A stretch of 64,000 bases of DNA. Source: Egicoccus sp. AB-alg2. GTDB lineage: Bacteria > Actinomycetota > Nitriliruptoria > Nitriliruptorales > Nitriliruptoraceae. Below are positions 1 through 64,000 of the stretch, in pieces. The stretch lies in contig NZ_JBGUAX010000004.1 in NCBI RefSeq assembly GCF_041821065.1, positions 186,001-250,000 on the forward strand, given 5' to 3'. Within the stretch, counting starts at the first letter, position 1. Every line of letters begins with the position of its first letter. A program made the translations under genes and the position numbers. Below the pieces are notes generated by a model. That model was given only the letters and a program-made list of their open reading frames with translations, did not search any database and was not told where the DNA came from.

Positions 1-1
1 G

Positions 2-388
2 TTCCACTACGACACCACGCTGGCGATCGAGCGGATGATCAACACCGGCTTCCTCGACCGCTACCAGCAGCTGTCGATCCTCGGGTCGCACGCAGGGGGC
101 TTTCTGCCCTTCATCGCCGGACGCCTCGACTACCAGCGCGAGTCGCCCGACATCGTGCCGAGCGAGTACCTGCGTCGCATTTACGTCGACGGCATGGCGT
201 TCTCGGACGGTGCCTTCGACCTGACGCTCGAAGTCTTCGGGCCGGACAACGTCCTGTTCGGTTCGGACTACCCGTACGGCGGGCTCGGCGGGATGGAGAA
301 GTTCCTCGCCCTCATCGACGACCGGGTGCCCGAGGCGCACAAGGACGCCGTCCGGGGCGAGACCGCACGCAAGCTGTTCGGGATCTGA
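2..388 (+). CDS. Amidohydrolase family protein, 3' part only
   Basis: The window begins inside this gene: the frame is open from base 2 and ends at TGA 386-388, leaving about 128 C-terminal residues. The stretch LFGSDYPYGG followed by a helix ending ARKLFGI is typical of the C-terminus of the amidohydrolase-2 TIM-barrel family, where the Asp of GSDYP is a conserved active-site residue. Family members hydrolyse or decarboxylate cyclic and aromatic acids (for example resorcylate or 5-carboxyvanillate decarboxylases), which would suit this aromatic-catabolism region. The N-terminal metal-binding HxH motif lies outside the window, so the exact reaction cannot be called. A 145-base gap with no clear terminator separates it from the next gene. 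Confidence 0.8.
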   Translation, partial: FHYDTTLAIERMINTGFLDRYQQLSILGSHAGGFLPFIAGRLDYQRESPDIVPSEYLRRIYVDGMAFSDGAFDLTLEVFGPDNVLFGSDYPYGGLGGMEKFLALIDDRVPEAHKDAVRGETARKLFGI

Positions 389-533
389 TCCCGAGCACGA
401 CCTCGTCAGCAGCCTGGCGAGCACCACACGATCCACCTCGCCTTCCTGGCAGACGGGCGGCGAGTCGAGAGCACGGGACCCACTGGGAGCGGCACGGCAG
501 CGGACACGCGCCGGGTCGGACAGGGAGAGACAG

Positions 534-1640
534 ATGCGCACATCCAAGAAGCTCGCGCTGTTGGCCGCCGTGGGCCTCACCCTCGCGGCGACCGGGTGCG
601 GCGGGACCGACGGCGGGGACGCACCGGCCGAGGACGCCGCGACCCAGGAGGAGCCCACGACCGACGCGGGTGACGACGGGGACACGGCCGACGACGGCGC
701 CGAGGGCGAGGCCGCAGGCGGCGATGCCGCGCTCGAGGAGCTCGTGGCGGCGGCCGAGGCCGAGGGCAGCCTGACCTTCTACAGCGTGCCCGACGAGAGC
801 ATCGCCCAGGGCATCGCGGACGAGTTCAGCAGCCGCTACGACATCCAGGTCGACTTCGTCCGGCTCGTCAGCGCCGACCTCGCGCAGCGCTACAGCGCCG
901 AGGCGTCATCGGGCGCTCCGGCCGCCGACCTCATCCTCGTCTCCGACTCGCCGTTCCTCACCGAGGCGTTCGAGGAGAACTGGCTGACGCCGCTCTCCGA
1001 GGCGGGTCTGCCCGACTACGGCGACTTCCCGGAGGAGTTCGTGATCCGTGACGGGGCCTCCGCCATCGTCTCGATCAACCCGACCGTCATCGGTTACAAC
1101 ACCAACGAGGCCGAGGAGCCCGCGGACTGGGACGTGCTGGCCGACCCGGAGAACCGCGGCCGGATCGCGATCTCGGACCCGACCACGTCGGTCGCGAACC
1201 TGTTCTTCTGGGACCTGATCCGCGAGGAGTACGGCGACGACTTCCTGCGCTCGATCGGTGAAAACGACCCGATCTTCACGCCGGGCGCCGTGCCCTCCGC
1301 CCAGGCCGTCGGGGCCGGCGAGGTCATCTACGCCACGCCTGCCGTCAGCGCGATCTACGACAACCTCGCCGGTGAGGGCGCGCCGGTCGCCTACGGCTCG
1401 CCGTCGGTGACGACGGGCTCGGAGATCGCCGTCGGCATCTCCACCGAGGCGGCCAACCCGAACGCGGCGCGGCTGTTCGCCTGGTTCATCATGACCCAGG
1501 AAGGCAACGAACTGCTGACGCTGCCGTACAACACCGCCTCGCCGTACGGCGGCGGCCTCCCGGAGGACTACCGCCGTCCGAACAACGCCGCCCTGGCGAA
1601 CGAGGACCTGATCTACGAACTGCTGGGCGTGAATAACTGA
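534..1640 (+). CDS. ABC transporter substrate-binding lipoprotein, Fbp/family 1 type
   Basis: This 368-residue protein should be the extracellular, lipid-anchored binding protein of the importer whose permease and ATPase lie at 4115-7092. It starts with a lipoprotein signal (basic MRTSKK, hydrophobic core, LAATGC with Cys22) followed by an acidic, low-complexity Asp/Glu/Ala tether to about residue 62. The mature part opens with AEAEGSLTFYSVPDE and contains VIGYNTNEAEEPADW and TTGSEIAVGISTEAANP, as in the FbpA/AfuA-like extracellular solute-binding family 1. That family carries ferric iron but also organic acids and phosphonates. The CoA-transferase and PaaX genes between the transporter parts argue for an organic acid rather than iron here. 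The start has a GGGAGAG ribosome site. Confidence 0.85.
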   Translation: MRTSKKLALLAAVGLTLAATGCGGTDGGDAPAEDAATQEEPTTDAGDDGDTADDGAEGEAAGGDAALEELVAAAEAEGSLTFYSVPDESIAQGIADEFSSRYDIQVDFVRLVSADLAQRYSAEASSGAPAADLILVSDSPFLTEAFEENWLTPLSEAGLPDYGDFPEEFVIRDGASAIVSINPTVIGYNTNEAEEPADWDVLADPENRGRIAISDPTTSVANLFFWDLIREEYGDDFLRSIGENDPIFTPGAVPSAQAVGAGEVIYATPAVSAIYDNLAGEGAPVAYGSPSVTTGSEIAVGISTEAANPNAARLFAWFIMTQEGNELLTLPYNTASPYGGGLPEDYRRPNNAALANEDLIYELLGVNN

Positions 1641-1650
1641 GCCACCCGGG

Positions 1651-1676
1651 GGGCCGCCGCACGTTCGCGGCGGCCC
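1651..1676 (+). terminator. Hairpin after the binding-protein gene
   Basis: GGGCCGCCGC, a 6-base loop ACGTTC, then GCGGCGGCCC form a perfect 10-bp GC stem 10 bases after the stop of the binding-protein gene. No T-run follows, as is common for actinobacterial hairpins. It may end or attenuate transcription, giving more binding protein than the downstream genes. Confidence 0.6.
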
Positions 1677-1748
1677 ACCCGGGCGGCGCCCGCCGCTAGC
1701 GTTGGGTGCGGGGCGGGGCAGGAGCACACGCCGACGGGGAAGAGTTCG

Positions 1749-2651
1749 ATGGTGGGCCAGGGAGCATCGATGACCGACGTTGGGATCCGGGCGGACCGCA
1801 AGGAGGCGCTGCGGCAGTACGCCGCGGAGGGCCTGCGGCCACAGACACTGCTGTTCACGATGCTGGGACACCACGTCGCCGGGCGTGACCTCGCGGTCGC
1901 CTCGGGCACCTTCATCGCGGCGCTCGAGCAGCTCGGGGTCTCCACGCAGGCGGCCCGCTCCACCCTCGCGAGGATGGTCCGTCGTGGCCACCTGCGCCGC
2001 CACCGCGTGGGACGCAAGGCATACTTCACCCTCACCGGCCGCCTGATGACGGTGCTCGAGGAGGGGGCGAACCGGCTGTTCGCGCCGCCGGTGCGCGTGC
2101 AGCCCGAGAACGTGTGGACGCTGCTGAGCTTTTCCATCCCCGAGGACCAGCGCGCCTTCCGGCACAACTTGCGCACGGCGCTGGCCTGGAGCGGGTTCGG
2201 CCTGCTGCGCAACGGCCTGTGGATCGCCCCCGGCGACGTGGACGCGACCGGGATGCTCGACACCCTGGACCTGCACGAACACGTCGAGGTGTTCGTCGCC
2301 CGGCCCGCGCCACCCACCGACCTGCACCGCATCGTCGGCGAAGCGTGGGACCTCGGCGTCATCGCGCAGGAGTACCGGGACTTCCTGCTGCGATGGGGCG
2401 GCGACGACTGGCGGGCCGGCACGACCGCGCTGGCGGCCCAGGTCCGGCTGCTCACCGAGTGGCAGCAGATCCTCGTCGACGACCCGGAGCTCCCGGTCAC
2501 CTACCTGCCGGCCGACTGGCCGGCACTCCGGGCCTACGAGCTGTTCCGCCAGCGTCTCGAGGAGATCGGCGACGACGCCGCTGCCGGGTTCGCGGAGATC
2601 CTCGACGCGCTGCCGCCCGCCGAGCTGCCGGCGCCAGAATCGGCCTCGTAA
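1749..2651 (+). CDS. PaaX-family transcriptional regulator (first of three)
   Basis: This 300-residue protein resembles the PaaX family, whose founding member represses phenylacetate catabolism and is released by an aryl-CoA. An N-terminal winged helix (about residues 25-100, with QAARSTLARMVRRGHLRR followed by the basic wing VGRKAYFTLT) precedes the PaaX central and C-terminal domains, with WTLLSFSIPEDQRAFRHNLR and a C-terminal helical part. Length is as usual for PaaX (about 300). GTG/ATG choices: ATG 1749 has GGGGAAGAG upstream; ATG 1770 also has a GGGAG site, so the start could be 7 codons later. It lies between an importer binding protein and a CoA-transferase and probably responds to the CoA-thioester made there. 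Confidence 0.85.
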   Translation: MVGQGASMTDVGIRADRKEALRQYAAEGLRPQTLLFTMLGHHVAGRDLAVASGTFIAALEQLGVSTQAARSTLARMVRRGHLRRHRVGRKAYFTLTGRLMTVLEEGANRLFAPPVRVQPENVWTLLSFSIPEDQRAFRHNLRTALAWSGFGLLRNGLWIAPGDVDATGMLDTLDLHEHVEVFVARPAPPTDLHRIVGEAWDLGVIAQEYRDFLLRWGGDDWRAGTTALAAQVRLLTEWQQILVDDPELPVTYLPADWPALRAYELFRQRLEEIGDDAAAGFAEILDALPPAELPAPESAS

Positions 2652-2717
2652 CATTCGTCAAGAACGTCGACGCCCGGCAGGAAACTGTGTAACGTTGATG
2701 TCGGGAGGTTGACGACG

Positions 2718-4013
2718 ATGACGTTCCAGGGATCGACAGCCGACGGTGACGAGACGGCCGGGGAGCAGCCGTTGGCGGGCCTTCGGGTCGTCGACCTCAC
2801 GCGTGCCCTGTCGGGCCCGTACGCCACGCTGCTTCTGGCGGGCCTCGGCGCCGAGGTGGTGAAGCTCGAGGAGCCGGTGCACGGCGACCTCGCCCGCGAC
2901 AACAGCCCCTACGTCGGCCGCGACGGCGTGGTGGTCGAGCGGCGGCACGAGGACGACCTGTCGGTCTCGCACCTGTCGCGTGCGCGCGGCAAGTACGGGA
3001 TCGCGGTGGACCTCAAACAGCCCGCGGGTCGCGACGTCTTCTTCGACCTTGTCGCCACCAGCGACGTCGTGGTCGAGAACTTCACCGCCGGCACGGCCGA
3101 CCGGCTCGGGATCGGCTACGGCGCGGCGGCCGAGGTCAATCGCGGGATCGTGTACTGCTCCCTCAGCGGCTTCGGGGCCGGGGCCTCGCAGGGCGCGAAG
3201 GCCATGGACATCCTGATTCAGGCCATGAGCGGCGCGATGTACGCGAGCGGTGCCGAGGGCGAACCGCCGGTGCGACTGGGACTGCCGGTCGCGGACCTGC
3301 TGGCGCCGGTCTTCGGCGTCATCGGCATCCTCGCCGCGTTGCAGCAGCGGGAGCGGACCGGACGCGGCCAGCACGTCGACGTCTCGATGCTCGGCGCGCT
3401 GACGTCGTTCGTGGCGGTCGAGAACTGGCGCGCCATGGAGTTGGCCGGCATGACGCTGCGCACCGGACCGACGCTGCAGCGACTGTGCCCCTTCGGCGTG
3501 TTCCCGTGCCGCGACGGTCACGTCGCGCTGGTCGCCGTGCACGACCCCCTCGCCAACGGGCTGTTCCGCGCGATGGGACGCCCGGAACTCGGCCAAGACG
3601 CACGGTTCGCCACCCGCGACGCGCGGGTGGCCAATGCGAGCGAGCTCGAGGACCTCATTGCCGCCTGGTCGAGCGATCGTGACGTGGCAGAGACGGTGGC
3701 CGCGCTGGAGGCCGAGCGCGTACCGGCCGCCCCGGTCCGTACCCCGATCGACGCCGTCGCGGCACCCGAGGTGGTCGCCCGGGGCGAGACCGATCCGTTG
3801 GTCCATCCAGTGCACGGGGCGCGCGAGGACCTGCGGACCGCGGGCGTCCCGATCCGCTTCTCGGACGCGTCCACGGGGTTCGCGCCGATGTTCCCGACCC
3901 GGGTGGGGGAGCACACTGCGGACGTCCTGAAGCGCCTGTTGGGTTACGACGACGAACGCCTCGCGTCACTGCGCAGCCAAGGGGCGATCGGGCAGGCCGA
4001 CACCGCCGAGTAA
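2718..4013 (+). CDS. Class III (CaiB/BaiF) acyl-CoA transferase
   Basis: This 431-residue enzyme belongs to the formyl-CoA transferase/CaiB family, which moves CoA between carboxylic acids through an aspartyl-CoA intermediate. The N-terminus LAGLRVVDLTRALSGPYAT with GAEVVKLEEP is the family hallmark. The usual catalytic Asp should be the one in KAMDILIQAMSGAM, near residue 160. GRGQHVDVSMLGAL is also typical. Start ATG 2718 was chosen over TTG 2709 because GGGAGG at 2703-2708 is correctly spaced for it. It probably activates the acid imported by the surrounding ABC system, giving the inducer for the adjacent PaaX regulator; the substrate is not visible from sequence. Confidence 0.85.
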   Translation: MTFQGSTADGDETAGEQPLAGLRVVDLTRALSGPYATLLLAGLGAEVVKLEEPVHGDLARDNSPYVGRDGVVVERRHEDDLSVSHLSRARGKYGIAVDLKQPAGRDVFFDLVATSDVVVENFTAGTADRLGIGYGAAAEVNRGIVYCSLSGFGAGASQGAKAMDILIQAMSGAMYASGAEGEPPVRLGLPVADLLAPVFGVIGILAALQQRERTGRGQHVDVSMLGALTSFVAVENWRAMELAGMTLRTGPTLQRLCPFGVFPCRDGHVALVAVHDPLANGLFRAMGRPELGQDARFATRDARVANASELEDLIAAWSSDRDVAETVAALEAERVPAAPVRTPIDAVAAPEVVARGETDPLVHPVHGAREDLRTAGVPIRFSDASTGFAPMFPTRVGEHTADVLKRLLGYDDERLASLRSQGAIGQADTAE

Positions 4014-4027
4014 ATGTCGGCGGACTA

Positions 4028-4056
4028 TTGACGGTCGTCACGCTTCGACGTACTGT
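4028..4056 (+). promoter_or_regulatory. Sigma-70-like promoter before the permease gene
   Basis: TTGACG (4028-4033), a 17-base spacer and TACTGT (4051-4056) match a -35/-10 pair with ideal spacing. They sit just after the CoA-transferase stop and 58 bases before the chosen permease start, so the permease-ATPase pair may have its own promoter. The -35 box would be the first codon if TTG 4028 were used as the start, which argues against that start. Confidence 0.55.
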
Positions 4057-4114
4057 TTCGTACGCGGGTCGCTGGGAGGCCGCGAGGTCGTCGGCCCGTT
4101 GGGAGAGGATGGGC

Positions 4115-5881
4115 ATGGCGACGGCAACGATTCGACCGACGACACCCCTGCAGCGGCTCGGCCTGGCCGTACGCAACCTGTCGCCCTTCGGAACCTTCAG
4201 CGTCGTCCTCGCGCTCGCCCTCGCCGGCCTGGCGATCATCCCGCTCGGTCGCGTCGTACTCGGGCTCTTCTACGTCGACGGTGCCCTCACGCTGGCCCCA
4301 CTGCGGGCGACCCTGGCCGTCCCGGACCTCGCCCGGTTGCTGACCAACACCGTCGTCGCCGTCGCCGTCAGCGGCGTCATCGCGCTGCTCATCGGTGCCG
4401 TGTTCGCCTGGCTGAACGAGCGCACCGACGCCCGCATGGGCTTCGCCACCGACGCGCTGCCGCTGTTGCCGTTCCTCCTGCCCCCCGTCGCCGGCGCCGT
4501 CGGGTGGGTCCTGCTGCTCTCGCCGCGGGCCGGTCTGCTCAATGCGTGGCTGCGCGATTTCCTGGGGCTGTTCGGCATCAACCTCGCCGAGGGGCCCTTC
4601 GACATCCACAGCTGGTACGGGCTGATCGCGATCTACGCGGTCTACCAGGTCCCGTACGCCTTCCTGCTGCTGTCCGCCGGGCTGCGCAACATGGATCCGG
4701 CGCTCGAGGAGCAGTCGCGCATGTCCGGCGCCGGCCTGGTCCGCACGCTGCGCAAGGTCACCCTGCCGGCGATGGCGCCGTCGATGGGTGCCGCCGTGCT
4801 GCTGATGGTGTGGACCGGCTTCGGGATCTTCTCGTTGCCGGCCATCGTCGGCACCCCGGCGGGCATCGACGTCCTCGCCGTGCGCATCGTGCGGCTGCTG
4901 TCGTTCACCTACCCACCGGAGACCGACGTCGCGATCGGCCTGAGCGTCTTCGTCGTGCTCTTCGTCGCCATCGCCTACACGGTCCAGTTGCGGCTGCTGC
5001 GGGCGGGCCGCCATGCGACCGTCGGCGGCAAGGGTCACAAGACCAAGCGCATCGAGCTTGGCCGGTGGCGGTGGCCGGCCCGGCTGCTGATGCTCGCCTA
5101 CGTCATGATCGCGGCCGTGCTGCCCATCGGCGCCCTGGTGCTGGTGTCGCTCAACGGCTTCTGGACGCCCGACATCGCTTGGGGCGACCTGTCGACCGAC
5201 GCGTTCCAGCGGGCCGTGTTCGGCGACCGTGTCACGCAGCGGGCCCTGCGCAACAGCCTGCTGCTCGGCGTCGGCGGCGGCCTGATCGGCATCACCGCGG
5301 CGGCCGTCATCGCCCTGTTCGTTGCCCGGACCCGCAGCACCTTCGCCCGGGTGCTCGACGGTTCGATCAAGCTGCCAGCGGCCATCTCCAACATCGTGAT
5401 CGCCGTGGGTGTGGTCCTGGTCTTCGCCGGACCTCCGTTCCGCCTCGGCGGAACGCTGATCATCCTGTTGATGGGCTATCTCGCCCTGTACATGCCGCAG
5501 GGTTCGGTGGCCGCCGACGCCGCCGCCGGCCAGGTCGGTAAGGAGCTGCCCGAGGCCTCCCACGTGTCGGGTGCGGGTCGTGGGCGGACCTTCCGCAAGG
5601 TCTACCTCCCGCTGATGGTCCCGGGGCTCGTCGCCGGGTGGGCCCTGCTGTTCATCCGCATGGCGGGGGACCTGACGGCCTCGGCGATCCTCGCTGGCAC
5701 CCGCAACCCGGTGGTGGGCTTCCGGATCCTCGAGGTCTACCAAGGCGGCTCCTACGCCATGCTCGCCGCCCTCTCCACGGTGCTCGTCCTTATCACCAGC
5801 ACGGTCCTGGTGCTCGTGACGGCCTATACCCGGCGACGCAGCAAGTGGGGCATCGAAACCAAGATCGGAGGGGTTGGATGA
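4115..5881 (+). CDS. ABC transporter permease, duplicated Fbp/ThiP-type
   Basis: This 588-residue membrane protein is a two-domain permease like FbpB/ThiP, in which both halves of the channel are fused. Each half has about six membrane segments and an EAA loop: LEEQSRMSGAGLVRTLRKV near residue 210 and LPEASHVSGAGRGRTFRKV near residue 485, both of the form that docks onto the ATPase. ATG 4115 is preferred because GGGAGAGG lies 6 bases upstream; ATG 4109 abuts that site, and TTG 4028 would coincide with a promoter box. The stop overlaps the next start as ATGA (5878-5881), so it is translationally coupled to the ATPase. Confidence 0.9.
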   Translation: MATATIRPTTPLQRLGLAVRNLSPFGTFSVVLALALAGLAIIPLGRVVLGLFYVDGALTLAPLRATLAVPDLARLLTNTVVAVAVSGVIALLIGAVFAWLNERTDARMGFATDALPLLPFLLPPVAGAVGWVLLLSPRAGLLNAWLRDFLGLFGINLAEGPFDIHSWYGLIAIYAVYQVPYAFLLLSAGLRNMDPALEEQSRMSGAGLVRTLRKVTLPAMAPSMGAAVLLMVWTGFGIFSLPAIVGTPAGIDVLAVRIVRLLSFTYPPETDVAIGLSVFVVLFVAIAYTVQLRLLRAGRHATVGGKGHKTKRIELGRWRWPARLLMLAYVMIAAVLPIGALVLVSLNGFWTPDIAWGDLSTDAFQRAVFGDRVTQRALRNSLLLGVGGGLIGITAAAVIALFVARTRSTFARVLDGSIKLPAAISNIVIAVGVVLVFAGPPFRLGGTLIILLMGYLALYMPQGSVAADAAAGQVGKELPEASHVSGAGRGRTFRKVYLPLMVPGLVAGWALLFIRMAGDLTASAILAGTRNPVVGFRILEVYQGGSYAMLAALSTVLVLITSTVLVLVTAYTRRRSKWGIETKIGGVG

Positions 5882-7092
5882 CCCGGCGAATCGGCAAGCG
5901 GCCAGCGGGAGCGACCATGACCCACGACACCGACGACGTCCACCTCGACGGGGCACCGGCCGCCGGCGAGGACGCGCCGGTCGTTCGTGTCCGCGGACTG
6001 ACCAAGCGGTTCCAGCGCGCCGACGGCTCGATCGTGAACGCCATCGACGGCGTCGACCTCGACGTCGCGCCCGGCGACTTCATCGTGCTCCTCGGCCCCA
6101 GCGGCTGCGGGAAGACCACCCTGCTGCGCAGCATCGCCGGTCTCGAGCGCCCGGACGGCGGCGAGATCAAGATCCACGGCCGGATGAACTTCTCCGGCGC
6201 GTCGGGCATCGAGGTGCCGCCCGAGCGCCGCGAACTGAGCATGATCTTCCAGTCCTACGCCCTGTGGCCGCACATGACCGCGTTCCAGAACGTCGCCTAC
6301 CCGCTCGAGAGCAAGCGCGGCGGCAAGGTCGGCAAGGACGAGATCGCCCGGCGCGTCCGTCGTGTGCTCGAACTGGTCGGCATCCCCGAACTCGAACGGC
6401 AGTACCCCAACCAGATGAGTGGCGGTCAGCAGCAGCGCGTCGCCCTGGCCCGCGCACTGGTCAACGGTGACGGCCTGGTGCTGTTCGACGAGCCGCTGTC
6501 CAACGTCGACGCCAAGGTGCGCGAACAGCTGCGCGTCGAGCTCGTGACGATGCAGCGCGAGCTCGGCTTCTCGGCCGTGTTCGTCACCCACGACCAGGTC
6601 GAGGCGATGGAGCTTGCGCACCGCATCGCGGTGCTGCGCAACGGCCGCGTCGAGCAGTTCGCGCCGCCGCGGGAGGTCTACGAACGCCCGTCGACCCGGT
6701 ACGTGGCCAACTTCATCGGCACGACCAACGAGCTGGTCGGCACCCTGCGCGAGCGTTCGGCCGACGAGGTCGTGGTCGAGACCGCGCTCGGCGCGGTCGT
6801 CGGCGTCCCCTCGCCCACGTCGCTGGACGCCGGCACCGAGGTGGCGGCGCTGTGGCGTCCGGAACGCTGCCGACTCACCCTGGAGGAGCCCGACACGGTC
6901 AACCGTTGGCGGGCACGGGTGCAGGCGTCGATGTTCGTCGGCTCCCACACCGAGTACCTGGTGCAGGTCGGCGACCGGCGGTTCCGGACCTGGAGCGCGG
7001 ACTCGGACTCGTGGCAGTCCGACACCGACGTGTGGCTGTCCGTCGCCCCGCAGCACGTCCGCGTGCTGGACGCGGGGACGCCCGCGGCCTGA
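5878..7092 (+). CDS. ABC transporter ATP-binding protein with TOBE domain
   Basis: This 404-residue ATPase should energise the permease just upstream. Visible motifs are Walker A GPSGCGKTT (about residues 73-81), the Q-loop MIFQSYALWPHMT, signature MSGGQQQRVALARAL, Walker B LVLFDEPLSNVD and the H-loop FVTHDQVEAM. A C-terminal TOBE region (about 275-404) is typical of the FbpC/PotA/MalK group. The start ATG 5878 overlaps the permease stop and has GGAGGGG upstream. ATG 5917 is a possible later start. The three transporter genes flank PaaX and CaiB-type genes, so the cargo is probably an organic acid. Confidence 0.9.
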   Translation: MTRRIGKRPAGATMTHDTDDVHLDGAPAAGEDAPVVRVRGLTKRFQRADGSIVNAIDGVDLDVAPGDFIVLLGPSGCGKTTLLRSIAGLERPDGGEIKIHGRMNFSGASGIEVPPERRELSMIFQSYALWPHMTAFQNVAYPLESKRGGKVGKDEIARRVRRVLELVGIPELERQYPNQMSGGQQQRVALARALVNGDGLVLFDEPLSNVDAKVREQLRVELVTMQRELGFSAVFVTHDQVEAMELAHRIAVLRNGRVEQFAPPREVYERPSTRYVANFIGTTNELVGTLRERSADEVVVETALGAVVGVPSPTSLDAGTEVAALWRPERCRLTLEEPDTVNRWRARVQASMFVGSHTEYLVQVGDRRFRTWSADSDSWQSDTDVWLSVAPQHVRVLDAGTPAA

Positions 7093-7118
7093 GTTGCTCC
7101 GGCCGCGGCCTGGGCGGG

Positions 7119-8339
7119 TTAGGTCGCGGCGCGGGCGACGAAGCGCATCGGCACGGAGTTGGTGCCCCATTCGGCCCACTTGGCCATCACGATCTCGCCG
7201 TTGCGCTCGAAGTGGGAGCTGCGGCGCAGCGCCTCCTCGAGGGTGATGGTGAACATCATCCGCGCCAGGGGCGCGCCCGGGCAGGTGTGGGTGCCGGCAC
7301 CGAATGCGATGTGGTCCTTGAGGTTCGGACGGTGCAGGCGGAACTCCTCGCCGTCCTCGAACACGGCCTCGTCGCGGTTGGCCGACGTGTAGACCAGCGA
7401 GATCGGTTCGTCCTTGCGGATCAGGGTGTCGCCGATCACGACGTCCTCGCGCGAGGTCCGTGCCATGCCCCGGTAGGGCGTGTACAGGCGCAGGAACTCC
7501 TCCACGGCGGCCGGCACCAGACTCAGGTCTTCACGTAGCTGACGCTGCAATTCGAGGTCCTGTGCGAGGTGGACGAACATCGTGCCGATGAAGACGCTGG
7601 GGGCCACCATGCCGGTGACCAGCAGCTGGCGGACACAGCCGAGCACCAGGTCGGGGGGCAGGGGCTCGCCTTCGAACTCGCCGGCGAGCAGCGCCGTCGT
7701 GAGGTCGTCGGCCGGGTCCATGGGCGCGCGACGACGTTCCTCGATCACCTCGGCGGCGATCTCGTACAGGCGGCGGCTGAGCCGCTTCACCTGCTCGTCG
7801 TCGACGACCTGGATGGCGGCGACGTAGGCGGCGCTGACCTCCTTGATCAGCTCCGACAGCTCACGCGGCAGGTTGAAGAACGCGGCGAACACGTGCGCCG
7901 GGAACTTCTGGGCGTAGTCGACGGCGATGTCGAAAGTCTCGCCCTGGATCAGCCGGTCGAGCAGGTCGACGGCGAAGGTGCGGACGACGGGTTCGAGCTG
8001 GGCCATCTTCTCGCGGGTGAAGAACCGATTGATGATGCGCCGGTAGGCGGTGTGCTCCGGCGGGTCGAAGTGCAGCGGTGGCCGTCGCCCAGTGAAGGCG
8101 AACTTCGGGACCGTGTTCTGCACCGACGTCGTGAACCCGTCCACGTCGCGCAGGACGCGCGTGACGTCCTCGTAGCGGAGCAGCGCCCAGAAGCCGTCGT
8201 AGCTCTGACTGCGGGCGACCGGGCAGGTCCGCCGCATCTCCCGGTAGAGCTTGTGCGCGCTGGTGAACGTCTCGGGGGCGAGTGGGTCGAGGTCGTGCCG
8301 CTCCCGTGCCCGGTCCGCGCTGCCATTGGTGTTCGTCAT
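7119..8339 (-). CDS. Cytochrome P450 (first of two related)
   Basis: This 406-residue soluble P450 carries the haem loop FGAGTHTCPGAPLARM with the ligand Cys near 353, and the K-helix ExxR in VEEFLRLYTPYRG. The I-helix reads LLVTGMVAPSVFIG where P450s normally have A/G-G-x-D/E-T, so the acid-alcohol pair used to split oxygen is missing. The second P450 (13545-14741) shares this oddity and clear sequence similarity throughout. ATG 8339 was chosen over ATG 8369 because GGGAG lies at the right distance. No ferredoxin or reductase gene is nearby. The substrate may be an aromatic acid or ether, given the context, but this is inference. Confidence 0.9.
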   Translation of the reverse strand: MTNTNGSADRARERHDLDPLAPETFTSAHKLYREMRRTCPVARSQSYDGFWALLRYEDVTRVLRDVDGFTTSVQNTVPKFAFTGRRPPLHFDPPEHTAYRRIINRFFTREKMAQLEPVVRTFAVDLLDRLIQGETFDIAVDYAQKFPAHVFAAFFNLPRELSELIKEVSAAYVAAIQVVDDEQVKRLSRRLYEIAAEVIEERRRAPMDPADDLTTALLAGEFEGEPLPPDLVLGCVRQLLVTGMVAPSVFIGTMFVHLAQDLELQRQLREDLSLVPAAVEEFLRLYTPYRGMARTSREDVVIGDTLIRKDEPISLVYTSANRDEAVFEDGEEFRLHRPNLKDHIAFGAGTHTCPGAPLARMMFTITLEEALRRSSHFERNGEIVMAKWAEWGTNSVPMRFVARAAT

Positions 8340-8364
8340 CGCGAGTCTCCCGCCTCGACCACCG

Positions 8365-8410
8365 ATCATAAAGCAAAAACTTGACGGGGGTCCACTTTTG
8401 TGTCAAAGAT
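8365..8410. promoter_or_regulatory. Divergent promoter region with TTGAC-N16-GTCAA dyad
   Basis: Between the P450 and the MFS gene lies an unusually AT-rich patch. On the minus strand TGGACC (8389-8394) and TATGAT (8365-8370) with an 18-base spacer could drive the P450. On the plus strand TTGACG (8381-8386) starts a weaker candidate for the MFS operon. An inverted repeat TTGAC (8381-8385) and GTCAA (8402-8406) overlaps both and could be an operator. Confidence 0.45.
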
Positions 8411-8439
8411 TTCGGTCGCGGGAGTGGCGGGAGGCGAGG

Positions 8440-9654
8440 TTGCAGCGACACGGGCGTGGTGGTGTCGCCGGGCGTTCCCCGCTGCCGGTGAGCATGCTGG
8501 TGTCGATTAGCGGCGCGGCGCCGGCCATTGCGGTCCCGGCGCTCTACCCACGCATCGTCGTCGACCTGCCCGGCCTCACCCCGCAGCTGCTCGGCATCGC
8601 CACGACGGCGTTCTTCGCGCTCTCCTCGGTGACGGCCCCGCTCGGCGGGCGGCTGGCCGACCGCCTCGGTGGCGGCCGCGGCGTGCAGGTGTCGGCGGCC
8701 GGTTCGCTGCTCGTGCTCGTTGCGATCGCCGTGGCCCCCACCCCGGCCGCCCTGCTCGCGGCGATGACGGCCGCGGGCGTGGTCCACGGCTTCGGGCTCA
8801 CGGTCTCGTCCCTGGCATTGAGCTCGGCCCTGTCCGGCGCGAGTGCGGCCACGCAGTTCGGTATCAAACAGAGCTCGATCCCTATGGCGTCGCTGCTCGC
8901 GGGGGCCGGATTGTCGCTCGCCGCCGGGGTCTCGTGGCGGGTGGTGCTGAGCGCCTTCGTCGTCTTCCCGGCCGCCGCGTGGGGGCTGCGTCCGCCGCCC
9001 GAGGTCGGTGGACGGCTGGCCGTCGGTGCCGCTCCACCGTCGCGCCATGTGTTGAACGCCCGCCTCGTGCGGCTGCTGGCCGTCGCCGCGCTCGCCGGGT
9101 TCGGGGTCTCGAGCCTGGCCACCTTCGGCGTGCTGAGCCTCGTGCGCAGCGGCTGGTCCGAGGCCGCCGCCGGCACCATCTACGCCACGGCGGCCGTGGT
9201 CTCGCTATGTTCGCGGGTCCTCGTCGGCGCCGTCGCGGACCGACGTGGGGACTCCGCGATCGCCATCGCCGGGGCGCTGCTGCTCGCCGGTGCGGTGGGT
9301 TTCGGGCTGCTCGGGGCCGGTGGCCGGGCCGCGGCGGTCGTCGGTCTGCTGCTCGCCTACGGGCTCGGCTGGAGCTACACGGGGTTGATGATGTTCGCGG
9401 TCGCACGTGCGAACCCCGGACGTGTCGCCCGCGCGACCGGCTGGCTCCAGGCCGGTGCGGCGGTCGGCATCAGCGCGGGTCCGGCGTTGTTCGGGTTGGT
9501 CGAGAAGACGGCAGACCCGGGTGCTGCGTGGTGGACGATGGCCGCCTGCAGCGGCCTCGCCGGCCTGCTCGCGATCCTGAGACGGGGACGGGGTGTTGCC
9601 GGCCGGGCCGACGCCAGCGTCGTCGCCGACCCGACACGGGCTGAGCGCCGATGA
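8440..9654 (+). CDS. MFS transporter
   Basis: This protein of about 404 residues has some 12 hydrophobic segments and the major-facilitator loop motif GGRLADRLGGGRG between helices 2 and 3. It should move a small organic compound, probably a carboxylate, across the membrane by proton coupling. The start is uncertain: TTG 8440 has GGGAGG 5 bases upstream and keeps a basic N-terminus before helix 1; GTG 8488 and ATG 8494 are in frame but lack a ribosome site. Its stop overlaps the next start as ATGA (9651-9654), tying it to the dehydratase-like gene, so substrate and pathway are probably shared. Confidence 0.85.
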   Translation: MQRHGRGGVAGRSPLPVSMLVSISGAAPAIAVPALYPRIVVDLPGLTPQLLGIATTAFFALSSVTAPLGGRLADRLGGGRGVQVSAAGSLLVLVAIAVAPTPAALLAAMTAAGVVHGFGLTVSSLALSSALSGASAATQFGIKQSSIPMASLLAGAGLSLAAGVSWRVVLSAFVVFPAAAWGLRPPPEVGGRLAVGAAPPSRHVLNARLVRLLAVAALAGFGVSSLATFGVLSLVRSGWSEAAAGTIYATAAVVSLCSRVLVGAVADRRGDSAIAIAGALLLAGAVGFGLLGAGGRAAAVVGLLLAYGLGWSYTGLMMFAVARANPGRVARATGWLQAGAAVGISAGPALFGLVEKTADPGAAWWTMAACSGLAGLLAILRRGRGVAGRADASVVADPTRAERR

Positions 9655-11951
9655 CGTCGCCGTCCCCCGTCACCGTGCCGGAGCCCGACCTCCCCGTCGT
9701 CGCGGTCGTGGGCGAACGGCTTCCCCGCGCTCTGCCCGTCGCCGCCGGCGTGACGCCACTCGAGGTCCTCGGCGGGCCGTCGCTCGCCGGAGGATGGGCG
9801 GCTGCTGCGACCGCACGGTCCGCGCCGACCCTCCCCGACGCCGAGGCGGTCGTCGACCACCTGCTGGGACTGGCCGACGCCGGCGACGTTGCCGGACTGC
9901 TGCTCGGCCACGGCCCCGCCCCGATGCCACGGGCGTTCGCGATCCTGCGCGAGCTCGCGCGTCGGGAGCCCGGCCGGCTGCCGCCCCTGCACTTCCTCGA
10001 CCTGCTGACGCTGCCGCACCCGACGACCACGCACTACAACCGGCGCCGACTGCAGGCGGCGGGCGCCTGGCTCGGGACCCTCACGGGCGTCCGTCCGACC
10101 GACACGGCCCTGGCCCGGGCCATCGAGCAGGAGACGGCCGAGGCCGGCGCGCTCGCGGCCCGCGACGCCGCCCGCTCCAGGGACGATGTCGGGGCGCCGG
10201 ACGCGACGCGGGTGTTCCTCTCGGGCGCGCCGTTCGGCCCCCGGCTCCTCGACGACCTGGCCCGGCTCGGCTACCGGGTCGTCGGGGACGAGCCGACGGC
10301 CGCGACCCTGAGAATGTTCGCCGGCGGGGGCGACGGCGTGTCCGATCCGTGGGAGGTGCTGGCCCGCCGCTGGCAGCTCGCCGACTCCCCGTCCGGGCGC
10401 ACGGCGGGCCGGTCCCGGGCCCTGTGGCTGGCCGACATCGCCCGAGATCGTGACAGCCACCTGCTGGTGCACGTGACGTCGCCGGTCGACGAGTCGGGAC
10501 CGTGGCTGGTGCCCTGGCTGGTCGACGCGCTCGCCGGCACCGCGACGTCCGTGGTCGTCCTCCACCTCGACGACGTCGCCGGAGGCGTGGACGCCGAGGC
10601 GGCCGGGCAACTCGAGGCCGCCGCGCGCGGCAACGGCAGCCCGCCGGTCGTCGGTTGGGCCCCTGCACCCGTCCGGCGCGCGCCGGGCCGACGTCGTCGG
10701 GCCGTGCTGGCCAGCGGCGAGGACGCCGGGACCCATCAGCGGCAGTGGTTCGCCGACCTGCGGCGGCGGGTGGAGGACGGCGATCCCTTCGTGGTCGTCG
10801 GCGCGGACGCACCGCAGGAGATCCTGCGGGCGATGGATGTGCCGTACGTGGTCACGCAGTGGTGGTCGTCGATCGTCGCGGCGAAGCAGGCGACGGGACG
10901 CTACGCCCGGGCTCTGGCCGCCCGCGGCTACCCGACCGACGTCGAGCCCTACAGCGCGCAGGGCTTGGCGGCCGCGGTCGTCGGACCCGACGACGAGGCG
11001 CCGTGGGGCGGGCTGCCGACACCCGACGTCGTCGAGGCCACCCTGGGGACTCCGGCCACCTACGACCTCTACGACGCCTGGGCGGGGGAGACGGGCGCGG
11101 AGTTCCTGGCCTTCGAGCGCTCCACCGACGTGCGGGGGTCGGTCGACGAGCCGTGGTGGGACCTGCTACCGCACCACTGGTACGACGTCCTCGAGCCGGT
11201 CCGGCTCGACCTGCTCGAGGGGGAGCTCCGCGCGGCCGTCGGTCGGCTCGAGCGACGGACGGGCCGGCGGTTCGACCCGGACCGTCTCCGGGCGGTCATG
11301 GATCTCGTCAACGAGCAGGCCGAGCACTACCGGGCGACACGCGACCTGATCGCCCGCACCAGGCCGGCGCCGGTGTCGGTCGCAGACACCATGCCCGCGA
11401 CGATGGTGCCCCAGTGGCACCGGGGGTCGACGTGGGGACGCGACGCCGCCGCCGCTCTTCACGAAGAGGTCCGCGCCCGCGTCGAGGCGGGGCAGGTGGC
11501 CTGTGACGGCGAGCGGCTGCGCCTGCTGTGGGCGGGGCGCGGGCTGTGGGGTGACCTCGGCTTCTACCAGCAGCTCGAGGCCAGCCACGGTGCCGTCTTC
11601 GTGTGGTCCATGTACCTCGGTCTCGCCGCCGACGGCTACCTGCGCTACGTCGGCGACCACGATCCGCTGCGCGCCCTGGCGGCCCGCTTCCTCACGATGG
11701 GTGACGAGCTGCGCTTGCCGGGGTGGGCCGGCCCGTGGCACGTGAAGGAGGCGCGCACGCACGGCGTCGACGGTGCCGTGGCGATCGACGACGCCGATCC
11801 GTTCGTCGTGGCCGACCTACGAGCGGCGGGCATCCCGACGCTGCAGCTTCCGGTCGACAACATGGGCTCGACCAACGCCCCCGCCGTCACCGCCGCGCTC
11901 ACGCGGTTCGTCGAGGACCTCGCCACTGGCGAGCACGACCCCTACCTCTAG
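9651..11951 (+). CDS. Fused 2-hydroxyacyl-CoA dehydratase (HgdB/BcrBC)-like protein, nearly cysteine-free
   Basis: This 766-residue protein looks like two family halves in one chain. Residues about 1-335 (with LPPLHFLDLLTLPHP and WLGTLTGVRPTDTALARAI) and about 345-766 (with PQEILRAMDVPYVVTQWWSS, LLWAGRGLW, and LQLPVDNMGS near the end) resemble the two subunits of 2-hydroxyglutaryl-CoA dehydratase/benzoyl-CoA reductase. Those enzymes bind [4Fe-4S] clusters through cysteines and need a radical-generating activase. Here I find a single Cys (about residue 618) and no activase gene in the window. The protein therefore probably keeps the fold and CoA-ester binding but not the iron-sulfur chemistry. 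It is coupled to an MFS gene and flanked by P450s. Confidence 0.7.
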   Translation: MTSPSPVTVPEPDLPVVAVVGERLPRALPVAAGVTPLEVLGGPSLAGGWAAAATARSAPTLPDAEAVVDHLLGLADAGDVAGLLLGHGPAPMPRAFAILRELARREPGRLPPLHFLDLLTLPHPTTTHYNRRRLQAAGAWLGTLTGVRPTDTALARAIEQETAEAGALAARDAARSRDDVGAPDATRVFLSGAPFGPRLLDDLARLGYRVVGDEPTAATLRMFAGGGDGVSDPWEVLARRWQLADSPSGRTAGRSRALWLADIARDRDSHLLVHVTSPVDESGPWLVPWLVDALAGTATSVVVLHLDDVAGGVDAEAAGQLEAAARGNGSPPVVGWAPAPVRRAPGRRRRAVLASGEDAGTHQRQWFADLRRRVEDGDPFVVVGADAPQEILRAMDVPYVVTQWWSSIVAAKQATGRYARALAARGYPTDVEPYSAQGLAAAVVGPDDEAPWGGLPTPDVVEATLGTPATYDLYDAWAGETGAEFLAFERSTDVRGSVDEPWWDLLPHHWYDVLEPVRLDLLEGELRAAVGRLERRTGRRFDPDRLRAVMDLVNEQAEHYRATRDLIARTRPAPVSVADTMPATMVPQWHRGSTWGRDAAAALHEEVRARVEAGQVACDGERLRLLWAGRGLWGDLGFYQQLEASHGAVFVWSMYLGLAADGYLRYVGDHDPLRALAARFLTMGDELRLPGWAGPWHVKEARTHGVDGAVAIDDADPFVVADLRAAGIPTLQLPVDNMGSTNAPAVTAALTRFVEDLATGEHDPYL

Positions 11952-11996
11952 GGGGTGGGCCGAGACCTGAGAGCACGGCCCGGGAGCGAGAGCCGG

Positions 11997-12028
11997 GAGC
12001 ACGACCTGGAGCAAGACCTGGAGCGGGG
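11997..12028 (+). repeat. Short degenerate direct repeat upstream of the secreted hydrolase
   Basis: GACCTGGAGC occurs twice with a 12-base period (12003-12012 and 12015-12024) inside a purine-rich intergenic stretch (11952-12051) that also carries several GGGAGC/GAGCACG variants. It may be slippage-derived; no function is evident. Confidence 0.5.
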
Positions 12029-12051
12029 CCGGGAACACGGATGGGAGAGCC

Positions 12052-13482
12052 ATGGGAACGCACGTCGAACACCCCTCGATCTTCGGACGCCTACGCGTCG
12101 CCCTGACGGCGGGCATCGCCGTCGCGCTCGCACTGATACCGCTCGCGGTCGCCGCGCCGGCCAGCGCGCAGACCGCCTCGGAATCCGGCGTCGCGGGCGT
12201 CCTGCCGGACGGAACCCGCTACGGGTTCATCCGTCCGCCCGACTGGAACGGCACGCTGCTGCTCGACCCGGACTTCATGGGCTTCGTGGGTGGCAGCGTC
12301 CCACCCACGCCGACCGGTGCGAACCGGTGGCTGCTCGACGCGGGGTACGCGATCGGTGGGACGAGCCGACTGCCGACTCTCGATCGCGTGCAGTCGAGCG
12401 TGGCCGCGCTGCTGTCGGCGGCGGACCTCTTCACCGAGGAGTTCGGGGCGCCACGGCGAACCGTCGTCACCGGAAGCTCGCTCGGCGGGTTCACGGCGCG
12501 AGCTGCGGTCGAGGCCGCTCCCGAGCGTGTGGACGGGACCGTCGCGTTCTGTGGCGGCGGTGCCGGTGTCGTGGCCGGCTGGAACCAGAAGCTCGACGCA
12601 GCCTTCGTCGCCAAGACGCTGCTCGCCGACGGTGACGACGGCCTCGAGTTGGTCGGGATCGGCAACGCCAACGCGGCCACCGCCGCCTGGAACGCGCTGG
12701 TCGAGGAGGCCGCCTCGACCCCCGAGGGACGCGCCCGGCTCGCCCTGGCGGCCGCCGTTGGACAGATGGCGACGTTCGCCGACCCGGCGATGCCACAGCC
12801 GGAGGCCCGCGACTTCGACCTCCAGCTCGAGCACCAGATCGCCACCTTCCAGCTCTTCGTGCGGCCCAGCATCCGGGCCACGATCGAGTCGGTTGCCGGC
12901 GGCAACATCTCGTGGAACCACGGGGTCGACTACCGACAGGCACTGGCCCGTTCCGGCGGACGACCGCTGGTCGACCGCGTCTACCGAGCGGCCGGACTCG
13001 ACCTGAACGCCGATCTCGACGTCCTGGCCGAGGCGCCCCGTGTGGCTGCGGATCCGGATGCGGTCGCCTGGGCCGAGGACAACGTCGCCTACACCGGGGA
13101 CACCGGGGGTCGTCCCGTCCTGACGCTCCACACGGCCGGTGACCGTTCCGAGTCCACGGCATTCGACGACGCCTACGCCCAGGCGTTCCGTGCCGCCGGC
13201 GCCAACGCCCTGCTCCGTCAGGCGTGGGTCGAACGGGCCGGACACTGCAGCTTCACCCAGGCCGAGCGTCTGGCTGCGGTGCTGACGCTCGTCGAGCGGA
13301 TCGAGACGGGGCGGTGGGCCGCTGCTGCGAGCCCGTCCGGATTGAACGACCTGGCGGCGCGGCTCGACGCCGGCTCGCCGCTGGATTTGGGCACGGCCGC
13401 GTTCTTCCGCCCTGCGCCGCAGCAGTTCCTGCGGCCGTGGGACGGCAGGCACATCGGTGGCTACGTGCCCTGGGTGAACTGA
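12052..13482 (+). CDS. Secreted alpha/beta-hydrolase
   Basis: This 476-residue protein starts with a Sec signal peptide (basic region, then a long hydrophobic core ending APASAQ near residue 42). The nucleophile elbow GSSLGG (in VTGSSLGGFTARAAVEAAP) and a late AGHCSFT, which could supply the catalytic His, mark an alpha/beta-hydrolase. An Asp in LHTAGDRSES may complete the triad. It probably cleaves an ester outside the cell; release of aromatic acids from plant or lignin-derived esters would suit the neighbourhood, but this is inference. ATG 12052 has GGGAGAG upstream. It converges on the second P450, with a strong hairpin between them. Confidence 0.75.
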   Translation: MGTHVEHPSIFGRLRVALTAGIAVALALIPLAVAAPASAQTASESGVAGVLPDGTRYGFIRPPDWNGTLLLDPDFMGFVGGSVPPTPTGANRWLLDAGYAIGGTSRLPTLDRVQSSVAALLSAADLFTEEFGAPRRTVVTGSSLGGFTARAAVEAAPERVDGTVAFCGGGAGVVAGWNQKLDAAFVAKTLLADGDDGLELVGIGNANAATAAWNALVEEAASTPEGRARLALAAAVGQMATFADPAMPQPEARDFDLQLEHQIATFQLFVRPSIRATIESVAGGNISWNHGVDYRQALARSGGRPLVDRVYRAAGLDLNADLDVLAEAPRVAADPDAVAWAEDNVAYTGDTGGRPVLTLHTAGDRSESTAFDDAYAQAFRAAGANALLRQAWVERAGHCSFTQAERLAAVLTLVERIETGRWAAAASPSGLNDLAARLDAGSPLDLGTAAFFRPAPQQFLRPWDGRHIGGYVPWVN

Positions 13483-13499
13483 ACCCGGCCGCTTGGTGA

Positions 13500-13537
13500 C
13501 GCGGCGGCTGTCGACCTCTTCGTCGACAGCCGCCGCG
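13500..13537. terminator. Bidirectional terminator hairpin
   Basis: A 16-bp perfect stem (arms 13500-13515 and 13522-13537, loop CTCTTC) lies between the convergent hydrolase and P450 genes. Position and symmetry suit a terminator for both strands. Confidence 0.75.
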
Positions 13538-13544
13538 CGGTCGG

Positions 13545-14741
13545 TCAGGCCGGTTCGACGCGGAGCGGCACGCCGAGGGTGCCCCACTCGGGCCAGCGGG
13601 TCATCGTCACCTCGCCGTCGAGTTCGATGCTCCGGGTGGTCGTGAGCAGCTCCTCGAGCGCGGTCTGCAGCATCAGGCGTGCCAGCGACTCGCCGGCACA
13701 CCGGTGGGGTCCCAGCCCGAAGGCGATGTGCCGGTCGATGTTCGGACGGTTCAGCACGAACATGTCCGGGTCGTCGAACACGTCCTCGTCACGGTTGGCC
13801 GAGGCGTAGACGAGCGCTATCGGTTCGCCCGGCTCGATGGTGCGGCCGCGGACGGTCACCTGACGGGTCGCCGTGCGTGCGAAGCCCCGGTAGGGCGTGA
13901 ACAACCGCAGGTACTCCTCGATCGCGGCCGGCAGCAGCGCGCGGTCCTCGCGCAGCTGCTGCTGCAGCTCAGGGTGCTGGGCCAGGTGGGCGAACATGGT
14001 GCCGATAAAGACGCTCGGCGCGATCATGCCGACGACGATCATCTGCCGGATCGTCCCGAGCACCAGGTCGGACGGCAGCGGTTCGCCCTGCCACTCCTTG
14101 GCGAGCAGGGCGCTCGTCAGGTCCTCGTCGATCGGCAGTGGCTGTTCGGTGCGCATGCGGATGATCTCGCGCGCGATCTCGTACAGCTCGATGCTCGTGG
14201 ACTTAACGAGCTCGTCGCGTGCCTCCTGCAGTGCCCGGTTGTAGCGGGCGGTGACCTCGCGGATCTGCAGGCCGAGGTCGACCGGCAGCCGGAAGAACTC
14301 GGCGAACACGTGGCCCGGGTAGCGGTGCGTAAAGGCGTCGCACAGGTCGCCGCCGCCGGCGGCGACGTACGGGGCCAGCAGTTCGGCGGCGATGCGCTGG
14401 ACCGTCGGCTCGAACCGGCGCACCTGCTCGGGGGTGAAGAACCGGTTGATGACCTGACGGTAGGGGGTGTGCTCCGGCGGGTCGAGGTGCAGCGGAGGGC
14501 GCCGACCGGTGAACGCGACCTTGGGGACGACGTTCTGGACCGAAGTGATGTAGGTCTCCGGTGCGGTCAAGGCCGCGACGACGTCGTCGTGCCGGAGCAT
14601 CGCCCAAAAGCCGCCGAACGCGTCGCTGTGCGCGACCGGGCAGGTCTGCCGCAGCCGGGCGAACTCCTCGTGTGCCGAGGTCAGGTCCTCGGGCGCCAGC
14701 GGATCGAGCTCGCTGGGGCCGGCGTCGGCGGGCATCACCAT
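13545..14741 (-). CDS. Cytochrome P450 (second of two related)
   Basis: This 398-residue P450 has the haem loop FGLGPHRCAGESLARLM (ligand Cys near 348) and the K-helix motif in IEEYLRLFTPYRG. Its I-helix MIVVGMIAPSVFIGTM again lacks the acid-alcohol pair and is almost identical to the first P450 (7119-8339). The two also share ENVVPKVAFTGRRPP-like and HLDPPEHTPYRQVINRFF-like stretches, so they are clear paralogues. Start ATG 14741 has GGGAGA 7 bases upstream. No redox partner gene is near. The position beside pobA/pca would allow a role in oxygenating or O-demethylating an aromatic acid; that is inference. Confidence 0.9.
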   Translation of the reverse strand: MVMPADAGPSELDPLAPEDLTSAHEEFARLRQTCPVAHSDAFGGFWAMLRHDDVVAALTAPETYITSVQNVVPKVAFTGRRPPLHLDPPEHTPYRQVINRFFTPEQVRRFEPTVQRIAAELLAPYVAAGGGDLCDAFTHRYPGHVFAEFFRLPVDLGLQIREVTARYNRALQEARDELVKSTSIELYEIAREIIRMRTEQPLPIDEDLTSALLAKEWQGEPLPSDLVLGTIRQMIVVGMIAPSVFIGTMFAHLAQHPELQQQLREDRALLPAAIEEYLRLFTPYRGFARTATRQVTVRGRTIEPGEPIALVYASANRDEDVFDDPDMFVLNRPNIDRHIAFGLGPHRCAGESLARLMLQTALEELLTTTRSIELDGEVTMTRWPEWGTLGVPLRVEPA

Positions 14742-14761
14742 GTGCGTTCTCCCTCGACCGC

Positions 14762-14790
14762 CAGATACGCGTCAATCACGTGACGGCCAA
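14762..14790 (-). promoter_or_regulatory. Candidate promoter of the second P450
   Basis: Read on the minus strand, TTGGCC (14785-14790), a 17-base spacer and TATCTG (14762-14767) lie about 20 bases before the P450 start. The match is partial, so this is tentative. Confidence 0.3.
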
Positions 14791-14827
14791 TACGATTCTG
14801 CCACAGTTTTCCGACGCCGGCCAGCAG

Positions 14828-18074
<3,247 letters not shown>

Positions 18075-18078
<4 letters not shown>

Positions 18079-18677
18079 GCGCGACCGAACCGACCCCCGA
18101 GTTGCTGCCGCAGACCCCGTCGCAGACCGTCGGGCCGTTCTTCCACTACGCGCTCACCGAGGAGCCGATCGACCGTCTCGATCCCGACGGGCAGGCCGGC
18201 CAGGCGATCGTCGTGCACGGCACCGTCCGCGACGGCGCGGGCGACCTCGTGTGCGACGCGATGATCGAGGTGTGGCAGGCCGACGGCGGCGGTCGCTACC
18301 GCCACCCCGCCGACGGTCGGTCGGCCGACGTGCCGAGCTCCTTCATCGGCTTCGGCCGCGTCGCCACCGCGAAGGAGACCGGCCAGTTCGCGGTCGCGAC
18401 CGTGATGCCGGGCACCGTCCCGGGACGTGACGGCACGGTGCAGGCCCCCCACCTGAACGTGCAGATCTTCGCCCGCGGCCTGCTCAGTCACCTGCACACC
18501 CGCATCTACTTCGAGGGTGCGGCCGCCAACGACGCCGACCCGGTGCTCGCCGGCATCCCGCCCGAACGGCGGCACACGCTGCTCGCCCGGCCGGACGGTG
18601 AGCAGGACGGCCTGCCCCGCTACCGGTTCGACGTGGTCCTCCAGGGCGAGGACGAGACCGTCTTCTTCGACGCCTGA
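18075..18677 (+). CDS. pcaG: Protocatechuate 3,4-dioxygenase alpha subunit
   Basis: This 200-residue subunit pairs with PcaH. The N-terminal TPSQTVGPFFHYAL is the PcaG signature, followed by the intradiol fold (GDLVCDAMIEVWQADGGGRY, APHLNVQIFARGLLSHLHTR, ending RYRFDVVLQGEDETVFFD). The alpha subunit lacks a full set of iron ligands, as expected. ATG 18075 overlaps the pcaH stop. Confidence 0.95.
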
Positions 18678-18690
18678 GGAGCGATGCCCC

Positions 18691-19530
18691 ATGGCCGACA
18701 TCGTCTCCCTCGCCGACGCCATCGCCACGCACGTGCGCGATGGCGACACGGTCGCGATGGAAGGCTTCACACACCTCATCCCGTTCGCCGCCGGGCACGA
18801 GATCATCCGGCAGGGCCGGCGCGGCCTGACCCTGATCCGGATGACGCCGGACCTGATCTACGACCAGCTCATCGGTGCCGGCTGCGCCAGCAAGCTGGTG
18901 TTCTCGTGGGGTGGCAACCCCGGGGTGGGCTCCCTGCACCGCCTGCGCGACGCGGTCGAGCACGGCTGGCCGAACCGGCTCGAGCTCGAGGAGCACAGCC
19001 ACGCGGCCATGGCCGCCGCCTTCCACGCCGGTGCCGCCGGCCTGCCGTTCGCGATGCTGCGCGGCTACGCAGGTTCCGACCTGCGGCGCGTGAATCCCAA
19101 CATCCGCACGGTCACGTGCCCGTTCACCGGCGAGGAACTCGCGGCCGTGCCCGCGCACCGGCCCGACGTCAGCATCGTCCACGCCCAGCGGGCCGACCGG
19201 CAGGGCAACGTGCTCGTCGAGGGCATCGTGGGGGTGCAGAAGGAAGCCGTCCTGGCGGCCCGACGGTCGGTCGTCACAGTCGAGGAGGTCGTCGACGACC
19301 TCGCCGCACCCAGCCCGAACTCCGTCATCCTGCCGTCGTGGGCCGTCGACGCGGTGGCGGTCGCACCCCGCGGCGCCGCACCGTCGTACGCGCACGGCTA
19401 CTACGACCGGGACAACGCCTTCTACCGCGCATGGGACGCGATCTCGCGAGAACGCGAGACGTTCGAGGCCTGGATCGACGAGCACGTGCTGGCGGCCGGC
19501 ATGATCGGCCCGAGAGGAGCGTCGGGATGA
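18691..19530 (+). CDS. pcaI: 3-oxoadipate CoA-transferase subunit A
   Basis: PcaI with PcaJ transfers CoA from succinyl-CoA to 3-oxoadipate. The 279-residue protein opens with SLADAIATHVRDGDTVAMEGF and has the class I alpha-subunit pattern GRRGLTLIRMTPDLIYDQLI and GNPGVGSLHRLRDAVE. It is the longer, glutaconate-CoA-transferase-like form common in actinobacteria. ATG 18691 follows TGAGGAG; 13 bases separate it from pcaG. The stop overlaps pcaJ as ATGA. Confidence 0.9.
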   Translation: MADIVSLADAIATHVRDGDTVAMEGFTHLIPFAAGHEIIRQGRRGLTLIRMTPDLIYDQLIGAGCASKLVFSWGGNPGVGSLHRLRDAVEHGWPNRLELEEHSHAAMAAAFHAGAAGLPFAMLRGYAGSDLRRVNPNIRTVTCPFTGEELAAVPAHRPDVSIVHAQRADRQGNVLVEGIVGVQKEAVLAARRSVVTVEEVVDDLAAPSPNSVILPSWAVDAVAVAPRGAAPSYAHGYYDRDNAFYRAWDAISRERETFEAWIDEHVLAAGMIGPRGASG

Positions 19531-20297
19531 GCGCCTACACCTCCGACGAGCTGATGACGGTCGCGGCGGCCCGCGCACTGCGCAACGACGACGTCTGCTT
19601 CGTCGGCATCGGTGCGCCGTCGGCCGCCTGCAACCTCGCCCGGCTCACCCACGCGCCCGACATCGTGCTCATCTACGAGTCGGGCACGCTGCAGACGCGG
19701 CCTGAGGTGCTCCCACTGTCCATCGGCGACGGTGAGCTGTGCGAGACCGCGTTGACCACCGTGCCGGTCGTGGAGATGTTCCAGTACTGGCTCCAGGGCG
19801 GGCGCATCTCCAAGGGTTTCCTCGGCGGCGCGCAGATCGACCGTTTCGCGAACATCAACACCACGGTCATCGGTGAGTACGACCGTCCGAAGGTGCGCCT
19901 GCCCGGCGGTGGTGGTGCGCCGGAGATCGCCGGCTCGTGTGGCGAGGTGCTGATCACGGCCAAGCACTCGCCTCGGACCTTCGTCGACGCGGTCGACTTC
20001 GTCACCTCCCTCGGGCACGGCAGCGGGCCCGACGCCCGGCGTGCGGCCGGGCTCACGACCGCCGGTCCGGTGCTGGTCATCACCGACCTGTGCCTGCTGG
20101 CACCCGACGCGCAGACCCGCGAGCTCGTGGTCACGTCACTGCACGAGGGCGTCACCCGTGAACAGGTGGCCGAGGCGACGGGCTGGCCGGTCCGCTTCGC
20201 CGACGAGGTGGCGACCACCCCGCCGCCGAGCGACGAGGAGCTCCGGGTGCTGCGCGACCTGCACGAACGCACGGAGCAGGCCCATGCCGGCAGCTGA
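19527..20297 (+). CDS. pcaJ: 3-oxoadipate CoA-transferase subunit B
   Basis: This 256-residue beta subunit carries IVLIYESGTL, whose Glu is the expected catalytic residue that forms the glutamyl-CoA intermediate in class I CoA-transferases. LPGGGGAPEIAGSCGEVLI and FVTSLGHGSG are also typical. It overlaps pcaI by 4 bases and the following pcaB by 14 bases. With PcaI it produces 3-oxoadipyl-CoA for PcaF. Confidence 0.9.
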   Translation: MSAYTSDELMTVAAARALRNDDVCFVGIGAPSAACNLARLTHAPDIVLIYESGTLQTRPEVLPLSIGDGELCETALTTVPVVEMFQYWLQGGRISKGFLGGAQIDRFANINTTVIGEYDRPKVRLPGGGGAPEIAGSCGEVLITAKHSPRTFVDAVDFVTSLGHGSGPDARRAAGLTTAGPVLVITDLCLLAPDAQTRELVVTSLHEGVTREQVAEATGWPVRFADEVATTPPPSDEELRVLRDLHERTEQAHAGS

Positions 20298-21663
20298 CCA
20301 CGGCTGGTCCGACGGCCTGCTGGAAGCCGGTCTCGGCGACGCCGAGGTGGCCGCGGCCGTCGGTTGGCCGGCACGCGTCCGCCGGATGGTCGAGGTGGAG
20401 GCGGCGCTCGGCCGGGCGCTCGCGACCGCCGGGGTCGTGCCGGCAGAGGCCGGCGAAGCGATCGCCCGCGCGTGCGACCCGGATCGGGTGGACCTCGTCG
20501 CCCTGGCGCGGCAGGCGGCTCGGGCGCCGACGCCCGTGATCCCGCTGGTGGCCGCGCTCGTCGAGCAGGCCGACCCGCTGGCAGCGTCCTGGCTGCACCA
20601 CGGCGCGACCAGCCAGGACGTGGTCGACACGGCGACGGTGCTGCAGTTGCGCGACGCCCTCGACCTCCTCGACGGTCGGCTGGCCGCGGTCGCGGAGCAC
20701 GCCGCCGTCCTCGCCCGCCAGCACCGCGACACCGTGATGGCGGGGCGGACGCTCGGTCAACAGGCGGTACCGACGACCTTCGGCCTGCTCGCGGCCCGTT
20801 GGGTCGGTGCGCTCGACCGCCGTCGACAGCAGTTGGCTGCGCTCCGGCCGCGTCTGCTCGTGGTCCAGCTCGGTGGTGCGGCCGGCACCCGTGCGGTCTG
20901 GGGCGAGCGTGCCGACGCCGTCGTCGATGCGCTGGCGGACGAGCTCCGGCTGACGGTGCCGGAGCTGCCCTGGCACGCGGAGCGGGACCGCATCGCCGAA
21001 CTGGCGGGCGCGCTGTCGGCGGTGGCCGCCGTCGTGGGGACGGTGGCGACCGATCTCGTGCTGCTCGCGCAGAACGAGATCGGCGAGGTCGCCGAGGGCG
21101 CGGCCGCAGGACCCGGGTCGTCGGCGATGCCGCACAAGCGCAACCCCGTGCACGCCACGGGGGCGCGCGCCGCGGCCCGCCTGGCGCAGGGCGAGGCCCA
21201 GGTGCTGCTGGCGGCAGCAGCGAACCACGAGCTCGAACGCGCCGCCGGCGCCTGGCAGGCCGAATGGGTGGCCCTGCCGTCCGCCCTGGTGCGCACGGCC
21301 GGTGCGGTCGTCCGGGTGTCCGCGGCCCTAGTCGACCTCGACGTCGACGGCTCACGGATGCGGGACAACCTCGCGGCGAACCACGGACTGACCGCGTCCG
21401 AGGCCCTGTCCACGGTGCTCGTCCCCGCCCACGGACGACGTGACGCACAGGCTCTCGCCGGTGAGCTCGCCGTACGGGCCGTCGACGAGGGACGTGCGCT
21501 GGTCGAGGTCGCCGCCGCCGACGCCCGCGTCCACGCCGCCGTTTCGCCAGAGGAGTTGGCCGCCGCGCTCGAGCCGGCCGCCGTCACCGCCCTGGCCGGA
21601 CCACTCGTGGACCGCGCCCTGGCCGCCCACGACCGCATCCGGACGTCCCTGGACCCGGCATGA
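20284..21663 (+). CDS. pcaB: 3-carboxy-cis,cis-muconate cycloisomerase
   Basis: PcaB closes 3-carboxymuconate to 4-carboxymuconolactone. It belongs to the fumarase/aspartase fold, with the signature GSSAMPHKRNPV near residue 280 and ASWLHHGATSQDVVDTA near residue 100. At 459 residues it is a normal length. ATG 20284 lies inside the end of pcaJ and has GGAG upstream. The stop overlaps pcaD as ATGA (21660-21663). Confidence 0.93.
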   Translation: MPAADHGWSDGLLEAGLGDAEVAAAVGWPARVRRMVEVEAALGRALATAGVVPAEAGEAIARACDPDRVDLVALARQAARAPTPVIPLVAALVEQADPLAASWLHHGATSQDVVDTATVLQLRDALDLLDGRLAAVAEHAAVLARQHRDTVMAGRTLGQQAVPTTFGLLAARWVGALDRRRQQLAALRPRLLVVQLGGAAGTRAVWGERADAVVDALADELRLTVPELPWHAERDRIAELAGALSAVAAVVGTVATDLVLLAQNEIGEVAEGAAAGPGSSAMPHKRNPVHATGARAAARLAQGEAQVLLAAAANHELERAAGAWQAEWVALPSALVRTAGAVVRVSAALVDLDVDGSRMRDNLAANHGLTASEALSTVLVPAHGRRDAQALAGELAVRAVDEGRALVEVAAADARVHAAVSPEELAAALEPAAVTALAGPLVDRALAAHDRIRTSLDPA

Positions 21664-22478
21664 GCGAACGGACGATCCGGACGCCGGAAGGCGTCGACCT
21701 GCACACCCGGGTCGACGGACCGCCCGAGGCCCCGCCCCTGCTGGCGATCAATTCGCTCGGTACCGACCTGACGAGTTGGGACGCCCAGGTCGCCGACTGG
21801 TCCGAGCGGTGGCGCGTGGTGCGCTACGACCAGCGCGGCCACGGTCGCTCCGGGGTCCCGGACGGGCCCTACACGATCGATCAGCTCGGGCAGGACGCGC
21901 TCGCCGTCCTCGACGCCAACAACGTCCAGCGGGCGGACGTCTGCGGCCTGTCACTGGGCGGCGTCGTCGCCCTGTGGTTGGCGGTCCACGCGCCCGACCG
22001 CGTCGACCGGGTCGTGCTCGCCGACACGGCCGCGCGCGTGGGGACCGAGGAGGGCTGGCGGCGACGCGCCGCCGTCGTTCGCGCCCAGGGCATGGACGCG
22101 GTCGTCGACCTCGTCCTCGGACGCTTCTTCAGCCCGGACTTCCGCGCGTCGGGCGCCCCGGCACTGGCCGCGGTCGAGGCCGGACTTCGCCGTGCGGATC
22201 CCGAGGGCTATGCGGCCAGCTGCGATGCCCTGGCTGCCGCGGACCTGCGGAGTGTCGTTGGCGAGGTGACCGCACCGTGCCTGGTCGTGGTGGGCACGGC
22301 CGACGAGGCCACGCCCCCGGACGATGCCCGGGAGCTGCGAGCCCACCTCCGTGACGGCGACTACGTCGAACTGCCCGGCGCCGGGCACCTGGCCAACCTC
22401 GAGCAGCCGGTGACCTTCACCCGGCTGGTCACCGACTTCCTCTCCCGCACACACGCTCCAGGAGACCTTCATGCGTGA
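21660..22478 (+). CDS. pcaD: 3-oxoadipate enol-lactonase
   Basis: PcaD hydrolyses 3-oxoadipate enol-lactone to 3-oxoadipate. The 272-residue alpha/beta-hydrolase has the nucleophile elbow CGLSLGGVVALWLA, a late Asp in VVGTADEATPP and the catalytic His in LPGAGHLANLEQP. NSLGTDLTSWDAQVADWSE near the N-terminus is typical of PcaD. It is a stand-alone enzyme, not fused to PcaC. It overlaps pcaB by 4 bases and pcaF by 8. Confidence 0.92.
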   Translation: MSERTIRTPEGVDLHTRVDGPPEAPPLLAINSLGTDLTSWDAQVADWSERWRVVRYDQRGHGRSGVPDGPYTIDQLGQDALAVLDANNVQRADVCGLSLGGVVALWLAVHAPDRVDRVVLADTAARVGTEEGWRRRAAVVRAQGMDAVVDLVLGRFFSPDFRASGAPALAAVEAGLRRADPEGYAASCDALAAADLRSVVGEVTAPCLVVVGTADEATPPDDARELRAHLRDGDYVELPGAGHLANLEQPVTFTRLVTDFLSRTHAPGDLHA

Positions 22479-23685
22479 CGCCGTCATCTGCGAACCGCTG
22501 CGGACGCCCGTCGGCCGTTTCGGGGGTGTGTTGCGAGACGTACCGGCGCAGCAGCTGGCCGCCACGGTCGTCCGCGCGCTCCTGGAGCGCACGGGTCTCG
22601 ATCCCGAGGCGATCGACGACGTGGTGTTCGGGCAGGGCTATCCGGGTGGCGAGGCGCCGGCGATCGGTCGGGTCGCGGCCCTCGACGCCGGCCTGCCGGT
22701 CGAGGTGCCGGGCCTGCAGGTGGATCGCCGGTGCGGGTCCGGGTTGCAGGCGGTGGTGGACGCCGCGATGCGGGTGCAGACCGGCATCGCCGAGGTCGTG
22801 CTGGCCGGTGGCGCGGAGTCGATGAGCCAGGTCGAGTTCTACACCGACCGCATCCGCTGGGGCGTCAAGGCCGGCGGCGTCGAGCTGTCGGACCGGCTGG
22901 CCAGAGCTCGTGTCACCGCGGGCGGCGAGCATCATCCGGTGCCCGGCGGGATGTTGGAGACGGCCGAGAACCTGCGCCGTGAGCGCAGCATCGAGCGGCA
23001 GCGGCAGGACGAGCTGGCGTTGCGGTCGCACCAGCGGGCCGTCGCCGCCCAGCAGGACGGTCGCTTCGCCGAGGAGCTCGTGCCGGTCGAGATTCCCCAG
23101 CGGAAGGGTGATCCGGTCCTCGTCGACACCGACGAGCACCCGCGCGCGGACACGACCCTGGAGGCGCTGGCGAAGCTCAAGCCGATCATGGGCCGCCAGG
23201 ACGAGGGTGCGACGGTCACGGCCGGCAACGCCTCGGGGCAGAACGACGGCGCTGCGGTCTGCGTCGTGACCACGCCGGAGCGGGCCGCGACGCTGGGCCT
23301 GCGGCCGCTGGCGCGGCTCGTGACCTGGGCGGTCGCGGGGGTGCCGCCGCGGACGATGGGGATCGGGCCCGTGCCCGCCACCGCCCAGGCGTTGGGGCGG
23401 GCCGGACTGTCCCTGGCCGACCTGGACGTGATCGAGTTGAACGAGGCCTTCGCCGCGCAGGTGCTGGCGGTGACCGACGAATGGAAGCTCGACCCGATCG
23501 GTGACGAGCGGTTCAACCCCAACGGTTCCGGGATCTCGCTCGGTCACCCCGTGGGTGCGACCGGGGTGCGGATCCTGACCACGTTGCTGCGCGAACTCGA
23601 CCGGCGCGAGGGTCGCTACGGGCTGGAGACCATGTGCATCGGCGGTGGTCAGGGCATGGCCGCACTGTTCGAGCGGCTGTCCTGA
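22471..23685 (+). CDS. pcaF: 3-oxoadipyl-CoA thiolase
   Basis: This 404-residue thiolase splits 3-oxoadipyl-CoA into succinyl-CoA and acetyl-CoA, the last step of the pathway. The acyl-accepting Cys lies in DRRCGSGLQAVVDAA (about residue 90), the His in NPNGSGISLGHPVGATG and the second Cys in CIGGGQGMAALFE. The start lies 8 bases inside pcaD. It closes the eight-gene pcaCHGIJBDF unit. Confidence 0.92.
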   Translation: MRDAVICEPLRTPVGRFGGVLRDVPAQQLAATVVRALLERTGLDPEAIDDVVFGQGYPGGEAPAIGRVAALDAGLPVEVPGLQVDRRCGSGLQAVVDAAMRVQTGIAEVVLAGGAESMSQVEFYTDRIRWGVKAGGVELSDRLARARVTAGGEHHPVPGGMLETAENLRRERSIERQRQDELALRSHQRAVAAQQDGRFAEELVPVEIPQRKGDPVLVDTDEHPRADTTLEALAKLKPIMGRQDEGATVTAGNASGQNDGAAVCVVTTPERAATLGLRPLARLVTWAVAGVPPRTMGIGPVPATAQALGRAGLSLADLDVIELNEAFAAQVLAVTDEWKLDPIGDERFNPNGSGISLGHPVGATGVRILTTLLRELDRREGRYGLETMCIGGGQGMAALFERLS

Positions 23686-23719
23686 TCGGTGCCCGGCAGG
23701 TCACGGGACGAGGTGTGCC

Positions 23720-24142
23720 ATGAAGGTACTGGTGGGGGTGCTCGACACGCCCGAGGGACGGGCGGCGGTGGACGCTGCGGCCGACGAGGTCCGACGCCGC
23801 GACGGTGAACTGCACCTCGTCGTCCACGTGGCCAGCCCGAACGATGCGCAGGCGAGCCGCAGCTTCGCGACAGACCTCGAGGCAGCACGCGCACGGGCCG
23901 AGGCCGTGGCCGGCCCGCTGCGTGCGTCGGGGCTGGTCGCGACCGTCCACGCGCCCGTCGACACGGCGACCCCCGCGGAGGCGATCCTGCAGGTCGCCGA
24001 CGAGCAGGACGTCGACCTCATCGTGCTCGGGCTGCGTCGGCGGTCGCGCGTCGGGAAGCTGGTGCTCGGCAGCAACGCGCAGGACGTGCTGCTCGGTGCG
24101 CCCGTCGCGGTGCTGGCCGTGAAGGCGCCCGTCGAGGCCTGA
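23720..24142 (+). CDS. Universal stress protein (UspA family)
   Basis: This 140-residue single-domain protein begins MKVLVGVLDTPEGRAAVDAA and ends with GLRRRSRVGKLVLGSNAQDVLLGAPVAVLAVK. The G-x2-G-x9-G(S) pattern of ATP-binding UspA proteins is present in modified form. ATG 23720 was chosen because an ACGAGG site precedes it; an upstream in-frame ATG would run into pcaF. It follows pcaF by 34 bases and could be cotranscribed, as UspA genes often are with catabolic operons. Its specific role is unknown. Confidence 0.85.
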   Translation: MKVLVGVLDTPEGRAAVDAAADEVRRRDGELHLVVHVASPNDAQASRSFATDLEAARARAEAVAGPLRASGLVATVHAPVDTATPAEAILQVADEQDVDLIVLGLRRRSRVGKLVLGSNAQDVLLGAPVAVLAVKAPVEA

Positions 24143-24210
24143 GAAGCGGCCGTGTCGGCTCGAGTGTGCGTGCAACCGCAAACGCCCACCGGGAGCGGGC
24201 CGAGCGGTCC

Positions 24211-24235
24211 CGGGCAGTGAGCGGGGGACTGCCCG
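24211..24235 (+). terminator. Hairpin after the pca/usp unit
   Basis: CGGGCAGT (24211-24218) and ACTGCCCG (24228-24235) form an 8-bp stem with a 9-base G-rich loop in the 277-base gap between the stress-protein gene and the TRAP operon. No T-run follows. A terminator role is likely by position. Confidence 0.55.
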
Positions 24236-24310
24236 CCGTCGCTGCTGGCGCCGCCGTGTCCGCTGGTACGAGGTGTGTCTCAGTCAGTCGCGCAAAAGCA
24301 TGACAATGGC

Positions 24311-24340
24311 TTGACACATGTTCATGTCAGTGCATTGAAT
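24311..24340 (+). promoter_or_regulatory. Promoter and dyad before the TRAP operon
   Basis: TTGACA (24311-24316), an 18-base spacer and TTGAAT (24335-24340) suit a promoter about 75 bases before dctP. Nested inverted repeats overlap it: TGACA-N8-TGTCA (24312-24329) and ACATG-TT-CATGT (24316-24327). A repressor could bind there; no regulator gene is adjacent, so its identity is open. Confidence 0.55.
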
Positions 24341-24419
24341 AGGCTCGGGGACGCACTCGGGAGGCACCCCGGAAACGGACGCGGTCCACGGCCGTGTCAT
24401 CGACAGGGAGAGACGAGGC

Positions 24420-25586
24420 ATGACTGGTCTTGCGAGACGTCCGCGGGCGACGCGAGCGGTGGCGGTCCTTGCCGCCTTGGCGTTGTTCGCCGTGGGTTGT
24501 GGTGGCAACGGGGACGACGGGACGGACGTCGGCACCGACCCCGCCGCGCCCGAGGAGGAGCCGGCGACCGAGGACGCGGGTACCGACGAACCCGACGCGG
24601 CCGACGGCGAGGGCGAGGCCGCGCCGGAGGACTTCGGTGACGCGGTGACGCTCACGTTCGGGCACCCGTTCCCGCCCACCGACCCGATGCAGGTCAACGT
24701 GTGGGAGCCCTGGGTCGAGGAGGTCCGCGAGGCCACGGGTGGCACCGTGGAGATCGAGATCCACGCGGGTGGCGCGCTCGCTCCCGCGCCGCAGGTGTAC
24801 GAGAACGTCGTCGCCGGCGCGCAGGACCTCGGGTGGACCATGCCGGGCTACACGCCGGGGCGCTTCCCGATCACCCAGATCATCGAGGCGCCGTTCGTCT
24901 TCGACGGCGCCGTCGAGGGCACCGAGGTCGCGACCGAGTTGTACAACGAGTTCGAGGCCTTCCAGGAGGAGTTCGGCGACGTCAAGCTGCTGTCGCTGTG
25001 GGCGATGGACACGGGCGACCTCTTCACCCGTGACACGCCGGTGGAACGGCTGGAGGACCTGCAGGGCCTGACCATCCGCAGCCCGGCACCGCTGCAGAGC
25101 CAGGCGCTCGAAGCGATGGGGGCGAACGCGGTCGGCATGCCCGGTCCCGACATCTACGACGCCGTCGAACGCGGCGTCATCGACGGTTACAAGCTCGCCA
25201 ACTCCGCCACGCGGGTGTTCGACCTCGGCGCGACCACCGGCTACCGCACGATCTGCAACTGCTACACCGGCGCCTTCGTGCTGGCGATGAACCAGCAGGC
25301 CTGGGACCGGCTCTCGCCCGCCCAGCAGGACGCCCTCGAGTCGCTGACGGGCGAGGGGCTGGCCATGCGACTCGCCGAGAACCACCAGGCGGCCGCGGAC
25401 GAGACCGAGGCCACCTACTGGCCGGAGAACGGCGTGGAGTCCATCGAGCTGTCCGAGGAGGAATTCGGCCGCATGCGTGAGGCGGTCCAGCCGGTCTTCG
25501 AGCAGTGGGTCCAGGAGCGCGAGGGCGAGGGCGTCCCGGGGCAGGAGATGGCCGACCGGCTGTTCGAGCTGACGGGCGCCAACTGA
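24420..25586 (+). CDS. TRAP transporter solute-binding protein (DctP type)
   Basis: This 388-residue lipoprotein (lipobox FAVGC, Cys27, then an acidic tether to about residue 70) is the extracytoplasmic receptor of a TRAP importer. TFGHPFPPTDPMQVNVWEPWVEEV, GGALAPAPQVYENVVAGAQDLGW and the central LQGLTIRSPAPLQSQALEAMGANAV follow the DctP fold; the Arg of TIRSP is the usual carboxylate-binding Arg. The ligand should be an organic acid. Because the downstream genes handle acyl-CoA, an aromatic or phenylpropenoid acid is likely. Start ATG 24420 has GGGAGAGACGAGG upstream. Confidence 0.88.
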   Translation: MTGLARRPRATRAVAVLAALALFAVGCGGNGDDGTDVGTDPAAPEEEPATEDAGTDEPDAADGEGEAAPEDFGDAVTLTFGHPFPPTDPMQVNVWEPWVEEVREATGGTVEIEIHAGGALAPAPQVYENVVAGAQDLGWTMPGYTPGRFPITQIIEAPFVFDGAVEGTEVATELYNEFEAFQEEFGDVKLLSLWAMDTGDLFTRDTPVERLEDLQGLTIRSPAPLQSQALEAMGANAVGMPGPDIYDAVERGVIDGYKLANSATRVFDLGATTGYRTICNCYTGAFVLAMNQQAWDRLSPAQQDALESLTGEGLAMRLAENHQAAADETEATYWPENGVESIELSEEEFGRMREAVQPVFEQWVQEREGEGVPGQEMADRLFELTGAN

Positions 25587-25643
25587 CCACGATCCGACGA
25601 GTCGAACCAGTGACCGCGATGACGACGGGCGAGCCCCCGCACC

Positions 25644-26234
25644 ATGGCTGACAACCCCGATCCCGGCGGCGACCCGGCGGCAGCAGCGGCTGCCGCCGGC
25701 GCCCCCACCGGCGTGACGCTGCAGGAGCTGCGGCGTCAGCAGGGTGACCGGCTCGGCCGTGGGCTGGCCCGCGTCAACGCGGTGCTCCACGTGGCGGCCA
25801 GTGCGACCATGCTGGCGCTGCTGGCCTGGACGGTGACCGACATCATCGGCCGGGCCTTCCTCAACCGACCGTTGCGCGGCACCGTCGAACTGACCGAGCT
25901 CGCCGTCGTCGTCCTGGTCTACCTCGGACTCGCCCGCGTGGAGAACCAGGACGCCCACATCTCGGTGGACCTGTTCTACGTGCGGTTCGGCCGTCGCGGT
26001 CAACTCGTGTTGCGCACGATCGCGGGCGCCTTCAGCCTGGCCGTGGTCGCGGTCATGACCTGGCGGCTGTACGTCTACGCGGGGTCCCTGAGCGCCGGCG
26101 GCTACACCACCGGCATCCTGCGGGTGCCGTTGTTCCCGGTGGCGATGCTGGGCGTCGCCGGCGCCGCGATGTTCGGCCTGGCGATCCTGACGAACCTGCT
26201 CGTCGTCGTCCGTGCCCTCGTGCGGGGCCGTTGA
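25644..26234 (+). CDS. TRAP transporter small permease (DctQ)
   Basis: This 196-residue membrane protein has four hydrophobic segments and the DctQ pattern: LRGTVELTELAVVVLVYLGLARVENQDAHISVDLFY, here given only in part as TVELTELAVVVLVYLG with ENQDAHISVD. It pairs with the large permease two bases downstream to form the sodium- or proton-driven channel. The first 25 residues are a Pro/Ala/Gly-rich cytoplasmic extension. Confidence 0.9.
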   Translation: MADNPDPGGDPAAAAAAAGAPTGVTLQELRRQQGDRLGRGLARVNAVLHVAASATMLALLAWTVTDIIGRAFLNRPLRGTVELTELAVVVLVYLGLARVENQDAHISVDLFYVRFGRRGQLVLRTIAGAFSLAVVAVMTWRLYVYAGSLSAGGYTTGILRVPLFPVAMLGVAGAAMFGLAILTNLLVVVRALVRGR

Positions 26235-26236
26235 GC

Positions 26237-27535
26237 ATGGCCACGGAGCTCATCGGCCTCATCGGCTTCCTGGTCATGCTGCTGCTGATCGCGCTGCGCG
26301 TGCCCGTCGCTCTCGCGATGATCGGCGTGGCCGTCGTCGGCTACGCGTACATCGTCACGCCCGACGCCGCCCTGGCGCGGCTGGGCGCCGACGCCTTCCG
26401 GGGGGCGTCGCTCTACAGCCTGTCCGTCATCCCGTTCTTCATCCTGATGGGCATGCTGCTGGCGAACGCCAACCTCGGCCGCGACGTCTACGTGGCGCTC
26501 GACCGCTTCCTCTGGCGTGTGCGCGGCGGCCTGTCGGTGGCGACGATCGCGGCCTCGACGCTGTTCGCGTCCGTCAGCGGCTCGAGCATCGCGTCGGCAT
26601 CGACGATGTCGCGCGTCGCCGTGCCGGAGATGCAACGGCACGGCTACGACGACGGGCTGTCGGCGGCATCGGCGGCCGTCGGCGGGACCCTCGGTTCGCT
26701 CATCCCTCCCAGCGCGCTGCTCGTGCTGTACGGCGTGCTGACCGCCGAGCCGATCGGGCAGGTCCTGATGGCGGGCCTGCTGCCCGGCCTGATGACGGCG
26801 CTGATCCTCATGCTCACCGCCTGGGTACTCGTCCGCCGGCGTCCCGCGCTGGCGCCGACGAAGACCGCACCGCCGAAGGTGTCGGTCGGCGGCGCGATCC
26901 GGCTGGTGTGGGCGGTGCCGGTGATCTTCGCCATCAGCATGGGTGGCCTGTACCTCGGCGTGTTCACGCCGACGGAGTCGGGCGCGGCCGGCGCCTTCCT
27001 GGCACTCGTGTACGGGGTGCTCACGCGCCGGCTGACGATGCGTCGCTTCTACGCGGCGGTCAGTGACACGATCAAGGTCAGCGCACAGATCTTCCTGCTG
27101 ATGATCGCCGGTCAGGTCTTCGGCTTCTTCCTCGCGGTCACCCGCATCCCGATGTGGCTCGGGCGCACCATCAGCGAGATCGACCTGACGCCGTGGCTGG
27201 TGGTCGCGCTCATCTTCGGGATCTACTTCGCCCTGGGCGCGATCATGGACGAGATCGCCATCCTCGTCATCATGACGCCGATGATGTACCCCGTCGTCAT
27301 CGACCTCGGCTACGACGGCGTGTGGTTCGGCGTCCTCACCATGATGATGCTGCTGACCGGCCTGCTCACGCCGCCGATCGGGTTGATCACCTTCGTGGTG
27401 TCCGGCCTCACGGGCATCTCCCTGAGCAAGGTCTTCCGCGGCCTGACGCCGTTCTGGCTCGCGCTGTGCGCCGCCATCCTGCTCGTCATCACCTTCCCGG
27501 CCATCGCGACGTGGCTGCCCGAACTCATGCGTTGA
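26237..27535 (+). CDS. TRAP transporter large permease (DctM)
   Basis: This 432-residue protein has about 12 membrane segments and the DctM hallmarks IPFFILMGMLLANANLG, VSGSSIASASTMSRVAVPEM, and IPPSALLVLYGVLTAEPIGQ. ATG 26237 starts 2 bases after the DctQ stop; a TTG 6 bases earlier is less likely. Together with DctP and DctQ it forms a complete tripartite importer. Confidence 0.93.
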   Translation: MATELIGLIGFLVMLLLIALRVPVALAMIGVAVVGYAYIVTPDAALARLGADAFRGASLYSLSVIPFFILMGMLLANANLGRDVYVALDRFLWRVRGGLSVATIAASTLFASVSGSSIASASTMSRVAVPEMQRHGYDDGLSAASAAVGGTLGSLIPPSALLVLYGVLTAEPIGQVLMAGLLPGLMTALILMLTAWVLVRRRPALAPTKTAPPKVSVGGAIRLVWAVPVIFAISMGGLYLGVFTPTESGAAGAFLALVYGVLTRRLTMRRFYAAVSDTIKVSAQIFLLMIAGQVFGFFLAVTRIPMWLGRTISEIDLTPWLVVALIFGIYFALGAIMDEIAILVIMTPMMYPVVIDLGYDGVWFGVLTMMMLLTGLLTPPIGLITFVVSGLTGISLSKVFRGLTPFWLALCAAILLVITFPAIATWLPELMR

Positions 27536-27568
27536 CCCCCGTCCTCGACCCGAAGAGAAGGAAGCACC

Positions 27569-28456
27569 GTGACGTCACTCGACCTCCAGGACCGCGTCGT
27601 GATCGTGACCGGCGCGGGCGGCGGCCTCGGTCGCAGCCACGCGCTGTCGCTCGCGCAGCGGGGCGCACGCGTCGTGGTCAACGACCTCGCGGCCGGTGAC
27701 GCCGACGGCCCGTCCGCCGCAGGGGTGGTGAAGGAGATCGAGTCCGGCGGGGGATCGGCCATCGCCGTCGAGGCCTCCGTGGCCGAGCGTGCCTCGGCGG
27801 CGTCGGTCGTCGAGCAGGCGCTGGACGCGTTCGGGCAGGTCGACGGCCTGGTGAACAACGCCGGGATCCTGCGCGACCGTTCGTTCGCCAAGATGACCGA
27901 GCAGGAGGTGCGTGAGGTCCTCGAGGTGCATCTGATGGGCGCCTTCCACCTCACCAGCGCCGTGTGGCCCCACTTCAAGGAGCAGGGCTTCGGCCGGATC
28001 GTCAACACCACCTCGCCGGCCGGGCTGTTCGGCAACTTCGGACAGGCCAACTACGCGGCGGCGAAGATGGGCCTGGTCGGCCTGACGAGGACGCTCGCGA
28101 TCGAAGGCGCCCGCGCCGGCATCAACGTCAACGTGGTCGCGCCGCTCGCGGCGTCACGGATGACGGAGGCCATCCTGCCGCCCGAGGCCCTCGCGAAGCT
28201 CGATCCGGACCTGGTGGCCCCGCTGGTCACCTACCTGTGCTCGCCCGCCTGCACGCACACCGGTGGCGTGTTCACCGCCGGCGGGGGCTTCGTCGGACGG
28301 GTCGCGGTGACGCAGGGGCCAGGTGTGGTCTTCGACCGGGACCTGACGCCCGAGGACCTCGCCGACAAGTGGGACGAGGTGGTGCGCATGGACGGGGCCG
28401 TGGAGTTCGACGGCGGTGCCGCCGCGCAGGGCGACTGGGTCCTGGGCCGCATCTGA
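27569..28456 (+). CDS. SDR dehydrogenase, 3-hydroxyacyl-CoA dehydrogenase type
   Basis: This 295-residue short-chain dehydrogenase has the nucleotide-binding VTGAGGGLGRSHAL, the NNAGILRDRSFAKM stretch and the catalytic YAAAK. These, with the extended C-terminus LCSPACTHTGGVFTAGGGFVGRV, match the MFE-2/(3R)-hydroxyacyl-CoA dehydrogenase subgroup rather than generic SDRs. It probably oxidises a beta-hydroxyacyl-CoA, and is followed by a MaoC hydratase, a beta-ketoacyl-CoA-hydrolase-like amidohydrolase and an acyl-CoA ligase. The set resembles hydroxycinnamate side-chain shortening in Rhodococcus (cou genes). GTG 27569 has GAAGGAAG upstream. Confidence 0.87.
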   Translation: MTSLDLQDRVVIVTGAGGGLGRSHALSLAQRGARVVVNDLAAGDADGPSAAGVVKEIESGGGSAIAVEASVAERASAASVVEQALDAFGQVDGLVNNAGILRDRSFAKMTEQEVREVLEVHLMGAFHLTSAVWPHFKEQGFGRIVNTTSPAGLFGNFGQANYAAAKMGLVGLTRTLAIEGARAGINVNVVAPLAASRMTEAILPPEALAKLDPDLVAPLVTYLCSPACTHTGGVFTAGGGFVGRVAVTQGPGVVFDRDLTPEDLADKWDEVVRMDGAVEFDGGAAAQGDWVLGRI

Positions 28457-28496
28457 CCGATCACGCGACGAAGACACGACAGCGACAGGAGTGACC

Positions 28497-28958
28497 ATGG
28501 CCGAGGCGCGAATCGTCGAAGGCATCGAGGGGCTGCGCGCCCTGGTGGGACAGGAGATCGGCGCCACCGACTGGATGGAGGTGACGCAGGCGCAGGTCGA
28601 CCAGTTCGCGGACGCGACCGGCGACCACCAGTGGATCCACGTCGACGTCGAGCGGGCCGCCGAGGGTCCCTTCGGCGGCACGATCGCCCACGGCTTCCTC
28701 ACGCTCGCCCTGATCCCGCGGGTCCTGACCAGCGTCGTCGACGTCCGCGGTTTCTCCATGGTGGTCAACTACGGCCTCGACAAGGTGCGCTTCCCGGCGC
28801 CGCTGCCGGTGGGCGCGAAGCTGCGCGGCGTGGTGACCGTCGACGAGGTCACGGAGGTCGGGACCGGCGTGCAGGTCGCGTTCACCATCGCGTTCGAGAT
28901 CGACGGCGCCGACAAGCCGGCCTGCGTCGCCCGCTTCCTCGAGCGGCGGTTCGTGTGA
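28497..28958 (+). CDS. MaoC-type enoyl-CoA hydratase
   Basis: This 153-residue hot-dog-fold protein has the hydratase-2 motif FADATGDHQWIHVD, in which Asp and His are the catalytic pair, and FGGTIAHGFLTLALIP. It should hydrate an enoyl-CoA (possibly 4-hydroxycinnamoyl-CoA) to the beta-hydroxyacyl-CoA for the SDR upstream. ATG 28497 has AGGAG 6 bases upstream; the GTG two codons earlier is an alternative. Confidence 0.9.
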   Translation: MAEARIVEGIEGLRALVGQEIGATDWMEVTQAQVDQFADATGDHQWIHVDVERAAEGPFGGTIAHGFLTLALIPRVLTSVVDVRGFSMVVNYGLDKVRFPAPLPVGAKLRGVVTVDEVTEVGTGVQVAFTIAFEIDGADKPACVARFLERRFV

Positions 28959-28980
28959 CACCCACCCCTGCGGAGGCACC

Positions 28981-29853
28981 GTGACCACGCTGGACCTCGA
29001 TGCCCTCGTCGCGATCGACGTGCACACCCACGCCGAGATCTCCGACGACGGCCATCCTTCGCTGAGCCCGGAATTGGAAGCCGGGAAGGCGGCCTACTTC
29101 AAGGCCGGCGTCCCGCAGCCCACCATCGACGAACTCGCCGCCCACTACCGCCAACGCCGCATCGCCGCGGTCGTGTTCACCGTGGACGCGCAGGCGGCGA
29201 CGGGCCACCCGCCGATCCCCAACGAGGAGGTGGCCGCCGGCTGCGCCCGACACCCCGACGTGCTGATCCCGTTCGCGAGCCTGGATCCGCATCGCGGCCG
29301 GGCGGCGGTCGTGCAGGCCCGTCGGCTCGTGGAAGAGCACGGCGTGCGGGGTTTCAAGTTCCACCCGTCGCTGCAGGCCTTCTGGCCGAGCGACCGCATG
29401 GCCTACCCGCTGTACGAGGCGATCGCCGAGTTGGGCGTGCCGGCGCTGTTCCACTCCGGCCAGACCGGCATCGGGGCCGGTCTGCCGGGCGGCGGCGGGA
29501 TCCGCCTGAAGTACTCCAACCCGATGGAGCTCGACGACGTCGCGGTCGATTTCCCGGAGCTCACCATCATCTGTGCCCACCCGTCGGTGCCCTGGCAGGA
29601 CGAGGCACTCGCCGTGGCCACGCACAAGCCGAACGTCTACATCGACCTCTCCGGGTGGTCGCCGAAGTACTTCCCACCGCAGCTGGTCCGTCAGGCCAAC
29701 TCGCTGCTCAGGCACAAGGTGCTGTTCGGCTCCGACTACCCCGTCATCACGCCCGACCGGTGGCTCGCGGACTTCGAGCAGTTGGACCTGAAGCCGGAAG
29801 TTCGCCCGCTGATCCTGAAGGACAATGCGATCCGGGCCCTGGGCTTGACGTGA
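28981..29853 (+). CDS. Amidohydrolase family protein, possible aryl beta-ketoacyl-CoA hydrolase
   Basis: This 290-residue TIM-barrel protein has the metal motif IDVHTHAE, a central GFKFHPSLQAFWPSD, IICAHPSVPWQDEA and LFGSDYPVITPDRW. In Rhodococcus p-hydroxycinnamate catabolism an amidohydrolase-2 protein (CouO) hydrolyses 4-hydroxyphenyl-beta-ketoacyl-CoA, and the neighbours here (ligase, MaoC, SDR) are the other enzymes of that route. The call rests on family plus context; a decarboxylase role is the main alternative. GTG 28981 has GCGGAGG upstream and starts 22 bases after the MaoC gene. Confidence 0.8.
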   Translation: MTTLDLDALVAIDVHTHAEISDDGHPSLSPELEAGKAAYFKAGVPQPTIDELAAHYRQRRIAAVVFTVDAQAATGHPPIPNEEVAAGCARHPDVLIPFASLDPHRGRAAVVQARRLVEEHGVRGFKFHPSLQAFWPSDRMAYPLYEAIAELGVPALFHSGQTGIGAGLPGGGGIRLKYSNPMELDDVAVDFPELTIICAHPSVPWQDEALAVATHKPNVYIDLSGWSPKYFPPQLVRQANSLLRHKVLFGSDYPVITPDRWLADFEQLDLKPEVRPLILKDNAIRALGLT

Positions 29854-29920
29854 TGACGTCGTCGGCCCGCCACGCGGCCGATCCGCGGTGCGGGCGACCG
29901 GGGGGTGAGGGAGCGAACAG

Positions 29921-31459
29921 ATGCGCAATCAAGGGCTGGGTTCGTGGCCGCGGCGGCGCGCACGCATCGGCGCCGACGACGTGGCCATCGTGCACGACGA
30001 CGAGGGCTTGACCTACGGCGACCTGGACCGGCGCGTCCGGCGACTGGCCAACGCGCTGGCCTCGTCGGGGGTCGCCAGAGGTGACCGGGTCGCCTACCTC
30101 GGGCCCAATCATCCGGCTTTCGTGGAGACGTTGTTCGCCGCCGGCCTGCTCGGGGCCGTCTTCGTGCCGCTCAACACGCGACTGGCGCCCCGTGAGCTGG
30201 CCTACATGCTGCGCGACGCGCAGGTGCACACGCTGGTGACCGACGCCCGGTTGGACGACCTCACCCGGCCGCTGTTGGCGCAGGCACCCGTCGCGCACCA
30301 CCTCGTCGTCGGTGCCGCGACGCCGGACGCGCGCGACTTCGAGGCCGCGCTGGCCGGCGGTCATGACGCCGTCGTCGACGAACCGGTCACCCTCGACGAC
30401 CTCGCCATGATCATGTACACGTCGGGCACGACGGGCGAGCCGAAGGGCGTGATGCTCACCCACGGCAACCTCGCATGGAACACGTACAACGTCCTCATCG
30501 ACGTCGACGTCTCCACCGACGAGGTGACGCTGGTCAGCGCGCCGCTGTTCCACACCGCGGCGCTCAACCAGACCTTCCTGCCCACCTTCGTCAAGGGGGG
30601 TACCAGCGTCCTGGTGGGGGCGTTCGACCCGGCCGCGACGCTGGACCTCATCGCCCGCCACCGGGTCACCTGGATGTTCGGCGTCCCCGCGATGTTCCAG
30701 GCCCTGACCCGGGTGCCGGGATGGGAGGACGCCGACCTGTCGTCGGTGCGGGCGGTCGAGGCCGGCGGTGCGCCCGTCCCCGAGGAGCTCATCCGCACCT
30801 ACCAGGCCCGCGGCCTGACCTTCATGCAGGGCTACGGTATGACGGAAGCCTCCCCCGGGGTGCTGTTCCTGCGCGCCAAGGACAGCCTGCGCAAGGTGGG
30901 CTCCGCCGGGACACCGTGCTTCTTCGTGGACGTGGACGTGGTCGACGCCGAGGGCCGGTCGACCGCGCCGGGCGAGACCGGCGAGGTCCTGGTCCAGGGC
31001 CCCAACGTGATGGTCGGGTACTGGAACAAGCCCGACGCGACCGCCGTCGCCCTCGACGATGAGGGCTGGTTCCGATCCGGGGACGCGGCGGTACGCGACG
31101 ACGAGGGGTACCTCGCCATCGTCGACCGCATGAAGGACATGTTCATCTCGGGTGGTGAGAACGTCTATCCCGCCGAGGTGGAGAACGCCCTGTACGAACA
31201 CCCGGCCGTCGGCGAGGTGGCGGTCGTCGGCGTGCCCGACGACCGGTGGGGCGAAGTCGGCCGGGCCTACGTGGTGCTGCGCGAGGGGCACTCGCTGGAC
31301 CTGCCCGAGCTCGAGCGCTACCTGGACGGTCGGTTGGCGCGCTACAAGATCCCGAAGTCGTTGGTGACGGTCGACGCGCTGCCCCGCAACGCCAGCGGCA
31401 AACTGCTGAAGAAGGAACTTCGCACGACGGTCACGGACGCCGACGTGTCCCGGTCCTGA
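29921..31459 (+). CDS. Acyl-CoA ligase (AMP-forming), possibly hydroxycinnamate-CoA ligase
   Basis: This 512-residue enzyme belongs to the acyl-adenylate superfamily. The P-loop-like YTSGTTGEPKGVMLTHGN, YGMTEASP (adenine site), WFRSGDAAVRDDEGY and the late NASGKLLKK with its catalytic Lys are all visible. It should activate an acid to its CoA ester by way of an AMP intermediate and so start the hydratase/dehydrogenase/hydrolase sequence encoded just upstream. The substrate is not fixed by sequence; hydroxycinnamates fit the cluster. ATG 29921 has GAGGGAG upstream. Confidence 0.88.
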   Translation: MRNQGLGSWPRRRARIGADDVAIVHDDEGLTYGDLDRRVRRLANALASSGVARGDRVAYLGPNHPAFVETLFAAGLLGAVFVPLNTRLAPRELAYMLRDAQVHTLVTDARLDDLTRPLLAQAPVAHHLVVGAATPDARDFEAALAGGHDAVVDEPVTLDDLAMIMYTSGTTGEPKGVMLTHGNLAWNTYNVLIDVDVSTDEVTLVSAPLFHTAALNQTFLPTFVKGGTSVLVGAFDPAATLDLIARHRVTWMFGVPAMFQALTRVPGWEDADLSSVRAVEAGGAPVPEELIRTYQARGLTFMQGYGMTEASPGVLFLRAKDSLRKVGSAGTPCFFVDVDVVDAEGRSTAPGETGEVLVQGPNVMVGYWNKPDATAVALDDEGWFRSGDAAVRDDEGYLAIVDRMKDMFISGGENVYPAEVENALYEHPAVGEVAVVGVPDDRWGEVGRAYVVLREGHSLDLPELERYLDGRLARYKIPKSLVTVDALPRNASGKLLKKELRTTVTDADVSRS

Positions 31460-31842
31460 GCTCGCCCGCGAATGCTGGCGATGAACTCCACCAGTCGGTC
31501 GGCCGTGGGTGGTGGTTGCAGCTCGGGCGGCGACTCATGCCGTTCGTGGCAGCGCCGACGACCGCCGCGGCGCTTGAACCGCCTGGCTCGTCCACCAGAC
31601 CTCCGAGGGCGCTCTGCAGCGCCTCCTCCACGGTGCAGGGGCTCGTTCGGGGAGGCATTGATGACGTTCGTGCCGATCCCGGCGGCATCAGTAGCTGATG
31701 GACATCTCGAGCCGGCAGGAGTGCTGGTCGGTCACCGGACCCGGTGCAGCGCGCGCTGCGCCCGCCTTGGCTCGCCGGTGCTTGCTCCTGACGCGGCGTG
31801 AGGTCATAGGGTCGATCGAGCCGCGACGTGGGAGGTCCTCGG
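31460..31842. other. Intergenic gap without a supportable gene
   Basis: This 383-base stretch follows the TRAP-ligase operon. Short frames exist on both strands, but none has a recognisable domain or convincing ribosome site. I see no clear hairpin terminator. Arg/Pro-rich translations suggest non-coding or decayed sequence. Confidence 0.5.
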
Positions 31843-32622
31843 GTGGCAGCACATCGCATCGGTGAACTCGCCGAGGCTGCTGGGCTGACGGTCCGCACGC
31901 TGCACTACTACGAGGAGATCGGGCTCCTCGTCGCCTCCGACCGCACCGAAGCCGGTCATCGGTTGTACAGCCAGGCTGACCTCGAGCGTCTGTACCGGAT
32001 CCGGTTGTTGCGACGGTTCGGACTGGCACTGGACGAGATCGGCAGAGCGCTGGATGACCCGGCATGGAGCTTGCGAGCCGCGATGAGTCGCCACCTCGGT
32101 GCGGTCGAGGAGCAGCTCCGAGCGGCCACCCGTCTGCGTGACCGCCTGGTCCGCGTGGTCGGCTCCGACGGCGCCGACGCCCCCCTCGATGCTGAGATGC
32201 TGGGACTCCTGGAGGAGATGACCATGTTCGCCACGACCATGCAGCGACGGATCTCGTTCCTGGTCTACCGGGACCTCGAGGCTGCCTACGGCTTCCTGGC
32301 CGAGGTGTTCGGGCTGGGGCCTGGCAGGCTCGATCGCACCGCCGAGGGCCGGGCCGTCCACGGCGAGGTCCATGCCGGCGACGGTGTGATCTGGCTCCAC
32401 GGCGAGGACCCCGACTTCGGGCTGGCCTCGCCGGCGACGATCGGCGCGGCAACCTCGGGGGTCGCTGTCTTGGTCGATGACGTCGACGCGCACTGCGAGC
32501 GCACGCGAGCGGCCGGCGCCACGATCGTCCAGGAACCGGTCGACCAGCCCTATGGCTACCGGATCTACAGTGCCCGCGACAACGAGGGCGGCCTGTGGTC
32601 GTTCATGAAGCCCCTCGACTGA
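31843..32622 (+). CDS. MerR-family regulator fused to a VOC (glyoxalase-like) domain
   Basis: This 259-residue protein has an N-terminal MerR DNA-binding domain (residues 1-70: HRIGELAEAAGLTVRTLHYYEEIGLL), a dimerisation helix to about residue 130, then a VOC/bleomycin-resistance-like domain (about 140-259, with VDDVDAHCERTRAAGA and YRIYSARDNEGGLWSF). The VOC half could bind the inducing compound directly, making this a one-component drug or toxin sensor. GTG 31843 was chosen for its GGAGG site 7 bases upstream; GTG 31828 is an alternative. No obvious target gene follows; it may be self-regulated. Confidence 0.87.
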   Translation: MAAHRIGELAEAAGLTVRTLHYYEEIGLLVASDRTEAGHRLYSQADLERLYRIRLLRRFGLALDEIGRALDDPAWSLRAAMSRHLGAVEEQLRAATRLRDRLVRVVGSDGADAPLDAEMLGLLEEMTMFATTMQRRISFLVYRDLEAAYGFLAEVFGLGPGRLDRTAEGRAVHGEVHAGDGVIWLHGEDPDFGLASPATIGAATSGVAVLVDDVDAHCERTRAAGATIVQEPVDQPYGYRIYSARDNEGGLWSFMKPLD

Positions 32623-32647
32623 GCGGTCGGACGGGGGCGTCAATGCC

Positions 32648-32731
32648 CTAATCCTCGGCCAGGGCGATGAACTGGCGCGGCGTCAGCCCGGTCTTCTGCT
32701 CGATGTCGTCGAGGTATGGCTGGAAGCTCAT
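32648..32731 (-). pseudogene. Truncated DUF4287-type gene, N-terminal 27 codons only
   Basis: On the minus strand ATG 32731 is preceded by a good AGGAG site, and the translation begins MSFQPYLDDIEQKTGLTP, the familiar N-terminus of DUF4287 proteins. It then stops at TAG (32648-32650) after 27 residues. Full domains are at least twice as long (about 65-75 residues), and the expected downstream block does not follow in any frame I checked. This is probably a truncated remnant; the preserved ribosome site suggests recent loss. A functional micro-peptide cannot be excluded. Confidence 0.65.
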
Positions 32732-32747
32732 CCGGTCTCCTGGTCGA

Positions 32748-32966
32748 GTGCTGCGGCGGGGCCGAGAGTCGACGGTCGACGATGGCGAAACTCGTCGGCG
32801 CCAACTGCGCAGTTGGATCGCGACGGCAGTCCTGCTGTCCGGCTGTTCCGGGATCGACGACGGGGCAAGTGAGCGCTTCCGAGCAGACTTCACCGCCTGC
32901 ATGGAAGACCGCGGCGTGCCACTCGAGACCGTGGATGCAGCCGTCACGCGCAACGGCGAACTCTAG
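32748..32966 (+). CDS. Short lipoprotein-like frame, possibly a remnant
   Basis: The 72-residue frame from GTG 32748 has a basic start, a hydrophobic run IATAVLLSGCSG with a lipobox Cys, then FRADFTACMEDRGVP, which recalls small actinobacterial lipoproteins. The ribosome site is poor and the mature part is only about 40 residues. It may be the start of a once longer gene. Confidence is low. Confidence 0.3.
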   Translation: MLRRGRESTVDDGETRRRQLRSWIATAVLLSGCSGIDDGASERFRADFTACMEDRGVPLETVDAAVTRNGEL

Positions 32967-33182
32967 ATGCGTGGCTACAGCCACGACGGCGAGGAGGAAG
33001 GTGCAAGCGACCACGGCACCGACTGCGAGAACCTCCTTCTCCGCCGGCACGGGCTGACGCCCGGCTGAGCTCGGTGGTACGCCGGAAACCCGGCCGTGCG
33101 CGGCAGCGGGTGGACGTGCGCTTCGGCGCGGACGTCGCCATGCCAGAACACCGGGCCATCCCCCAGGACCACGGCCGTCGGC

Positions 33183-33944
33183 TCAGTGCGGCTGCGCCTC
33201 GGCGAACAGGAGGTCGGGCATCGGTTCGTCGACCCCTTCGATGCGTACGTCGTCCGTCCAGCCTGACCGGTCGCCTCCGAGTTGCTCGACGTACACGCAC
33301 ACGCCGGTCGCCAGGTCGAGCCGAACGAGATGCGCAGCCGCGAACTCGAACGAGGGCTCCTGCGTGCCAGGCCTCGGTCCACCCTCCTCCGCGAACCGAC
33401 GCTCGCTCACCGCCGACAACAGCAGCGCACAACACGAGCAGCGCGGCGCGTACCCCGAGGCTGGGCGCACGATCGCCTCCCACGCCGCCCGTCCGTGATG
33501 CTCCACCATGCGCAGTCCCTCGAGCGTCGTACCGGGGCACCCGTCGTCGCCGTCGGCGAGCTCGACCGGATCGAGCATCGCCACCCACGCATAGTCCTGG
33601 AACATCGGATCGTCGTAGTCCACGTCCCAGTCGGACGGACGCTCGCGGACCAACCCGTCTGCACCGAACACCGGTGTCACCGAGGAGGGCCGGCGTAGCG
33701 GCAGCTCGCGCCCGCCGTCGGGCGTCAGCAGCGCGACGGTCCGTGGGGCGGACCCGAGCTCGGTCTGCAGGAGGTGGCCGTCGAGGTCCTCGACCCGTAG
33801 TGCGTCGGGGCGGCGCAGCCAGGCCCGCACGTCCGCGCCGAACTGGTCACGCTCCGGTCGGCGCGTGCGCACGAACCGCATGCTGGACCAGCGCCACGGT
33901 GAAGACCGTGCCAGTGCCCGAAAGCGTTCCGCGGTGACGTCCAT
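33183..33944 (-). CDS. Hypothetical protein
   Basis: I do not recognise this 253-residue protein. It is a soluble, acidic to neutral chain with no signal peptide or membrane segment. Visible features are WDVDYDDPMFQDYAWV near the middle, a CSCC cluster in GYAPRCSCCALLLSA, and a conserved-looking C-terminus EGVDEPMPDLLFAEAQPH. The codon use (GC third positions) is like real genes of the window, and no overlapping frame is better. The next gene on the same strand is the PaaX regulator about 100 bases upstream. Confidence 0.65.
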   Translation of the reverse strand: MDVTAERFRALARSSPWRWSSMRFVRTRRPERDQFGADVRAWLRRPDALRVEDLDGHLLQTELGSAPRTVALLTPDGGRELPLRRPSSVTPVFGADGLVRERPSDWDVDYDDPMFQDYAWVAMLDPVELADGDDGCPGTTLEGLRMVEHHGRAAWEAIVRPASGYAPRCSCCALLLSAVSERRFAEEGGPRPGTQEPSFEFAAAHLVRLDLATGVCVYVEQLGGDRSGWTDDVRIEGVDEPMPDLLFAEAQPH

Positions 33945-34047
33945 CCGACAGCGACGATAGCCCTGGCACGCCGACGGAGCCGGTCGGGCGGACCCTGACG
34001 TCGCCCGGTGGACACGCGATCGACCTGGTGCCCGAGGTTCGGTGCCC

Positions 34048-34941
34048 TCAGCCGTCGCCGCGCACGAACTGCTCGAACCGGTCGGCCGCGGGACGAGCCA
34101 GGGCGGCGTACGTGGCGAGGAAGACCTGCCGTGCGCGGCTGCGTGGGAAGCCGTCGGGAAGGAAGGTCGCCGGCAGGTCCGGATCGTCGCGTACGAGCCG
34201 CCGCCAATCGTCCACCAGTTCCGTGCGCTGCACCAGTGCCTCGTCGGGCGCGACGGCGCCGGTACGGGCCCGCTCGTGCAGCGGCTGGTAGCGGTGCAGG
34301 TAGGTCTGGTAGGCGTCGGCCAGAACGTCCAGCTGCCATGCCTGGCGGAGGCGGGCGAGCCCGTCGGGGAGCAACTCCACGTCCCGGCTGCGCAGCACCA
34401 TGGCGTCGGTGATCTCGAGCTCGCTCAGCTGCTCGCGCACGGCGTCGACCCGGTCGTGCGGGGTCACCCAGGTGCCGTCGTACACGGGCCAGAACGTCAA
34501 CCACCGCAGTCGCGCGCGCAGCAGCCGTCGTAGATCGCCGTCGTCCACGGGCAGCGAGAACGCGATGAGCGTCCACGTGCCGTCCCAGTCCTCGCCGTCG
34601 TCGAGGGCGAAGATGCGCTCGCCGCCACGTCGTAGGAGCCGCATGGTGTGGTCGCTCGGCGCGTAGCTGGTCCGCCGTCCGTGCTTGAACCGCACCAGCA
34701 TGCCCCGTTGGGTGAGCCGGCTGAGGGTGGCTCGCGCGTTGGCCGGTGCGATCCCGAAGGCCTCCAGGACCCGCACGAGCCCGGCGGAGGGCAACGGCTC
34801 GCGCCCGGTCTGCCAGTAGTCACCGAGCAACGTGACCAGGAGACGCTGCGCTCGCGCACGACCGAGCGCGCGCGGCTGGCCAGGTGCCGCCCCGGCCGGG
34901 ACGTCCTCCTCGACCGCCACCGCGTCGATGAGCTCCGTCAT
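34048..34941 (-). CDS. PaaX-family transcriptional regulator (second of three)
   Basis: This 297-residue protein has the PaaX plan: winged helix at about 30-100 (ANARATLSRLTQRGMLVRFKHGRRTSYA), then the PaaX core WTLIAFSLPVDDGDLRRLLRARLRWL and a C-terminal domain ending ATYAALARPAADRFEQFV. ATG 34941 has GGGGAG 5 bases upstream and is preferred over ATG 34956. It is followed by a hypothetical gene on the same strand and preceded by the terminator of the DUF6351-type gene. Its target is unknown; that secreted-protein gene is the nearest candidate. Confidence 0.83.
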   Translation of the reverse strand: MTELIDAVAVEEDVPAGAAPGQPRALGRARAQRLLVTLLGDYWQTGREPLPSAGLVRVLEAFGIAPANARATLSRLTQRGMLVRFKHGRRTSYAPSDHTMRLLRRGGERIFALDDGEDWDGTWTLIAFSLPVDDGDLRRLLRARLRWLTFWPVYDGTWVTPHDRVDAVREQLSELEITDAMVLRSRDVELLPDGLARLRQAWQLDVLADAYQTYLHRYQPLHERARTGAVAPDEALVQRTELVDDWRRLVRDDPDLPATFLPDGFPRSRARQVFLATYAALARPAADRFEQFVRGDG

Positions 34942-35068
34942 GTCACTCCCCATCACTCAGGTCGAAGGCGAAACCACGGTGGCGAAACGACCCGAGCATC
35001 CTCCCGCAGGGCAGGAAAGCCACCTGTGACCGTATCACGACGCCTGAACACGCCGCTGCATTGGGTCA

Positions 35069-35100
35069 GGTGAGGGGCGCCGCGACCGGCGCCCCTCACC
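35069..35100 (-). terminator. Strong hairpin after the DUF6351-type gene
   Basis: GGTGAGGGGCGCC (35069-35081), loop GCGACC, GGCGCCCCTCACC (35088-35100): a perfect 13-bp stem 6 bases past the stop of the minus-strand gene. This is the clearest terminator-like structure in the middle of the window, although no T-run follows. Confidence 0.75.
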
Positions 35101-35106
35101 CTCGGA

Positions 35107-37245
35107 TCAGAAGCGCAACCAGGTGTCCGTCAGCGGGACCTGACCGACGCCGGGCCTCGACCAGTCACAGACACCGTCGGGGAACACGGCCTGGAGCCGG
35201 CTCCACTGCTCGTCGGTGAACTCGACCGCGTAGGCCGAACGGTCCAGCGCCTGGAGCTCGCACTTCAGCACCGCGCTGGTGGTCGGCCCGCCGGCGACCA
35301 CCCGCGGATTCGCGTGGAACGGGAACAGCTGGTTGCACGCGGCGTCGGGATCGAGCGTCAGCTCCTCGTCGATCCGGGTGCCGTCGCTGGCGACACAGTG
35401 GTCCGCGAGCCCGTCGGGCCGTGACTGCCGCGTCAGCGTGATGCCGTCGAGGTCGGGGCGCTCGGCCGCCAGCGCGGTGCGCGCCGTCAGCCAGGCATCC
35501 ATGCTGGCCAGGGCCGCCTCGCGCGCCTCGTTCGCGCGCTGACCCGAGGCCGCCGTCACACTGACGTGGTTGTCGGCGTGACCGTTGGCCTCCAGCAGCC
35601 GCTCACGCATCGTCCAGGAGCGGAAACGGTCGTGGAAGTCGCCAGCCAGGTCGGTGTAGCCGCGGGTTTCCACGATCGGTGTCCAGGCCAGGCCGCCGTC
35701 GAACTGGTTGACCCGTCCGGTCTCGTACGCGATCCGCACCGCCTCCTCGTCGGCCGACGTGCGGTGCGGCGTCCGGTTGCCCTCGACGTCCAGGCCACCG
35801 ATGGCCTCGTTCAGGGCGACGAACTGCTCCGGCGTGATGGTGCCGTCGTCCAGCGTCCGCAGGCCGTACTGGACGCCCACGGTGTCCGGGACGATCGGGC
35901 GACCGAACCCCGTGTCCGGGTCGACCCCGTAGACGTTGGAGACGAAGTCCGCGATGGCGCAGCGGATCCCGTCCGGGTTCCCGGTCGGGTGGTAGCGGTC
36001 GGCCGGCGGGATGTGGCCCGGACAACTCGCGGGCCAGTCCACGCTGTCGAAGAACTGGTAGCCGAAACACGTGAATGCCGCGGCGAAACCGCTGACGGCC
36101 GTCTGCTGCGCCGAGGAGAGCCCCGCGGCCGAGGCCGCCTGCGTGAGGAAACGGCATTCGTGCCCGCTGACGGTGGTCGAGCGCTCGTCGGGGTAGCCGA
36201 TCTCACCGATGACGCCGTCCAGGATGCCGGGGTAGGCGTTCGCGATGAGCAACTGCTGCATGGTCCCGGCGGAGCCGCCCGAGCCCATGGTGAACACGGG
36301 CGGGCCGTAGGTCTCGGTGAAGTGTTCCTTGACCATCATCGCCGTCTCGGCCGACGTCACGTCGTTGCAGTTGTTGGCGAAGACGTTGAAGGTCGCACTG
36401 GCGACGGCGTAGCCCTGGCGCAGCAGCAGGTCGTTCTCCACCCCGCCGGTGCTGGTCGCCTGCGTGTGCCCGATGCCGCAGGCCCCACCGAAGGTGTAGA
36501 CCAGGCGTCCGTTCCAGCCGGGCGTCGTGGTCCACGGATCGGGCAACGGCGTTCCCGGCTCGTGCAGGATCATGGTCTCGTAGACCGCGCGGTTGATCGT
36601 GCCGCGCTCGCGGCGGACGACGTAGGGCACCGTCTCGCCGGTCGACGTGGTCGTCGTGGCGAGGTCGTCCGGCGTCGAGCCGTCATCGGGCCAGTTCGCC
36701 CAGCTGTTGGTCGTGGTGCGGTAGCGGTAGGTGACCCGGGGTTCCTCGACGTGACAGTGCTCGTCGACCGGCCCGAGGTTCCACGGGCTGCCGGACGCGG
36801 TGCAGTACAGGCGGATGTGTGGTCCGGAGAACACCGGACCGTGGGCCGGGTGGTTCACCAGCGTGAGCTCCGCCTGGGGGCGGCCCCGACCCTCGCCGTT
36901 CGCACGCACCTCGAGGTGGTTCTCGCCGAGGGCGAGGCCGTCGACCAGCCCGAGGAGGGTGCGACCGTCGCCGACCGGCTCGAAGGCGGACCGCACGTCG
37001 CGTCCGTCGACCGTGATCCGGACCTGATGGACCGGGACGGTGCGCGGCACGACGACCTGCACGAGGGCGTCGCCGCCGGTGACGGTGTCGGCGCGCCCGG
37101 CGGGTACCTCGACCGTGAACTGCTTGTCGGGCTGGGACATGGCGGCTGGCGCCGCCGTCGACGCGGCCGCTGGTGCCGCGCCGACCAGCCCCAGTGCCAC
37201 GCTCATGATGAGTGCGCGAGTTCGTCGCGCAGAACGGACATGCAT
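35107..37245 (-). CDS. Large secreted DUF6351-type protein
   Basis: This 712-residue protein has a signal peptide (basic HVRSARRTR, hydrophobic core, cleavage near AAPAAAS). An N-terminal beta-rich part (to about 110) precedes a large domain with IRLYCTASGSPWN, TPGWNGRLVYTFGGACGIG and MGSGGSAGTMQQLLIAN; the last holds a GGSAG elbow as in alpha/beta-hydrolases. I place it in the DUF6351 family, which is secreted, common in actinobacteria and of unconfirmed function. An extracellular ester or polymer hydrolase is the likeliest role. ATG 37245 has a GGGAG site; ATG 37296 is poorer. It is a single-gene unit with its own promoter and terminator. Confidence 0.75.
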   Translation of the reverse strand: MHVRSARRTRALIMSVALGLVGAAPAAASTAAPAAMSQPDKQFTVEVPAGRADTVTGGDALVQVVVPRTVPVHQVRITVDGRDVRSAFEPVGDGRTLLGLVDGLALGENHLEVRANGEGRGRPQAELTLVNHPAHGPVFSGPHIRLYCTASGSPWNLGPVDEHCHVEEPRVTYRYRTTTNSWANWPDDGSTPDDLATTTTSTGETVPYVVRRERGTINRAVYETMILHEPGTPLPDPWTTTPGWNGRLVYTFGGACGIGHTQATSTGGVENDLLLRQGYAVASATFNVFANNCNDVTSAETAMMVKEHFTETYGPPVFTMGSGGSAGTMQQLLIANAYPGILDGVIGEIGYPDERSTTVSGHECRFLTQAASAAGLSSAQQTAVSGFAAAFTCFGYQFFDSVDWPASCPGHIPPADRYHPTGNPDGIRCAIADFVSNVYGVDPDTGFGRPIVPDTVGVQYGLRTLDDGTITPEQFVALNEAIGGLDVEGNRTPHRTSADEEAVRIAYETGRVNQFDGGLAWTPIVETRGYTDLAGDFHDRFRSWTMRERLLEANGHADNHVSVTAASGQRANEAREAALASMDAWLTARTALAAERPDLDGITLTRQSRPDGLADHCVASDGTRIDEELTLDPDAACNQLFPFHANPRVVAGGPTTSAVLKCELQALDRSAYAVEFTDEQWSRLQAVFPDGVCDWSRPGVGQVPLTDTWLRF

Positions 37246-37322
37246 CGGGTAGCTCCCTCTCCCCTGCAGCCGACGTGGTGCCTCTCCGGCCCCCACGGCC
37301 GTCTGGACGCGACGGCGAACAA

Positions 37323-37365
37323 AAACAATGCGATTCCGGCTCGCATGTCAATGAAATTGCATTGA
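37323..37365 (-). promoter_or_regulatory. Promoter with perfect TCAATG-N6-CATTGA dyad
   Basis: On the minus strand TTGACA (37346-37351, perfect -35), a 17-base spacer and TTGTTT (37323-37328) lie about 80 bases before the secreted-protein gene. A perfect inverted repeat TCAATG/CATTGA (37348-37365) overlaps the -35 box. The layout is that of a repressor site. The patch is AT-rich compared with its surroundings. Confidence 0.65.
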
Positions 37366-37527
37366 TTCGCGTGGCCGCTTCGGGCAGACTGGCGCCGGTG
37401 CCGCCACTCGGCGATGCCCCTTGCTCGCAGTGCGCCGAGACGCCGTGACGGTCCGGGGAGGCCGGTGCGCACGGACCGGTGCCCCGTGCGTTCCGTGGAC
37501 GTCCGTGGGCTGGCGTGATCGAGCCGC

Positions 37528-38352
37528 TCAGGACGTGAGGATGGCGACGACCCGGCGCGGGTCGATGTCGCCGGCATCCTGCTCGGGTACCACGACCGGC
37601 ACCGGCCCCTTCAGGAGGGTGCGACGCACCGTCTCGCTGGCCCGCCGACCGGCCGGCAGGGCGTGCACGACCACGTCGGCGCCATCCACGAGCGGGCACG
37701 ATCCGGTGGTGAGCAGCGGACAGGGCTCACCGGGGGTCCGGTCCTCGGGGCCCGGGCACACCGCTACCTGGGCACCAGCCCCACGCACGACCGCCTCGCC
37801 GGCCCACCGGCCCCGGGGAGCCTCGACCAGCACGCGCGGCCCCGGGCCGGCGTCCGGCCAGGGTGGCGCGCACGATGCCGTGCCCACCACGATGCCGACG
37901 ACGCTGTCGTCGGGACGCTCGATGGTCGCCCCGCCACGACGACGCAGCAGCCCCAGCATCGGGGCGTTGCTCTCCAGGACGTCGCCGTACAGGGCGGTGA
38001 ACCCGGCCGCCGCGGCTCGCCGGCGCAGCTCGCCGAACAGCGCGCGGCCGAGGCCGCCCCGATGCTCGACGTCGACCGACATGGCGAACTCCGCGCTCCC
38101 GTCGTCCCGCGGCGCGAAGCCGGCTTCGCCGACGCACCGGGGCCCCGCCTCGCCGTCCGTCATGGCGACGAGCGTCGTGCCACCCCGGGCCGGGAGGGCG
38201 AGCCAGGAGTCGAGGTGGCGTTCCAACGCGCGCGAGCCGAAGAACCGTCGGCGTCGGTCGTCGTCCGGAAGGCGCTCCAGGTAGGCCAGCAGGGCCGCGC
38301 GGTCGTCGGGTGACGTGGCCCGGACCGTGACCTCGCCGCTGCCGTTGCGCAT
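37528..38352 (-). CDS. GNAT acetyltransferase with extra C-terminal domain
   Basis: The 274-residue protein has an N-terminal GNAT domain (about 8-155). Its start, VTVRATSPDDRAALLAYLERLPDDDRRRRFF, given here only as RATSPDDRAALLAYLERLP, resembles the acetyltransferase half of bacterial Pat-type protein acetylases. EHRGGLGRALFGELRRRAAAAG is the acetyl-CoA-binding motif A. The last 110 residues form a separate domain of unknown type, ending VVVPEQDAGDIDPRRVV. Such enzymes often acetylate and silence acyl-CoA synthetases. It is divergent from the epoxidase operon, and one TetR-type operator lies just upstream. Confidence 0.78.
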   Translation of the reverse strand: MRNGSGEVTVRATSPDDRAALLAYLERLPDDDRRRRFFGSRALERHLDSWLALPARGGTTLVAMTDGEAGPRCVGEAGFAPRDDGSAEFAMSVDVEHRGGLGRALFGELRRRAAAAGFTALYGDVLESNAPMLGLLRRRGGATIERPDDSVVGIVVGTASCAPPWPDAGPGPRVLVEAPRGRWAGEAVVRGAGAQVAVCPGPEDRTPGEPCPLLTTGSCPLVDGADVVVHALPAGRRASETVRRTLLKGPVPVVVPEQDAGDIDPRRVVAILTS

Positions 38353-38375
38353 CGCCGCCTGACCTCCCGGATCTC

Positions 38376-38391
38376 CTGACTATGCGGTCAG
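38376..38391. promoter_or_regulatory. TetR-type operator 1
   Basis: CTGACTATGCGGTCAG is one of four near-identical 16-base sites. It lies in the divergent region between the GNAT gene and the epoxidase operon, about 24 bases before the GNAT start, and could affect the GNAT promoter. Confidence 0.6.
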
Positions 38392-38447
38392 TCTGCGGTC
38401 CGGTGACGGCGGTGCGCAGGGCCGATGGACCCGATCCACCGGGGCGG

Positions 38448-38476
38448 TTGCGCCTGACTGTCCGGTCAGTCATACT
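38448..38476 (+). promoter_or_regulatory. Epoxidase-operon promoter with TetR-type operator 2 in its spacer
   Basis: TTGCGC (38448-38453) and CATACT (38471-38476) are 17 bases apart, and the spacer is almost exactly the operator CTGACTGTCCGGTCAG (38454-38469). A repressor bound there would block RNA polymerase. The first gene starts at 38505. The matching sites at 45828 and 45913 suggest one regulator for both arms. Confidence 0.7.
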
Positions 38477-38504
38477 TGGGCGTGTCGTCGGGAGAGGAGC
38501 CACC

Positions 38505-39455
38505 GTGACCGGGACCACGAGCGCGCGTCTGAGCGAGGAGCAGGTCCGCGAGCGCATCGCCGCGGGACGGCTGATCGAGGGCCCCGACTACGCCTCGGAG
38601 CAGTACCTCAAGGCGCTCGAACGCACCCTGATCGTCTCCGCCGACACGGAGCTGATCAGTGCACCGTCGTACCTGCGCGCCGCCGCCAACGCGCCCGACA
38701 CCAGCGCCTACATGTCCGTGCTCAGCATCGTCCAGGACGAGGTGGGCCACGCCCACATCGCCTACCGGATGCTGCGGGACATGGGCGTGGACGTCGAGGA
38801 ACTGGTCTATGGGCGCCAGCCACACGAGTACAAGCACCCCTACGCCTTCGACGTGCCGCTCGACTCCTGGAGCGACATGATCGTCGCGAACGCGTTCTAC
38901 GACCGCGCGGGGTTCGTGCTCCTCAGCGACGTCTTCGAGCACACCACCTACGCACCGTGGAAGCGGGCGCTGGTCAAGGTCGACCGCGAGGAGACCTTCC
39001 ACCTGCGCCACGGCGAGCGCTGGATCGCCCGGCTGTCCAAGGACGACGACGCACGCCGCAGAATCCAGGAATCCATCGACTGGATGTTCATCCTGACCCT
39101 GGAGTGGTTCGGGCTGCCCGACGACCTCAAGCGCCACGGTGACCAGGTCGGCTACAAGCTCAAGGGACAGACCAACGACCAGCTGCGCCAGACGTGGATG
39201 CGTGCCGTCGTCCCGTTCTGCGAGGAACACGGCTACGAGGTGCCGGCCCACCACGACGAGGAGACCGACACCTACGTGATCGACTGCGCGTTCCCCATGG
39301 CGTTCGACGCGGAGGCGAAGGCCTGGGACCACGCCAAGGGCCAGATCAGCTGGGACGAGGTCATGCAACGGTGGCGGGCACGTGGCCCTGCGAACCAGGA
39401 GTTCGTGCGCAGCATCCAGCGCGGCTACAAGCAACTGCAGGAGCAGTCGGCATGA
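38505..39455 (+). CDS. PaaA-like diiron oxygenase subunit
   Basis: This 316-residue ferritin-like protein belongs to the PaaA/PaaC family. It has the diiron pattern of the catalytic subunit: Glu49 (ADTEL), ExxH in VQDEVGHAHIAY (Glu79, His82) and a second ExxH in REETFHLRHG. In Paa systems this subunit epoxidises the ring of phenylacetyl-CoA. Here the sequence is divergent and followed by an unusual set of partners, so the substrate could be another aryl- or acyl-CoA. GTG 38505 has GGAGAGGAG upstream. The stop overlaps the next start as ATGA. It is shorter than BoxB (about 470 residues), which argues against a benzoyl-CoA epoxidase of the Box type. Confidence 0.82.
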   Translation: MTGTTSARLSEEQVRERIAAGRLIEGPDYASEQYLKALERTLIVSADTELISAPSYLRAAANAPDTSAYMSVLSIVQDEVGHAHIAYRMLRDMGVDVEELVYGRQPHEYKHPYAFDVPLDSWSDMIVANAFYDRAGFVLLSDVFEHTTYAPWKRALVKVDREETFHLRHGERWIARLSKDDDARRRIQESIDWMFILTLEWFGLPDDLKRHGDQVGYKLKGQTNDQLRQTWMRAVVPFCEEHGYEVPAHHDEETDTYVIDCAFPMAFDAEAKAWDHAKGQISWDEVMQRWRARGPANQEFVRSIQRGYKQLQEQSA

Positions 39456-39808
39456 CGGCGCCGACCGCGCTGCCGGTACCGCCGCGGGGCCGCCTCGACG
39501 GGTCGGTGGACGAGGAACGCCTCTGGGAGGCCCTGTCCGCCGTGGAGGACCCGGAACTGCCCGTCAGCGTCGTGGACCTCGGCCTCGTGCGGGAACTCGA
39601 CGTCCGCGACGGGCAGGTGCGCATCGGGCTGACCTACACGTCGCTGGCCTGCCCGTGCGTGGAGATCATCCGCGACGACGTCCGTGACGCGCTCGCGGCG
39701 CTGCCCGGTGTCACGGCCGTGACCGTCGACGACGTGCTGGAGCCCTGGTCGCGCGACGACCTGACACCCGCCGCCGTCGAGGCGCTGCGTGTCGTCGCGA
39801 TCCTCTGA
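39452..39808 (+). CDS. PaaD N-terminal-like MIP18/DUF59 protein
   Basis: This 118-residue protein has the MIP18 (DUF59) fold: LWEALSAVEDPELPVSVVDLGLV, then LTYTSLACPCVEIIRDDV with the conserved Cys pair. In PaaD this domain is followed by a zinc ribbon and helps mature the oxygenase. Here the protein ends after the MIP18 part, and a separate zinc-ribbon gene lies at 41040, so PaaD appears to be split. It overlaps the PaaA-like gene by 4 bases. Confidence 0.85.
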   Translation: MTAPTALPVPPRGRLDGSVDEERLWEALSAVEDPELPVSVVDLGLVRELDVRDGQVRIGLTYTSLACPCVEIIRDDVRDALAALPGVTAVTVDDVLEPWSRDDLTPAAVEALRVVAIL

Positions 39809-39827
39809 CGTCCACCGGGAGAGCGAG

Positions 39828-40031
39828 ATGAGCAGGGTCGAGCCGGACAAGCCGTTCGAGGTCTTCGCACGTCACGACCGTGAGCCGGAACCGCGGCACA
39901 TCGGGCAGGTGCGCGCCGACCGCCAGCGCGACGCGGTCGTGTTCGCCTACACGCTGTACGACGAGCGCCGCTGGCAGGACATGTTCGTCGTGCCGACCTC
40001 TGCCGTGCACCGGCTGATCCGGCCGGCATGA
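39828..40031 (+). CDS. PaaB-like small subunit
   Basis: This 67-residue protein matches the first part of PaaB: PFEVFARHDREPEPRHIGQV followed by RADRQRDAVVFAYTLYDERR and a final FVVPTSAVHRL. PaaB bridges PaaAC dimers in the epoxidase. E. coli PaaB is about 95 residues, so this is a short form. ATG 39828 has GGGAGA upstream and follows the MIP18 gene by 19 bases. It would be easy to miss because of its size. Confidence 0.75.
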   Translation: MSRVEPDKPFEVFARHDREPEPRHIGQVRADRQRDAVVFAYTLYDERRWQDMFVVPTSAVHRLIRPA

Positions 40032-40063
40032 CGGCCGGCGGCCGAGGAAGGGAGGCATCGGCC

Positions 40064-40291
40064 ATGACCTATCACCTCTACGTCCGGACGGCGTACGCCG
40101 ATCCGCTCGAGCGGTTGACGTCGTTCGAGCACGACGGTGTTCCACGGCTGGAGGACCTGCCCGTCGAGGTGGATCCCGCCTGGCTCGAAGCGGTGCTGAT
40201 CCCCGACGAGGCGATCACGTGGGTGCTGCGCGACGGTGATCTCGTGACCGAGCCCGGGCCGCGTCCCGCCACCGAGGAGGTGCCGGCGTGA
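40064..40291 (+). CDS. Uncharacterised 75-residue protein of the epoxidase operon
   Basis: I do not recognise this acidic protein (starts MTYHLYVRTAYADPLERL; contains LPVEVDPAWLEAVLIPDEA and ends in a Glu/Pro-rich tail). ATG 40064 has AGGGAGG 8 bases upstream; ATG 40028, which overlaps the PaaB-like stop, is a weaker start. Its stop overlaps the PaaC-like gene as GTGA. Its position inside a tightly coupled operon, between B- and C-type subunits, suggests it binds or assembles the oxygenase. No function is known to me. Confidence 0.7.
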   Translation: MTYHLYVRTAYADPLERLTSFEHDGVPRLEDLPVEVDPAWLEAVLIPDEAITWVLRDGDLVTEPGPRPATEEVPA

Positions 40292-41043
40292 CCGACGTCA
40301 AGGAACTCGACCGGACGACGGCCGACGGGCTGGCGAACCTGCTCGTGGTCGTCGGGGACAACAAGCACTGGATGGCCAAGTGGCTGGCCCAGTGGTCGGT
40401 GGGCGCGCCCGGGCTGGAGAGTGCGGTCGCCGCGGCGGCCATTGCGCAGGGCCACTTCGGGCAGGCGCGCGCCCTGTTCCCGTTCGTGCAGCAGTTCCTG
40501 TTCGACCATGAGATCGTCGGACCGGAGGAGCGGACCCGCCGGTACCGCGTCAGCGCGCTGGACGAGCCCTTCGGGTCGTGGGCCCAGGCGGTCGTCACGC
40601 TGCTGCTGGTCGACACGGGCCTGAACGTCGTGCTGCGGTCCCTGCACGAGACGCAGGACGAGCTCGCGCGCCGCATCGGCCGAGTGCTCGACGAATCGCG
40701 GTTCTACCGGGACTTCGCCGCCGGCCGGCTCGCCGACCTCACCACCAACTGGGAGCACGGGCGCGCCCAGGTGGAGCCGCACGTGACCCCGATCCTGGTC
40801 GAGATGCTGTGCTGGTTCGGCCCACCCGGTGAGGCCGGGGTGGAGCACCTGGTGGCCAACGACGTGCTGACCCTGGACAACGACGCGATGCGGCAGGCGT
40901 TCCTCGACGACGTGGCGCCGACGCTGCTCGAGCTGGACTACCGGTTGCCGGTCGGTGGCGGGCCGGGGGAGTGGACGTGGGAGGAGCTGCCATGGGACCG
41001 GTGGAACGCCCTCCAACGCCGCCTGGAGGTATCGAACCCGTGA
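40288..41043 (+). CDS. PaaC-like structural subunit
   Basis: This 251-residue protein resembles PaaC, the non-catalytic partner of PaaA with the same helical fold. KWLAQWSVGAPGLESAVAAAAIA and GHFGQARALFPF align with the PaaC pattern around its IGQAR motif, where catalytic iron ligands are not kept. An intact ExxH set like that of the PaaA-like protein is not evident. GTG 40288 overlaps the previous stop, and its own stop overlaps the zinc-ribbon gene as GTGA. Confidence 0.75.
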   Translation: MTDVKELDRTTADGLANLLVVVGDNKHWMAKWLAQWSVGAPGLESAVAAAAIAQGHFGQARALFPFVQQFLFDHEIVGPEERTRRYRVSALDEPFGSWAQAVVTLLLVDTGLNVVLRSLHETQDELARRIGRVLDESRFYRDFAAGRLADLTTNWEHGRAQVEPHVTPILVEMLCWFGPPGEAGVEHLVANDVLTLDNDAMRQAFLDDVAPTLLELDYRLPVGGGPGEWTWEELPWDRWNALQRRLEVSNP

Positions 41044-41186
41044 CCTGCCCCTGGTGCGGTTCCGGCGACGTCGGCCAGGTTCGCGACTTCGGGTCGCTGC
41101 TGATGACCTCGCAGTGGTTCTGCGAGGCCTGCAAGAGCCCGTTCGAGCGCATCCGGCAGCGCGGAAGCGACACGGGCCCGGCGTGA
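41040..41186 (+). CDS. PaaD C-terminal-like zinc-ribbon mini-protein
   Basis: This 48-residue protein has two CxxC pairs (TCPWCGS and CEACKSPF) around DFGSLLMTSQWF. The order CPxCGS, FGS, CxxC, PF is that of the C-terminal zinc ribbon of PaaD. The N-terminal MIP18 part is encoded separately at 39452. GTG 41040 overlaps the PaaC-like stop and its stop overlaps the next gene as GTGA. ATG 40992 would add 16 residues. The gene is short enough to be missed by automatic annotation. Confidence 0.78.
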   Translation: MTCPWCGSGDVGQVRDFGSLLMTSQWFCEACKSPFERIRQRGSDTGPA

Positions 41187-41956
41187 GCGGCCCGATCCTG
41201 CAGGACGACCGGTCCGGGGTGCGCGTGCTCACCCTGCACCGTCCCGAGGCGCGCAACGCCATCGACACGGACACCCAGGACGCGTTGCGGGACGCGCTGG
41301 TCGCCGCGGCCCGCGACCAGCAGGTCCGCGCCATCGTCCTGACCGGCACCGACCCGGCCTTCTCCGCCGGCGGCGACCTCAGCCGCTTCGGCTCCGGCGT
41401 CGACCCGACCGCCTTCCGCTTCGAGAGCCACGAACTGACCGCCACGGTCGAACTGGTCGAACGCATCGAGAAGCCGGTCGTCGCGGCCCTCAACGGGGTC
41501 GCGACCGGGGCCGGCGCCCAACTCGCGCTGGCCTGCGACCTGCGCATCGCCTCCGAGCGGGCCCGGTTCCTGCACCGCGAGTCCTTCCTGGGCCTGCTGC
41601 CGGCCCACGGCGGGATCGTGCGCCTGGTCCACCTGGTGGGACTCGCCCGCGCCCGCGACCTCGTGCTCGGGGGACAGGACCTCGACGCCGCAGCCGCCCA
41701 CCGCGCCGGCCTGGTCACCGAGGTGGTGCCGCACGAACAGCTGCTCGCGCACACGCTCGAGCGCGTGGCCGGGATCCTCCGCCGCAGCCCCGACGCGTAC
41801 GCGGCGGCGAAGCGGGTGCTCAACCTCGCCCCCTCGCTGCACCTGGCTGCGGGCACCGCCGTCGAGACGCTCGGTCAGAGCCTGCTCGTCACCACCGACG
41901 AGCACCTCCGGCGCCTGGAGGCGGCGAGGACGTCGGCGTCGAAGGAGCGCACATGA
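41183..41956 (+). CDS. Enoyl-CoA hydratase/isomerase, PaaG-like role
   Basis: This 257-residue crotonase-fold protein has the oxyanion-hole residues in FSAGGDLSRFG and ATGAGAQLALACD. The first catalytic Glu of hydratases (GGCEL) is Gln here (GAQLAL), while a Glu at the second position is present in HRESFLGLLP. Single-acid crotonases are often isomerases, so a PaaG-like conversion of the epoxide to an oxepin or a double-bond shift is plausible. GTG 41183 overlaps the zinc-ribbon stop; its stop overlaps the hydrolase as ATGA. Confidence 0.82.
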   Translation: MSGPILQDDRSGVRVLTLHRPEARNAIDTDTQDALRDALVAAARDQQVRAIVLTGTDPAFSAGGDLSRFGSGVDPTAFRFESHELTATVELVERIEKPVVAALNGVATGAGAQLALACDLRIASERARFLHRESFLGLLPAHGGIVRLVHLVGLARARDLVLGGQDLDAAAAHRAGLVTEVVPHEQLLAHTLERVAGILRRSPDAYAAAKRVLNLAPSLHLAAGTAVETLGQSLLVTTDEHLRRLEAARTSASKERT

Positions 41957-42747
41957 CCGAGACCGCCGCGGCGACCGTCGGCCGCGTCGAGCTGCCCGAC
42001 GGCGGGATCGAGTACGAGTTCCGGTCCGCGACGCCGCACGGCACCGACCTCGCCCCCCTGGTCCTGCTGCACGAGGGCCTGGGCTGCCTGGAGCTCTGGC
42101 GTGGGTTCCCCGCCGCTCTGCACGAGTCCACCGGACGCGCCGTGCTCGTGTACTCCCGGCACGGTTATGGGCGTTCCGCCGTGGTGCACGAGCCCCGGGC
42201 CGTCGACTACATGCACCACGAGGCCGACGAGGTGCTGCCGCGACTGCTGCACGAGCTCGACGTCCAGCGCCCGATCCTGGTCGGGCACAGCGACGGGGCC
42301 TCCATCGCCCTGCTCCACGCCGGCCGCGACGACGCCGACGTCGAGGCGCTCGTACTGTTCGCTCCACACGTGATCGTCGAAGACGTCTCCATCCACGGCA
42401 TCGAGGCGGCGCGTCGCGCCTACCTCGACACGGACCTGCCCCGGCGCCTGGCGCGCTACCACGACGATCCCGACGCCACCTTCTGGGGCTGGAACGACAT
42501 CTGGCTCTCGCCCGAGTTCCGCGCCTGGGACATCACCGACCGTCTGCCGGGCGTGGACGTCCCCGTGCTGGCCGTGCAGGGCACGGACGACGAGTACGGC
42601 ACCCTGCGCCAAGTCGACCTCATCGAGCAGGGTGTGACCGGTGACGTCCAGCGCGTGGTGCTCGAGCACTGCCGGCACGCACCGCACCTCGACCGGCCCG
42701 ACGCGACGTTGGCCGCGGTCGCGACCTTCCTCGCCCGCCAGCGCTGA
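41953..42747 (+). CDS. Alpha/beta-hydrolase of the epoxidase operon
   Basis: This 264-residue enzyme has the nucleophile elbow VGHSDGASIALLHA (GxSxG), HEGLGCLELWRGF as oxyanion region, and late VQGTDDEYGT and CRHAPHLDRPD that may supply the Asp and His. In Paa degradation the oxepin ring is opened by the hydratase half of PaaZ, which is not present here. This hydrolase together with the aldehyde dehydrogenase at 44290 could do that job; that is inference. It is the last gene of the plus-strand operon and converges on TetR. Confidence 0.8.
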   Translation: MTETAAATVGRVELPDGGIEYEFRSATPHGTDLAPLVLLHEGLGCLELWRGFPAALHESTGRAVLVYSRHGYGRSAVVHEPRAVDYMHHEADEVLPRLLHELDVQRPILVGHSDGASIALLHAGRDDADVEALVLFAPHVIVEDVSIHGIEAARRAYLDTDLPRRLARYHDDPDATFWGWNDIWLSPEFRAWDITDRLPGVDVPVLAVQGTDDEYGTLRQVDLIEQGVTGDVQRVVLEHCRHAPHLDRPDATLAAVATFLARQR

Positions 42748-42768
42748 CTCCCGCGCCCGGTCGGGCGG

Positions 42769-43389
42769 TCAGCCGGCGCCGAGCAGGCGGAGCAGGGCGG
42801 CGTGGCACTCGTCGCGGTAGCGACCGTGCGTGCCCTGCCAGTCGTCGTCCTGCATCCACTGCAGGAACGTGCCCTCGATCTGGGCACGCATGACGCGGGC
42901 GGCACCGTCGACGTCCTCGACGTCGAACACGCCTTCGTCGACACCCCGCTGGATCACCTGCGCGTACAGGTCGTTGATGACGGTCCGCAGCAGCTGGTGC
43001 AACTCCTGGTACGCCTCGACGCGGGCGGCGTGCTCCACGAGGTCGAGGTAGAACAGGTTGAAGTCGCGGTTGAGTTGCGGGCTGACGAACACGGCCTGGA
43101 CCAGCGACCGCAGGGCGTCCCGGGCGTCGGAGGCGTCGGCCGTCCCACGCTGGATGCGCTCGGCGGTGCGCTGCAGGGCCCACCGCATGGTCGCGACCAG
43201 CAGGTTGTCCTTGGTCTTGAAGTGGTAGAGCAGCAGACCCTTCGAGACACCGGCCTCCTCGGCGATGTCCTGCAGGGACAGCCGGTGGCTGCCCTGGCGG
43301 GCCATCACGCGGTACGTGCAGCGCACCAGTTCGACGGCGCGGGGGGCCAGTGGCGCGTCGTCCAGGACGGCGGTCGGGGAGTCGGTCAT
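42769..43389 (-). CDS. TetR-family regulator of the epoxidase cluster
   Basis: This 206-residue protein has an N-terminal HTH (about 20-65: LSLQDIAEEAGVSKGLLLYHFKTKDNLL) and an all-helical effector domain. It is the last gene of the minus-strand ALDH-hydratase operon. Four CTGACTNNNNGGTCAG sites lie at the promoters of the two operons it sits between. It most likely represses both until an aryl-CoA intermediate binds; the ligand is not known. The convergent hydrolase gene ends 21 bases away. Confidence 0.88.
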   Translation of the reverse strand: MTDSPTAVLDDAPLAPRAVELVRCTYRVMARQGSHRLSLQDIAEEAGVSKGLLLYHFKTKDNLLVATMRWALQRTAERIQRGTADASDARDALRSLVQAVFVSPQLNRDFNLFYLDLVEHAARVEAYQELHQLLRTVINDLYAQVIQRGVDEGVFDVEDVDGAARVMRAQIEGTFLQWMQDDDWQGTHGRYRDECHAALLRLLGAG

Positions 43390-43411
43390 CGCTGCGCCTT
43401 GCCCGGCGTTG

Positions 43412-43440
43412 GTTCGCCCGCCGACGGTCGGCGGGCGAAC
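43412..43440. repeat. Perfect 29-base palindrome
   Basis: GTTCGCCCGCCGAC, a central G, then GTCGGCGGGCGAAC form 14-bp arms, between the hydratase stop and the TetR start on the minus strand. It can fold into a very stable hairpin with almost no loop, which favours a protein-binding site or a processing point over a normal terminator. It differs from the four TetR-type sites. Confidence 0.7.
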
Positions 43441-43459
43441 GAAGCGTAACGCCGTGGTG

Positions 43460-44233
43460 TCACCGCCCTTCGTAGTCGGGGCGACGCTTCTCCAGGAACG
43501 CGGCCATGCCTTCGCGCGCGTCGTGCGAGGCGAACAGGGGGGCCAGCTGCTCGAGCTCGACCTGCAGGGCCTCGTGCAGGGGACGGTCGGCGCCCTCGTG
43601 CACGGCCCGCTTCGTGGCGGCGATGGCGAGCGGTGCCCCGAAGGCGATGGTGGTGGCGACCTCGCGGACGTGCTCGTCGAGCTGCTCGGCCGGGACCAGC
43701 CGGTCCACCATGCCCAGGCGCTCGGCCTCGTCCGGTGTCACCGACGTCCCGGTCGCCATCAGCAGCAGCGCACGGCCCCGACCGATGAGTCTCGGCAGCC
43801 GCTGCGTGCCGCCGGTGCCGGGCAGCAGCCCGAGCGTGACCTCGGGCAGGCCGATGCGGTAGCGGCCCTCGGCAGCGATGCGGACGTCGCAGGCGAGGGC
43901 GATCTCGTAGCCACCACCGAGGGCGTGGCCGTTGATCGCGGCGATCGACAGCTTCGGGATCGCCGCGAACCGGTCGAACACCCGGTGGGCGAGGCGCACC
44001 ATGTCGTTGTTGGTGTCTGGGTCGCCGTCGGCGAAGTTCTTCACGTCGGCGCCGGCACTGAAGAACTTGTCGCTCGAGCTGCGGACCACGACGACACGGG
44101 CCTCGTCGTCCTCGGCCAACTGGTCGATCGCGGCGCCGAGTTCCTCGACGAAGGCGCGGTCGTAGCTGTTGGCCGGTGGCCGGTCGAGCGTGATCCAGCC
44201 GATGCGGTCCTCGGTCTTGGCGGTGACGGCCAT
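43460..44233 (-). CDS. Enoyl-CoA hydratase
   Basis: This 257-residue crotonase has both catalytic Glu residues in place (NGHALGGGYEIALACD and GLPEVTLGLLPGTGGTQRLPR), unlike the paralogue at 41183. It should hydrate an enoyl-CoA during the beta-oxidation-like end of the pathway. ATG 44233 has GAGGAG upstream. It lies 56 bases after the aldehyde dehydrogenase in the same direction and 70 bases before TetR. Confidence 0.9.
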   Translation of the reverse strand: MAVTAKTEDRIGWITLDRPPANSYDRAFVEELGAAIDQLAEDDEARVVVVRSSSDKFFSAGADVKNFADGDPDTNNDMVRLAHRVFDRFAAIPKLSIAAINGHALGGGYEIALACDVRIAAEGRYRIGLPEVTLGLLPGTGGTQRLPRLIGRGRALLLMATGTSVTPDEAERLGMVDRLVPAEQLDEHVREVATTIAFGAPLAIAATKRAVHEGADRPLHEALQVELEQLAPLFASHDAREGMAAFLEKRRPDYEGR

Positions 44234-44289
44234 GGGCGTCGAACTCCTCGGTCTGCGCTGGGGGACCGGTGTCTGCGGACGGTGGGGCG

Positions 44290-45735
44290 TCAGTGGAGGC
44301 CGCCGACGACGACCGACTTGATCTCGACGTACTCCTCGAGTGCCTCGGCGCCGTGTTCCCGGCCGATCCCGGACATCTTGGTCCCGCCGAACGGCATCTC
44401 GTCGTAGCCGTAGTGCATCTGGTTGACCCACGTGATGCCGGTCTCCAGGCCGTTCATGGCCTTGTCGATCGCGCCGGCGTCACGGGTCCAGATCGAGGAG
44501 CCGAGCCCGTAGCTGGTGTCGTTGGCGTACTCGATCGCCTGGTCGACGTCGTCGACGCGCCAGATCGGCAGGACCGGGCCGAAGACCTCCTCGGTGGCCA
44601 GACGCGCGTCACGTGGCACGTCGACGACCACGGCGGGCTGGAAGAAGTGGCCGCCCGGCGTGTCCTGCGGGACGTCGCCGCCGGTCAGCACCTTGGCGCC
44701 ACGATCGACCGCGTCCGCCACCTGCTCCTGCAGGACCTCGAGCTGTCGGGCGGTGTGCAGCGGACCGATCCGGAGCTTGGGCTTCTCGGCCGGCTCGTCG
44801 CCCTTGCCCGGCTCGTAGCGCTCGACCCGTGACACGAGGCTGTCGACGAACTGGTCGTACAGCTCCGAGACGACGAACGCGCGCTTGGGCGCCAGGCACA
44901 TCTGACCGCAGTTCCAGTAGCGCCCGATCTGGATCGTCTTCACCGCGGCGTCGAGGTCGGCGTCGGCCAGCACGATGGTGGGGTCGGAGCCGCCGAGCTC
45001 CAGACTCACCTTCTTCAGGTCGCGACCGGCGAGCTCGGCGATCCGCTGACCGGTGGAGGTCTGCCCGGTGAAGGCCACGCGTCGGACCAGCGGGTGGGTG
45101 ACGAGCGCCTCGCCGGTCTCCGCGGCACCGGTGACGACGTTCACGACCCCGTCGGGGACGCCGGCCTCCGTGAGCAGCTCGGCCACCCGGAGCGTCGTCA
45201 GCGGGGTCGTCTCGGCCGGCTTGGCGACCATCGTGTTGCCCGCGACCAGCGCCGGGGCGAGCTTGTTCGCCAGCAGCGTGAGCGGGAAGTTCCACGGGAT
45301 GATCCCCGCGACCACGCCCAGCGGGCGCCGGATCGTCAGGCCGTAGGAGCGACCGAACTGCGAGGGCAGCTCCTGGTAGCCGCCCCGCACCTTCGAGCCG
45401 AGCTCACTGTAGAAGCGCAGCCCGTTGACGAAGTGGCTGAACTCGCCCTTCGCCTCCAGGGTCGGCTTGCCCTGCTCACGCACGAGGCTGGCGACGAGCT
45501 CGTCGGCGTGCTCCTGCAGTAGGTCGGCCGCCTTGCGCACGATCCCGGCCCGCTTCTGGACGTCGGTGGCCGCCCAGGCGGGGAAGGCGCCCTGCGCGGC
45601 CCGTACGGCCCGGTCGACGTCCTCCGGGGTCGCGTCGCGGACGGTCGCGATCTCCTCGAGCGTCGCGGGATCCTGTACCGGCCGGGCGTCGCCGCCGGCC
45701 TCGGTCGCGGCGCCGTCGATCCACAGCTGGGTCAC
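44290..45735 (-). CDS. NAD(P)-dependent aldehyde dehydrogenase
   Basis: This 481-residue enzyme has PWNFPLTLLANKLAPALVAGN, the glutamate motif LELGGSDPTIV, and the nucleophile region YWNCGQMCLAPKR with the catalytic Cys expected in GQMCL. In CoA-dependent aromatic routes (PaaZ or BoxD) an aldehyde dehydrogenase oxidises the semialdehyde released by ring opening, and this is its likely job. GTG 45735 has GGGAGGA 6 bases upstream. The promoter carries one TetR-type operator between its boxes. Confidence 0.9.
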   Translation of the reverse strand: MTQLWIDGAATEAGGDARPVQDPATLEEIATVRDATPEDVDRAVRAAQGAFPAWAATDVQKRAGIVRKAADLLQEHADELVASLVREQGKPTLEAKGEFSHFVNGLRFYSELGSKVRGGYQELPSQFGRSYGLTIRRPLGVVAGIIPWNFPLTLLANKLAPALVAGNTMVAKPAETTPLTTLRVAELLTEAGVPDGVVNVVTGAAETGEALVTHPLVRRVAFTGQTSTGQRIAELAGRDLKKVSLELGGSDPTIVLADADLDAAVKTIQIGRYWNCGQMCLAPKRAFVVSELYDQFVDSLVSRVERYEPGKGDEPAEKPKLRIGPLHTARQLEVLQEQVADAVDRGAKVLTGGDVPQDTPGGHFFQPAVVVDVPRDARLATEEVFGPVLPIWRVDDVDQAIEYANDTSYGLGSSIWTRDAGAIDKAMNGLETGITWVNQMHYGYDEMPFGGTKMSGIGREHGAEALEEYVEIKSVVVGGLH

Positions 45736-45820
45736 GGGGTTCCTCCCGGTTCACGCCGCGGACCGGCGGGCGCGGACGTCTGCCGCCGTGCGGACCGATC
45801 GCGGCTCGATGGTCGCTCCC

Positions 45821-45851
45821 ACCCTACCTGACTGACCGGTCAGCCTGTCAA
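45821..45851 (-). promoter_or_regulatory. ALDH-operon promoter with TetR-type operator 3 in its spacer
   Basis: On the minus strand TTGACA (45846-45851, perfect -35) and TAGGGT (45821-45826) are 19 bases apart. CTGACTGACCGGTCAG (45828-45843, containing the perfect palindrome CTGACCGGTCAG) fills the spacer, repeating the arrangement seen at 38448-38476. Confidence 0.7.
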
Positions 45852-45912
45852 GGGTCGCGAGCGCGTACGAGGGCGGCCGCGGTGCGGAGCGGACGGTGCA
45901 TCCGGCCGGCAA

Positions 45913-45928
45913 CTGACTGACTGGTCAG
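45913..45928. promoter_or_regulatory. TetR-type operator 4
   Basis: CTGACTGACTGGTCAG lies about 62 bases upstream of operator 3's -35 and 120 bases before the third PaaX gene. Together with operator 3 it could form a second binding point or link the PaaX gene to the TetR regulon. Confidence 0.6.
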
Positions 45929-46050
45929 ACTGGAAGCCGGTCGTGGCTCGATCGGTTCGGCATCCCGGTCGGTGGCAGGGCGTGGCGAAGTAGAGTCGTC
46001 GCCCGTCCGGCCCCCGTCCGCGCCGAACCCGTCGAGCAGCCGGAGAGCCC

Positions 46051-46881
46051 GTGCGTCCTCGCAGCCTCGTCATCGACCTCTACGCCAACTACGCCCGCTA
46101 CCGCGACGGTGCCGCCAGCGTGCAGTCGCTGGTGGGGCTGCTGCAGCTGTTCGACGTCGGCGAGGAGACGGCCCGCGTGACGCTGTCGCGACTGAAGCGG
46201 CAGGGCTGGCTCGCCTCCGAACGGCGGGCCCGGGCGAGCTGGTACTACCTGACCGACCTCGGCTGGCAGGAGCTCGACGAAGGACGCGAGCGGATCTTCA
46301 CCCGGCACGGCATGGATCCCTGGGACGGCTCCTGGTCGATGGTGATCTACCACGTCCCCGAGCGGGAGCGTCAGGTGCGTCAGTGGCTGCGTACACGCCT
46401 GCAGTGGCTGGGTTTCGGTCCCCTCGGACCCGCCACGTGGCTGTGCGCTCACGACCGGCTCCACGAACTCGAGGAAGCGATGGAGGCGGCCGGGATCGAA
46501 GCGCAGGTCGACCTGCTGTCGGCGTCGACCGGCAGCCTCGCCCGCGACCGCGAGCTCGCCCGCCGGTGCTGGGACCTCGACGCCGTGGCGGAGGCCTACC
46601 AGCGGTTCGTCGCGCGCTACCGCCCGCGGATCGAGGACTACGAACGCGGTGTCTTCGCGGGCGCCGAGGCGCTCGTCGAGCACATTCAGCTCGTCAGCGA
46701 GTACCGGCGCTTCCCGTTCGTCGATCCGGACCTGCCCCGGGAGCTGCTGCCGCCGGACTGGATCGGCACGACCGCCCACGCCGTCTTCCTGCAGGGCTAC
46801 GAGCTGCTGCGGACGCCCGCGATGGCGTACTACGACGCCGAGGTGGAGCGTGCAGGGCGGCGGGCCGACGCCGCCTCCTGA
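46051..46881 (+). CDS. PaaX-family transcriptional regulator (third of three)
   Basis: This 276-residue protein has the PaaX layout: winged helix at about 20-80 (GEETARVTLSRLKRQGWLASERRARASWYYLT, shown in part here as ETARVTLSRLKRQGWLAS), then the core WSMVIYHVPERERQVRQWLR and the C-terminal domain ending YELLRTPAMAYYDAEV. GTG 46051 gives the natural MRPRSLVIDLYANY start. It precedes the FAD monooxygenase gene on the same strand by 110 bases, and probably controls it through the dyad at 46907-46939. Confidence 0.85.
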   Translation: MRPRSLVIDLYANYARYRDGAASVQSLVGLLQLFDVGEETARVTLSRLKRQGWLASERRARASWYYLTDLGWQELDEGRERIFTRHGMDPWDGSWSMVIYHVPERERQVRQWLRTRLQWLGFGPLGPATWLCAHDRLHELEEAMEAAGIEAQVDLLSASTGSLARDRELARRCWDLDAVAEAYQRFVARYRPRIEDYERGVFAGAEALVEHIQLVSEYRRFPFVDPDLPRELLPPDWIGTTAHAVFLQGYELLRTPAMAYYDAEVERAGRRADAAS

Positions 46882-46906
46882 GGCGGGCTACCACCTCGCG
46901 AACCTG

Positions 46907-46939
46907 AACGTTGACAGCACGGTCGTTGTCTGTCACGTT
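46907..46939. promoter_or_regulatory. Dyad and -35-like element before the FAD monooxygenase
   Basis: AACGTTGACAG (46907-46917) and CTGTCACGTT (46930-46939) form an inverted repeat with one unpaired base. TTGACA (46911-46916) inside it looks like a -35, but the nearest -10-like TATGTT is 22 bases away. A regulator, plausibly the adjacent PaaX, may be needed or may repress here. Confidence 0.45.
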
Positions 46940-46991
46940 ATGTTCGAGCGGGTCGCGGGGCCCGCGGCGTCAGCGGTGGGAGGCCGGAGCA

Positions 46992-48560
46992 GTGCGTGTC
47001 GCGATCGTCGGCGGGGGTCCCGGCGGACTGCTGCTCGGCACCCTGCTCCGCCGCCGGCAACCCGACGCCGAGGTGGTGGTCCTCGAGCGCAACCGCGCGA
47101 CGGACGCCTTCGGCTTCGGCGTCGTCTTCTCGAATGCGACCCTCGGCGAGATCGACGCCGCCGACCCCGTCCTGCGAAACGCCCTGCTCACGCACGGCCA
47201 GCACTGGGACGCCATCGAGGTGCGCGTGCACGGGCAGCGACGGCGCTGCGGCGGCAACGGCATGGCCGCGATCGTGCGCAGCACGCTGCTCCGGCTGCTG
47301 CAGGAGCAGGCCCGCGACGAGGGGGTGGAGCTGCGGTTCGAGACCGAGGTCGGCGGTCCCGAGGAGCTCGCCGACTTCGACCTCGTCGTCGCGGCCGACG
47401 GTGCGAACAGCCGCCTGCGCGAGGCGCGCCGCGACGTCTTCGACCCGCACTGGGACACGGCCAGCGCCAAGTTCATCTGGCTCGGCACCACCTATCCCTA
47501 CGACGGGCTCACCTTCGTCCACCAGGACGGCCCGCACGGGGTGTTCGCCGCGCACGCCTATCCGATCACCGACGGCCTGTCGACGTTCATCGTGGAGACC
47601 GACGAGGACAGCTGGCGGCGGGCGGGCCTCGACCGCTTCGACGTCACCCAGCCGCCGGGGCCCAGCGACGAGGTCACGCGGCGCTACCTCGAGGAGCTCT
47701 TCGCCGAGCAGCTCGATGGCCATCGCCTGATCGGCAACAACTCCCGGTGGGGCAACTTCCGCACCCTGCGCACGGGCCGCTGGAGCGACGGCCGGCTCGT
47801 GCTGCTCGGCGACGCCGCGCACACCGCCCACTTCTCGGTCGGCTCGGGCACCAAGATGGCCATGGAGGACGCCATCGTCCTGGCCCGGACCCTCGGCGAC
47901 CATGCCGGTGACGTTCCAGCCGCCCTCGCGGCCTACGAGGCCGAGCGGCGACCCCGCGTGGAGCACGTCCAGGGCGCGGCGGGCCCCAGCCTGTCGTGGT
48001 GGGAGCACTTCGGTCGCTACCACCGGGCGCTCGACGCGACGCAGTTCACGTTCCACTTCCTCTCGCGCAGCATCACCCGGGAGCGCCTGCGGCGCCGGGA
48101 CCCCGAGTTCGTAGCCGAGGTCGATCACTGGTGGCGCGAGCGCCACGGCGCACCACCGCTGGAGACCCCACTGGAGACGCCCGCCGGGACGGTCCCGCGC
48201 CGTCGCGGCCGCCTCGACGCCGCCGGTGGTCGGATCTGCGTCGCCGACCGCGTGCTGCCGCTCGTCGCGCTGGACGGTGACGCCAACGCGCCCCCGGACG
48301 CCGCCCGGCACCTTCGCCTGCCCGACGAGGTCGCGGACCGCCGGGCCCTCGAGGAGTGGTTGCGCACCGACCTGCGGGGCTGTCCGTTGCTGGTCGTCGA
48401 CGGGGGCGACCCGCTGACGCGCACGCTCGTGTCCGAGTGGGCGCGCATGGAAGCGGGCGTGCCGACGGCCCTGGTGACGGACGTCGACGACGACGCCGCG
48501 GAGACGCTGGTGCTGTCCGGGCGGGCCGATCTGGTCCTGGGCGCCGGCGGTGCGGCGTGA
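46992..48560 (+). CDS. FAD monooxygenase, salicylyl-CoA/2-aminobenzoyl-CoA hydroxylase type
   Basis: This 522-residue flavoprotein has the dinucleotide motif VAIVGGGPGGLLLG at the start, FGFGVVFSNATLGEI near residue 50 and LVLLGDAAHTAHFSVGSGTKMAMEDA near 280. The SVGSGTKMAMEDA stretch is typical of salicylyl-CoA 5-hydroxylase and the monooxygenase half of 2-aminobenzoyl-CoA monooxygenase/reductase. Those enzymes hydroxylate an aryl-CoA at C5; the bifunctional forms add an OYE domain. Here the last 120 residues (about 400-522) do not look like OYE. GTG 46992 is preferred, giving MRVAIVGGG. The stop overlaps the next gene as GTGA. Confidence 0.83.
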   Translation: MRVAIVGGGPGGLLLGTLLRRRQPDAEVVVLERNRATDAFGFGVVFSNATLGEIDAADPVLRNALLTHGQHWDAIEVRVHGQRRRCGGNGMAAIVRSTLLRLLQEQARDEGVELRFETEVGGPEELADFDLVVAADGANSRLREARRDVFDPHWDTASAKFIWLGTTYPYDGLTFVHQDGPHGVFAAHAYPITDGLSTFIVETDEDSWRRAGLDRFDVTQPPGPSDEVTRRYLEELFAEQLDGHRLIGNNSRWGNFRTLRTGRWSDGRLVLLGDAAHTAHFSVGSGTKMAMEDAIVLARTLGDHAGDVPAALAAYEAERRPRVEHVQGAAGPSLSWWEHFGRYHRALDATQFTFHFLSRSITRERLRRRDPEFVAEVDHWWRERHGAPPLETPLETPAGTVPRRRGRLDAAGGRICVADRVLPLVALDGDANAPPDAARHLRLPDEVADRRALEEWLRTDLRGCPLLVVDGGDPLTRTLVSEWARMEAGVPTALVTDVDDDAAETLVLSGRADLVLGAGGAA

Positions 48561-50638
48561 CGCCGCTCTCACGCCTGTTCGACCCGCGTGCCGTCGCCGT
48601 GGTCGGGGCGTCGTCGGATCCGGCCAAGCTCGGCTCGGTCATGGCCGCCACGCTGGCGGCTGGCGACCGGCCGGTCGCCGGTGTCAACGCCCGCAACCCG
48701 GCTCCGGAGCGGGGCCTGCATCCCACCGTCGCTGCCGCGGGCGCGGCCCTGGGTCGGCCGATCGACCTGGTGGTCTCGTGCGTGCCGGCCGCGGCCACGG
48801 CAGGCGTCGTCGCCGACGCGGCCGCGGCGGGAGCGGGGGCCGTGCTGGTGTGCGCCGGCGGCTTCGCCGAGGCCGGTGGGCCGGGGGAGCGCCACCAGCG
48901 CGAGCTCGAGGAGGCCGTCGCCCGCACGCGTGTACGCCTGCTCGGACCCAACACCTCCGGCTTCTTCGTCCCGGCCGCCGGCCTGGTCGCGTCGTTCGTG
49001 CCGGGGGCCGCCCGGGTCGCTGCCGGCGGCGTGGCGGTCGTCGCCAGCAGCGGGGGCGTCAACCACGCCCTGGCCTTCGGGCTGCACGAGCGTGGCCTCG
49101 GCGTGCGGGTCGGGGTCGGCCTGGGGGCGGGGGTGGACGTGACCGCGGCCGACGTCCTGGAGTACCTGGCGGACGACCCGGAGCTGACCGCCGTCGCCCT
49201 GCACGTGGAGTCGGTCCGCGACGGACGGCGACTGGCCGACGCCGTGCGGCGGCTGGTCCCACGCGTCCCGGTGGTCGCGCTCGTCGTCGGACGTGGTGAC
49301 GTCGGCGACTTCGCGGCCTCCCACACCGGGGCGCTCGCGACCTCCTGGCGCACGGCGCGCGCGGCGCTGCGCCAGGCCGGGGCCGTGATGGTCGACGACG
49401 ACCGCGCGATGCTCGACGCCCTCGCCGTGCTGGCGCGACGGCGGTTGCCCGCCAGCCCCCGTCCGGGCCTGGGGATCGTCACCGCGCAGGCCGGGCCGGG
49501 ACTGCTCCTGGCCGATGCCGTGCGAGCTGCCGGCGTCGACGTGCCGACCCTGTCCGCTCCCACCCGCGCGGCCCTGTCGCAGCACCTGCCACCGATGACC
49601 TACCAGGGCAATCCCGTCGACACGGGACGCCCCACCACCAGCTTCGGCGAGGTGGTCCGCACCGTCGCGGCCGACGAGCGCATCGACGGTGTGGCGGTCT
49701 ACGCGCTCCTCGAACCGGACGCCTTCGACCTCGCCGCGACCCTGTCCGACCTGCCGGACGGGCTGCCCCTCGCGGTCGGCACCACGGGTGCCCCGACCGA
49801 CGTGTCTGGCTTCCTGGCCGCCGACGACCACGACCTGCCGCCCGTGTTCCGCACGTCGGCCGCGTTGGCCACGGCGCTGCGCGCGTGGGACGCCGACAGC
49901 CGCGGCCGCGCCGAACTGGAGACCGGCACTGCCCCGGCCGTCGTGCCGCCACTGGAGCTGCCGTCACGCCTGGACGAGGACACGGCCAAGACCCTGCTCG
50001 AGGGGCTGGGGGTGCGCGTGCCGAGGCGGCGGGTGTGTGTCGACCTGGCGGAGGCGCGTACGGCCCTGGAGCAGTTCGGGACGGTCGCCGTGAAGCTGCT
50101 GGACCCGGCCGTGATCCACAAGACCGAGGTCGGCGGCGTCCATCTCGGGATCGACGCGCCGGCCCGTCTGGAGCAGGTCTACGCCGCCCTGTGCGAACGC
50201 GGGGCCGAGCGGGTGCTGGTCGAGGAGTTCGCCCCCGACGGCGCCGAACTCCTCGTCGGCGTGCGACGTGACGCGGTGTTCGGGCCCGTCGTCGTGTTGG
50301 GCCTCGGCGGCGTCGTCGCCGAGGCGCTGGAACAGGTCAGCGTCCGCCTCGCGCCGCTCACCGCCACCGAGGCGGCGCGGATGCTCGACGAACTGCCCGG
50401 TGCGCGCCTGCTCGACGGTTGGCGTGGTGGCCCCGTCCTGCGGCGGGACCGGCTCGTCGAGGTCCTGGTCGTCCTGGCCGGCGCGGTGGCAGCGACTCCG
50501 GCGGTCTCCGACCTGGAGATCAACCCGCTGCGGGTGCTGCCGGACGGGGACGTCATGGCGCTCGACGCGGTGGTCCTGCGCCGCGAGGTCCCCCCGGCCT
50601 CGACGGTCGTCAGCGACGCTCGGCCAGCAGCGCCCTGA
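48557..50638 (+). CDS. NDP-forming acyl-CoA synthetase (acetate-CoA ligase family)
   Basis: This 693-residue protein combines a CoA-binding Rossmann domain (FDPRAVAVVGASSDPAKLGS), succinyl-CoA-ligase-like domains (with SHTGAL near 255) and a C-terminal ATP-grasp domain (about 480-690, with VAVKLLDPAVIHKTEVGGV and EINPLRVLP). Such enzymes convert an acid, CoA and ATP to acyl-CoA, ADP and phosphate. Coupled by a GTGA overlap to the FAD monooxygenase, it may make the aryl-CoA used there or handle a later acid. The last 29 bases overlap the end of the convergent BenE-type gene. Confidence 0.85.
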   Translation: MTPLSRLFDPRAVAVVGASSDPAKLGSVMAATLAAGDRPVAGVNARNPAPERGLHPTVAAAGAALGRPIDLVVSCVPAAATAGVVADAAAAGAGAVLVCAGGFAEAGGPGERHQRELEEAVARTRVRLLGPNTSGFFVPAAGLVASFVPGAARVAAGGVAVVASSGGVNHALAFGLHERGLGVRVGVGLGAGVDVTAADVLEYLADDPELTAVALHVESVRDGRRLADAVRRLVPRVPVVALVVGRGDVGDFAASHTGALATSWRTARAALRQAGAVMVDDDRAMLDALAVLARRRLPASPRPGLGIVTAQAGPGLLLADAVRAAGVDVPTLSAPTRAALSQHLPPMTYQGNPVDTGRPTTSFGEVVRTVAADERIDGVAVYALLEPDAFDLAATLSDLPDGLPLAVGTTGAPTDVSGFLAADDHDLPPVFRTSAALATALRAWDADSRGRAELETGTAPAVVPPLELPSRLDEDTAKTLLEGLGVRVPRRRVCVDLAEARTALEQFGTVAVKLLDPAVIHKTEVGGVHLGIDAPARLEQVYAALCERGAERVLVEEFAPDGAELLVGVRRDAVFGPVVVLGLGGVVAEALEQVSVRLAPLTATEAARMLDELPGARLLDGWRGGPVLRRDRLVEVLVVLAGAVAATPAVSDLEINPLRVLPDGDVMALDAVVLRREVPPASTVVSDARPAAP

Positions 50639-51833
50639 CGTCCTCACGCTCCGTGAGCCAGCTGACCGCGAGCCCGAACACCAGCCCCCAGAACGCCGAA
50701 CCGACGCGCAGCAGCGTCACGTCCGAGAGGGTGACCACGAACGTCGTGAAGGCTCCGAGGCGCCACCTCGCCCCGCTGAACGCCTGCTGGAACGACGCGG
50801 TGAGTACCGGCAGGAGCGCCAGCCCGCCGAGCACCGCGATGAAGGTCCCCGGCAGCCGCAGTGCCAGGTCGGTCGCCATCGGTGCGGCCAGCCCGAACAC
50901 GACCAGCAGCGTGCCGAACACGACGCCGCCGGCCCAGCGGCTCTCGGGCGGCCCCGAGGCGTTGAGGATGCCGTTGACCGGCCCGGTGACGCAGGTGGAC
51001 ACCGCCCCGAAGGGTGCCCCCAGCAGCGAGCCGACACCGCAGGCGGTCGTGAGACGGTCCTCGGGCGGCTCGTAGCCGGCCGTGCGCAGGATGGCGAAGC
51101 CCTGCGCGTTCTGGATCGCGACCACGGTGATCGTCAAGGGCACCACCAGCTCCAGCATCGCGCGGGCCGAGAACACCGGGCGCACGAGCACCGGCTGGGC
51201 CAGCACGAGGCCCGGCCCACCCCGAAGGAGCGACGGCGCGGTGAGGCCGACCGTGACCAGGCCGGCCACGAGTGCGAGCAGCACCGGGGGCAGGCCCCGG
51301 CCGCGGGCGGCGACCACGGCGGTGGCGACCAGGAAGGTCCCCGTCATCGCCGCGGCGAGCAGAGGCGTCCGACCGAACGCGCCGACGACGTCGAGCGCGA
51401 AGGGCAGGAAGATCGCCGCCACCATCGCCATGACGAGCGGCAGGGGCACGAACGACATCAGGCGCCGCGCCCAGCCCGTGGTCCCGAGGACGACCAGCAG
51501 CGCGCCGGTGGCGAGGAAGGCCCCGACGGCTTCGGCGAACGCCAGGTGAGCCAGGGCCGGGACCAGCAGGGCGGCCCCGGGGATCGTCCACGCGAGCCCG
51601 AGCGGCTGCCGCACCCGCAGGCTGAACCAGACCGACAGCGCCCCACCGATCACGTGGGTCGCGAGGACGAGCGAGTTCACGACGTCGCGCTCCAGCCCCG
51701 TGGTGGCGGCGACGGACAGCAACACCGCGATCGGACCCGTCACGGCGAAGAGCCAGGCGACGGCGCCGTTGACCAGTGCGTGCGTGCCGATCGGGACGGT
51801 GGTCCCTTCCGGCGACGTGCCAGAACCGCTCAC
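50610..51833 (-). CDS. BenE-family benzoate/proton symporter
   Basis: This 407-residue membrane protein has about 12 hydrophobic segments and the BenE pattern: PLGLAWTIPGAALLVPALAH, FVPLPLVMAMVAAIFLPFAL, and GAPFGAVSTCVTGPVNGILN, where the conserved polar residues of a xanthine/benzoate permease fold appear. It should import benzoate or a similar aromatic acid with protons. GTG 51833 has GGAGG upstream. It is divergent from the Liv-type importer, and converges with the NDP-forming synthetase. Confidence 0.85.
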   Translation of the reverse strand: MSGSGTSPEGTTVPIGTHALVNGAVAWLFAVTGPIAVLLSVAATTGLERDVVNSLVLATHVIGGALSVWFSLRVRQPLGLAWTIPGAALLVPALAHLAFAEAVGAFLATGALLVVLGTTGWARRLMSFVPLPLVMAMVAAIFLPFALDVVGAFGRTPLLAAAMTGTFLVATAVVAARGRGLPPVLLALVAGLVTVGLTAPSLLRGGPGLVLAQPVLVRPVFSARAMLELVVPLTITVVAIQNAQGFAILRTAGYEPPEDRLTTACGVGSLLGAPFGAVSTCVTGPVNGILNASGPPESRWAGGVVFGTLLVVFGLAAPMATDLALRLPGTFIAVLGGLALLPVLTASFQQAFSGARWRLGAFTTFVVTLSDVTLLRVGSAFWGLVFGLAVSWLTEREDVRALLAERR

Positions 51834-51859
51834 GCTGCCTCCATTCGCGCGACCGGCGT

Positions 51860-51899
51860 ATTACATGCCGGTTGACGGGCGTCCGCAAGATGTCATAAT
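51860..51899. promoter_or_regulatory. Divergent promoters of benE-like and Liv-type genes
   Basis: Plus strand: TTGACG (51872-51877), 16 bases, CATAAT (51894-51899), toward the binding-protein gene at 51994. Minus strand: TTGCGG (51883-51888), 17 bases, TGTAAT (51860-51865), toward the BenE-type gene. The two overlap face to face, so transcription in one direction would hinder the other or both could share one regulator. Confidence 0.55.
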
Positions 51900-51993
51900 C
51901 GAAGCACCGTGACGAGGTCGGCGGCCCACAGCCGGGGACCTCGGCGCTCTGGGAGGGGCATCCACGGTCGAGGAAGCGACGGGAGAGGCCATC

Positions 51994-53232
51994 GTGAAGC
52001 TGAGGAAGCTCGCGGCAGTCGGGCTGAGTGCGGCCCTGCTGCTGACCGCCTGCGGCGGAGAGGACGACGGTGCGGCACCGGCCGGGGAGCCCGAAGGCAC
52101 GGCCGAGGGCGAAGGTGGCGAGGCGGCCGAGGCGACGGGAGACCCGCTCCGCGTCGGCGTCGTGATCATGACGAGCGGCGTGTACGCGCAGCTCGGCGAG
52201 GACATCATCGACGGGATGGAGCTGTACCTCGGCACCGTCGGCAACCAGGCCGGCGACCGGCCGATCGAACTGCTGATCGAGGACGAGACGGCCGACACCG
52301 GCACGGCGCTCGAGCGCACACGTCGGCTCGTCGAGGCCGAAGAGGTGGACATCCTCACCGGGCTGATCTCCACGGGCTCAGCCTACGCGGTCGCCGACTT
52401 CGTGGAGCAGTCGCAGATCCCGTTCGTGGTCTCCAACGCAGGTGGTGACGACCTCGCCCGCGGCGAACGCAGCGAGTTCATCGTGCGTACGTCGTTCTCC
52501 AACTGGCAGAACAACTACGCGGTCGGCGAGTGGTACTACGACAACGTGGGTGAGACCGTGGCGCTCATCGCGTCCGACTACGCAGCCGGTCAGGAGCACA
52601 TGCGCGGCTTCCGCGAGAGCTTCGAGGCCGCCGGTGGCCAGGTCGTCGACGAGGTCTACACCCCGCTCGGGTCGACCGACTTCAGTTCCGCGATCGGCCG
52701 GCTGGGTGCCTCCGGCGCCGACGGGGTGTACGGCTTCCTCGCGGGCACCGACGGGCTGATCTTCGTGCAGGAGTACGACCAGAGCGGCCTGAAGGAGGAC
52801 TTGCCGCTGGTCGCCTCCGGGTTCATGGTCGAGGAGGACGTGCTCGCCGAGATCGGTGAGGCGGCCCTCGGGGTCCGCAGTGGGCTGCACTGGGCCTACG
52901 ACCTCGACAACCCGGAGAACCAGGAGTTCGTACAGATGTGGGAGGAGGAGTACGGCCGGGCACCCAGCGTGTACTCCGTGCAGGGCTGGGACACCGCCCG
53001 CGTGATCGTCGAGGCCGTCGAGGCGCTCGGCGGCGACGTCAGCGACGGTGCGGCGGCGGTCGACGCCATGCTGCAGGTGGAGTTCGACTCGCCGCGCGGG
53101 CCCTTCCGTATCGACCCGGAGACCCACAACGTCGTCCACCACGTCTACCTGCGTGAGGTGGTCGACATGGATGGTGAGGTGCACAACACAATGCTCGAGG
53201 ACCTCGGCGAGTTCGCCGACCCCGGCGCGTGA
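51994..53232 (+). CDS. Liv-type ABC substrate-binding lipoprotein
   Basis: This 412-residue lipoprotein (lipobox LLTAC, Cys20, acidic tether to about residue 48) belongs to the LivK/periplasmic binding family 6. LRVGVVIMTSGVYAQLGEDIIDGMEL, given here as VGVVIMTSGVYAQLGEDI, is the family opening, and VVSNAGGDDLARGE and GWDTARVIVEAVEALGG follow. Proteins of this group bind branched-chain amino acids but also aromatic acids such as benzoates and phenylpropanoids. The adjoining aryl-acid ligase gene favours an aromatic ligand. GTG 51994 has GGGAGAGG upstream. Confidence 0.87.
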   Translation: MKLRKLAAVGLSAALLLTACGGEDDGAAPAGEPEGTAEGEGGEAAEATGDPLRVGVVIMTSGVYAQLGEDIIDGMELYLGTVGNQAGDRPIELLIEDETADTGTALERTRRLVEAEEVDILTGLISTGSAYAVADFVEQSQIPFVVSNAGGDDLARGERSEFIVRTSFSNWQNNYAVGEWYYDNVGETVALIASDYAAGQEHMRGFRESFEAAGGQVVDEVYTPLGSTDFSSAIGRLGASGADGVYGFLAGTDGLIFVQEYDQSGLKEDLPLVASGFMVEEDVLAEIGEAALGVRSGLHWAYDLDNPENQEFVQMWEEEYGRAPSVYSVQGWDTARVIVEAVEALGGDVSDGAAAVDAMLQVEFDSPRGPFRIDPETHNVVHHVYLREVVDMDGEVHNTMLEDLGEFADPGA

Positions 53233-53250
53233 CCAAGCCTCTCGGCTCGC

Positions 53251-53290
53251 GTCCCGGTGGGACCGGCGTCCGTCGCCGCCCCACCGGGAC
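53251..53290 (+). terminator. Intercistronic hairpin after the Liv-type binding-protein gene
   Basis: GTCCCGGTGGG (53251-53261) and CCCACCGGGAC (53280-53290) form an 11-bp perfect stem around an 18-base loop, between the binding-protein and permease genes. It could partly terminate transcription or shield the upstream mRNA, raising binding-protein output. Confidence 0.6.
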
Positions 53291-53321
53291 GTGACCGGGA
53301 CCGTCTGCCCTCGGAGGTCAC

Positions 53322-54188
53322 GTGTCGCTCTACCTGAGCCAGTTCCTGCATGCGTGGGCGTACGCGTCCATCCTCTACCTGCTGGCGCTCGGGCTCTCGC
53401 TGACGTTCGGTGTCGGTCGTGTGCTCAACCTCGCCCACGGCGGCTTCTACATGCTGGGCGGCTACGCCGGCTACTCGATCCTGCGCTCGCTGGACAACTT
53501 CTGGCTCGCCGTACTGCTCGCTCCCTTCGTCGCCATGGCCGTGGCACTGGTCGCCGAACGCCTCGTCATGCGCCGTTTCTACGGCCACGGCATGGAGATG
53601 CACCAGATCCTGCTGACCTTCGGCCTCGCGTTCGTGATCTCCGACGGGATCCGCGAGGTGTGGGGTGCGCGGATCCTCACCGTGCAGGCACCGGAACTGC
53701 TGCGCGGCACGGCCGACCTGGGCTTGTTCACCTTCCCGCGCTACCGCCTGTTCGTCATCGTCGTCGGCATCGTGGTCGCCGTCGGCCTCTGGGCGCTGAT
53801 CAACTACACCGACGCCGGCGTGAAGATCCGCGCGGCCGCGGCGGACGGCGAGATCGCCGAGACGCTGGGCGTGCACACGCGCCGGGTGCTGGCCATGACC
53901 TTCGTCGCCGGGGTCGGCCTGGCCGCGTTCGGCGGTGTCGTCGCGGCGCCGATGCAGGCGCTGGCACAGGGCGTCGACTTCCAGATGCTGATCATGGCGC
54001 TGATCGTCGTGGTCATCGCGGGGCTCGGCAAGCTCGAGACGGTCTACTGGGCTGCGCTGCTGGTGGCGCTCGTGGAGATCTTCGGTCGCCTGTTCGTCCC
54101 GCGGGCGGCGATCTTCCTCGTCTTCACGCTGATGGCGCTCGTGCTCGCCTTCCGTCCGACCGGGCTGTTCACGCCCAGGAGCGCCTGA
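53322..54188 (+). CDS. Liv-type ABC permease (LivH)
   Basis: This 288-residue membrane protein has about eight segments and the LivH pattern LGLSLTFGVGRVLNLAHGGFYMLGGY at the N-terminus (partial: GVGRVLNLAHGGFYMLGGY) and VVVIAGLGKLETVYWAALLV near the end. With LivM it forms the channel. GTG 53322 has CGGAGG upstream. One base separates it from the next permease. Confidence 0.92.
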   Translation: MSLYLSQFLHAWAYASILYLLALGLSLTFGVGRVLNLAHGGFYMLGGYAGYSILRSLDNFWLAVLLAPFVAMAVALVAERLVMRRFYGHGMEMHQILLTFGLAFVISDGIREVWGARILTVQAPELLRGTADLGLFTFPRYRLFVIVVGIVVAVGLWALINYTDAGVKIRAAAADGEIAETLGVHTRRVLAMTFVAGVGLAAFGGVVAAPMQALAQGVDFQMLIMALIVVVIAGLGKLETVYWAALLVALVEIFGRLFVPRAAIFLVFTLMALVLAFRPTGLFTPRSA

Positions 54189-54189
54189 C

Positions 54190-55215
54190 ATGGCGTCGAC
54201 CGACACGGTCCGCGACGCGGGCACCGCCGACATCCCGACCCGCCGGCGCGGTGTCCCCGAACCGGTCCGCCTCGGCCTGCTGACGGCGCTGGTCGCCCTG
54301 GTCGTCGTCGTGCCCCTGGTGCAGGGCGGCTTCACGCTGTACCTGGCGACGGAGTCGATCATCCGCGCCATCGCGGCGGTCGGCCTGGGCCTGCTGATCG
54401 CCCACGCCGGCCTGCTGTCGCTCGGACACGCGGCCTTCTTCGGGCTCGCCGGCTACGGGGTGGCGTTCCTGGCCACGAACGGCATGAACAACCCCCTGCT
54501 CACCCTGACCATCCCGGTCCTCGCGGCCGTCCTGTACGCGGCCATCACCGGTCCGCTGGCCCTGCGCAGCCACGGCATCTTCTTCGTCATGTTGACCCTG
54601 GCCTTCGCGCAGGTGCTGTACGCCGTCGCCGAGCAGTGGGTCGAGGTGACGCGCGGCTCGGACGGCATCGCCGGCATCCTGCGCCCGGACTGGGTCAGCG
54701 GACGCGAGACCTTCTACGTCTTCGCCGTCGCCCTGCTCGTCTTCGTCATCTGGATCGGCAACCGCCTCGCACGCGCGCCAGTCGGACGGGTCGTCGCGGC
54801 GGCGCGTCAGAACGAGTTGAAGACCCGAGCCGTCGGCTATCCGGTGTTCCTCTACCGCTACCTCGTCTTCCTGGCGTCGGCGGCGATCACCGGCCTCGGC
54901 GGCGCCATGCACGTGCACCACCGCGGCTTCGTGTCCCCCCGCGAGCTGTTCTGGGTCACGTCGGGCGTGCTGGTGCTGATGGTGCTGCTCGGCGGTGGGC
55001 GCAGCCTGCTCGGTGCCGCGATCGGGGCGGTGGTGTTCGTCCAGCTCGAATCGTTCTTCACGGACGTGACCGAGCTGTGGGAGATGATGGTCGGGTTCCT
55101 GCTCATCGGGGCCGTCCTCACCAACTATGGACGATCGATCCAGTCGGGGGCCCGCTCGCTGTGGTCGCGTGTGCGGCGAGGATCGGCCGCCGCCGATGCC
55201 GGGAGGGGCGACTAG
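54190..55215 (+). CDS. Liv-type ABC permease (LivM)
   Basis: This 341-residue permease has about ten hydrophobic segments. AHAGLLSLGHAAFFGLAGYG, LRSHGIFFVMLTLAFAQVLY and GGGRSLLGAAIGAVVFVQLE match LivM. It pairs with LivH. It ends directly before the ATPase start (55216), so the three genes are one unit. Confidence 0.92.
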   Translation: MASTDTVRDAGTADIPTRRRGVPEPVRLGLLTALVALVVVVPLVQGGFTLYLATESIIRAIAAVGLGLLIAHAGLLSLGHAAFFGLAGYGVAFLATNGMNNPLLTLTIPVLAAVLYAAITGPLALRSHGIFFVMLTLAFAQVLYAVAEQWVEVTRGSDGIAGILRPDWVSGRETFYVFAVALLVFVIWIGNRLARAPVGRVVAAARQNELKTRAVGYPVFLYRYLVFLASAAITGLGGAMHVHHRGFVSPRELFWVTSGVLVLMVLLGGGRSLLGAAIGAVVFVQLESFFTDVTELWEMMVGFLLIGAVLTNYGRSIQSGARSLWSRVRRGSAAADAGRGD

Positions 55216-56688
55216 ATGCCGCTGCTCGAGCTCGCCGACGTCTCCAAGCACTTCGCCGGCGTCGTGGCCCTCGACGGCGTGAACCTCACGCTCGAACGCG
55301 GCGAGCGTCACGCCATCATCGGCCCCAACGGCGCCGGCAAGTCCACCATGCTGAAGGTCATCAGCTCGGAGCTGCCGGCCTCACGCGGGACCGTCAGCTT
55401 CGACGGCCGCGACATCACGCGCCTCAGTCCCGACCGGATCGCCCGGGCCGGCATCAGCCGGACGTTCCAGACCAGCGGCTACTTCGCCGAGGACCTGGTC
55501 GTGGAGAACGTCATGCTGGCCGCGCTGGCACGCCGCGACTCCGGCCGCTGGCAGGCGTGGCGTCGACTCGACCGCACCCCGGGCCTGCGCGAGCGGGCGA
55601 TGGAGACCCTGACGCTGGTGGGACTCGAACACCGGGCCGACGAGCCGGCGGACTCGCTCTCGCACGGCGAGCACCGGCAGCTCGAGATCGCCATGGCCCT
55701 CGTGCAGCAGCCCCAGATCCTGCTGGCCGACGAGCCGCTGGCCGGCCTGGCACAGGTCGAGCGCGAGCGCATCTCCGACCTGCTGCGGGCGCTCGACCGT
55801 GAGTTGACGATGATCATCGTCGAGCACGACCTGGAGTTCGCGCTGGGGATCGCGGACACGACCACCGTGCTGCACCTCGGCAAGGTCCTGTCGCAGGGCA
55901 GTCCCGAACACGTGCGCGGCGACCCGGAGGTCGAGCGCATCTACACCGGCGGCCGCAGCCTCGACGAGGCCAAGGACGACACCCGCACCGGGGGGCGCCC
56001 TCGCCTGACCGTCCGGGGCCTGCACGCCGGCTACGGACAGGCGGAGGTCCTGCACGGCATCGACCTGCACGTCGGCGAGGGCGAGATCGTCGCTCTCCTC
56101 GGCCGCAACGGCATGGGCAAGTCCACCACGCTCAACTGCCTGATGGGGCTGCTGGCCCCGACGGCCGGCACCATCGAGGTCGACGAGCAGGACGTGACCC
56201 GGACCTCCTCCCTGCACCGCTCCAGGGCCGGTGTCGGTCTGGTGCCACAGGGACGCCGCATCCTCGCCGACCTCACGGTCGAGGAGCAGCTGAAGCTGGG
56301 GCAGCGTCCGGGGACGTGGACGCTCGAGCGCATCTACGAGCTGTTCCCCAACCTCGCCGACCGGCGCAGGCTGATCGCGACCCACCTCAGCGGCGGCGAG
56401 CAGCAGATGCTGGCGCTCGGGCGCGTCCTGATGCGCAACCCCTCCATCACGCTGCTGGACGAGCCGAGCGAGGGCCTCAGCCCGCTGATGGTCACGGTGG
56501 TGCGCGACACACTGATGACGCTCAGCGAGGAGGGCGAGACCGTGCTGCTCGCCGAGCAGAACGTGCCCATGGCCCTGTCGGTCGCCGATCGTCTCTACGT
56601 GATCGACCGTGGCGAGATCGTCTTCGAAGGGCGCCCGAAGCAGTTGCGCGACGACCCGGCGCTGCTGCGGTCGACGCTGGGGGTCTGA
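55216..56688 (+). CDS. Fused LivG-LivF ATP-binding protein
   Basis: This 490-residue protein contains two complete ATPase domains. The first (1-240, LivG-like) has Walker A GPNGAGKST, an altered signature LSHGEHRQLEIAMAL and Walker B ILLADEPLAGL. The second (about 257-490, LivF-like) has GRNGMGKST, LSGGEQQMLALGRVL and LLDEPSEGLSPLM. In most bacteria LivG and LivF are separate genes. The fusion provides both ATPases of the importer in fixed 1:1 ratio. Confidence 0.93.
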   Translation: MPLLELADVSKHFAGVVALDGVNLTLERGERHAIIGPNGAGKSTMLKVISSELPASRGTVSFDGRDITRLSPDRIARAGISRTFQTSGYFAEDLVVENVMLAALARRDSGRWQAWRRLDRTPGLRERAMETLTLVGLEHRADEPADSLSHGEHRQLEIAMALVQQPQILLADEPLAGLAQVERERISDLLRALDRELTMIIVEHDLEFALGIADTTTVLHLGKVLSQGSPEHVRGDPEVERIYTGGRSLDEAKDDTRTGGRPRLTVRGLHAGYGQAEVLHGIDLHVGEGEIVALLGRNGMGKSTTLNCLMGLLAPTAGTIEVDEQDVTRTSSLHRSRAGVGLVPQGRRILADLTVEEQLKLGQRPGTWTLERIYELFPNLADRRRLIATHLSGGEQQMLALGRVLMRNPSITLLDEPSEGLSPLMVTVVRDTLMTLSEEGETVLLAEQNVPMALSVADRLYVIDRGEIVFEGRPKQLRDDPALLRSTLGV

Positions 56689-56713
56689 GGCGGGTCCGCG
56701 GATCGGAGGAACT

Positions 56714-58369
56714 GTGCTGGACGGTTGTGTGCCGTGGCCTCCCGAGCTCGCGCGGCGGTACCGGGAGGCCGGCTACTGGCGTGGTGACCGGTTGGGCGGG
56801 CTGCTCCGCGACTGGGCCCGGGCCGCCGCCGGCCGCACCGCCGTGGTCGCGGGTCGGCGGCGCTACACGTACGCGGAGTTCGACGCGGCCGTCGACCGGG
56901 TCGCGTTCGGTCTGCGCGGGCTGGGCCTGCGGCCGGGCGAGCGCATCGTGTTGCACCTGCCCAACGTGCCGGAGTTCCTGGTCGTCGCGTTCGCCGCGTT
57001 CCGGATCGGCGTGATCCCGGTCTTCGCCCTCCCGGCGCACCGCGAGCACGAGATCGGCTACTTCTGCGACCACGCGCAGGCCGTCGCCTATGTGGGCACC
57101 ACCGGCCCCCGGGCGCTCGACCCGCGTCGCCTGGAACCGCGGCTGCGCGACGCCGACCAGCCGTTGCGCCACCTCCTCGTCGTCGGCGAGCTCCCGGAGC
57201 TCGCCGACCCCCATGGCTGGGTCGCGGTCGACGACCTGCTGGCCGCCGAGGTCGACCCGACCGAGGCACGCGCCGCTGCCGACGCGGCACCCCCTGCTGC
57301 CGACGACGTCGCGTTCTTCCTGCTGTCCGGCGGCACCACCGGACTGCCCAAGCTCATCCCCAGGACCCACGACGACTACGGCTACAACGTGCGCCGGGCC
57401 GGTGAGGTCTGTGAGTTCGACGAACGGACCGTCTACCTCGTCGCCCTGCCCATCTCGCACAACTTCCCGTTCGGCTGCCCCGGCGCCCTGGCGGCGCTCT
57501 GCGCCGGGGGAACGGTGGTGTTGACCACCGATCCCTCACCCGAGGCGGCGTTCCCGCTGATCGCGGCGGAGGGCGTCACGGCGACCGCGCTCGTCCCCGC
57601 GCTCGCCCTGCGGTGGGTCGAGGCCGCGGCCGGGGCGGGTGACGCGCTCGCGTCGCTGTCGTTGATGCAGGTCGGCGGCGCCAAACTCGTGCCGGAGTTG
57701 GCACGACGCATCGGCCCGGCCCTGGGGTGCGACGTCCAGCAGGTCTTCGGGATGGCCGAGGGGCTGCTGAACTTCACCCGCCCGGACGACCCGGCCGAGG
57801 TGAAGTACACGACGCAGGGCCGCCCGATGTGTCCGGACGACGAGATCCTGGTCGTCGATCCCCACGGCGAACCCGTGCCGCAGGGCGAACCGGGCGAGCT
57901 GATCACCCAGGGTCCCTACACGCTGCGCGGCTACTACCGCGCGCCGGAGCACAATGCCCGGGCCTTCACGCCGGCGGGCTGGTACCGCACGGGTGACGTC
58001 GTGCGGCTGGATCCGGACGGCAACCTGATCGTCGAGGGACGGGCGAAGGACCTCATCAACCGCGGCGGCGAGAAGATCTCCGCCGAGGAGATCGAGGACC
58101 TGCTCCTCGCGCATCCGTCCGTGCTGGACGTTGCTGCGGTCGCCATGCCCGACCGCGTCCTCGGCGAACGCACCTGCGTCTACGTCGTTCCGCGCGACGG
58201 CGCCGAGATCGCGCTCGAGGACCTGACGGCGCATCTCGAGGCGCGCGGCGTGGCCAAGTACAAGTGGCCCGAGCGGGTCGAGGTGGTCGACGAGCTGCCC
58301 ACCACGAACGTCGGCAAGATCGACAAGCGTGCCCTGCGCGAGGACATCCAGGCCCGCCTCGGCACGTGA
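56714..58369 (+). CDS. Aryl-acid AMP ligase, DhbE/EntE or salicylate-CoA-ligase type
   Basis: This 551-residue adenylate-forming enzyme has the beginning VPWPPELARRYREAGYWRGD that is typical of 2,3-dihydroxybenzoate/salicylate-AMP ligases. Further motifs are LLSGGTTGLPKLIPRTHDDY, FGMAEGLLNFTRPDD (adenine site), WYRTGDVVRLDPDGN and the late TTNVGKIDKRAL with the catalytic Lys. As the last gene of the Liv-type import operon it probably activates the imported aromatic acid. Salicylate is attractive because a salicylyl-CoA-hydroxylase-type gene lies at 46992. A siderophore role is unlikely, as no other siderophore gene is present. GTG 56714 has GGAGGA upstream. Confidence 0.85.
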   Translation: MLDGCVPWPPELARRYREAGYWRGDRLGGLLRDWARAAAGRTAVVAGRRRYTYAEFDAAVDRVAFGLRGLGLRPGERIVLHLPNVPEFLVVAFAAFRIGVIPVFALPAHREHEIGYFCDHAQAVAYVGTTGPRALDPRRLEPRLRDADQPLRHLLVVGELPELADPHGWVAVDDLLAAEVDPTEARAAADAAPPAADDVAFFLLSGGTTGLPKLIPRTHDDYGYNVRRAGEVCEFDERTVYLVALPISHNFPFGCPGALAALCAGGTVVLTTDPSPEAAFPLIAAEGVTATALVPALALRWVEAAAGAGDALASLSLMQVGGAKLVPELARRIGPALGCDVQQVFGMAEGLLNFTRPDDPAEVKYTTQGRPMCPDDEILVVDPHGEPVPQGEPGELITQGPYTLRGYYRAPEHNARAFTPAGWYRTGDVVRLDPDGNLIVEGRAKDLINRGGEKISAEEIEDLLLAHPSVLDVAAVAMPDRVLGERTCVYVVPRDGAEIALEDLTAHLEARGVAKYKWPERVEVVDELPTTNVGKIDKRALREDIQARLGT

Positions 58370-58384
58370 AGGCGGCCGTCGGCG

Positions 58385-60031
58385 TCAGTGCCCGCGGAAG
58401 GCCTCCTCCAGCCACCAGGCGCCTCGTGGGCCGGCCACCTTCGCGTCGACGAGGAACGGCTGTTCACGCGGGCCGGCGAGCCAGGCCTCCAGCGGGGCGA
58501 GGTCGCCGACCTCCCGGACGGTGACGGCCTCGAACCCGTGCCCGCGTGCGATCGCCGCGTGGTCGGTCGGCGGGAAGCGCACCGTGTCGAGCGGCGCTCC
58601 GTCGGCGAAGTGGTGCACCTCGGCCCCGTAGCCGCCGTCGTCGTAGACGACCACGACCATCGGCAGGCCGCTGCGGACGACGGTGTCGAGTTCGCTGGCC
58701 GCCATGAGCAGCCCGCCGTCGCCGACCGCCGCGACCGGCAGCCGCCCGGGCTGCGCCAGGCCGGCGCCCACCGCCGTGGCCAGCCCGAGACCGACGGACT
58801 GGAAGGCCTGCGTGAAGCAGAAACCGCGCTCGTCGGGGACGTCGAGGAACATGCTGGGATAGCCCATGAAGTTCCCCGAGTCGACGCCGATCACCCGCTC
58901 CGCCGGCAGCAGGTCGTCGAGCGCGATGGTCAGCGTCCGCGGGTCGATCGTCGTGCCGTCACCCCAGTCGTCGTACGGCTCGTCGCGCCAGCGGCGGCGT
59001 TCGCGCAGACGCGCGGCGACGTCCGGGCGGCGGTAGCCCTCGGACACGCGGCCGTCGTCGGCCAGTGCCGCGGTCACCGCCTGCGCCGTACGTGCCGTGT
59101 CGGCGACGATCCCGACGTCGATCGGTCGGTGCGCACCGAGCGCCGAACGGTCGAGGTCGACCTGCACCAGCGTCGCCTCGGGCGACAGCAGGCGCCCGTG
59201 CCGCGTGGTCCACATGTTCAGCGCGCAGCCGAAGCCCACGACGAGGTCCGCGCCGCGAATGAGGTCGGCGGCGACCGGCGTGGAGAACCCGCCGGAGACG
59301 TCCACGTCCCAAGGGTCACCGTGGAAGAGGCCCTTGGCGACGGCCGACGTCGCCAGCAGCGCACCGCCGGCCGCGCCCAGCTCGCGTAGCGCCTGCCCGG
59401 CATGGCGCGCGCCCCGGCCCGCGACCAGCACCGGCCGCTGCGCGCGCCGGAACAGGCCCGCCAGCGTGTCGACCGCCTCGGCCGCCGGCGCGGGCGGTGT
59501 GGCCGCCACGGGGGCGGGCGACGCGGCCTCCTCGGGCACGGGCTGCTGCTGGACGTCGAGCGGGAGGTTCAGGAGCACCGTGCGACGCTGGTCACGCGCG
59601 ACGTGGTAGGCCGACACCGCCTGCTGGAGGGCGTCACGTCCGCCGGTGACCCGCATCGGCACCGCGCCGACGGAAGCGGCGAGCCCGTCCTGGTCGACCC
59701 GGAAGTTGGACAGCGTCGCCGCGGCGGCGGTCTCGGCCGCCAGCACGAGCAGCGGGGTGCGGCTCTTGGCGGCCTCGGCGACACCCGTCAGGGCGTTCGT
59801 GAGCCCGCACCCCTGATGGAGGCTGACCGCCGCCACGGTGTCGCTCGTGCGGGCGTAGGCGTCCGCCATGGTCGCCGCGCCAGCCTCGTGCCGGGCCGCC
59901 AGGTAGCGGGCGCCGGCCGCGATCATCGCGTTCGTGAGGTGGAAGTTCCCGCTGCCGACGACGCCGAACACCTGACCGACGCCGAGCTCGACCAGTCTTC
60001 GGCCGACCGCCTCGGCGACGGTGACGGTCAT
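58385..60031 (-). CDS. Thiamine-diphosphate-dependent enzyme, possible 2-oxoacid decarboxylase
   Basis: This 548-residue protein has the three-domain ThDP plan: VFGVVGSGNFHLTNAMIAAG with the catalytic Glu in ARHEAGAATMADAYAR (about residue 50), a central domain, and the cofactor motif AVGDGGLLMAASELDT (about 430), where the usual NN is DD (VVYDDGGYG). It resembles acetolactate-synthase/benzoylformate-decarboxylase-like enzymes. ATG 60031 overlaps the cyclase stop as ATGA. Paired with an isatin-hydrolase-family gene, it could act on isatinate (2-aminophenylglyoxylate), a benzoylformate analogue. That substrate is inference. Confidence 0.82.
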   Translation of the reverse strand: MTVTVAEAVGRRLVELGVGQVFGVVGSGNFHLTNAMIAAGARYLAARHEAGAATMADAYARTSDTVAAVSLHQGCGLTNALTGVAEAAKSRTPLLVLAAETAAAATLSNFRVDQDGLAASVGAVPMRVTGGRDALQQAVSAYHVARDQRRTVLLNLPLDVQQQPVPEEAASPAPVAATPPAPAAEAVDTLAGLFRRAQRPVLVAGRGARHAGQALRELGAAGGALLATSAVAKGLFHGDPWDVDVSGGFSTPVAADLIRGADLVVGFGCALNMWTTRHGRLLSPEATLVQVDLDRSALGAHRPIDVGIVADTARTAQAVTAALADDGRVSEGYRRPDVAARLRERRRWRDEPYDDWGDGTTIDPRTLTIALDDLLPAERVIGVDSGNFMGYPSMFLDVPDERGFCFTQAFQSVGLGLATAVGAGLAQPGRLPVAAVGDGGLLMAASELDTVVRSGLPMVVVVYDDGGYGAEVHHFADGAPLDTVRFPPTDHAAIARGHGFEAVTVREVGDLAPLEAWLAGPREQPFLVDAKVAGPRGAWWLEEAFRGH

Positions 60032-60807
60032 CCCTCGCGCTCCACGAACGCCAACACCCGCGCGGGACTGCCCGAGCCACCGACGATCGGCAGCGGTGCC
60101 GCCAGCACCACGGCTCCCGTGGCCGGCAGGCGGTCGAGGTTGCGCAGCTGCGTGAGGCCGTACTTGCCCGCGCCGAGCAGGAAGGCGTGGCACGGGAACG
60201 GCGGGTCGAAGGCGTGCGCGATGCCGGCATCGGTCCCGACCGTCTCCACGCCCAGGCCCAGCAGTTCGGTTTCCTCGGCCAGGTACCGGGCGCAGTCGAC
60301 CGAGATGCCGGGCGTGTGCGGCCCGGTGTCGTCCGCGTTCGCGAACGCCTGCGGGTCGTCGCCGCGCGCCGCCCAACCGGTGCGGTACAGCAACCAGCCG
60401 CCGGCGGGCAGGGGACCGTGTTCCTGTTCCCAGGCCCGGACGTCGTCGACCTCCAGTAGATGGTCCGGGTCGGCGGCGGATTCGCGCGACCGGTCGAGCA
60501 CGATGGCGGGCCCGACCAGCCGTGAAGGCGGCACGGCGGCGACGTCCTCGCCGTCCTGTCCGGTCACCCAGTGCACCGGCGCGTCGAAGTGGGTGCCGGT
60601 GTGCTCGCCCGTGGTGATGTTGTTCCAGTACCACGCTGGGCCGCGTTCGTCGTAGCGGCTGATCTCGTGCAGGCGGAACGGTTCGGTCTGCCCGAACTCC
60701 TCGGGCAGCGCCAGGATCGGGGTGTCGCCGTGCAGCGGGGCGGTGAGGTCGAGGGCCTCGATGCGTCCGTCGCCCAGTCCGGCCAGCAGCTCCTGCAGTG
60801 CGCCCAC
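60028..60807 (-). CDS. Cyclase-family hydrolase (kynurenine formamidase/isatin hydrolase fold)
   Basis: This 259-residue protein has the metal-binding motif HTGTHFDAPVHW (HxGTHxDxPxH) near residue 70, which defines the family of kynurenine formamidase and isatin hydrolase. LDLTAPLHGDTPIL, GWLLYRTGWAARG and VETVGTDAGIAHAF are consistent. Known members open an amide or lactam using a metal ion; either of the named reactions would lead to anthranilate precursors. The operon also encodes a 2-aminobenzoate-CoA-ligase-like protein, which favours such a route. It starts 14 bases after that gene and overlaps the ThDP gene by 4 bases. Confidence 0.85.
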   Translation of the reverse strand: MGALQELLAGLGDGRIEALDLTAPLHGDTPILALPEEFGQTEPFRLHEISRYDERGPAWYWNNITTGEHTGTHFDAPVHWVTGQDGEDVAAVPPSRLVGPAIVLDRSRESAADPDHLLEVDDVRAWEQEHGPLPAGGWLLYRTGWAARGDDPQAFANADDTGPHTPGISVDCARYLAEETELLGLGVETVGTDAGIAHAFDPPFPCHAFLLGAGKYGLTQLRNLDRLPATGAVVLAAPLPIVGGSGSPARVLAFVEREG

Positions 60808-60821
60808 GCCGTCTCCTCCGG

Positions 60822-62432
60822 TCAGTCGGTCGCCTGGTCACGGAGGCGGAAGCGTTGCAGTTTGCCCGTCTGCGTGCGCGGCAGTTCGTCCCGGAACTCG
60901 ATGCGGCGCGGGTACTTGTAGGGCGCGATCGTCTGCTTGACGTGGTCCTGCAGCCGCCGTACGAGCTCCTCGTCGCGTTCCACACCGTCGCGCGGGACGA
61001 CGAAGGCCGTCACGACGGCCCCCCGCTCCTCGTCGGGCAGTCCGACGACGGCGGCTTCGGCCACGTCCTCGTGCGCCAGCAGGGCGTCCTCGACCTCCGG
61101 GCCCGCGATGTTGTAGCCGGCCGAGATGATGAGGTCGTCGGAGCGGGCCTGGAACCAGAAGTAGCCGTCCTCGTCGCGCGAGAACGCGTCCCCGGTGAGG
61201 TTCCACCCCCGCTGGACGTAGTCGGCCTGGCGTGCATCCGCCAGATAGCGGCACCCCGTCGGTCCGCGGACCGCCAGTCGCCCGACCGTGCCATCGGGCA
61301 CCGGCTGCCCGTCGTCGTCGACGATCATCGCCTCGTAGCCGGGGACCGCCCTTCCGGTCGAGCCGGGCCGGATGTCGTCGTCCGCCGAGGCGATGAAGAC
61401 GTGCAGCATCTCGGTCGAACCGATGCCGTCGATCAGCTTCAGACCCGTGCGCTCGTGGAAGGCGTGCCACGTGGACGCGGGCAGCGTCTCGCCGGCGGAC
61501 ACGCCCCGTCGTAGGGATCGCAGGTCCAGGTCGTCGAGTTGCAGCATGGCGCGGTAGGCGGTGGGCGCCGTCGCACAGACCGTGGCACCGTGTCGGGCGA
61601 TCGCCTCGGCGAGTCGCGGCGGCGTGCCCTGCTCGAGCAGCAGCGTGGCCGCGCCCGCACGCAGCGGGAACACGAGCAGTTGGCCGAGCCCGAACGTGAA
61701 CGCCAGCGGCGGCGAGCCCGTGAACAGGTCGTCCGGTGTGGGCTTGATGACGTGCGCGGAGAAGGTGTCGGCGATCGCGAGCACGTCGCGATGGAAGTGC
61801 ATGCACCCCTTGGGCTCGCCGGTGGTGCCGGACGTGAACGCGATCAGGGCGATGTCGTCGGCCGCGGTGTCGACCGCCGTGAAGCCGCCCGAGCGCGCAC
61901 GCATGCGGTTCGCGAGGTCGTCCTCGTCACCGCCGAAGGTGCAGATCGGCAGGTCCGGCGCCGCGCTGGCCAGTTCCTCGACCAGCCGGTGGTCGCACAG
62001 CGCGACCGTCGGACGCGACTTGGCGAGGACGGGCGCCAGTTCCCGGGCCCGCATCAGCGGCATCGTGGTCACGGCGATCGCGCCGGCCTTCATCACCGCC
62101 AGCCAACACGCCGCCATCCAGGCGTTGTTGGGTCCGCGCAGCAGCACGCGATTGCCCGGCACCACACCGAGGTCCTCCACGAGCACGCCGGCGATCCGGT
62201 TCACGCGGTCGCGGGTCTGCCCGTAGGTCCAGGACTCCTCGGGCGTGACCAGGCACGGGCGACCGCCGCCGAAGCGGTCGATGGTGGTGTCCAGCAACTC
62301 CACGCCACAGTTGAGGCGTGGCGGGTACTGCACGTCCTCGATGGTGAACCGAAGATCGGGAAGCTGCTCCTCGGACGGCAGGCCCTCCCGCGCGAACGTG
62401 TCGACGTGTGCCGATCCGCTGCTCGTCATCAT
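60822..62432 (-). CDS. Benzoate/2-aminobenzoate-CoA ligase family protein
   Basis: This 536-residue AMP ligase starts with SAHVDTFAREGLPSEEQLPD and LNCGVELLD, the N-terminal pattern of 2-aminobenzoate-CoA ligases. FTSGTTGEPKGCMHFHRDVL, DGIGSTEMLHVFIAS and RTQTGKLQRFRLR (catalytic Lys in GKLQR) are in the benzoate-CoA-ligase clade. It should form 2-aminobenzoyl-CoA or a close aryl-CoA. ATG 62432 (tandem with 62429) has GGAGGGGG upstream. It sits in one minus-strand operon with OYE, LLM, cyclase and ThDP genes. Confidence 0.85.
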   Translation of the reverse strand: MMTSSGSAHVDTFAREGLPSEEQLPDLRFTIEDVQYPPRLNCGVELLDTTIDRFGGGRPCLVTPEESWTYGQTRDRVNRIAGVLVEDLGVVPGNRVLLRGPNNAWMAACWLAVMKAGAIAVTTMPLMRARELAPVLAKSRPTVALCDHRLVEELASAAPDLPICTFGGDEDDLANRMRARSGGFTAVDTAADDIALIAFTSGTTGEPKGCMHFHRDVLAIADTFSAHVIKPTPDDLFTGSPPLAFTFGLGQLLVFPLRAGAATLLLEQGTPPRLAEAIARHGATVCATAPTAYRAMLQLDDLDLRSLRRGVSAGETLPASTWHAFHERTGLKLIDGIGSTEMLHVFIASADDDIRPGSTGRAVPGYEAMIVDDDGQPVPDGTVGRLAVRGPTGCRYLADARQADYVQRGWNLTGDAFSRDEDGYFWFQARSDDLIISAGYNIAGPEVEDALLAHEDVAEAAVVGLPDEERGAVVTAFVVPRDGVERDEELVRRLQDHVKQTIAPYKYPRRIEFRDELPRTQTGKLQRFRLRDQATD

Positions 62433-62493
62433 CGTCCCCCTCCACTCCACGGGTACCGGCTCGACCGTCCGCGACGATGCGGCCCCGCTCCCG

Positions 62494-63378
62494 TCACTGT
62501 GCTCCGCCGGCGCCCGTCGCGACCTGGCCGTTCACCCGCCCGCCGCCCACCACCTCGGCGAGCAGCTCGAGCTGCTCGATGCCGGGCACGGTGGGGAACA
62601 GGATCAGGTGGTCGCAACCGGCGTCCTCGTAGGCCTGCAGGTACTCGCGCACGTCCAGGGCGCTCGTGAGCAGCCCGTCGGCGATTCGTGGGGCGAAGGC
62701 GCCGGTGAACGCGTAGTAGTCCAGGAGGTACTCGCGACCCCGGTGCTCGGCGTCGCCCAGGGCGAAGTACGCCATCGACCAGATCTCCGGCCGGCCCAGG
62801 CGGCCCGCGTCGGCCCACGCCGCCCGCATCTCCGCGACGTCGCGGGCGAAGACGCGGGCGGGGCTGCCGCCGTGGATCCAGCCGTCGGCGAGCTGCGCCG
62901 CGCGCGCGTACGACGGCCCCGAACCGCCCCCGACCAGCAGTCGCGGGCTGGGCGTCGGCCCGGCGGCGTTGATCGCCCCTTCCTCGAGGAGCGTGCGGAT
63001 GGTCGCCAGCTGCTCGGTCAAGCGGTCCCCACGCGTGCCGCGGCCGAACTCCGAGCGCTCGTAGTCCTCGCCGCGGGCACCGATGGCGGCACCGACCGTC
63101 AGCCGGCCGGGCGCCAGCGCGTACAGCGAGGCCAGTTGCTTCGTCAGCGTGCTCGTCTCGCGCAGCGGCGAGATGAGGATGCTGGTGACCAGTTCGATGC
63201 GTCGTGTCACCGCCGCGGCGGCGCTGAGCGAGACCAGGGGCTCGAAGCTCTGGTAGACGATCCGGTCGAGGACGCCGAGGCTGGCGAACGGGCCGGCGTC
63301 GGCGCGGCGCGCCCAGTCGACGAGCAGGTCGCCGCTCGTGCCGGGCAGCGTGTTGGGCATCCCGATCCCGACCTGCAT
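62494..63378 (-). CDS. LLM-class (luciferase-like) flavin-dependent oxidoreductase
   Basis: This 294-residue TIM-barrel flavoenzyme begins VGIGMPNTLPG, and includes RRIELVTSILISPLRETSTL, and RLTVGAAIGARGEDY. It uses reduced FMN or F420, which the sequence alone does not settle. It might be a second reductase or monooxygenase for ring intermediates made from the aryl-CoA. ATG 63378 overlaps the OYE stop as ATGA, and the gene is 61 bases before the ligase. Confidence 0.85.
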   Translation of the reverse strand: MQVGIGMPNTLPGTSGDLLVDWARRADAGPFASLGVLDRIVYQSFEPLVSLSAAAAVTRRIELVTSILISPLRETSTLTKQLASLYALAPGRLTVGAAIGARGEDYERSEFGRGTRGDRLTEQLATIRTLLEEGAINAAGPTPSPRLLVGGGSGPSYARAAQLADGWIHGGSPARVFARDVAEMRAAWADAGRLGRPEIWSMAYFALGDAEHRGREYLLDYYAFTGAFAPRIADGLLTSALDVREYLQAYEDAGCDHLILFPTVPGIEQLELLAEVVGGGRVNGQVATGAGGAQ

Positions 63379-64000
63379 CACTCGCTCCTCGTGTCGTCGG
63401 CCAACCACTTCGGGGTCGCCACGAACGGCAGCCCCAGGACGCACAGGTCCGCCGCGCCCGACATCAGGACGTGGTTCACGTCCGCCAGCGTCGGCAGGTT
63501 GCCGGACGTCAGGACCGGCCCGCCGGCCTCGTTGCGGACGAGATCGCTCCACGGCGTGTTGAAGCCCGTCGTGAACTCGGCGCGTCCGGTCGGCGTGGTC
63601 TGCCCGGCGACGACGTGGAGCAGGTCGGCGCCCGCGTCGCGGAACCGGCGGGCGATCTCCAGGGCCTCGTCCTCGGGCAGGCCGCCGCGCCGGAGGTCGC
63701 TGGCCGAGAAGCACACGGACAGCAGTCGGTCGTCGGGCCACGCCTCACGGACGGCGTGGAGCACCTCGAGCGGGAAGCGCAGGCGGTTGGCCAGCGGTCC
63801 GCCGTGGTCGTCGTCGCGGCGGTTCGTCAGCGGTGACAGGAACGATCCGAGCAGGTAGCCGTGGCCGGCATGGACCTCGAGCGCGTCGAAGCCGGCCGCG
63901 ACGGCACGGCGGGTCGCGGCGACGTAGGCCTCACGGACGCGGTCCATCCCCGTGCGGTCGAGTGCGGACGCCGGCGGGCTCGCGACGGTGTAGCGGCCTG
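63378..64000 (-). CDS. Old Yellow Enzyme-type reductase, 5' part outside the window
   Basis: The minus-strand frame is open to the edge at 64000, giving about 206 C-terminal residues. MDRVREAYVAATRRAVAAGF, LEVHAGHGYLLGSFLSPLTN, and VLTSGNLPTLADVNHVLMSG are the NADH:flavin oxidoreductase (OYE) core, with the His pair of EVHAGH in the active site. The wording VVAGQTTPTGRAEF resembles the reductase half of 2-aminobenzoyl-CoA monooxygenase/reductase. Whether an FAD monooxygenase domain precedes it cannot be seen. It is the first visible gene of the operon. Confidence 0.85.
   Translation of the reverse strand, partial: GRYTVASPPASALDRTGMDRVREAYVAATRRAVAAGFDALEVHAGHGYLLGSFLSPLTNRRDDDHGGPLANRLRFPLEVLHAVREAWPDDRLLSVCFSASDLRRGGLPEDEALEIARRFRDAGADLLHVVAGQTTPTGRAEFTTGFNTPWSDLVRNEAGGPVLTSGNLPTLADVNHVLMSGAADLCVLGLPFVATPKWLADDTRSE

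Follow-up and report, generated by a model that had tools for sequence, protein, structure and literature searches.

The locus studied here raises the question of what a relative of the 2-hydroxyacyl-CoA dehydratases and benzoyl-CoA reductases, with one cysteine in its whole chain, does in an aerobic-type aromatic island. The window (the whole stretch of DNA analysed, 64,000 nucleotides of Egicoccus sp. AB-alg2) carries the gene as one reading frame with two domains:

9651-11951, + strand: fused HGD-D gene, 766 aa from the ATG
9651-10685, + strand: N-terminal half, BzdN/HadC-like domain (residues 1-345, without cysteine)
10686-11951, + strand: C-terminal half, BzdO/HadB-like domain (residues 346-766)

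The open reading frame is a genuine gene, because its GC content at codon positions 1/2/3 is 0.80/0.55/0.92, its ATG overlaps the stop codon of the preceding MFS gene (ATGA, 4 bases), and dN/dS values among its relatives are 0.08-0.27, as expected of purifying selection. A chimera or pseudogene was ruled out by these low values and by the fusion being common to a clade of 49 rows in the tree. The protein matched Pfam HGD-D (PF06050) in three stretches (1.2e-38) and scored 134 bits, well above the curated cut-off of 28.4, so that the profile comparison placed it inside the family. The C-terminal half, from about residue 346, matched HadB, BzdO, and MbdO, with the top NCBIfam and PDB sequence scores given by HadB. 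The N-terminal half of the relatives, taken as a profile, matched BzdN (5.4e-33) and HadC (9.4e-24), and the N-terminal half of the window protein matched this family profile (3.6e-25); each half of the relatives also separately matched HGD-D. An AlphaFold model (pLDDT 85, pTM 0.88) was closest in the PDB to MbdNO, HadBC, and BzdNO (TM of at most 0.81 on the target) and matched both subunits, with two homologous domains of the HadBC/BzdNO fold; the heterodimer arrangement is present in Actinobacteria as split gene pairs of the clade. Profile, half-by-half matches, and fold all agreed with the original prediction that the chain resembles both subunits. The gene thus encodes the alpha and beta parts as one chain and falls in a cluster-free clade of the 2-hydroxyacyl-CoA dehydratase/benzoyl-CoA reductase family.

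The cluster ligands of BzdO are Cys95, Cys128, and Cys380 (PMC11971306). In the alignment, the residues at these positions of the window protein were Glu432, Thr467, and Pro717, and the electron-relay (N) half contained no cysteine at all, in line with the earlier claim that the ligands are lost. All three catalytic-subunit cluster cysteines were absent in 82 of 85 members, with Glu, Ser or Thr, and Pro at the three sites in fused members and mostly Glu, Gly, and a variable residue in split members. The sole cysteine, already noted at about residue 618, was found at that position, where it aligned with no cluster ligand and was missing in 20 of 85 relatives; on both grounds, it was rejected as a catalytic or ligand residue. 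The catalytic Glu65 of BzdO, which is Glu in all nine canonical sequences, is Gln403 in the window protein, and Gln occupied this site in 49/49 fused members and in 33/33 split members having a residue there; in the family as a whole, only L115a/b differed. The thioester-binding Tyr97 and Tyr298 of BzdO were retained as Tyr434 and Tyr655 and were present in all members.

A search of the whole genome (98% complete) with the TIGR00241 profile gave no match to an HgdC-type activase, which extended the earlier claim of a missing activase to the genome level. The only good PF01869 match (C2:445164) was an N-acetylglucosamine-kinase (NagK) type protein and was rejected as an activase on that account. 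No second HGD-D gene was present in the whole genome. Activase was absent in 13/13 genomes having only cluster-free members and present in both genomes that additionally carry canonical pairs. An O2-sensitive [4Fe-4S] enzyme after all, drawing its ligands from elsewhere or from a partner, would fit the family membership and three relatives (L097, L100, and L101) in which two or three catalytic-subunit ligand cysteines remain; the single non-ligand cysteine in 766 residues, the activase distribution, and the hosts, which are mostly aerobic bacterial groups, nevertheless bring this reading close to refuted.

It is also conceivable that Glu432, Ser/Thr467, Asp716, and perhaps Asp280 hold a mononuclear metal replacing the cluster. 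Fused members are consistent with such a metal-dependent enzyme, as the Cys95 site is Glu in 46/49, the Cys128 site is Ser/Thr in 49/50, and Asp716, beside the Cys380 site, is invariant (50/50), while the equivalent of BzdN C327 in the N-terminal half, Asp280 in the window protein, is Asp in 71/74 relatives. In split members, however, the Cys128 site is Gly in 28/33 and the Glu432 position is Glu in only 24/33, which makes a shared site unlikely; we hold the metal reading to be improbable. The Glu432 position is Arg in five of the 33 split members, which also disfavors one universal catalytic base.

The protein is no lone case but belongs to a large family, with clade members in at least 80 loci of Proteobacteria, Actinobacteria, and Chloroflexi, encoded either as a fused gene or as two adjacent genes. 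In the phylogenetic analysis, the clade was monophyletic (SH-aLRT 99), and the two halves were fused once within it (support 100). Because three relatives retain two or three cysteines, the clade ancestor probably held a cluster; in L097, Gln is already in place of Glu and the cysteines are not yet lost. Such surviving intermediates would let the order of changes be tested. Public databases already contain the sequences, annotated, if at all, as '2-hydroxyacyl-CoA dehydratase family protein', and the novelty is confined to function; a literature search, with most subscription journals outside its reach, returned nothing on a cluster-free member or its gene cluster. For Sphingomonas, Novosphingobium, Amycolatopsis, Rhodococcus, and other genera, annotation as a strictly anaerobic radical enzyme leads the reconstruction of pathways astray.

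The surroundings of the fused gene in the window are as follows:

534-1640, + strand: periplasmic solute-binding protein of an ABC importer
1749-2651, + strand: PaaX-family regulator
2709-4013, + strand: CaiB/BaiF (type III) CoA-transferase, orthologous to the copies that immediately precede the HGD genes in 67 loci
4028-5881, + strand: ABC importer permease, with 72% identity to its counterpart near HGD in L018
5638-7092, + strand: ABC importer ATPase with a TOBE_2 domain, the ORF start lying upstream of the domain
7119-8369, - strand: cytochrome P450, 70% identical to a P450 near HGD in L083
8251-9654, + strand: MFS transporter, overlapping the fused gene by 4 bases, its start probably downstream of 8251
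12052-13482, + strand: weak alpha/beta-hydrolase-like protein with an apparent N-terminal hydrophobic segment
13545-14741, - strand: cytochrome P450, 69% identical to a P450 near HGD in L018
14828-16000, - strand: pobA, 4-hydroxybenzoate 3-monooxygenase, above the curated cut-off, inside a longer mechanical ORF
17086-18677, + strand: pcaH and pcaG, protocatechuate 3,4-dioxygenase subunits
18684-23685, + strand: remainder of the beta-ketoadipate route (pcaIJ-like CoA-transferase, pcaB-like lyase, pcaD-like hydrolase, pcaF-like thiolase)
24420-31459, + strand: TRAP transporter DctP, DctQ, and DctM, then SDR, MaoC hydratase, amidohydrolase-2, and acyl-CoA ligase

The original prediction had set the gene in an aerobic island, cotranscribed with the MFS gene and flanked by two P450s. 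The aerobic aromatic island was upheld, and the 4-base overlap lends support to the predicted cotranscription. The MFS gene and the P450s did not hold as the defining context: an MFS gene adjoins HGD only in the window's own class, the MFS-HGD order recurring in the split pair of L016/L019, and P450s occurred in 15/86 HGD loci. Being limited to immediate neighbors, the earlier view had overlooked the CoA-transferase, the PaaX regulator, and the ABC transporter upstream. Relatives of the hydrolase-like protein were found in 20 HGD loci. The CoA_trans gene at 18684 was first considered as an IpdAB-type gene of steroid breakdown, a reading rejected in view of its pobA-pca neighbors.

A near-constant partner was the type III CoA-transferase, which immediately precedes the HGD genes in 67/80 loci and lies somewhere in the locus in 79/86. 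In the window, the CoA-transferase is 5.6 kb from the fused gene and not adjacent to it; its mean identity was 62% to HGD-adjacent copies versus 34% to other copies. This constant pairing, together with the loss of all redox ligands and of the catalytic Glu and the retention of the thioester-contacting residues, would also suit a protein without catalytic activity, whether an acyl-CoA binding protein or a pseudoenzyme, with a role in sequestering, channeling, or sensing the CoA ester that the CoA-transferase makes, or as the specificity subunit of that transferase. About 30 residues were invariant across phyla, mostly family-specific and some shared, including the polar Q403, K412, H590, R591, D661, and R665, with R630 conserved except in two split members. 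This set exceeds the needs of binding alone and makes an enzyme likelier, and some loci have two or three CoA-transferases but one HGD, so we regard the binding protein as unlikely. The first proposal had left a non-redox CoA-ester enzyme and a binding protein side by side; the retained tyrosines, the replaced Glu, and the near-constant CoA-transferase support a likely non-redox CoA-ester function, and the invariant residues favor the enzyme.

As to the substrate, the gene set at 24420-31459 is that of cou/phd p-hydroxycinnamate beta-oxidation, for which published pathways served as reference (PMC4737184, PMC12753220); the piperine pathway paper (PMC12753220) mentions no HGD or CoA-transferase. 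Besides the window, 17 loci and a Croceicoccus plasmid had pobA, cou, or hydroxycinnamoyl-CoA hydratase/lyase genes no more than 10 kb away. Phenolic-acid genes were nevertheless nearby in only about one-fifth of loci, and CapA (54), TRAP (39), TonB (32), and CocE-type hydrolase (29) were commoner neighbors among the 86 loci. In NCBIfam, CapA weakly matched MslH, a lasso-peptide epimerase, which hints at a possible metal-dependent epimerase rather than a capsule gene. The commoner neighbors would fit a different class of substrate (esters, peptides, or hydroxy- or dicarboxylic acids), with the phenolic-acid genes nearby by coincidence, as would the MmgE/PrpD genes near both annotated plasmid clusters and the window CoA-transferase, whose top scores, far below cut-off, were to mesaconate/glutarate transferases. 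On the other hand, pobA and two hydroxycinnamoyl-CoA routes that are unrelated to each other (cou-type, Ech-type) adjoin HGD across phyla, the plasmid clusters have tannase/feruloyl esterase genes nearby, PaaX-family regulators occur in 26/86 relatives' loci, and the invariant set is Trp-rich; another substrate class thus appears somewhat unlikely.

Since the gene and its CoA-transferase partner sit together in plant phenolic-acid degradation clusters, we consider it on balance probable that the protein is a cluster-free, non-redox acyl-CoA enzyme that acts after CoA transfer and feeds aromatic acids of the hydroxycinnamate type to the 4-hydroxybenzoate/protocatechuate route. It should be noted that catabolic genes cluster anyway, and that CapA, TRAP, CocE, and TonB name no substrate. 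The imported aromatic acid would receive CoA from the type III CoA-transferase, and the acyl-CoA would bind in the old BzdO/HadB substrate channel, with Tyr434 and Tyr655 holding the thioester oxygen. As cluster, activase, and electrons are all missing, the chemistry would be acid-base rather than radical, and family-specific residues (Glu432, Gln403, Arg630, His590, Asp716, and a Trp-rich pocket) may act at the former cluster and acid place. The product, probably a hydroxycinnamoyl-CoA or an equivalent, would be converted to 4-hydroxybenzoate, either by beta-oxidation or via the hydratase/lyase route, and then enter pobA-pca. Beyond the computed family, fold, ligand and activase loss, CoA-transferase linkage, and catabolic context, we infer the CoA-ester substrate, its aromatic nature, and the acid-base chemistry, and, least firmly, a reaction of the elimination/lyase or isomerase type. 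That the whole clade, while retaining the acyl-CoA pocket, gave up both the cluster and the radical mechanism and acquired a new redox-neutral aromatic-CoA reaction in aerobes is plausible, though we lean slightly against it in this full form. If true, it would represent an undescribed CoA-transferase-dependent entry to phenolic-acid catabolism, with three-, two-, and no-cysteine intermediates extant. If catalytic, the clade would clearly exemplify the conversion of a radical iron-sulfur enzyme to a redox-neutral one, and it would define a new step in how bacteria use phenolic acids from plants.

Among known systems, the cou/phd pathways by which Rhodococcus and Corynebacterium degrade p-hydroxycinnamates share the SDR, MaoC, amidohydrolase, ligase, and pobA-pca genes with the window; we know of no HGD-D protein or CaiB/BaiF CoA-transferase in those pathways. 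The double-cubane cluster protein (DCCP/E. coli YjiM type) has the Pfam HGD-D domain in common, with a weak sequence match, but possesses double-cubane cysteines and an ATPase partner, neither of which the window protein has. In the (R)-2-hydroxyisocaproyl-CoA dehydratase HadABC-I, an HGD-D heterodimer likewise has a type III CoA-transferase as its partner, whereas the window protein lacks the cluster cysteines and has Ala and Gln in place of HadB Ser37 and Glu55. The phenyllactyl-CoA dehydratase FldABC-I presumably shows the same pairing, its cluster cysteines and FldI activase being absent here. Having no HadI/FldI activase and no cluster cysteines, the window protein would not be expected to carry out ketyl-radical dehydration. 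Compared with the class I benzoyl-CoA reductases BzdNO/MbdNO (PDB 8s02, 9g87, 9gai), it is without double-cubane or aqua-[4Fe-4S] ligands and without a BzdPQ-type activator, has Gln for Glu65 and Arg for Gln274, and is fused and set in an aerobic-type aromatic island; alike are the fold of both halves, the CoA-thioester channel with the Tyr97/Tyr298 equivalents, and, presumably, an aromatic CoA ester as substrate.

The ORF at 9651-11951 (+) starts with ATG, encodes 766 residues, and was assigned to HGD-D by Pfam (1.2e-38). Direct matches of its C half (residues 346-766) were HadB, BzdO, and MbdO. The N half (residues 1-345) matched a profile of split homologues, in which the two halves are encoded by adjacent genes, at 3.6e-25, and this split-homologue N-half profile matched BzdN (5.4e-33) and HadC (9.4e-24). 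An AlphaFold model built on a 40-sequence alignment (pLDDT 85, pTM 0.88) had PDB matches to MbdNO, HadBC, BzdNO, and DCCP; the TM score normalised to the target reached up to 0.81. These profile and fold matches show the window protein to be a fused alpha-beta member of the HGD-D superfamily; the profile comparison placed it inside the family, and the resemblance to both subunits noted in the original prediction was borne out in sequence and in predicted structure. In the sequence ATGA, the start codon overlaps the MFS stop codon; the gene has a GC3 of 0.92 and is under purifying selection, with dN/dS of 0.08-0.27 between orthologue pairs.

In the BzdNO structure, the catalytic [4Fe-4S] cluster is ligated by Cys95, Cys128, and Cys380, Glu65 (and His131) serves as acid/base, Ser44 lies near the substrate, and Tyr97, Tyr298, and Gln274 contact the thioester (PMC11971306). 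The BzdO ligand and catalytic positions were transferred to the window protein through alignments, as follows.

Correspondence of family residues with the window protein and its relatives
BzdO Cys95: Glu432; Glu in 46/49 fused and 24/33 split members
BzdO Cys128: Thr467; Ser/Thr in 49/50 fused members, mostly Gly in split members
BzdO Cys380: Pro717; in 50/50 fused members, alongside an invariant Asp716
BzdO Glu65: Gln403; Gln in all 82 fused and split members with a residue there
HadB Ser37: Ala385
BzdO Gln274: Arg630; in 50/50 fused and 31/33 split members
BzdO Tyr97 and Tyr298: Tyr434 and Tyr655; Tyr in all fused and split members

The redox apparatus and the catalytic Glu are lost, as anticipated for the cluster ligands, while the thioester-contacting tyrosines are kept. 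The N half has no Cys at any of the three invariant canonical cysteine columns of the alignment; among relatives, one of these columns is Asp in 71/74 and one is still Cys in 23/74. The single cysteine, predicted near residue 618, is exactly Cys618, in a column that is Cys in 65/85 relatives and is not a ligand column. An invariant set of tryptophans (W404, W405, W452, W502, W510, W589, W595, W633, and W696) fits an aromatic substrate.

The predicted lack of an activase held genome-wide: no TIGR00241 (HgdC-type) activase was found in the 13 genomes with cluster-free members only, including that of the window, whose PF01869 match was rejected as a NagK-like protein. TIGR00241 activases occurred only in the two tested genomes that also carry canonical, cysteine-bearing HGD pairs, the Chloroflexi MAG of locus L097 and Rhodococcus jostii, and several of them adjoin such pairs. 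In R. jostii, a member of a genus usually regarded as aerobic, an activase adjoins each of two canonical pairs (G428, C3:228393-231618 and 263983-267152; L118 and L119).

Scanning genome contigs yielded 186 loci, and 80 of these were retained. Fused members, mostly of 760-820 aa, occurred in Sphingomonas, Novosphingobium, Caulobacter, Niveispirillum, Alteromonas, Klenkia, and Modestobacter, and split members in Amycolatopsis, Rhodococcus, Nocardia, Pseudonocardia, Streptomyces, Sinomonas, Microbacterium, and others. The phylogeny of the cluster-free members had been proposed as a check; in a 100-sequence tree they grouped apart from the canonical members as a monophyletic clade on a long branch (SH-aLRT 99), with the deeper branching order unsure because of long branches at the base. 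All fused forms made one clade (49 rows including the window, support 100), suggesting that the fusion probably happened once. Within the window's class, the gene was found in only 3/66 genomes and in none of the organism's three congeners; from this sporadic occurrence, horizontal transfer is probable. A genome of the same family (G407, L015/L016) has the split form: an MFS gene is followed by two overlapping genes, one of 440 codons and the other of at least 368.

The closest cysteine-retaining relative, L097:7945-9213 (Chloroflexi MAG FK_Sedi_B_Bin.16), appears from its sequence to be a living intermediate: all three ligand cysteines are kept with canonical spacing (DLCRYC, LSCDG, ASCTQ), together with Gln at the Glu65 position. 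Its N-half gene was not found beside the C half on this short contig. A second subfamily, on Novosphingobium (L100:5991-10251) and Croceicoccus (L101) plasmids, keeps two of the three; its N half, an unannotated "hypothetical protein" was recognised by hhalign (E 2.9e-14), and a long CoA-transferase gene lies between the two halves. Since Gln already replaces Glu65 in both L097 and the Novosphingobium relative, the catalytic Glu may have been replaced before the cluster disappeared. On one Chloroflexi contig (L115, G595:C194) there are two divergent HGD pairs; a separate type III CoA-transferase accompanies each of them, a P450 lies beside one, and the aligned C-half positions carry no ligand cysteines.

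A type III (CaiB/BaiF) CoA-transferase is a near-constant partner: it lies near the HGD genes in 79/86 loci, and in 67 it is the gene immediately upstream, on the same strand. The window CoA-transferase (2709-4013) shares a mean identity of 62% (up to 69%) with partner copies versus 34% with other copies, and is therefore orthologous to the HGD-adjacent partner, although it now lies 5.6 kb from the HGD gene, with ABC importer genes, a P450, and the MFS gene between them. Next to the CoA-transferase are genes for a solute-binding protein and a PaaX regulator; actinobacterial loci typically have PaaX and ABC importers, and sphingomonad loci TRAP, TonB, and MarR. Recurrent neighbours are CapA-type genes (54 loci), CocE-type hydrolases (29), and the alpha/beta hydrolase type of window position 12052 (20); the window's genome has three CapA-type genes elsewhere. 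Instead of being a capsule gene, the CapA-type partner may encode a metal-dependent epimerase. The sole NCBIfam lead was a weak match of one PGA_cap/CapA-type gene (L022:13625-14734) to the lasso-peptide Trp epimerase MslH.

The HGD module is followed on its right by pobA (above its curated cut-off), pcaH and pcaG (above cut-off), and pcaIJ-, pcaB-, pcaD-, and pcaF-like genes, then by a TRAP importer and by SDR, MaoC, amidohydrolase, and acyl-CoA ligase genes matching the p-hydroxycinnamate beta-oxidation set of R. jostii, in which the amidohydrolase CouO frees p-hydroxybenzoates that are degraded through protocatechuate (PMC4737184). In other loci, genes of this p-hydroxycinnamate set, pobA, or the alternative hydroxycinnamoyl-CoA hydratase/lyase (Ech) occur no more than 10 kb from the HGD genes; this holds for 17 scanned loci and for the Croceicoccus plasmid, which together represent Proteobacteria and Actinobacteria. 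The counts for pobA (7/80) and Ech (6/80) within 10 kb are well above a rough chance level, estimated at ~0.4% of loci per gene (single-copy gene, 4-5 Mb genome), although catabolic genes cluster anyway and the loci are non-independent. Annotated plasmid regions hold P450, tannase/feruloyl esterase, MmgE/PrpD, CapA, and CocE genes. More aromatic catabolism genes occur at window 33000-64000.

Further aromatic catabolism genes in the window
34048 and 46051: PaaX-family regulators
38382-39455: PaaA
44290: aldehyde dehydrogenase
46911-48560: monooxygenase resembling salicyloyl-CoA 5-hydroxylase
56609 and 60822: CoA ligases
58385-60985: TPP enzyme

Taken together, an imported acid would receive CoA from the CoA-transferase, the HGD protein would convert the resulting CoA ester without redox chemistry, and the product would enter hydroxycinnamate or 4-hydroxybenzoate routes. 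Had/Fld-type 2-hydroxyacyl-CoA dehydration is chemically unlikely without a ketyl radical, so our tentative guess is that the enzyme acts at a more acidic position, as a lyase or isomerase or by elimination. The main mechanistic rivals to such a conversion are a binding-only role of the HGD protein and a mononuclear metal site within it. The cluster-free type is common, yet the open literature searched apparently contains no description of it. The window protein lacks each of the tested features that define the [4Fe-4S] dehydratases and reductases and should therefore not be called either; its pairing with a CoA-transferase resembles that of Had and Fld in layout only.
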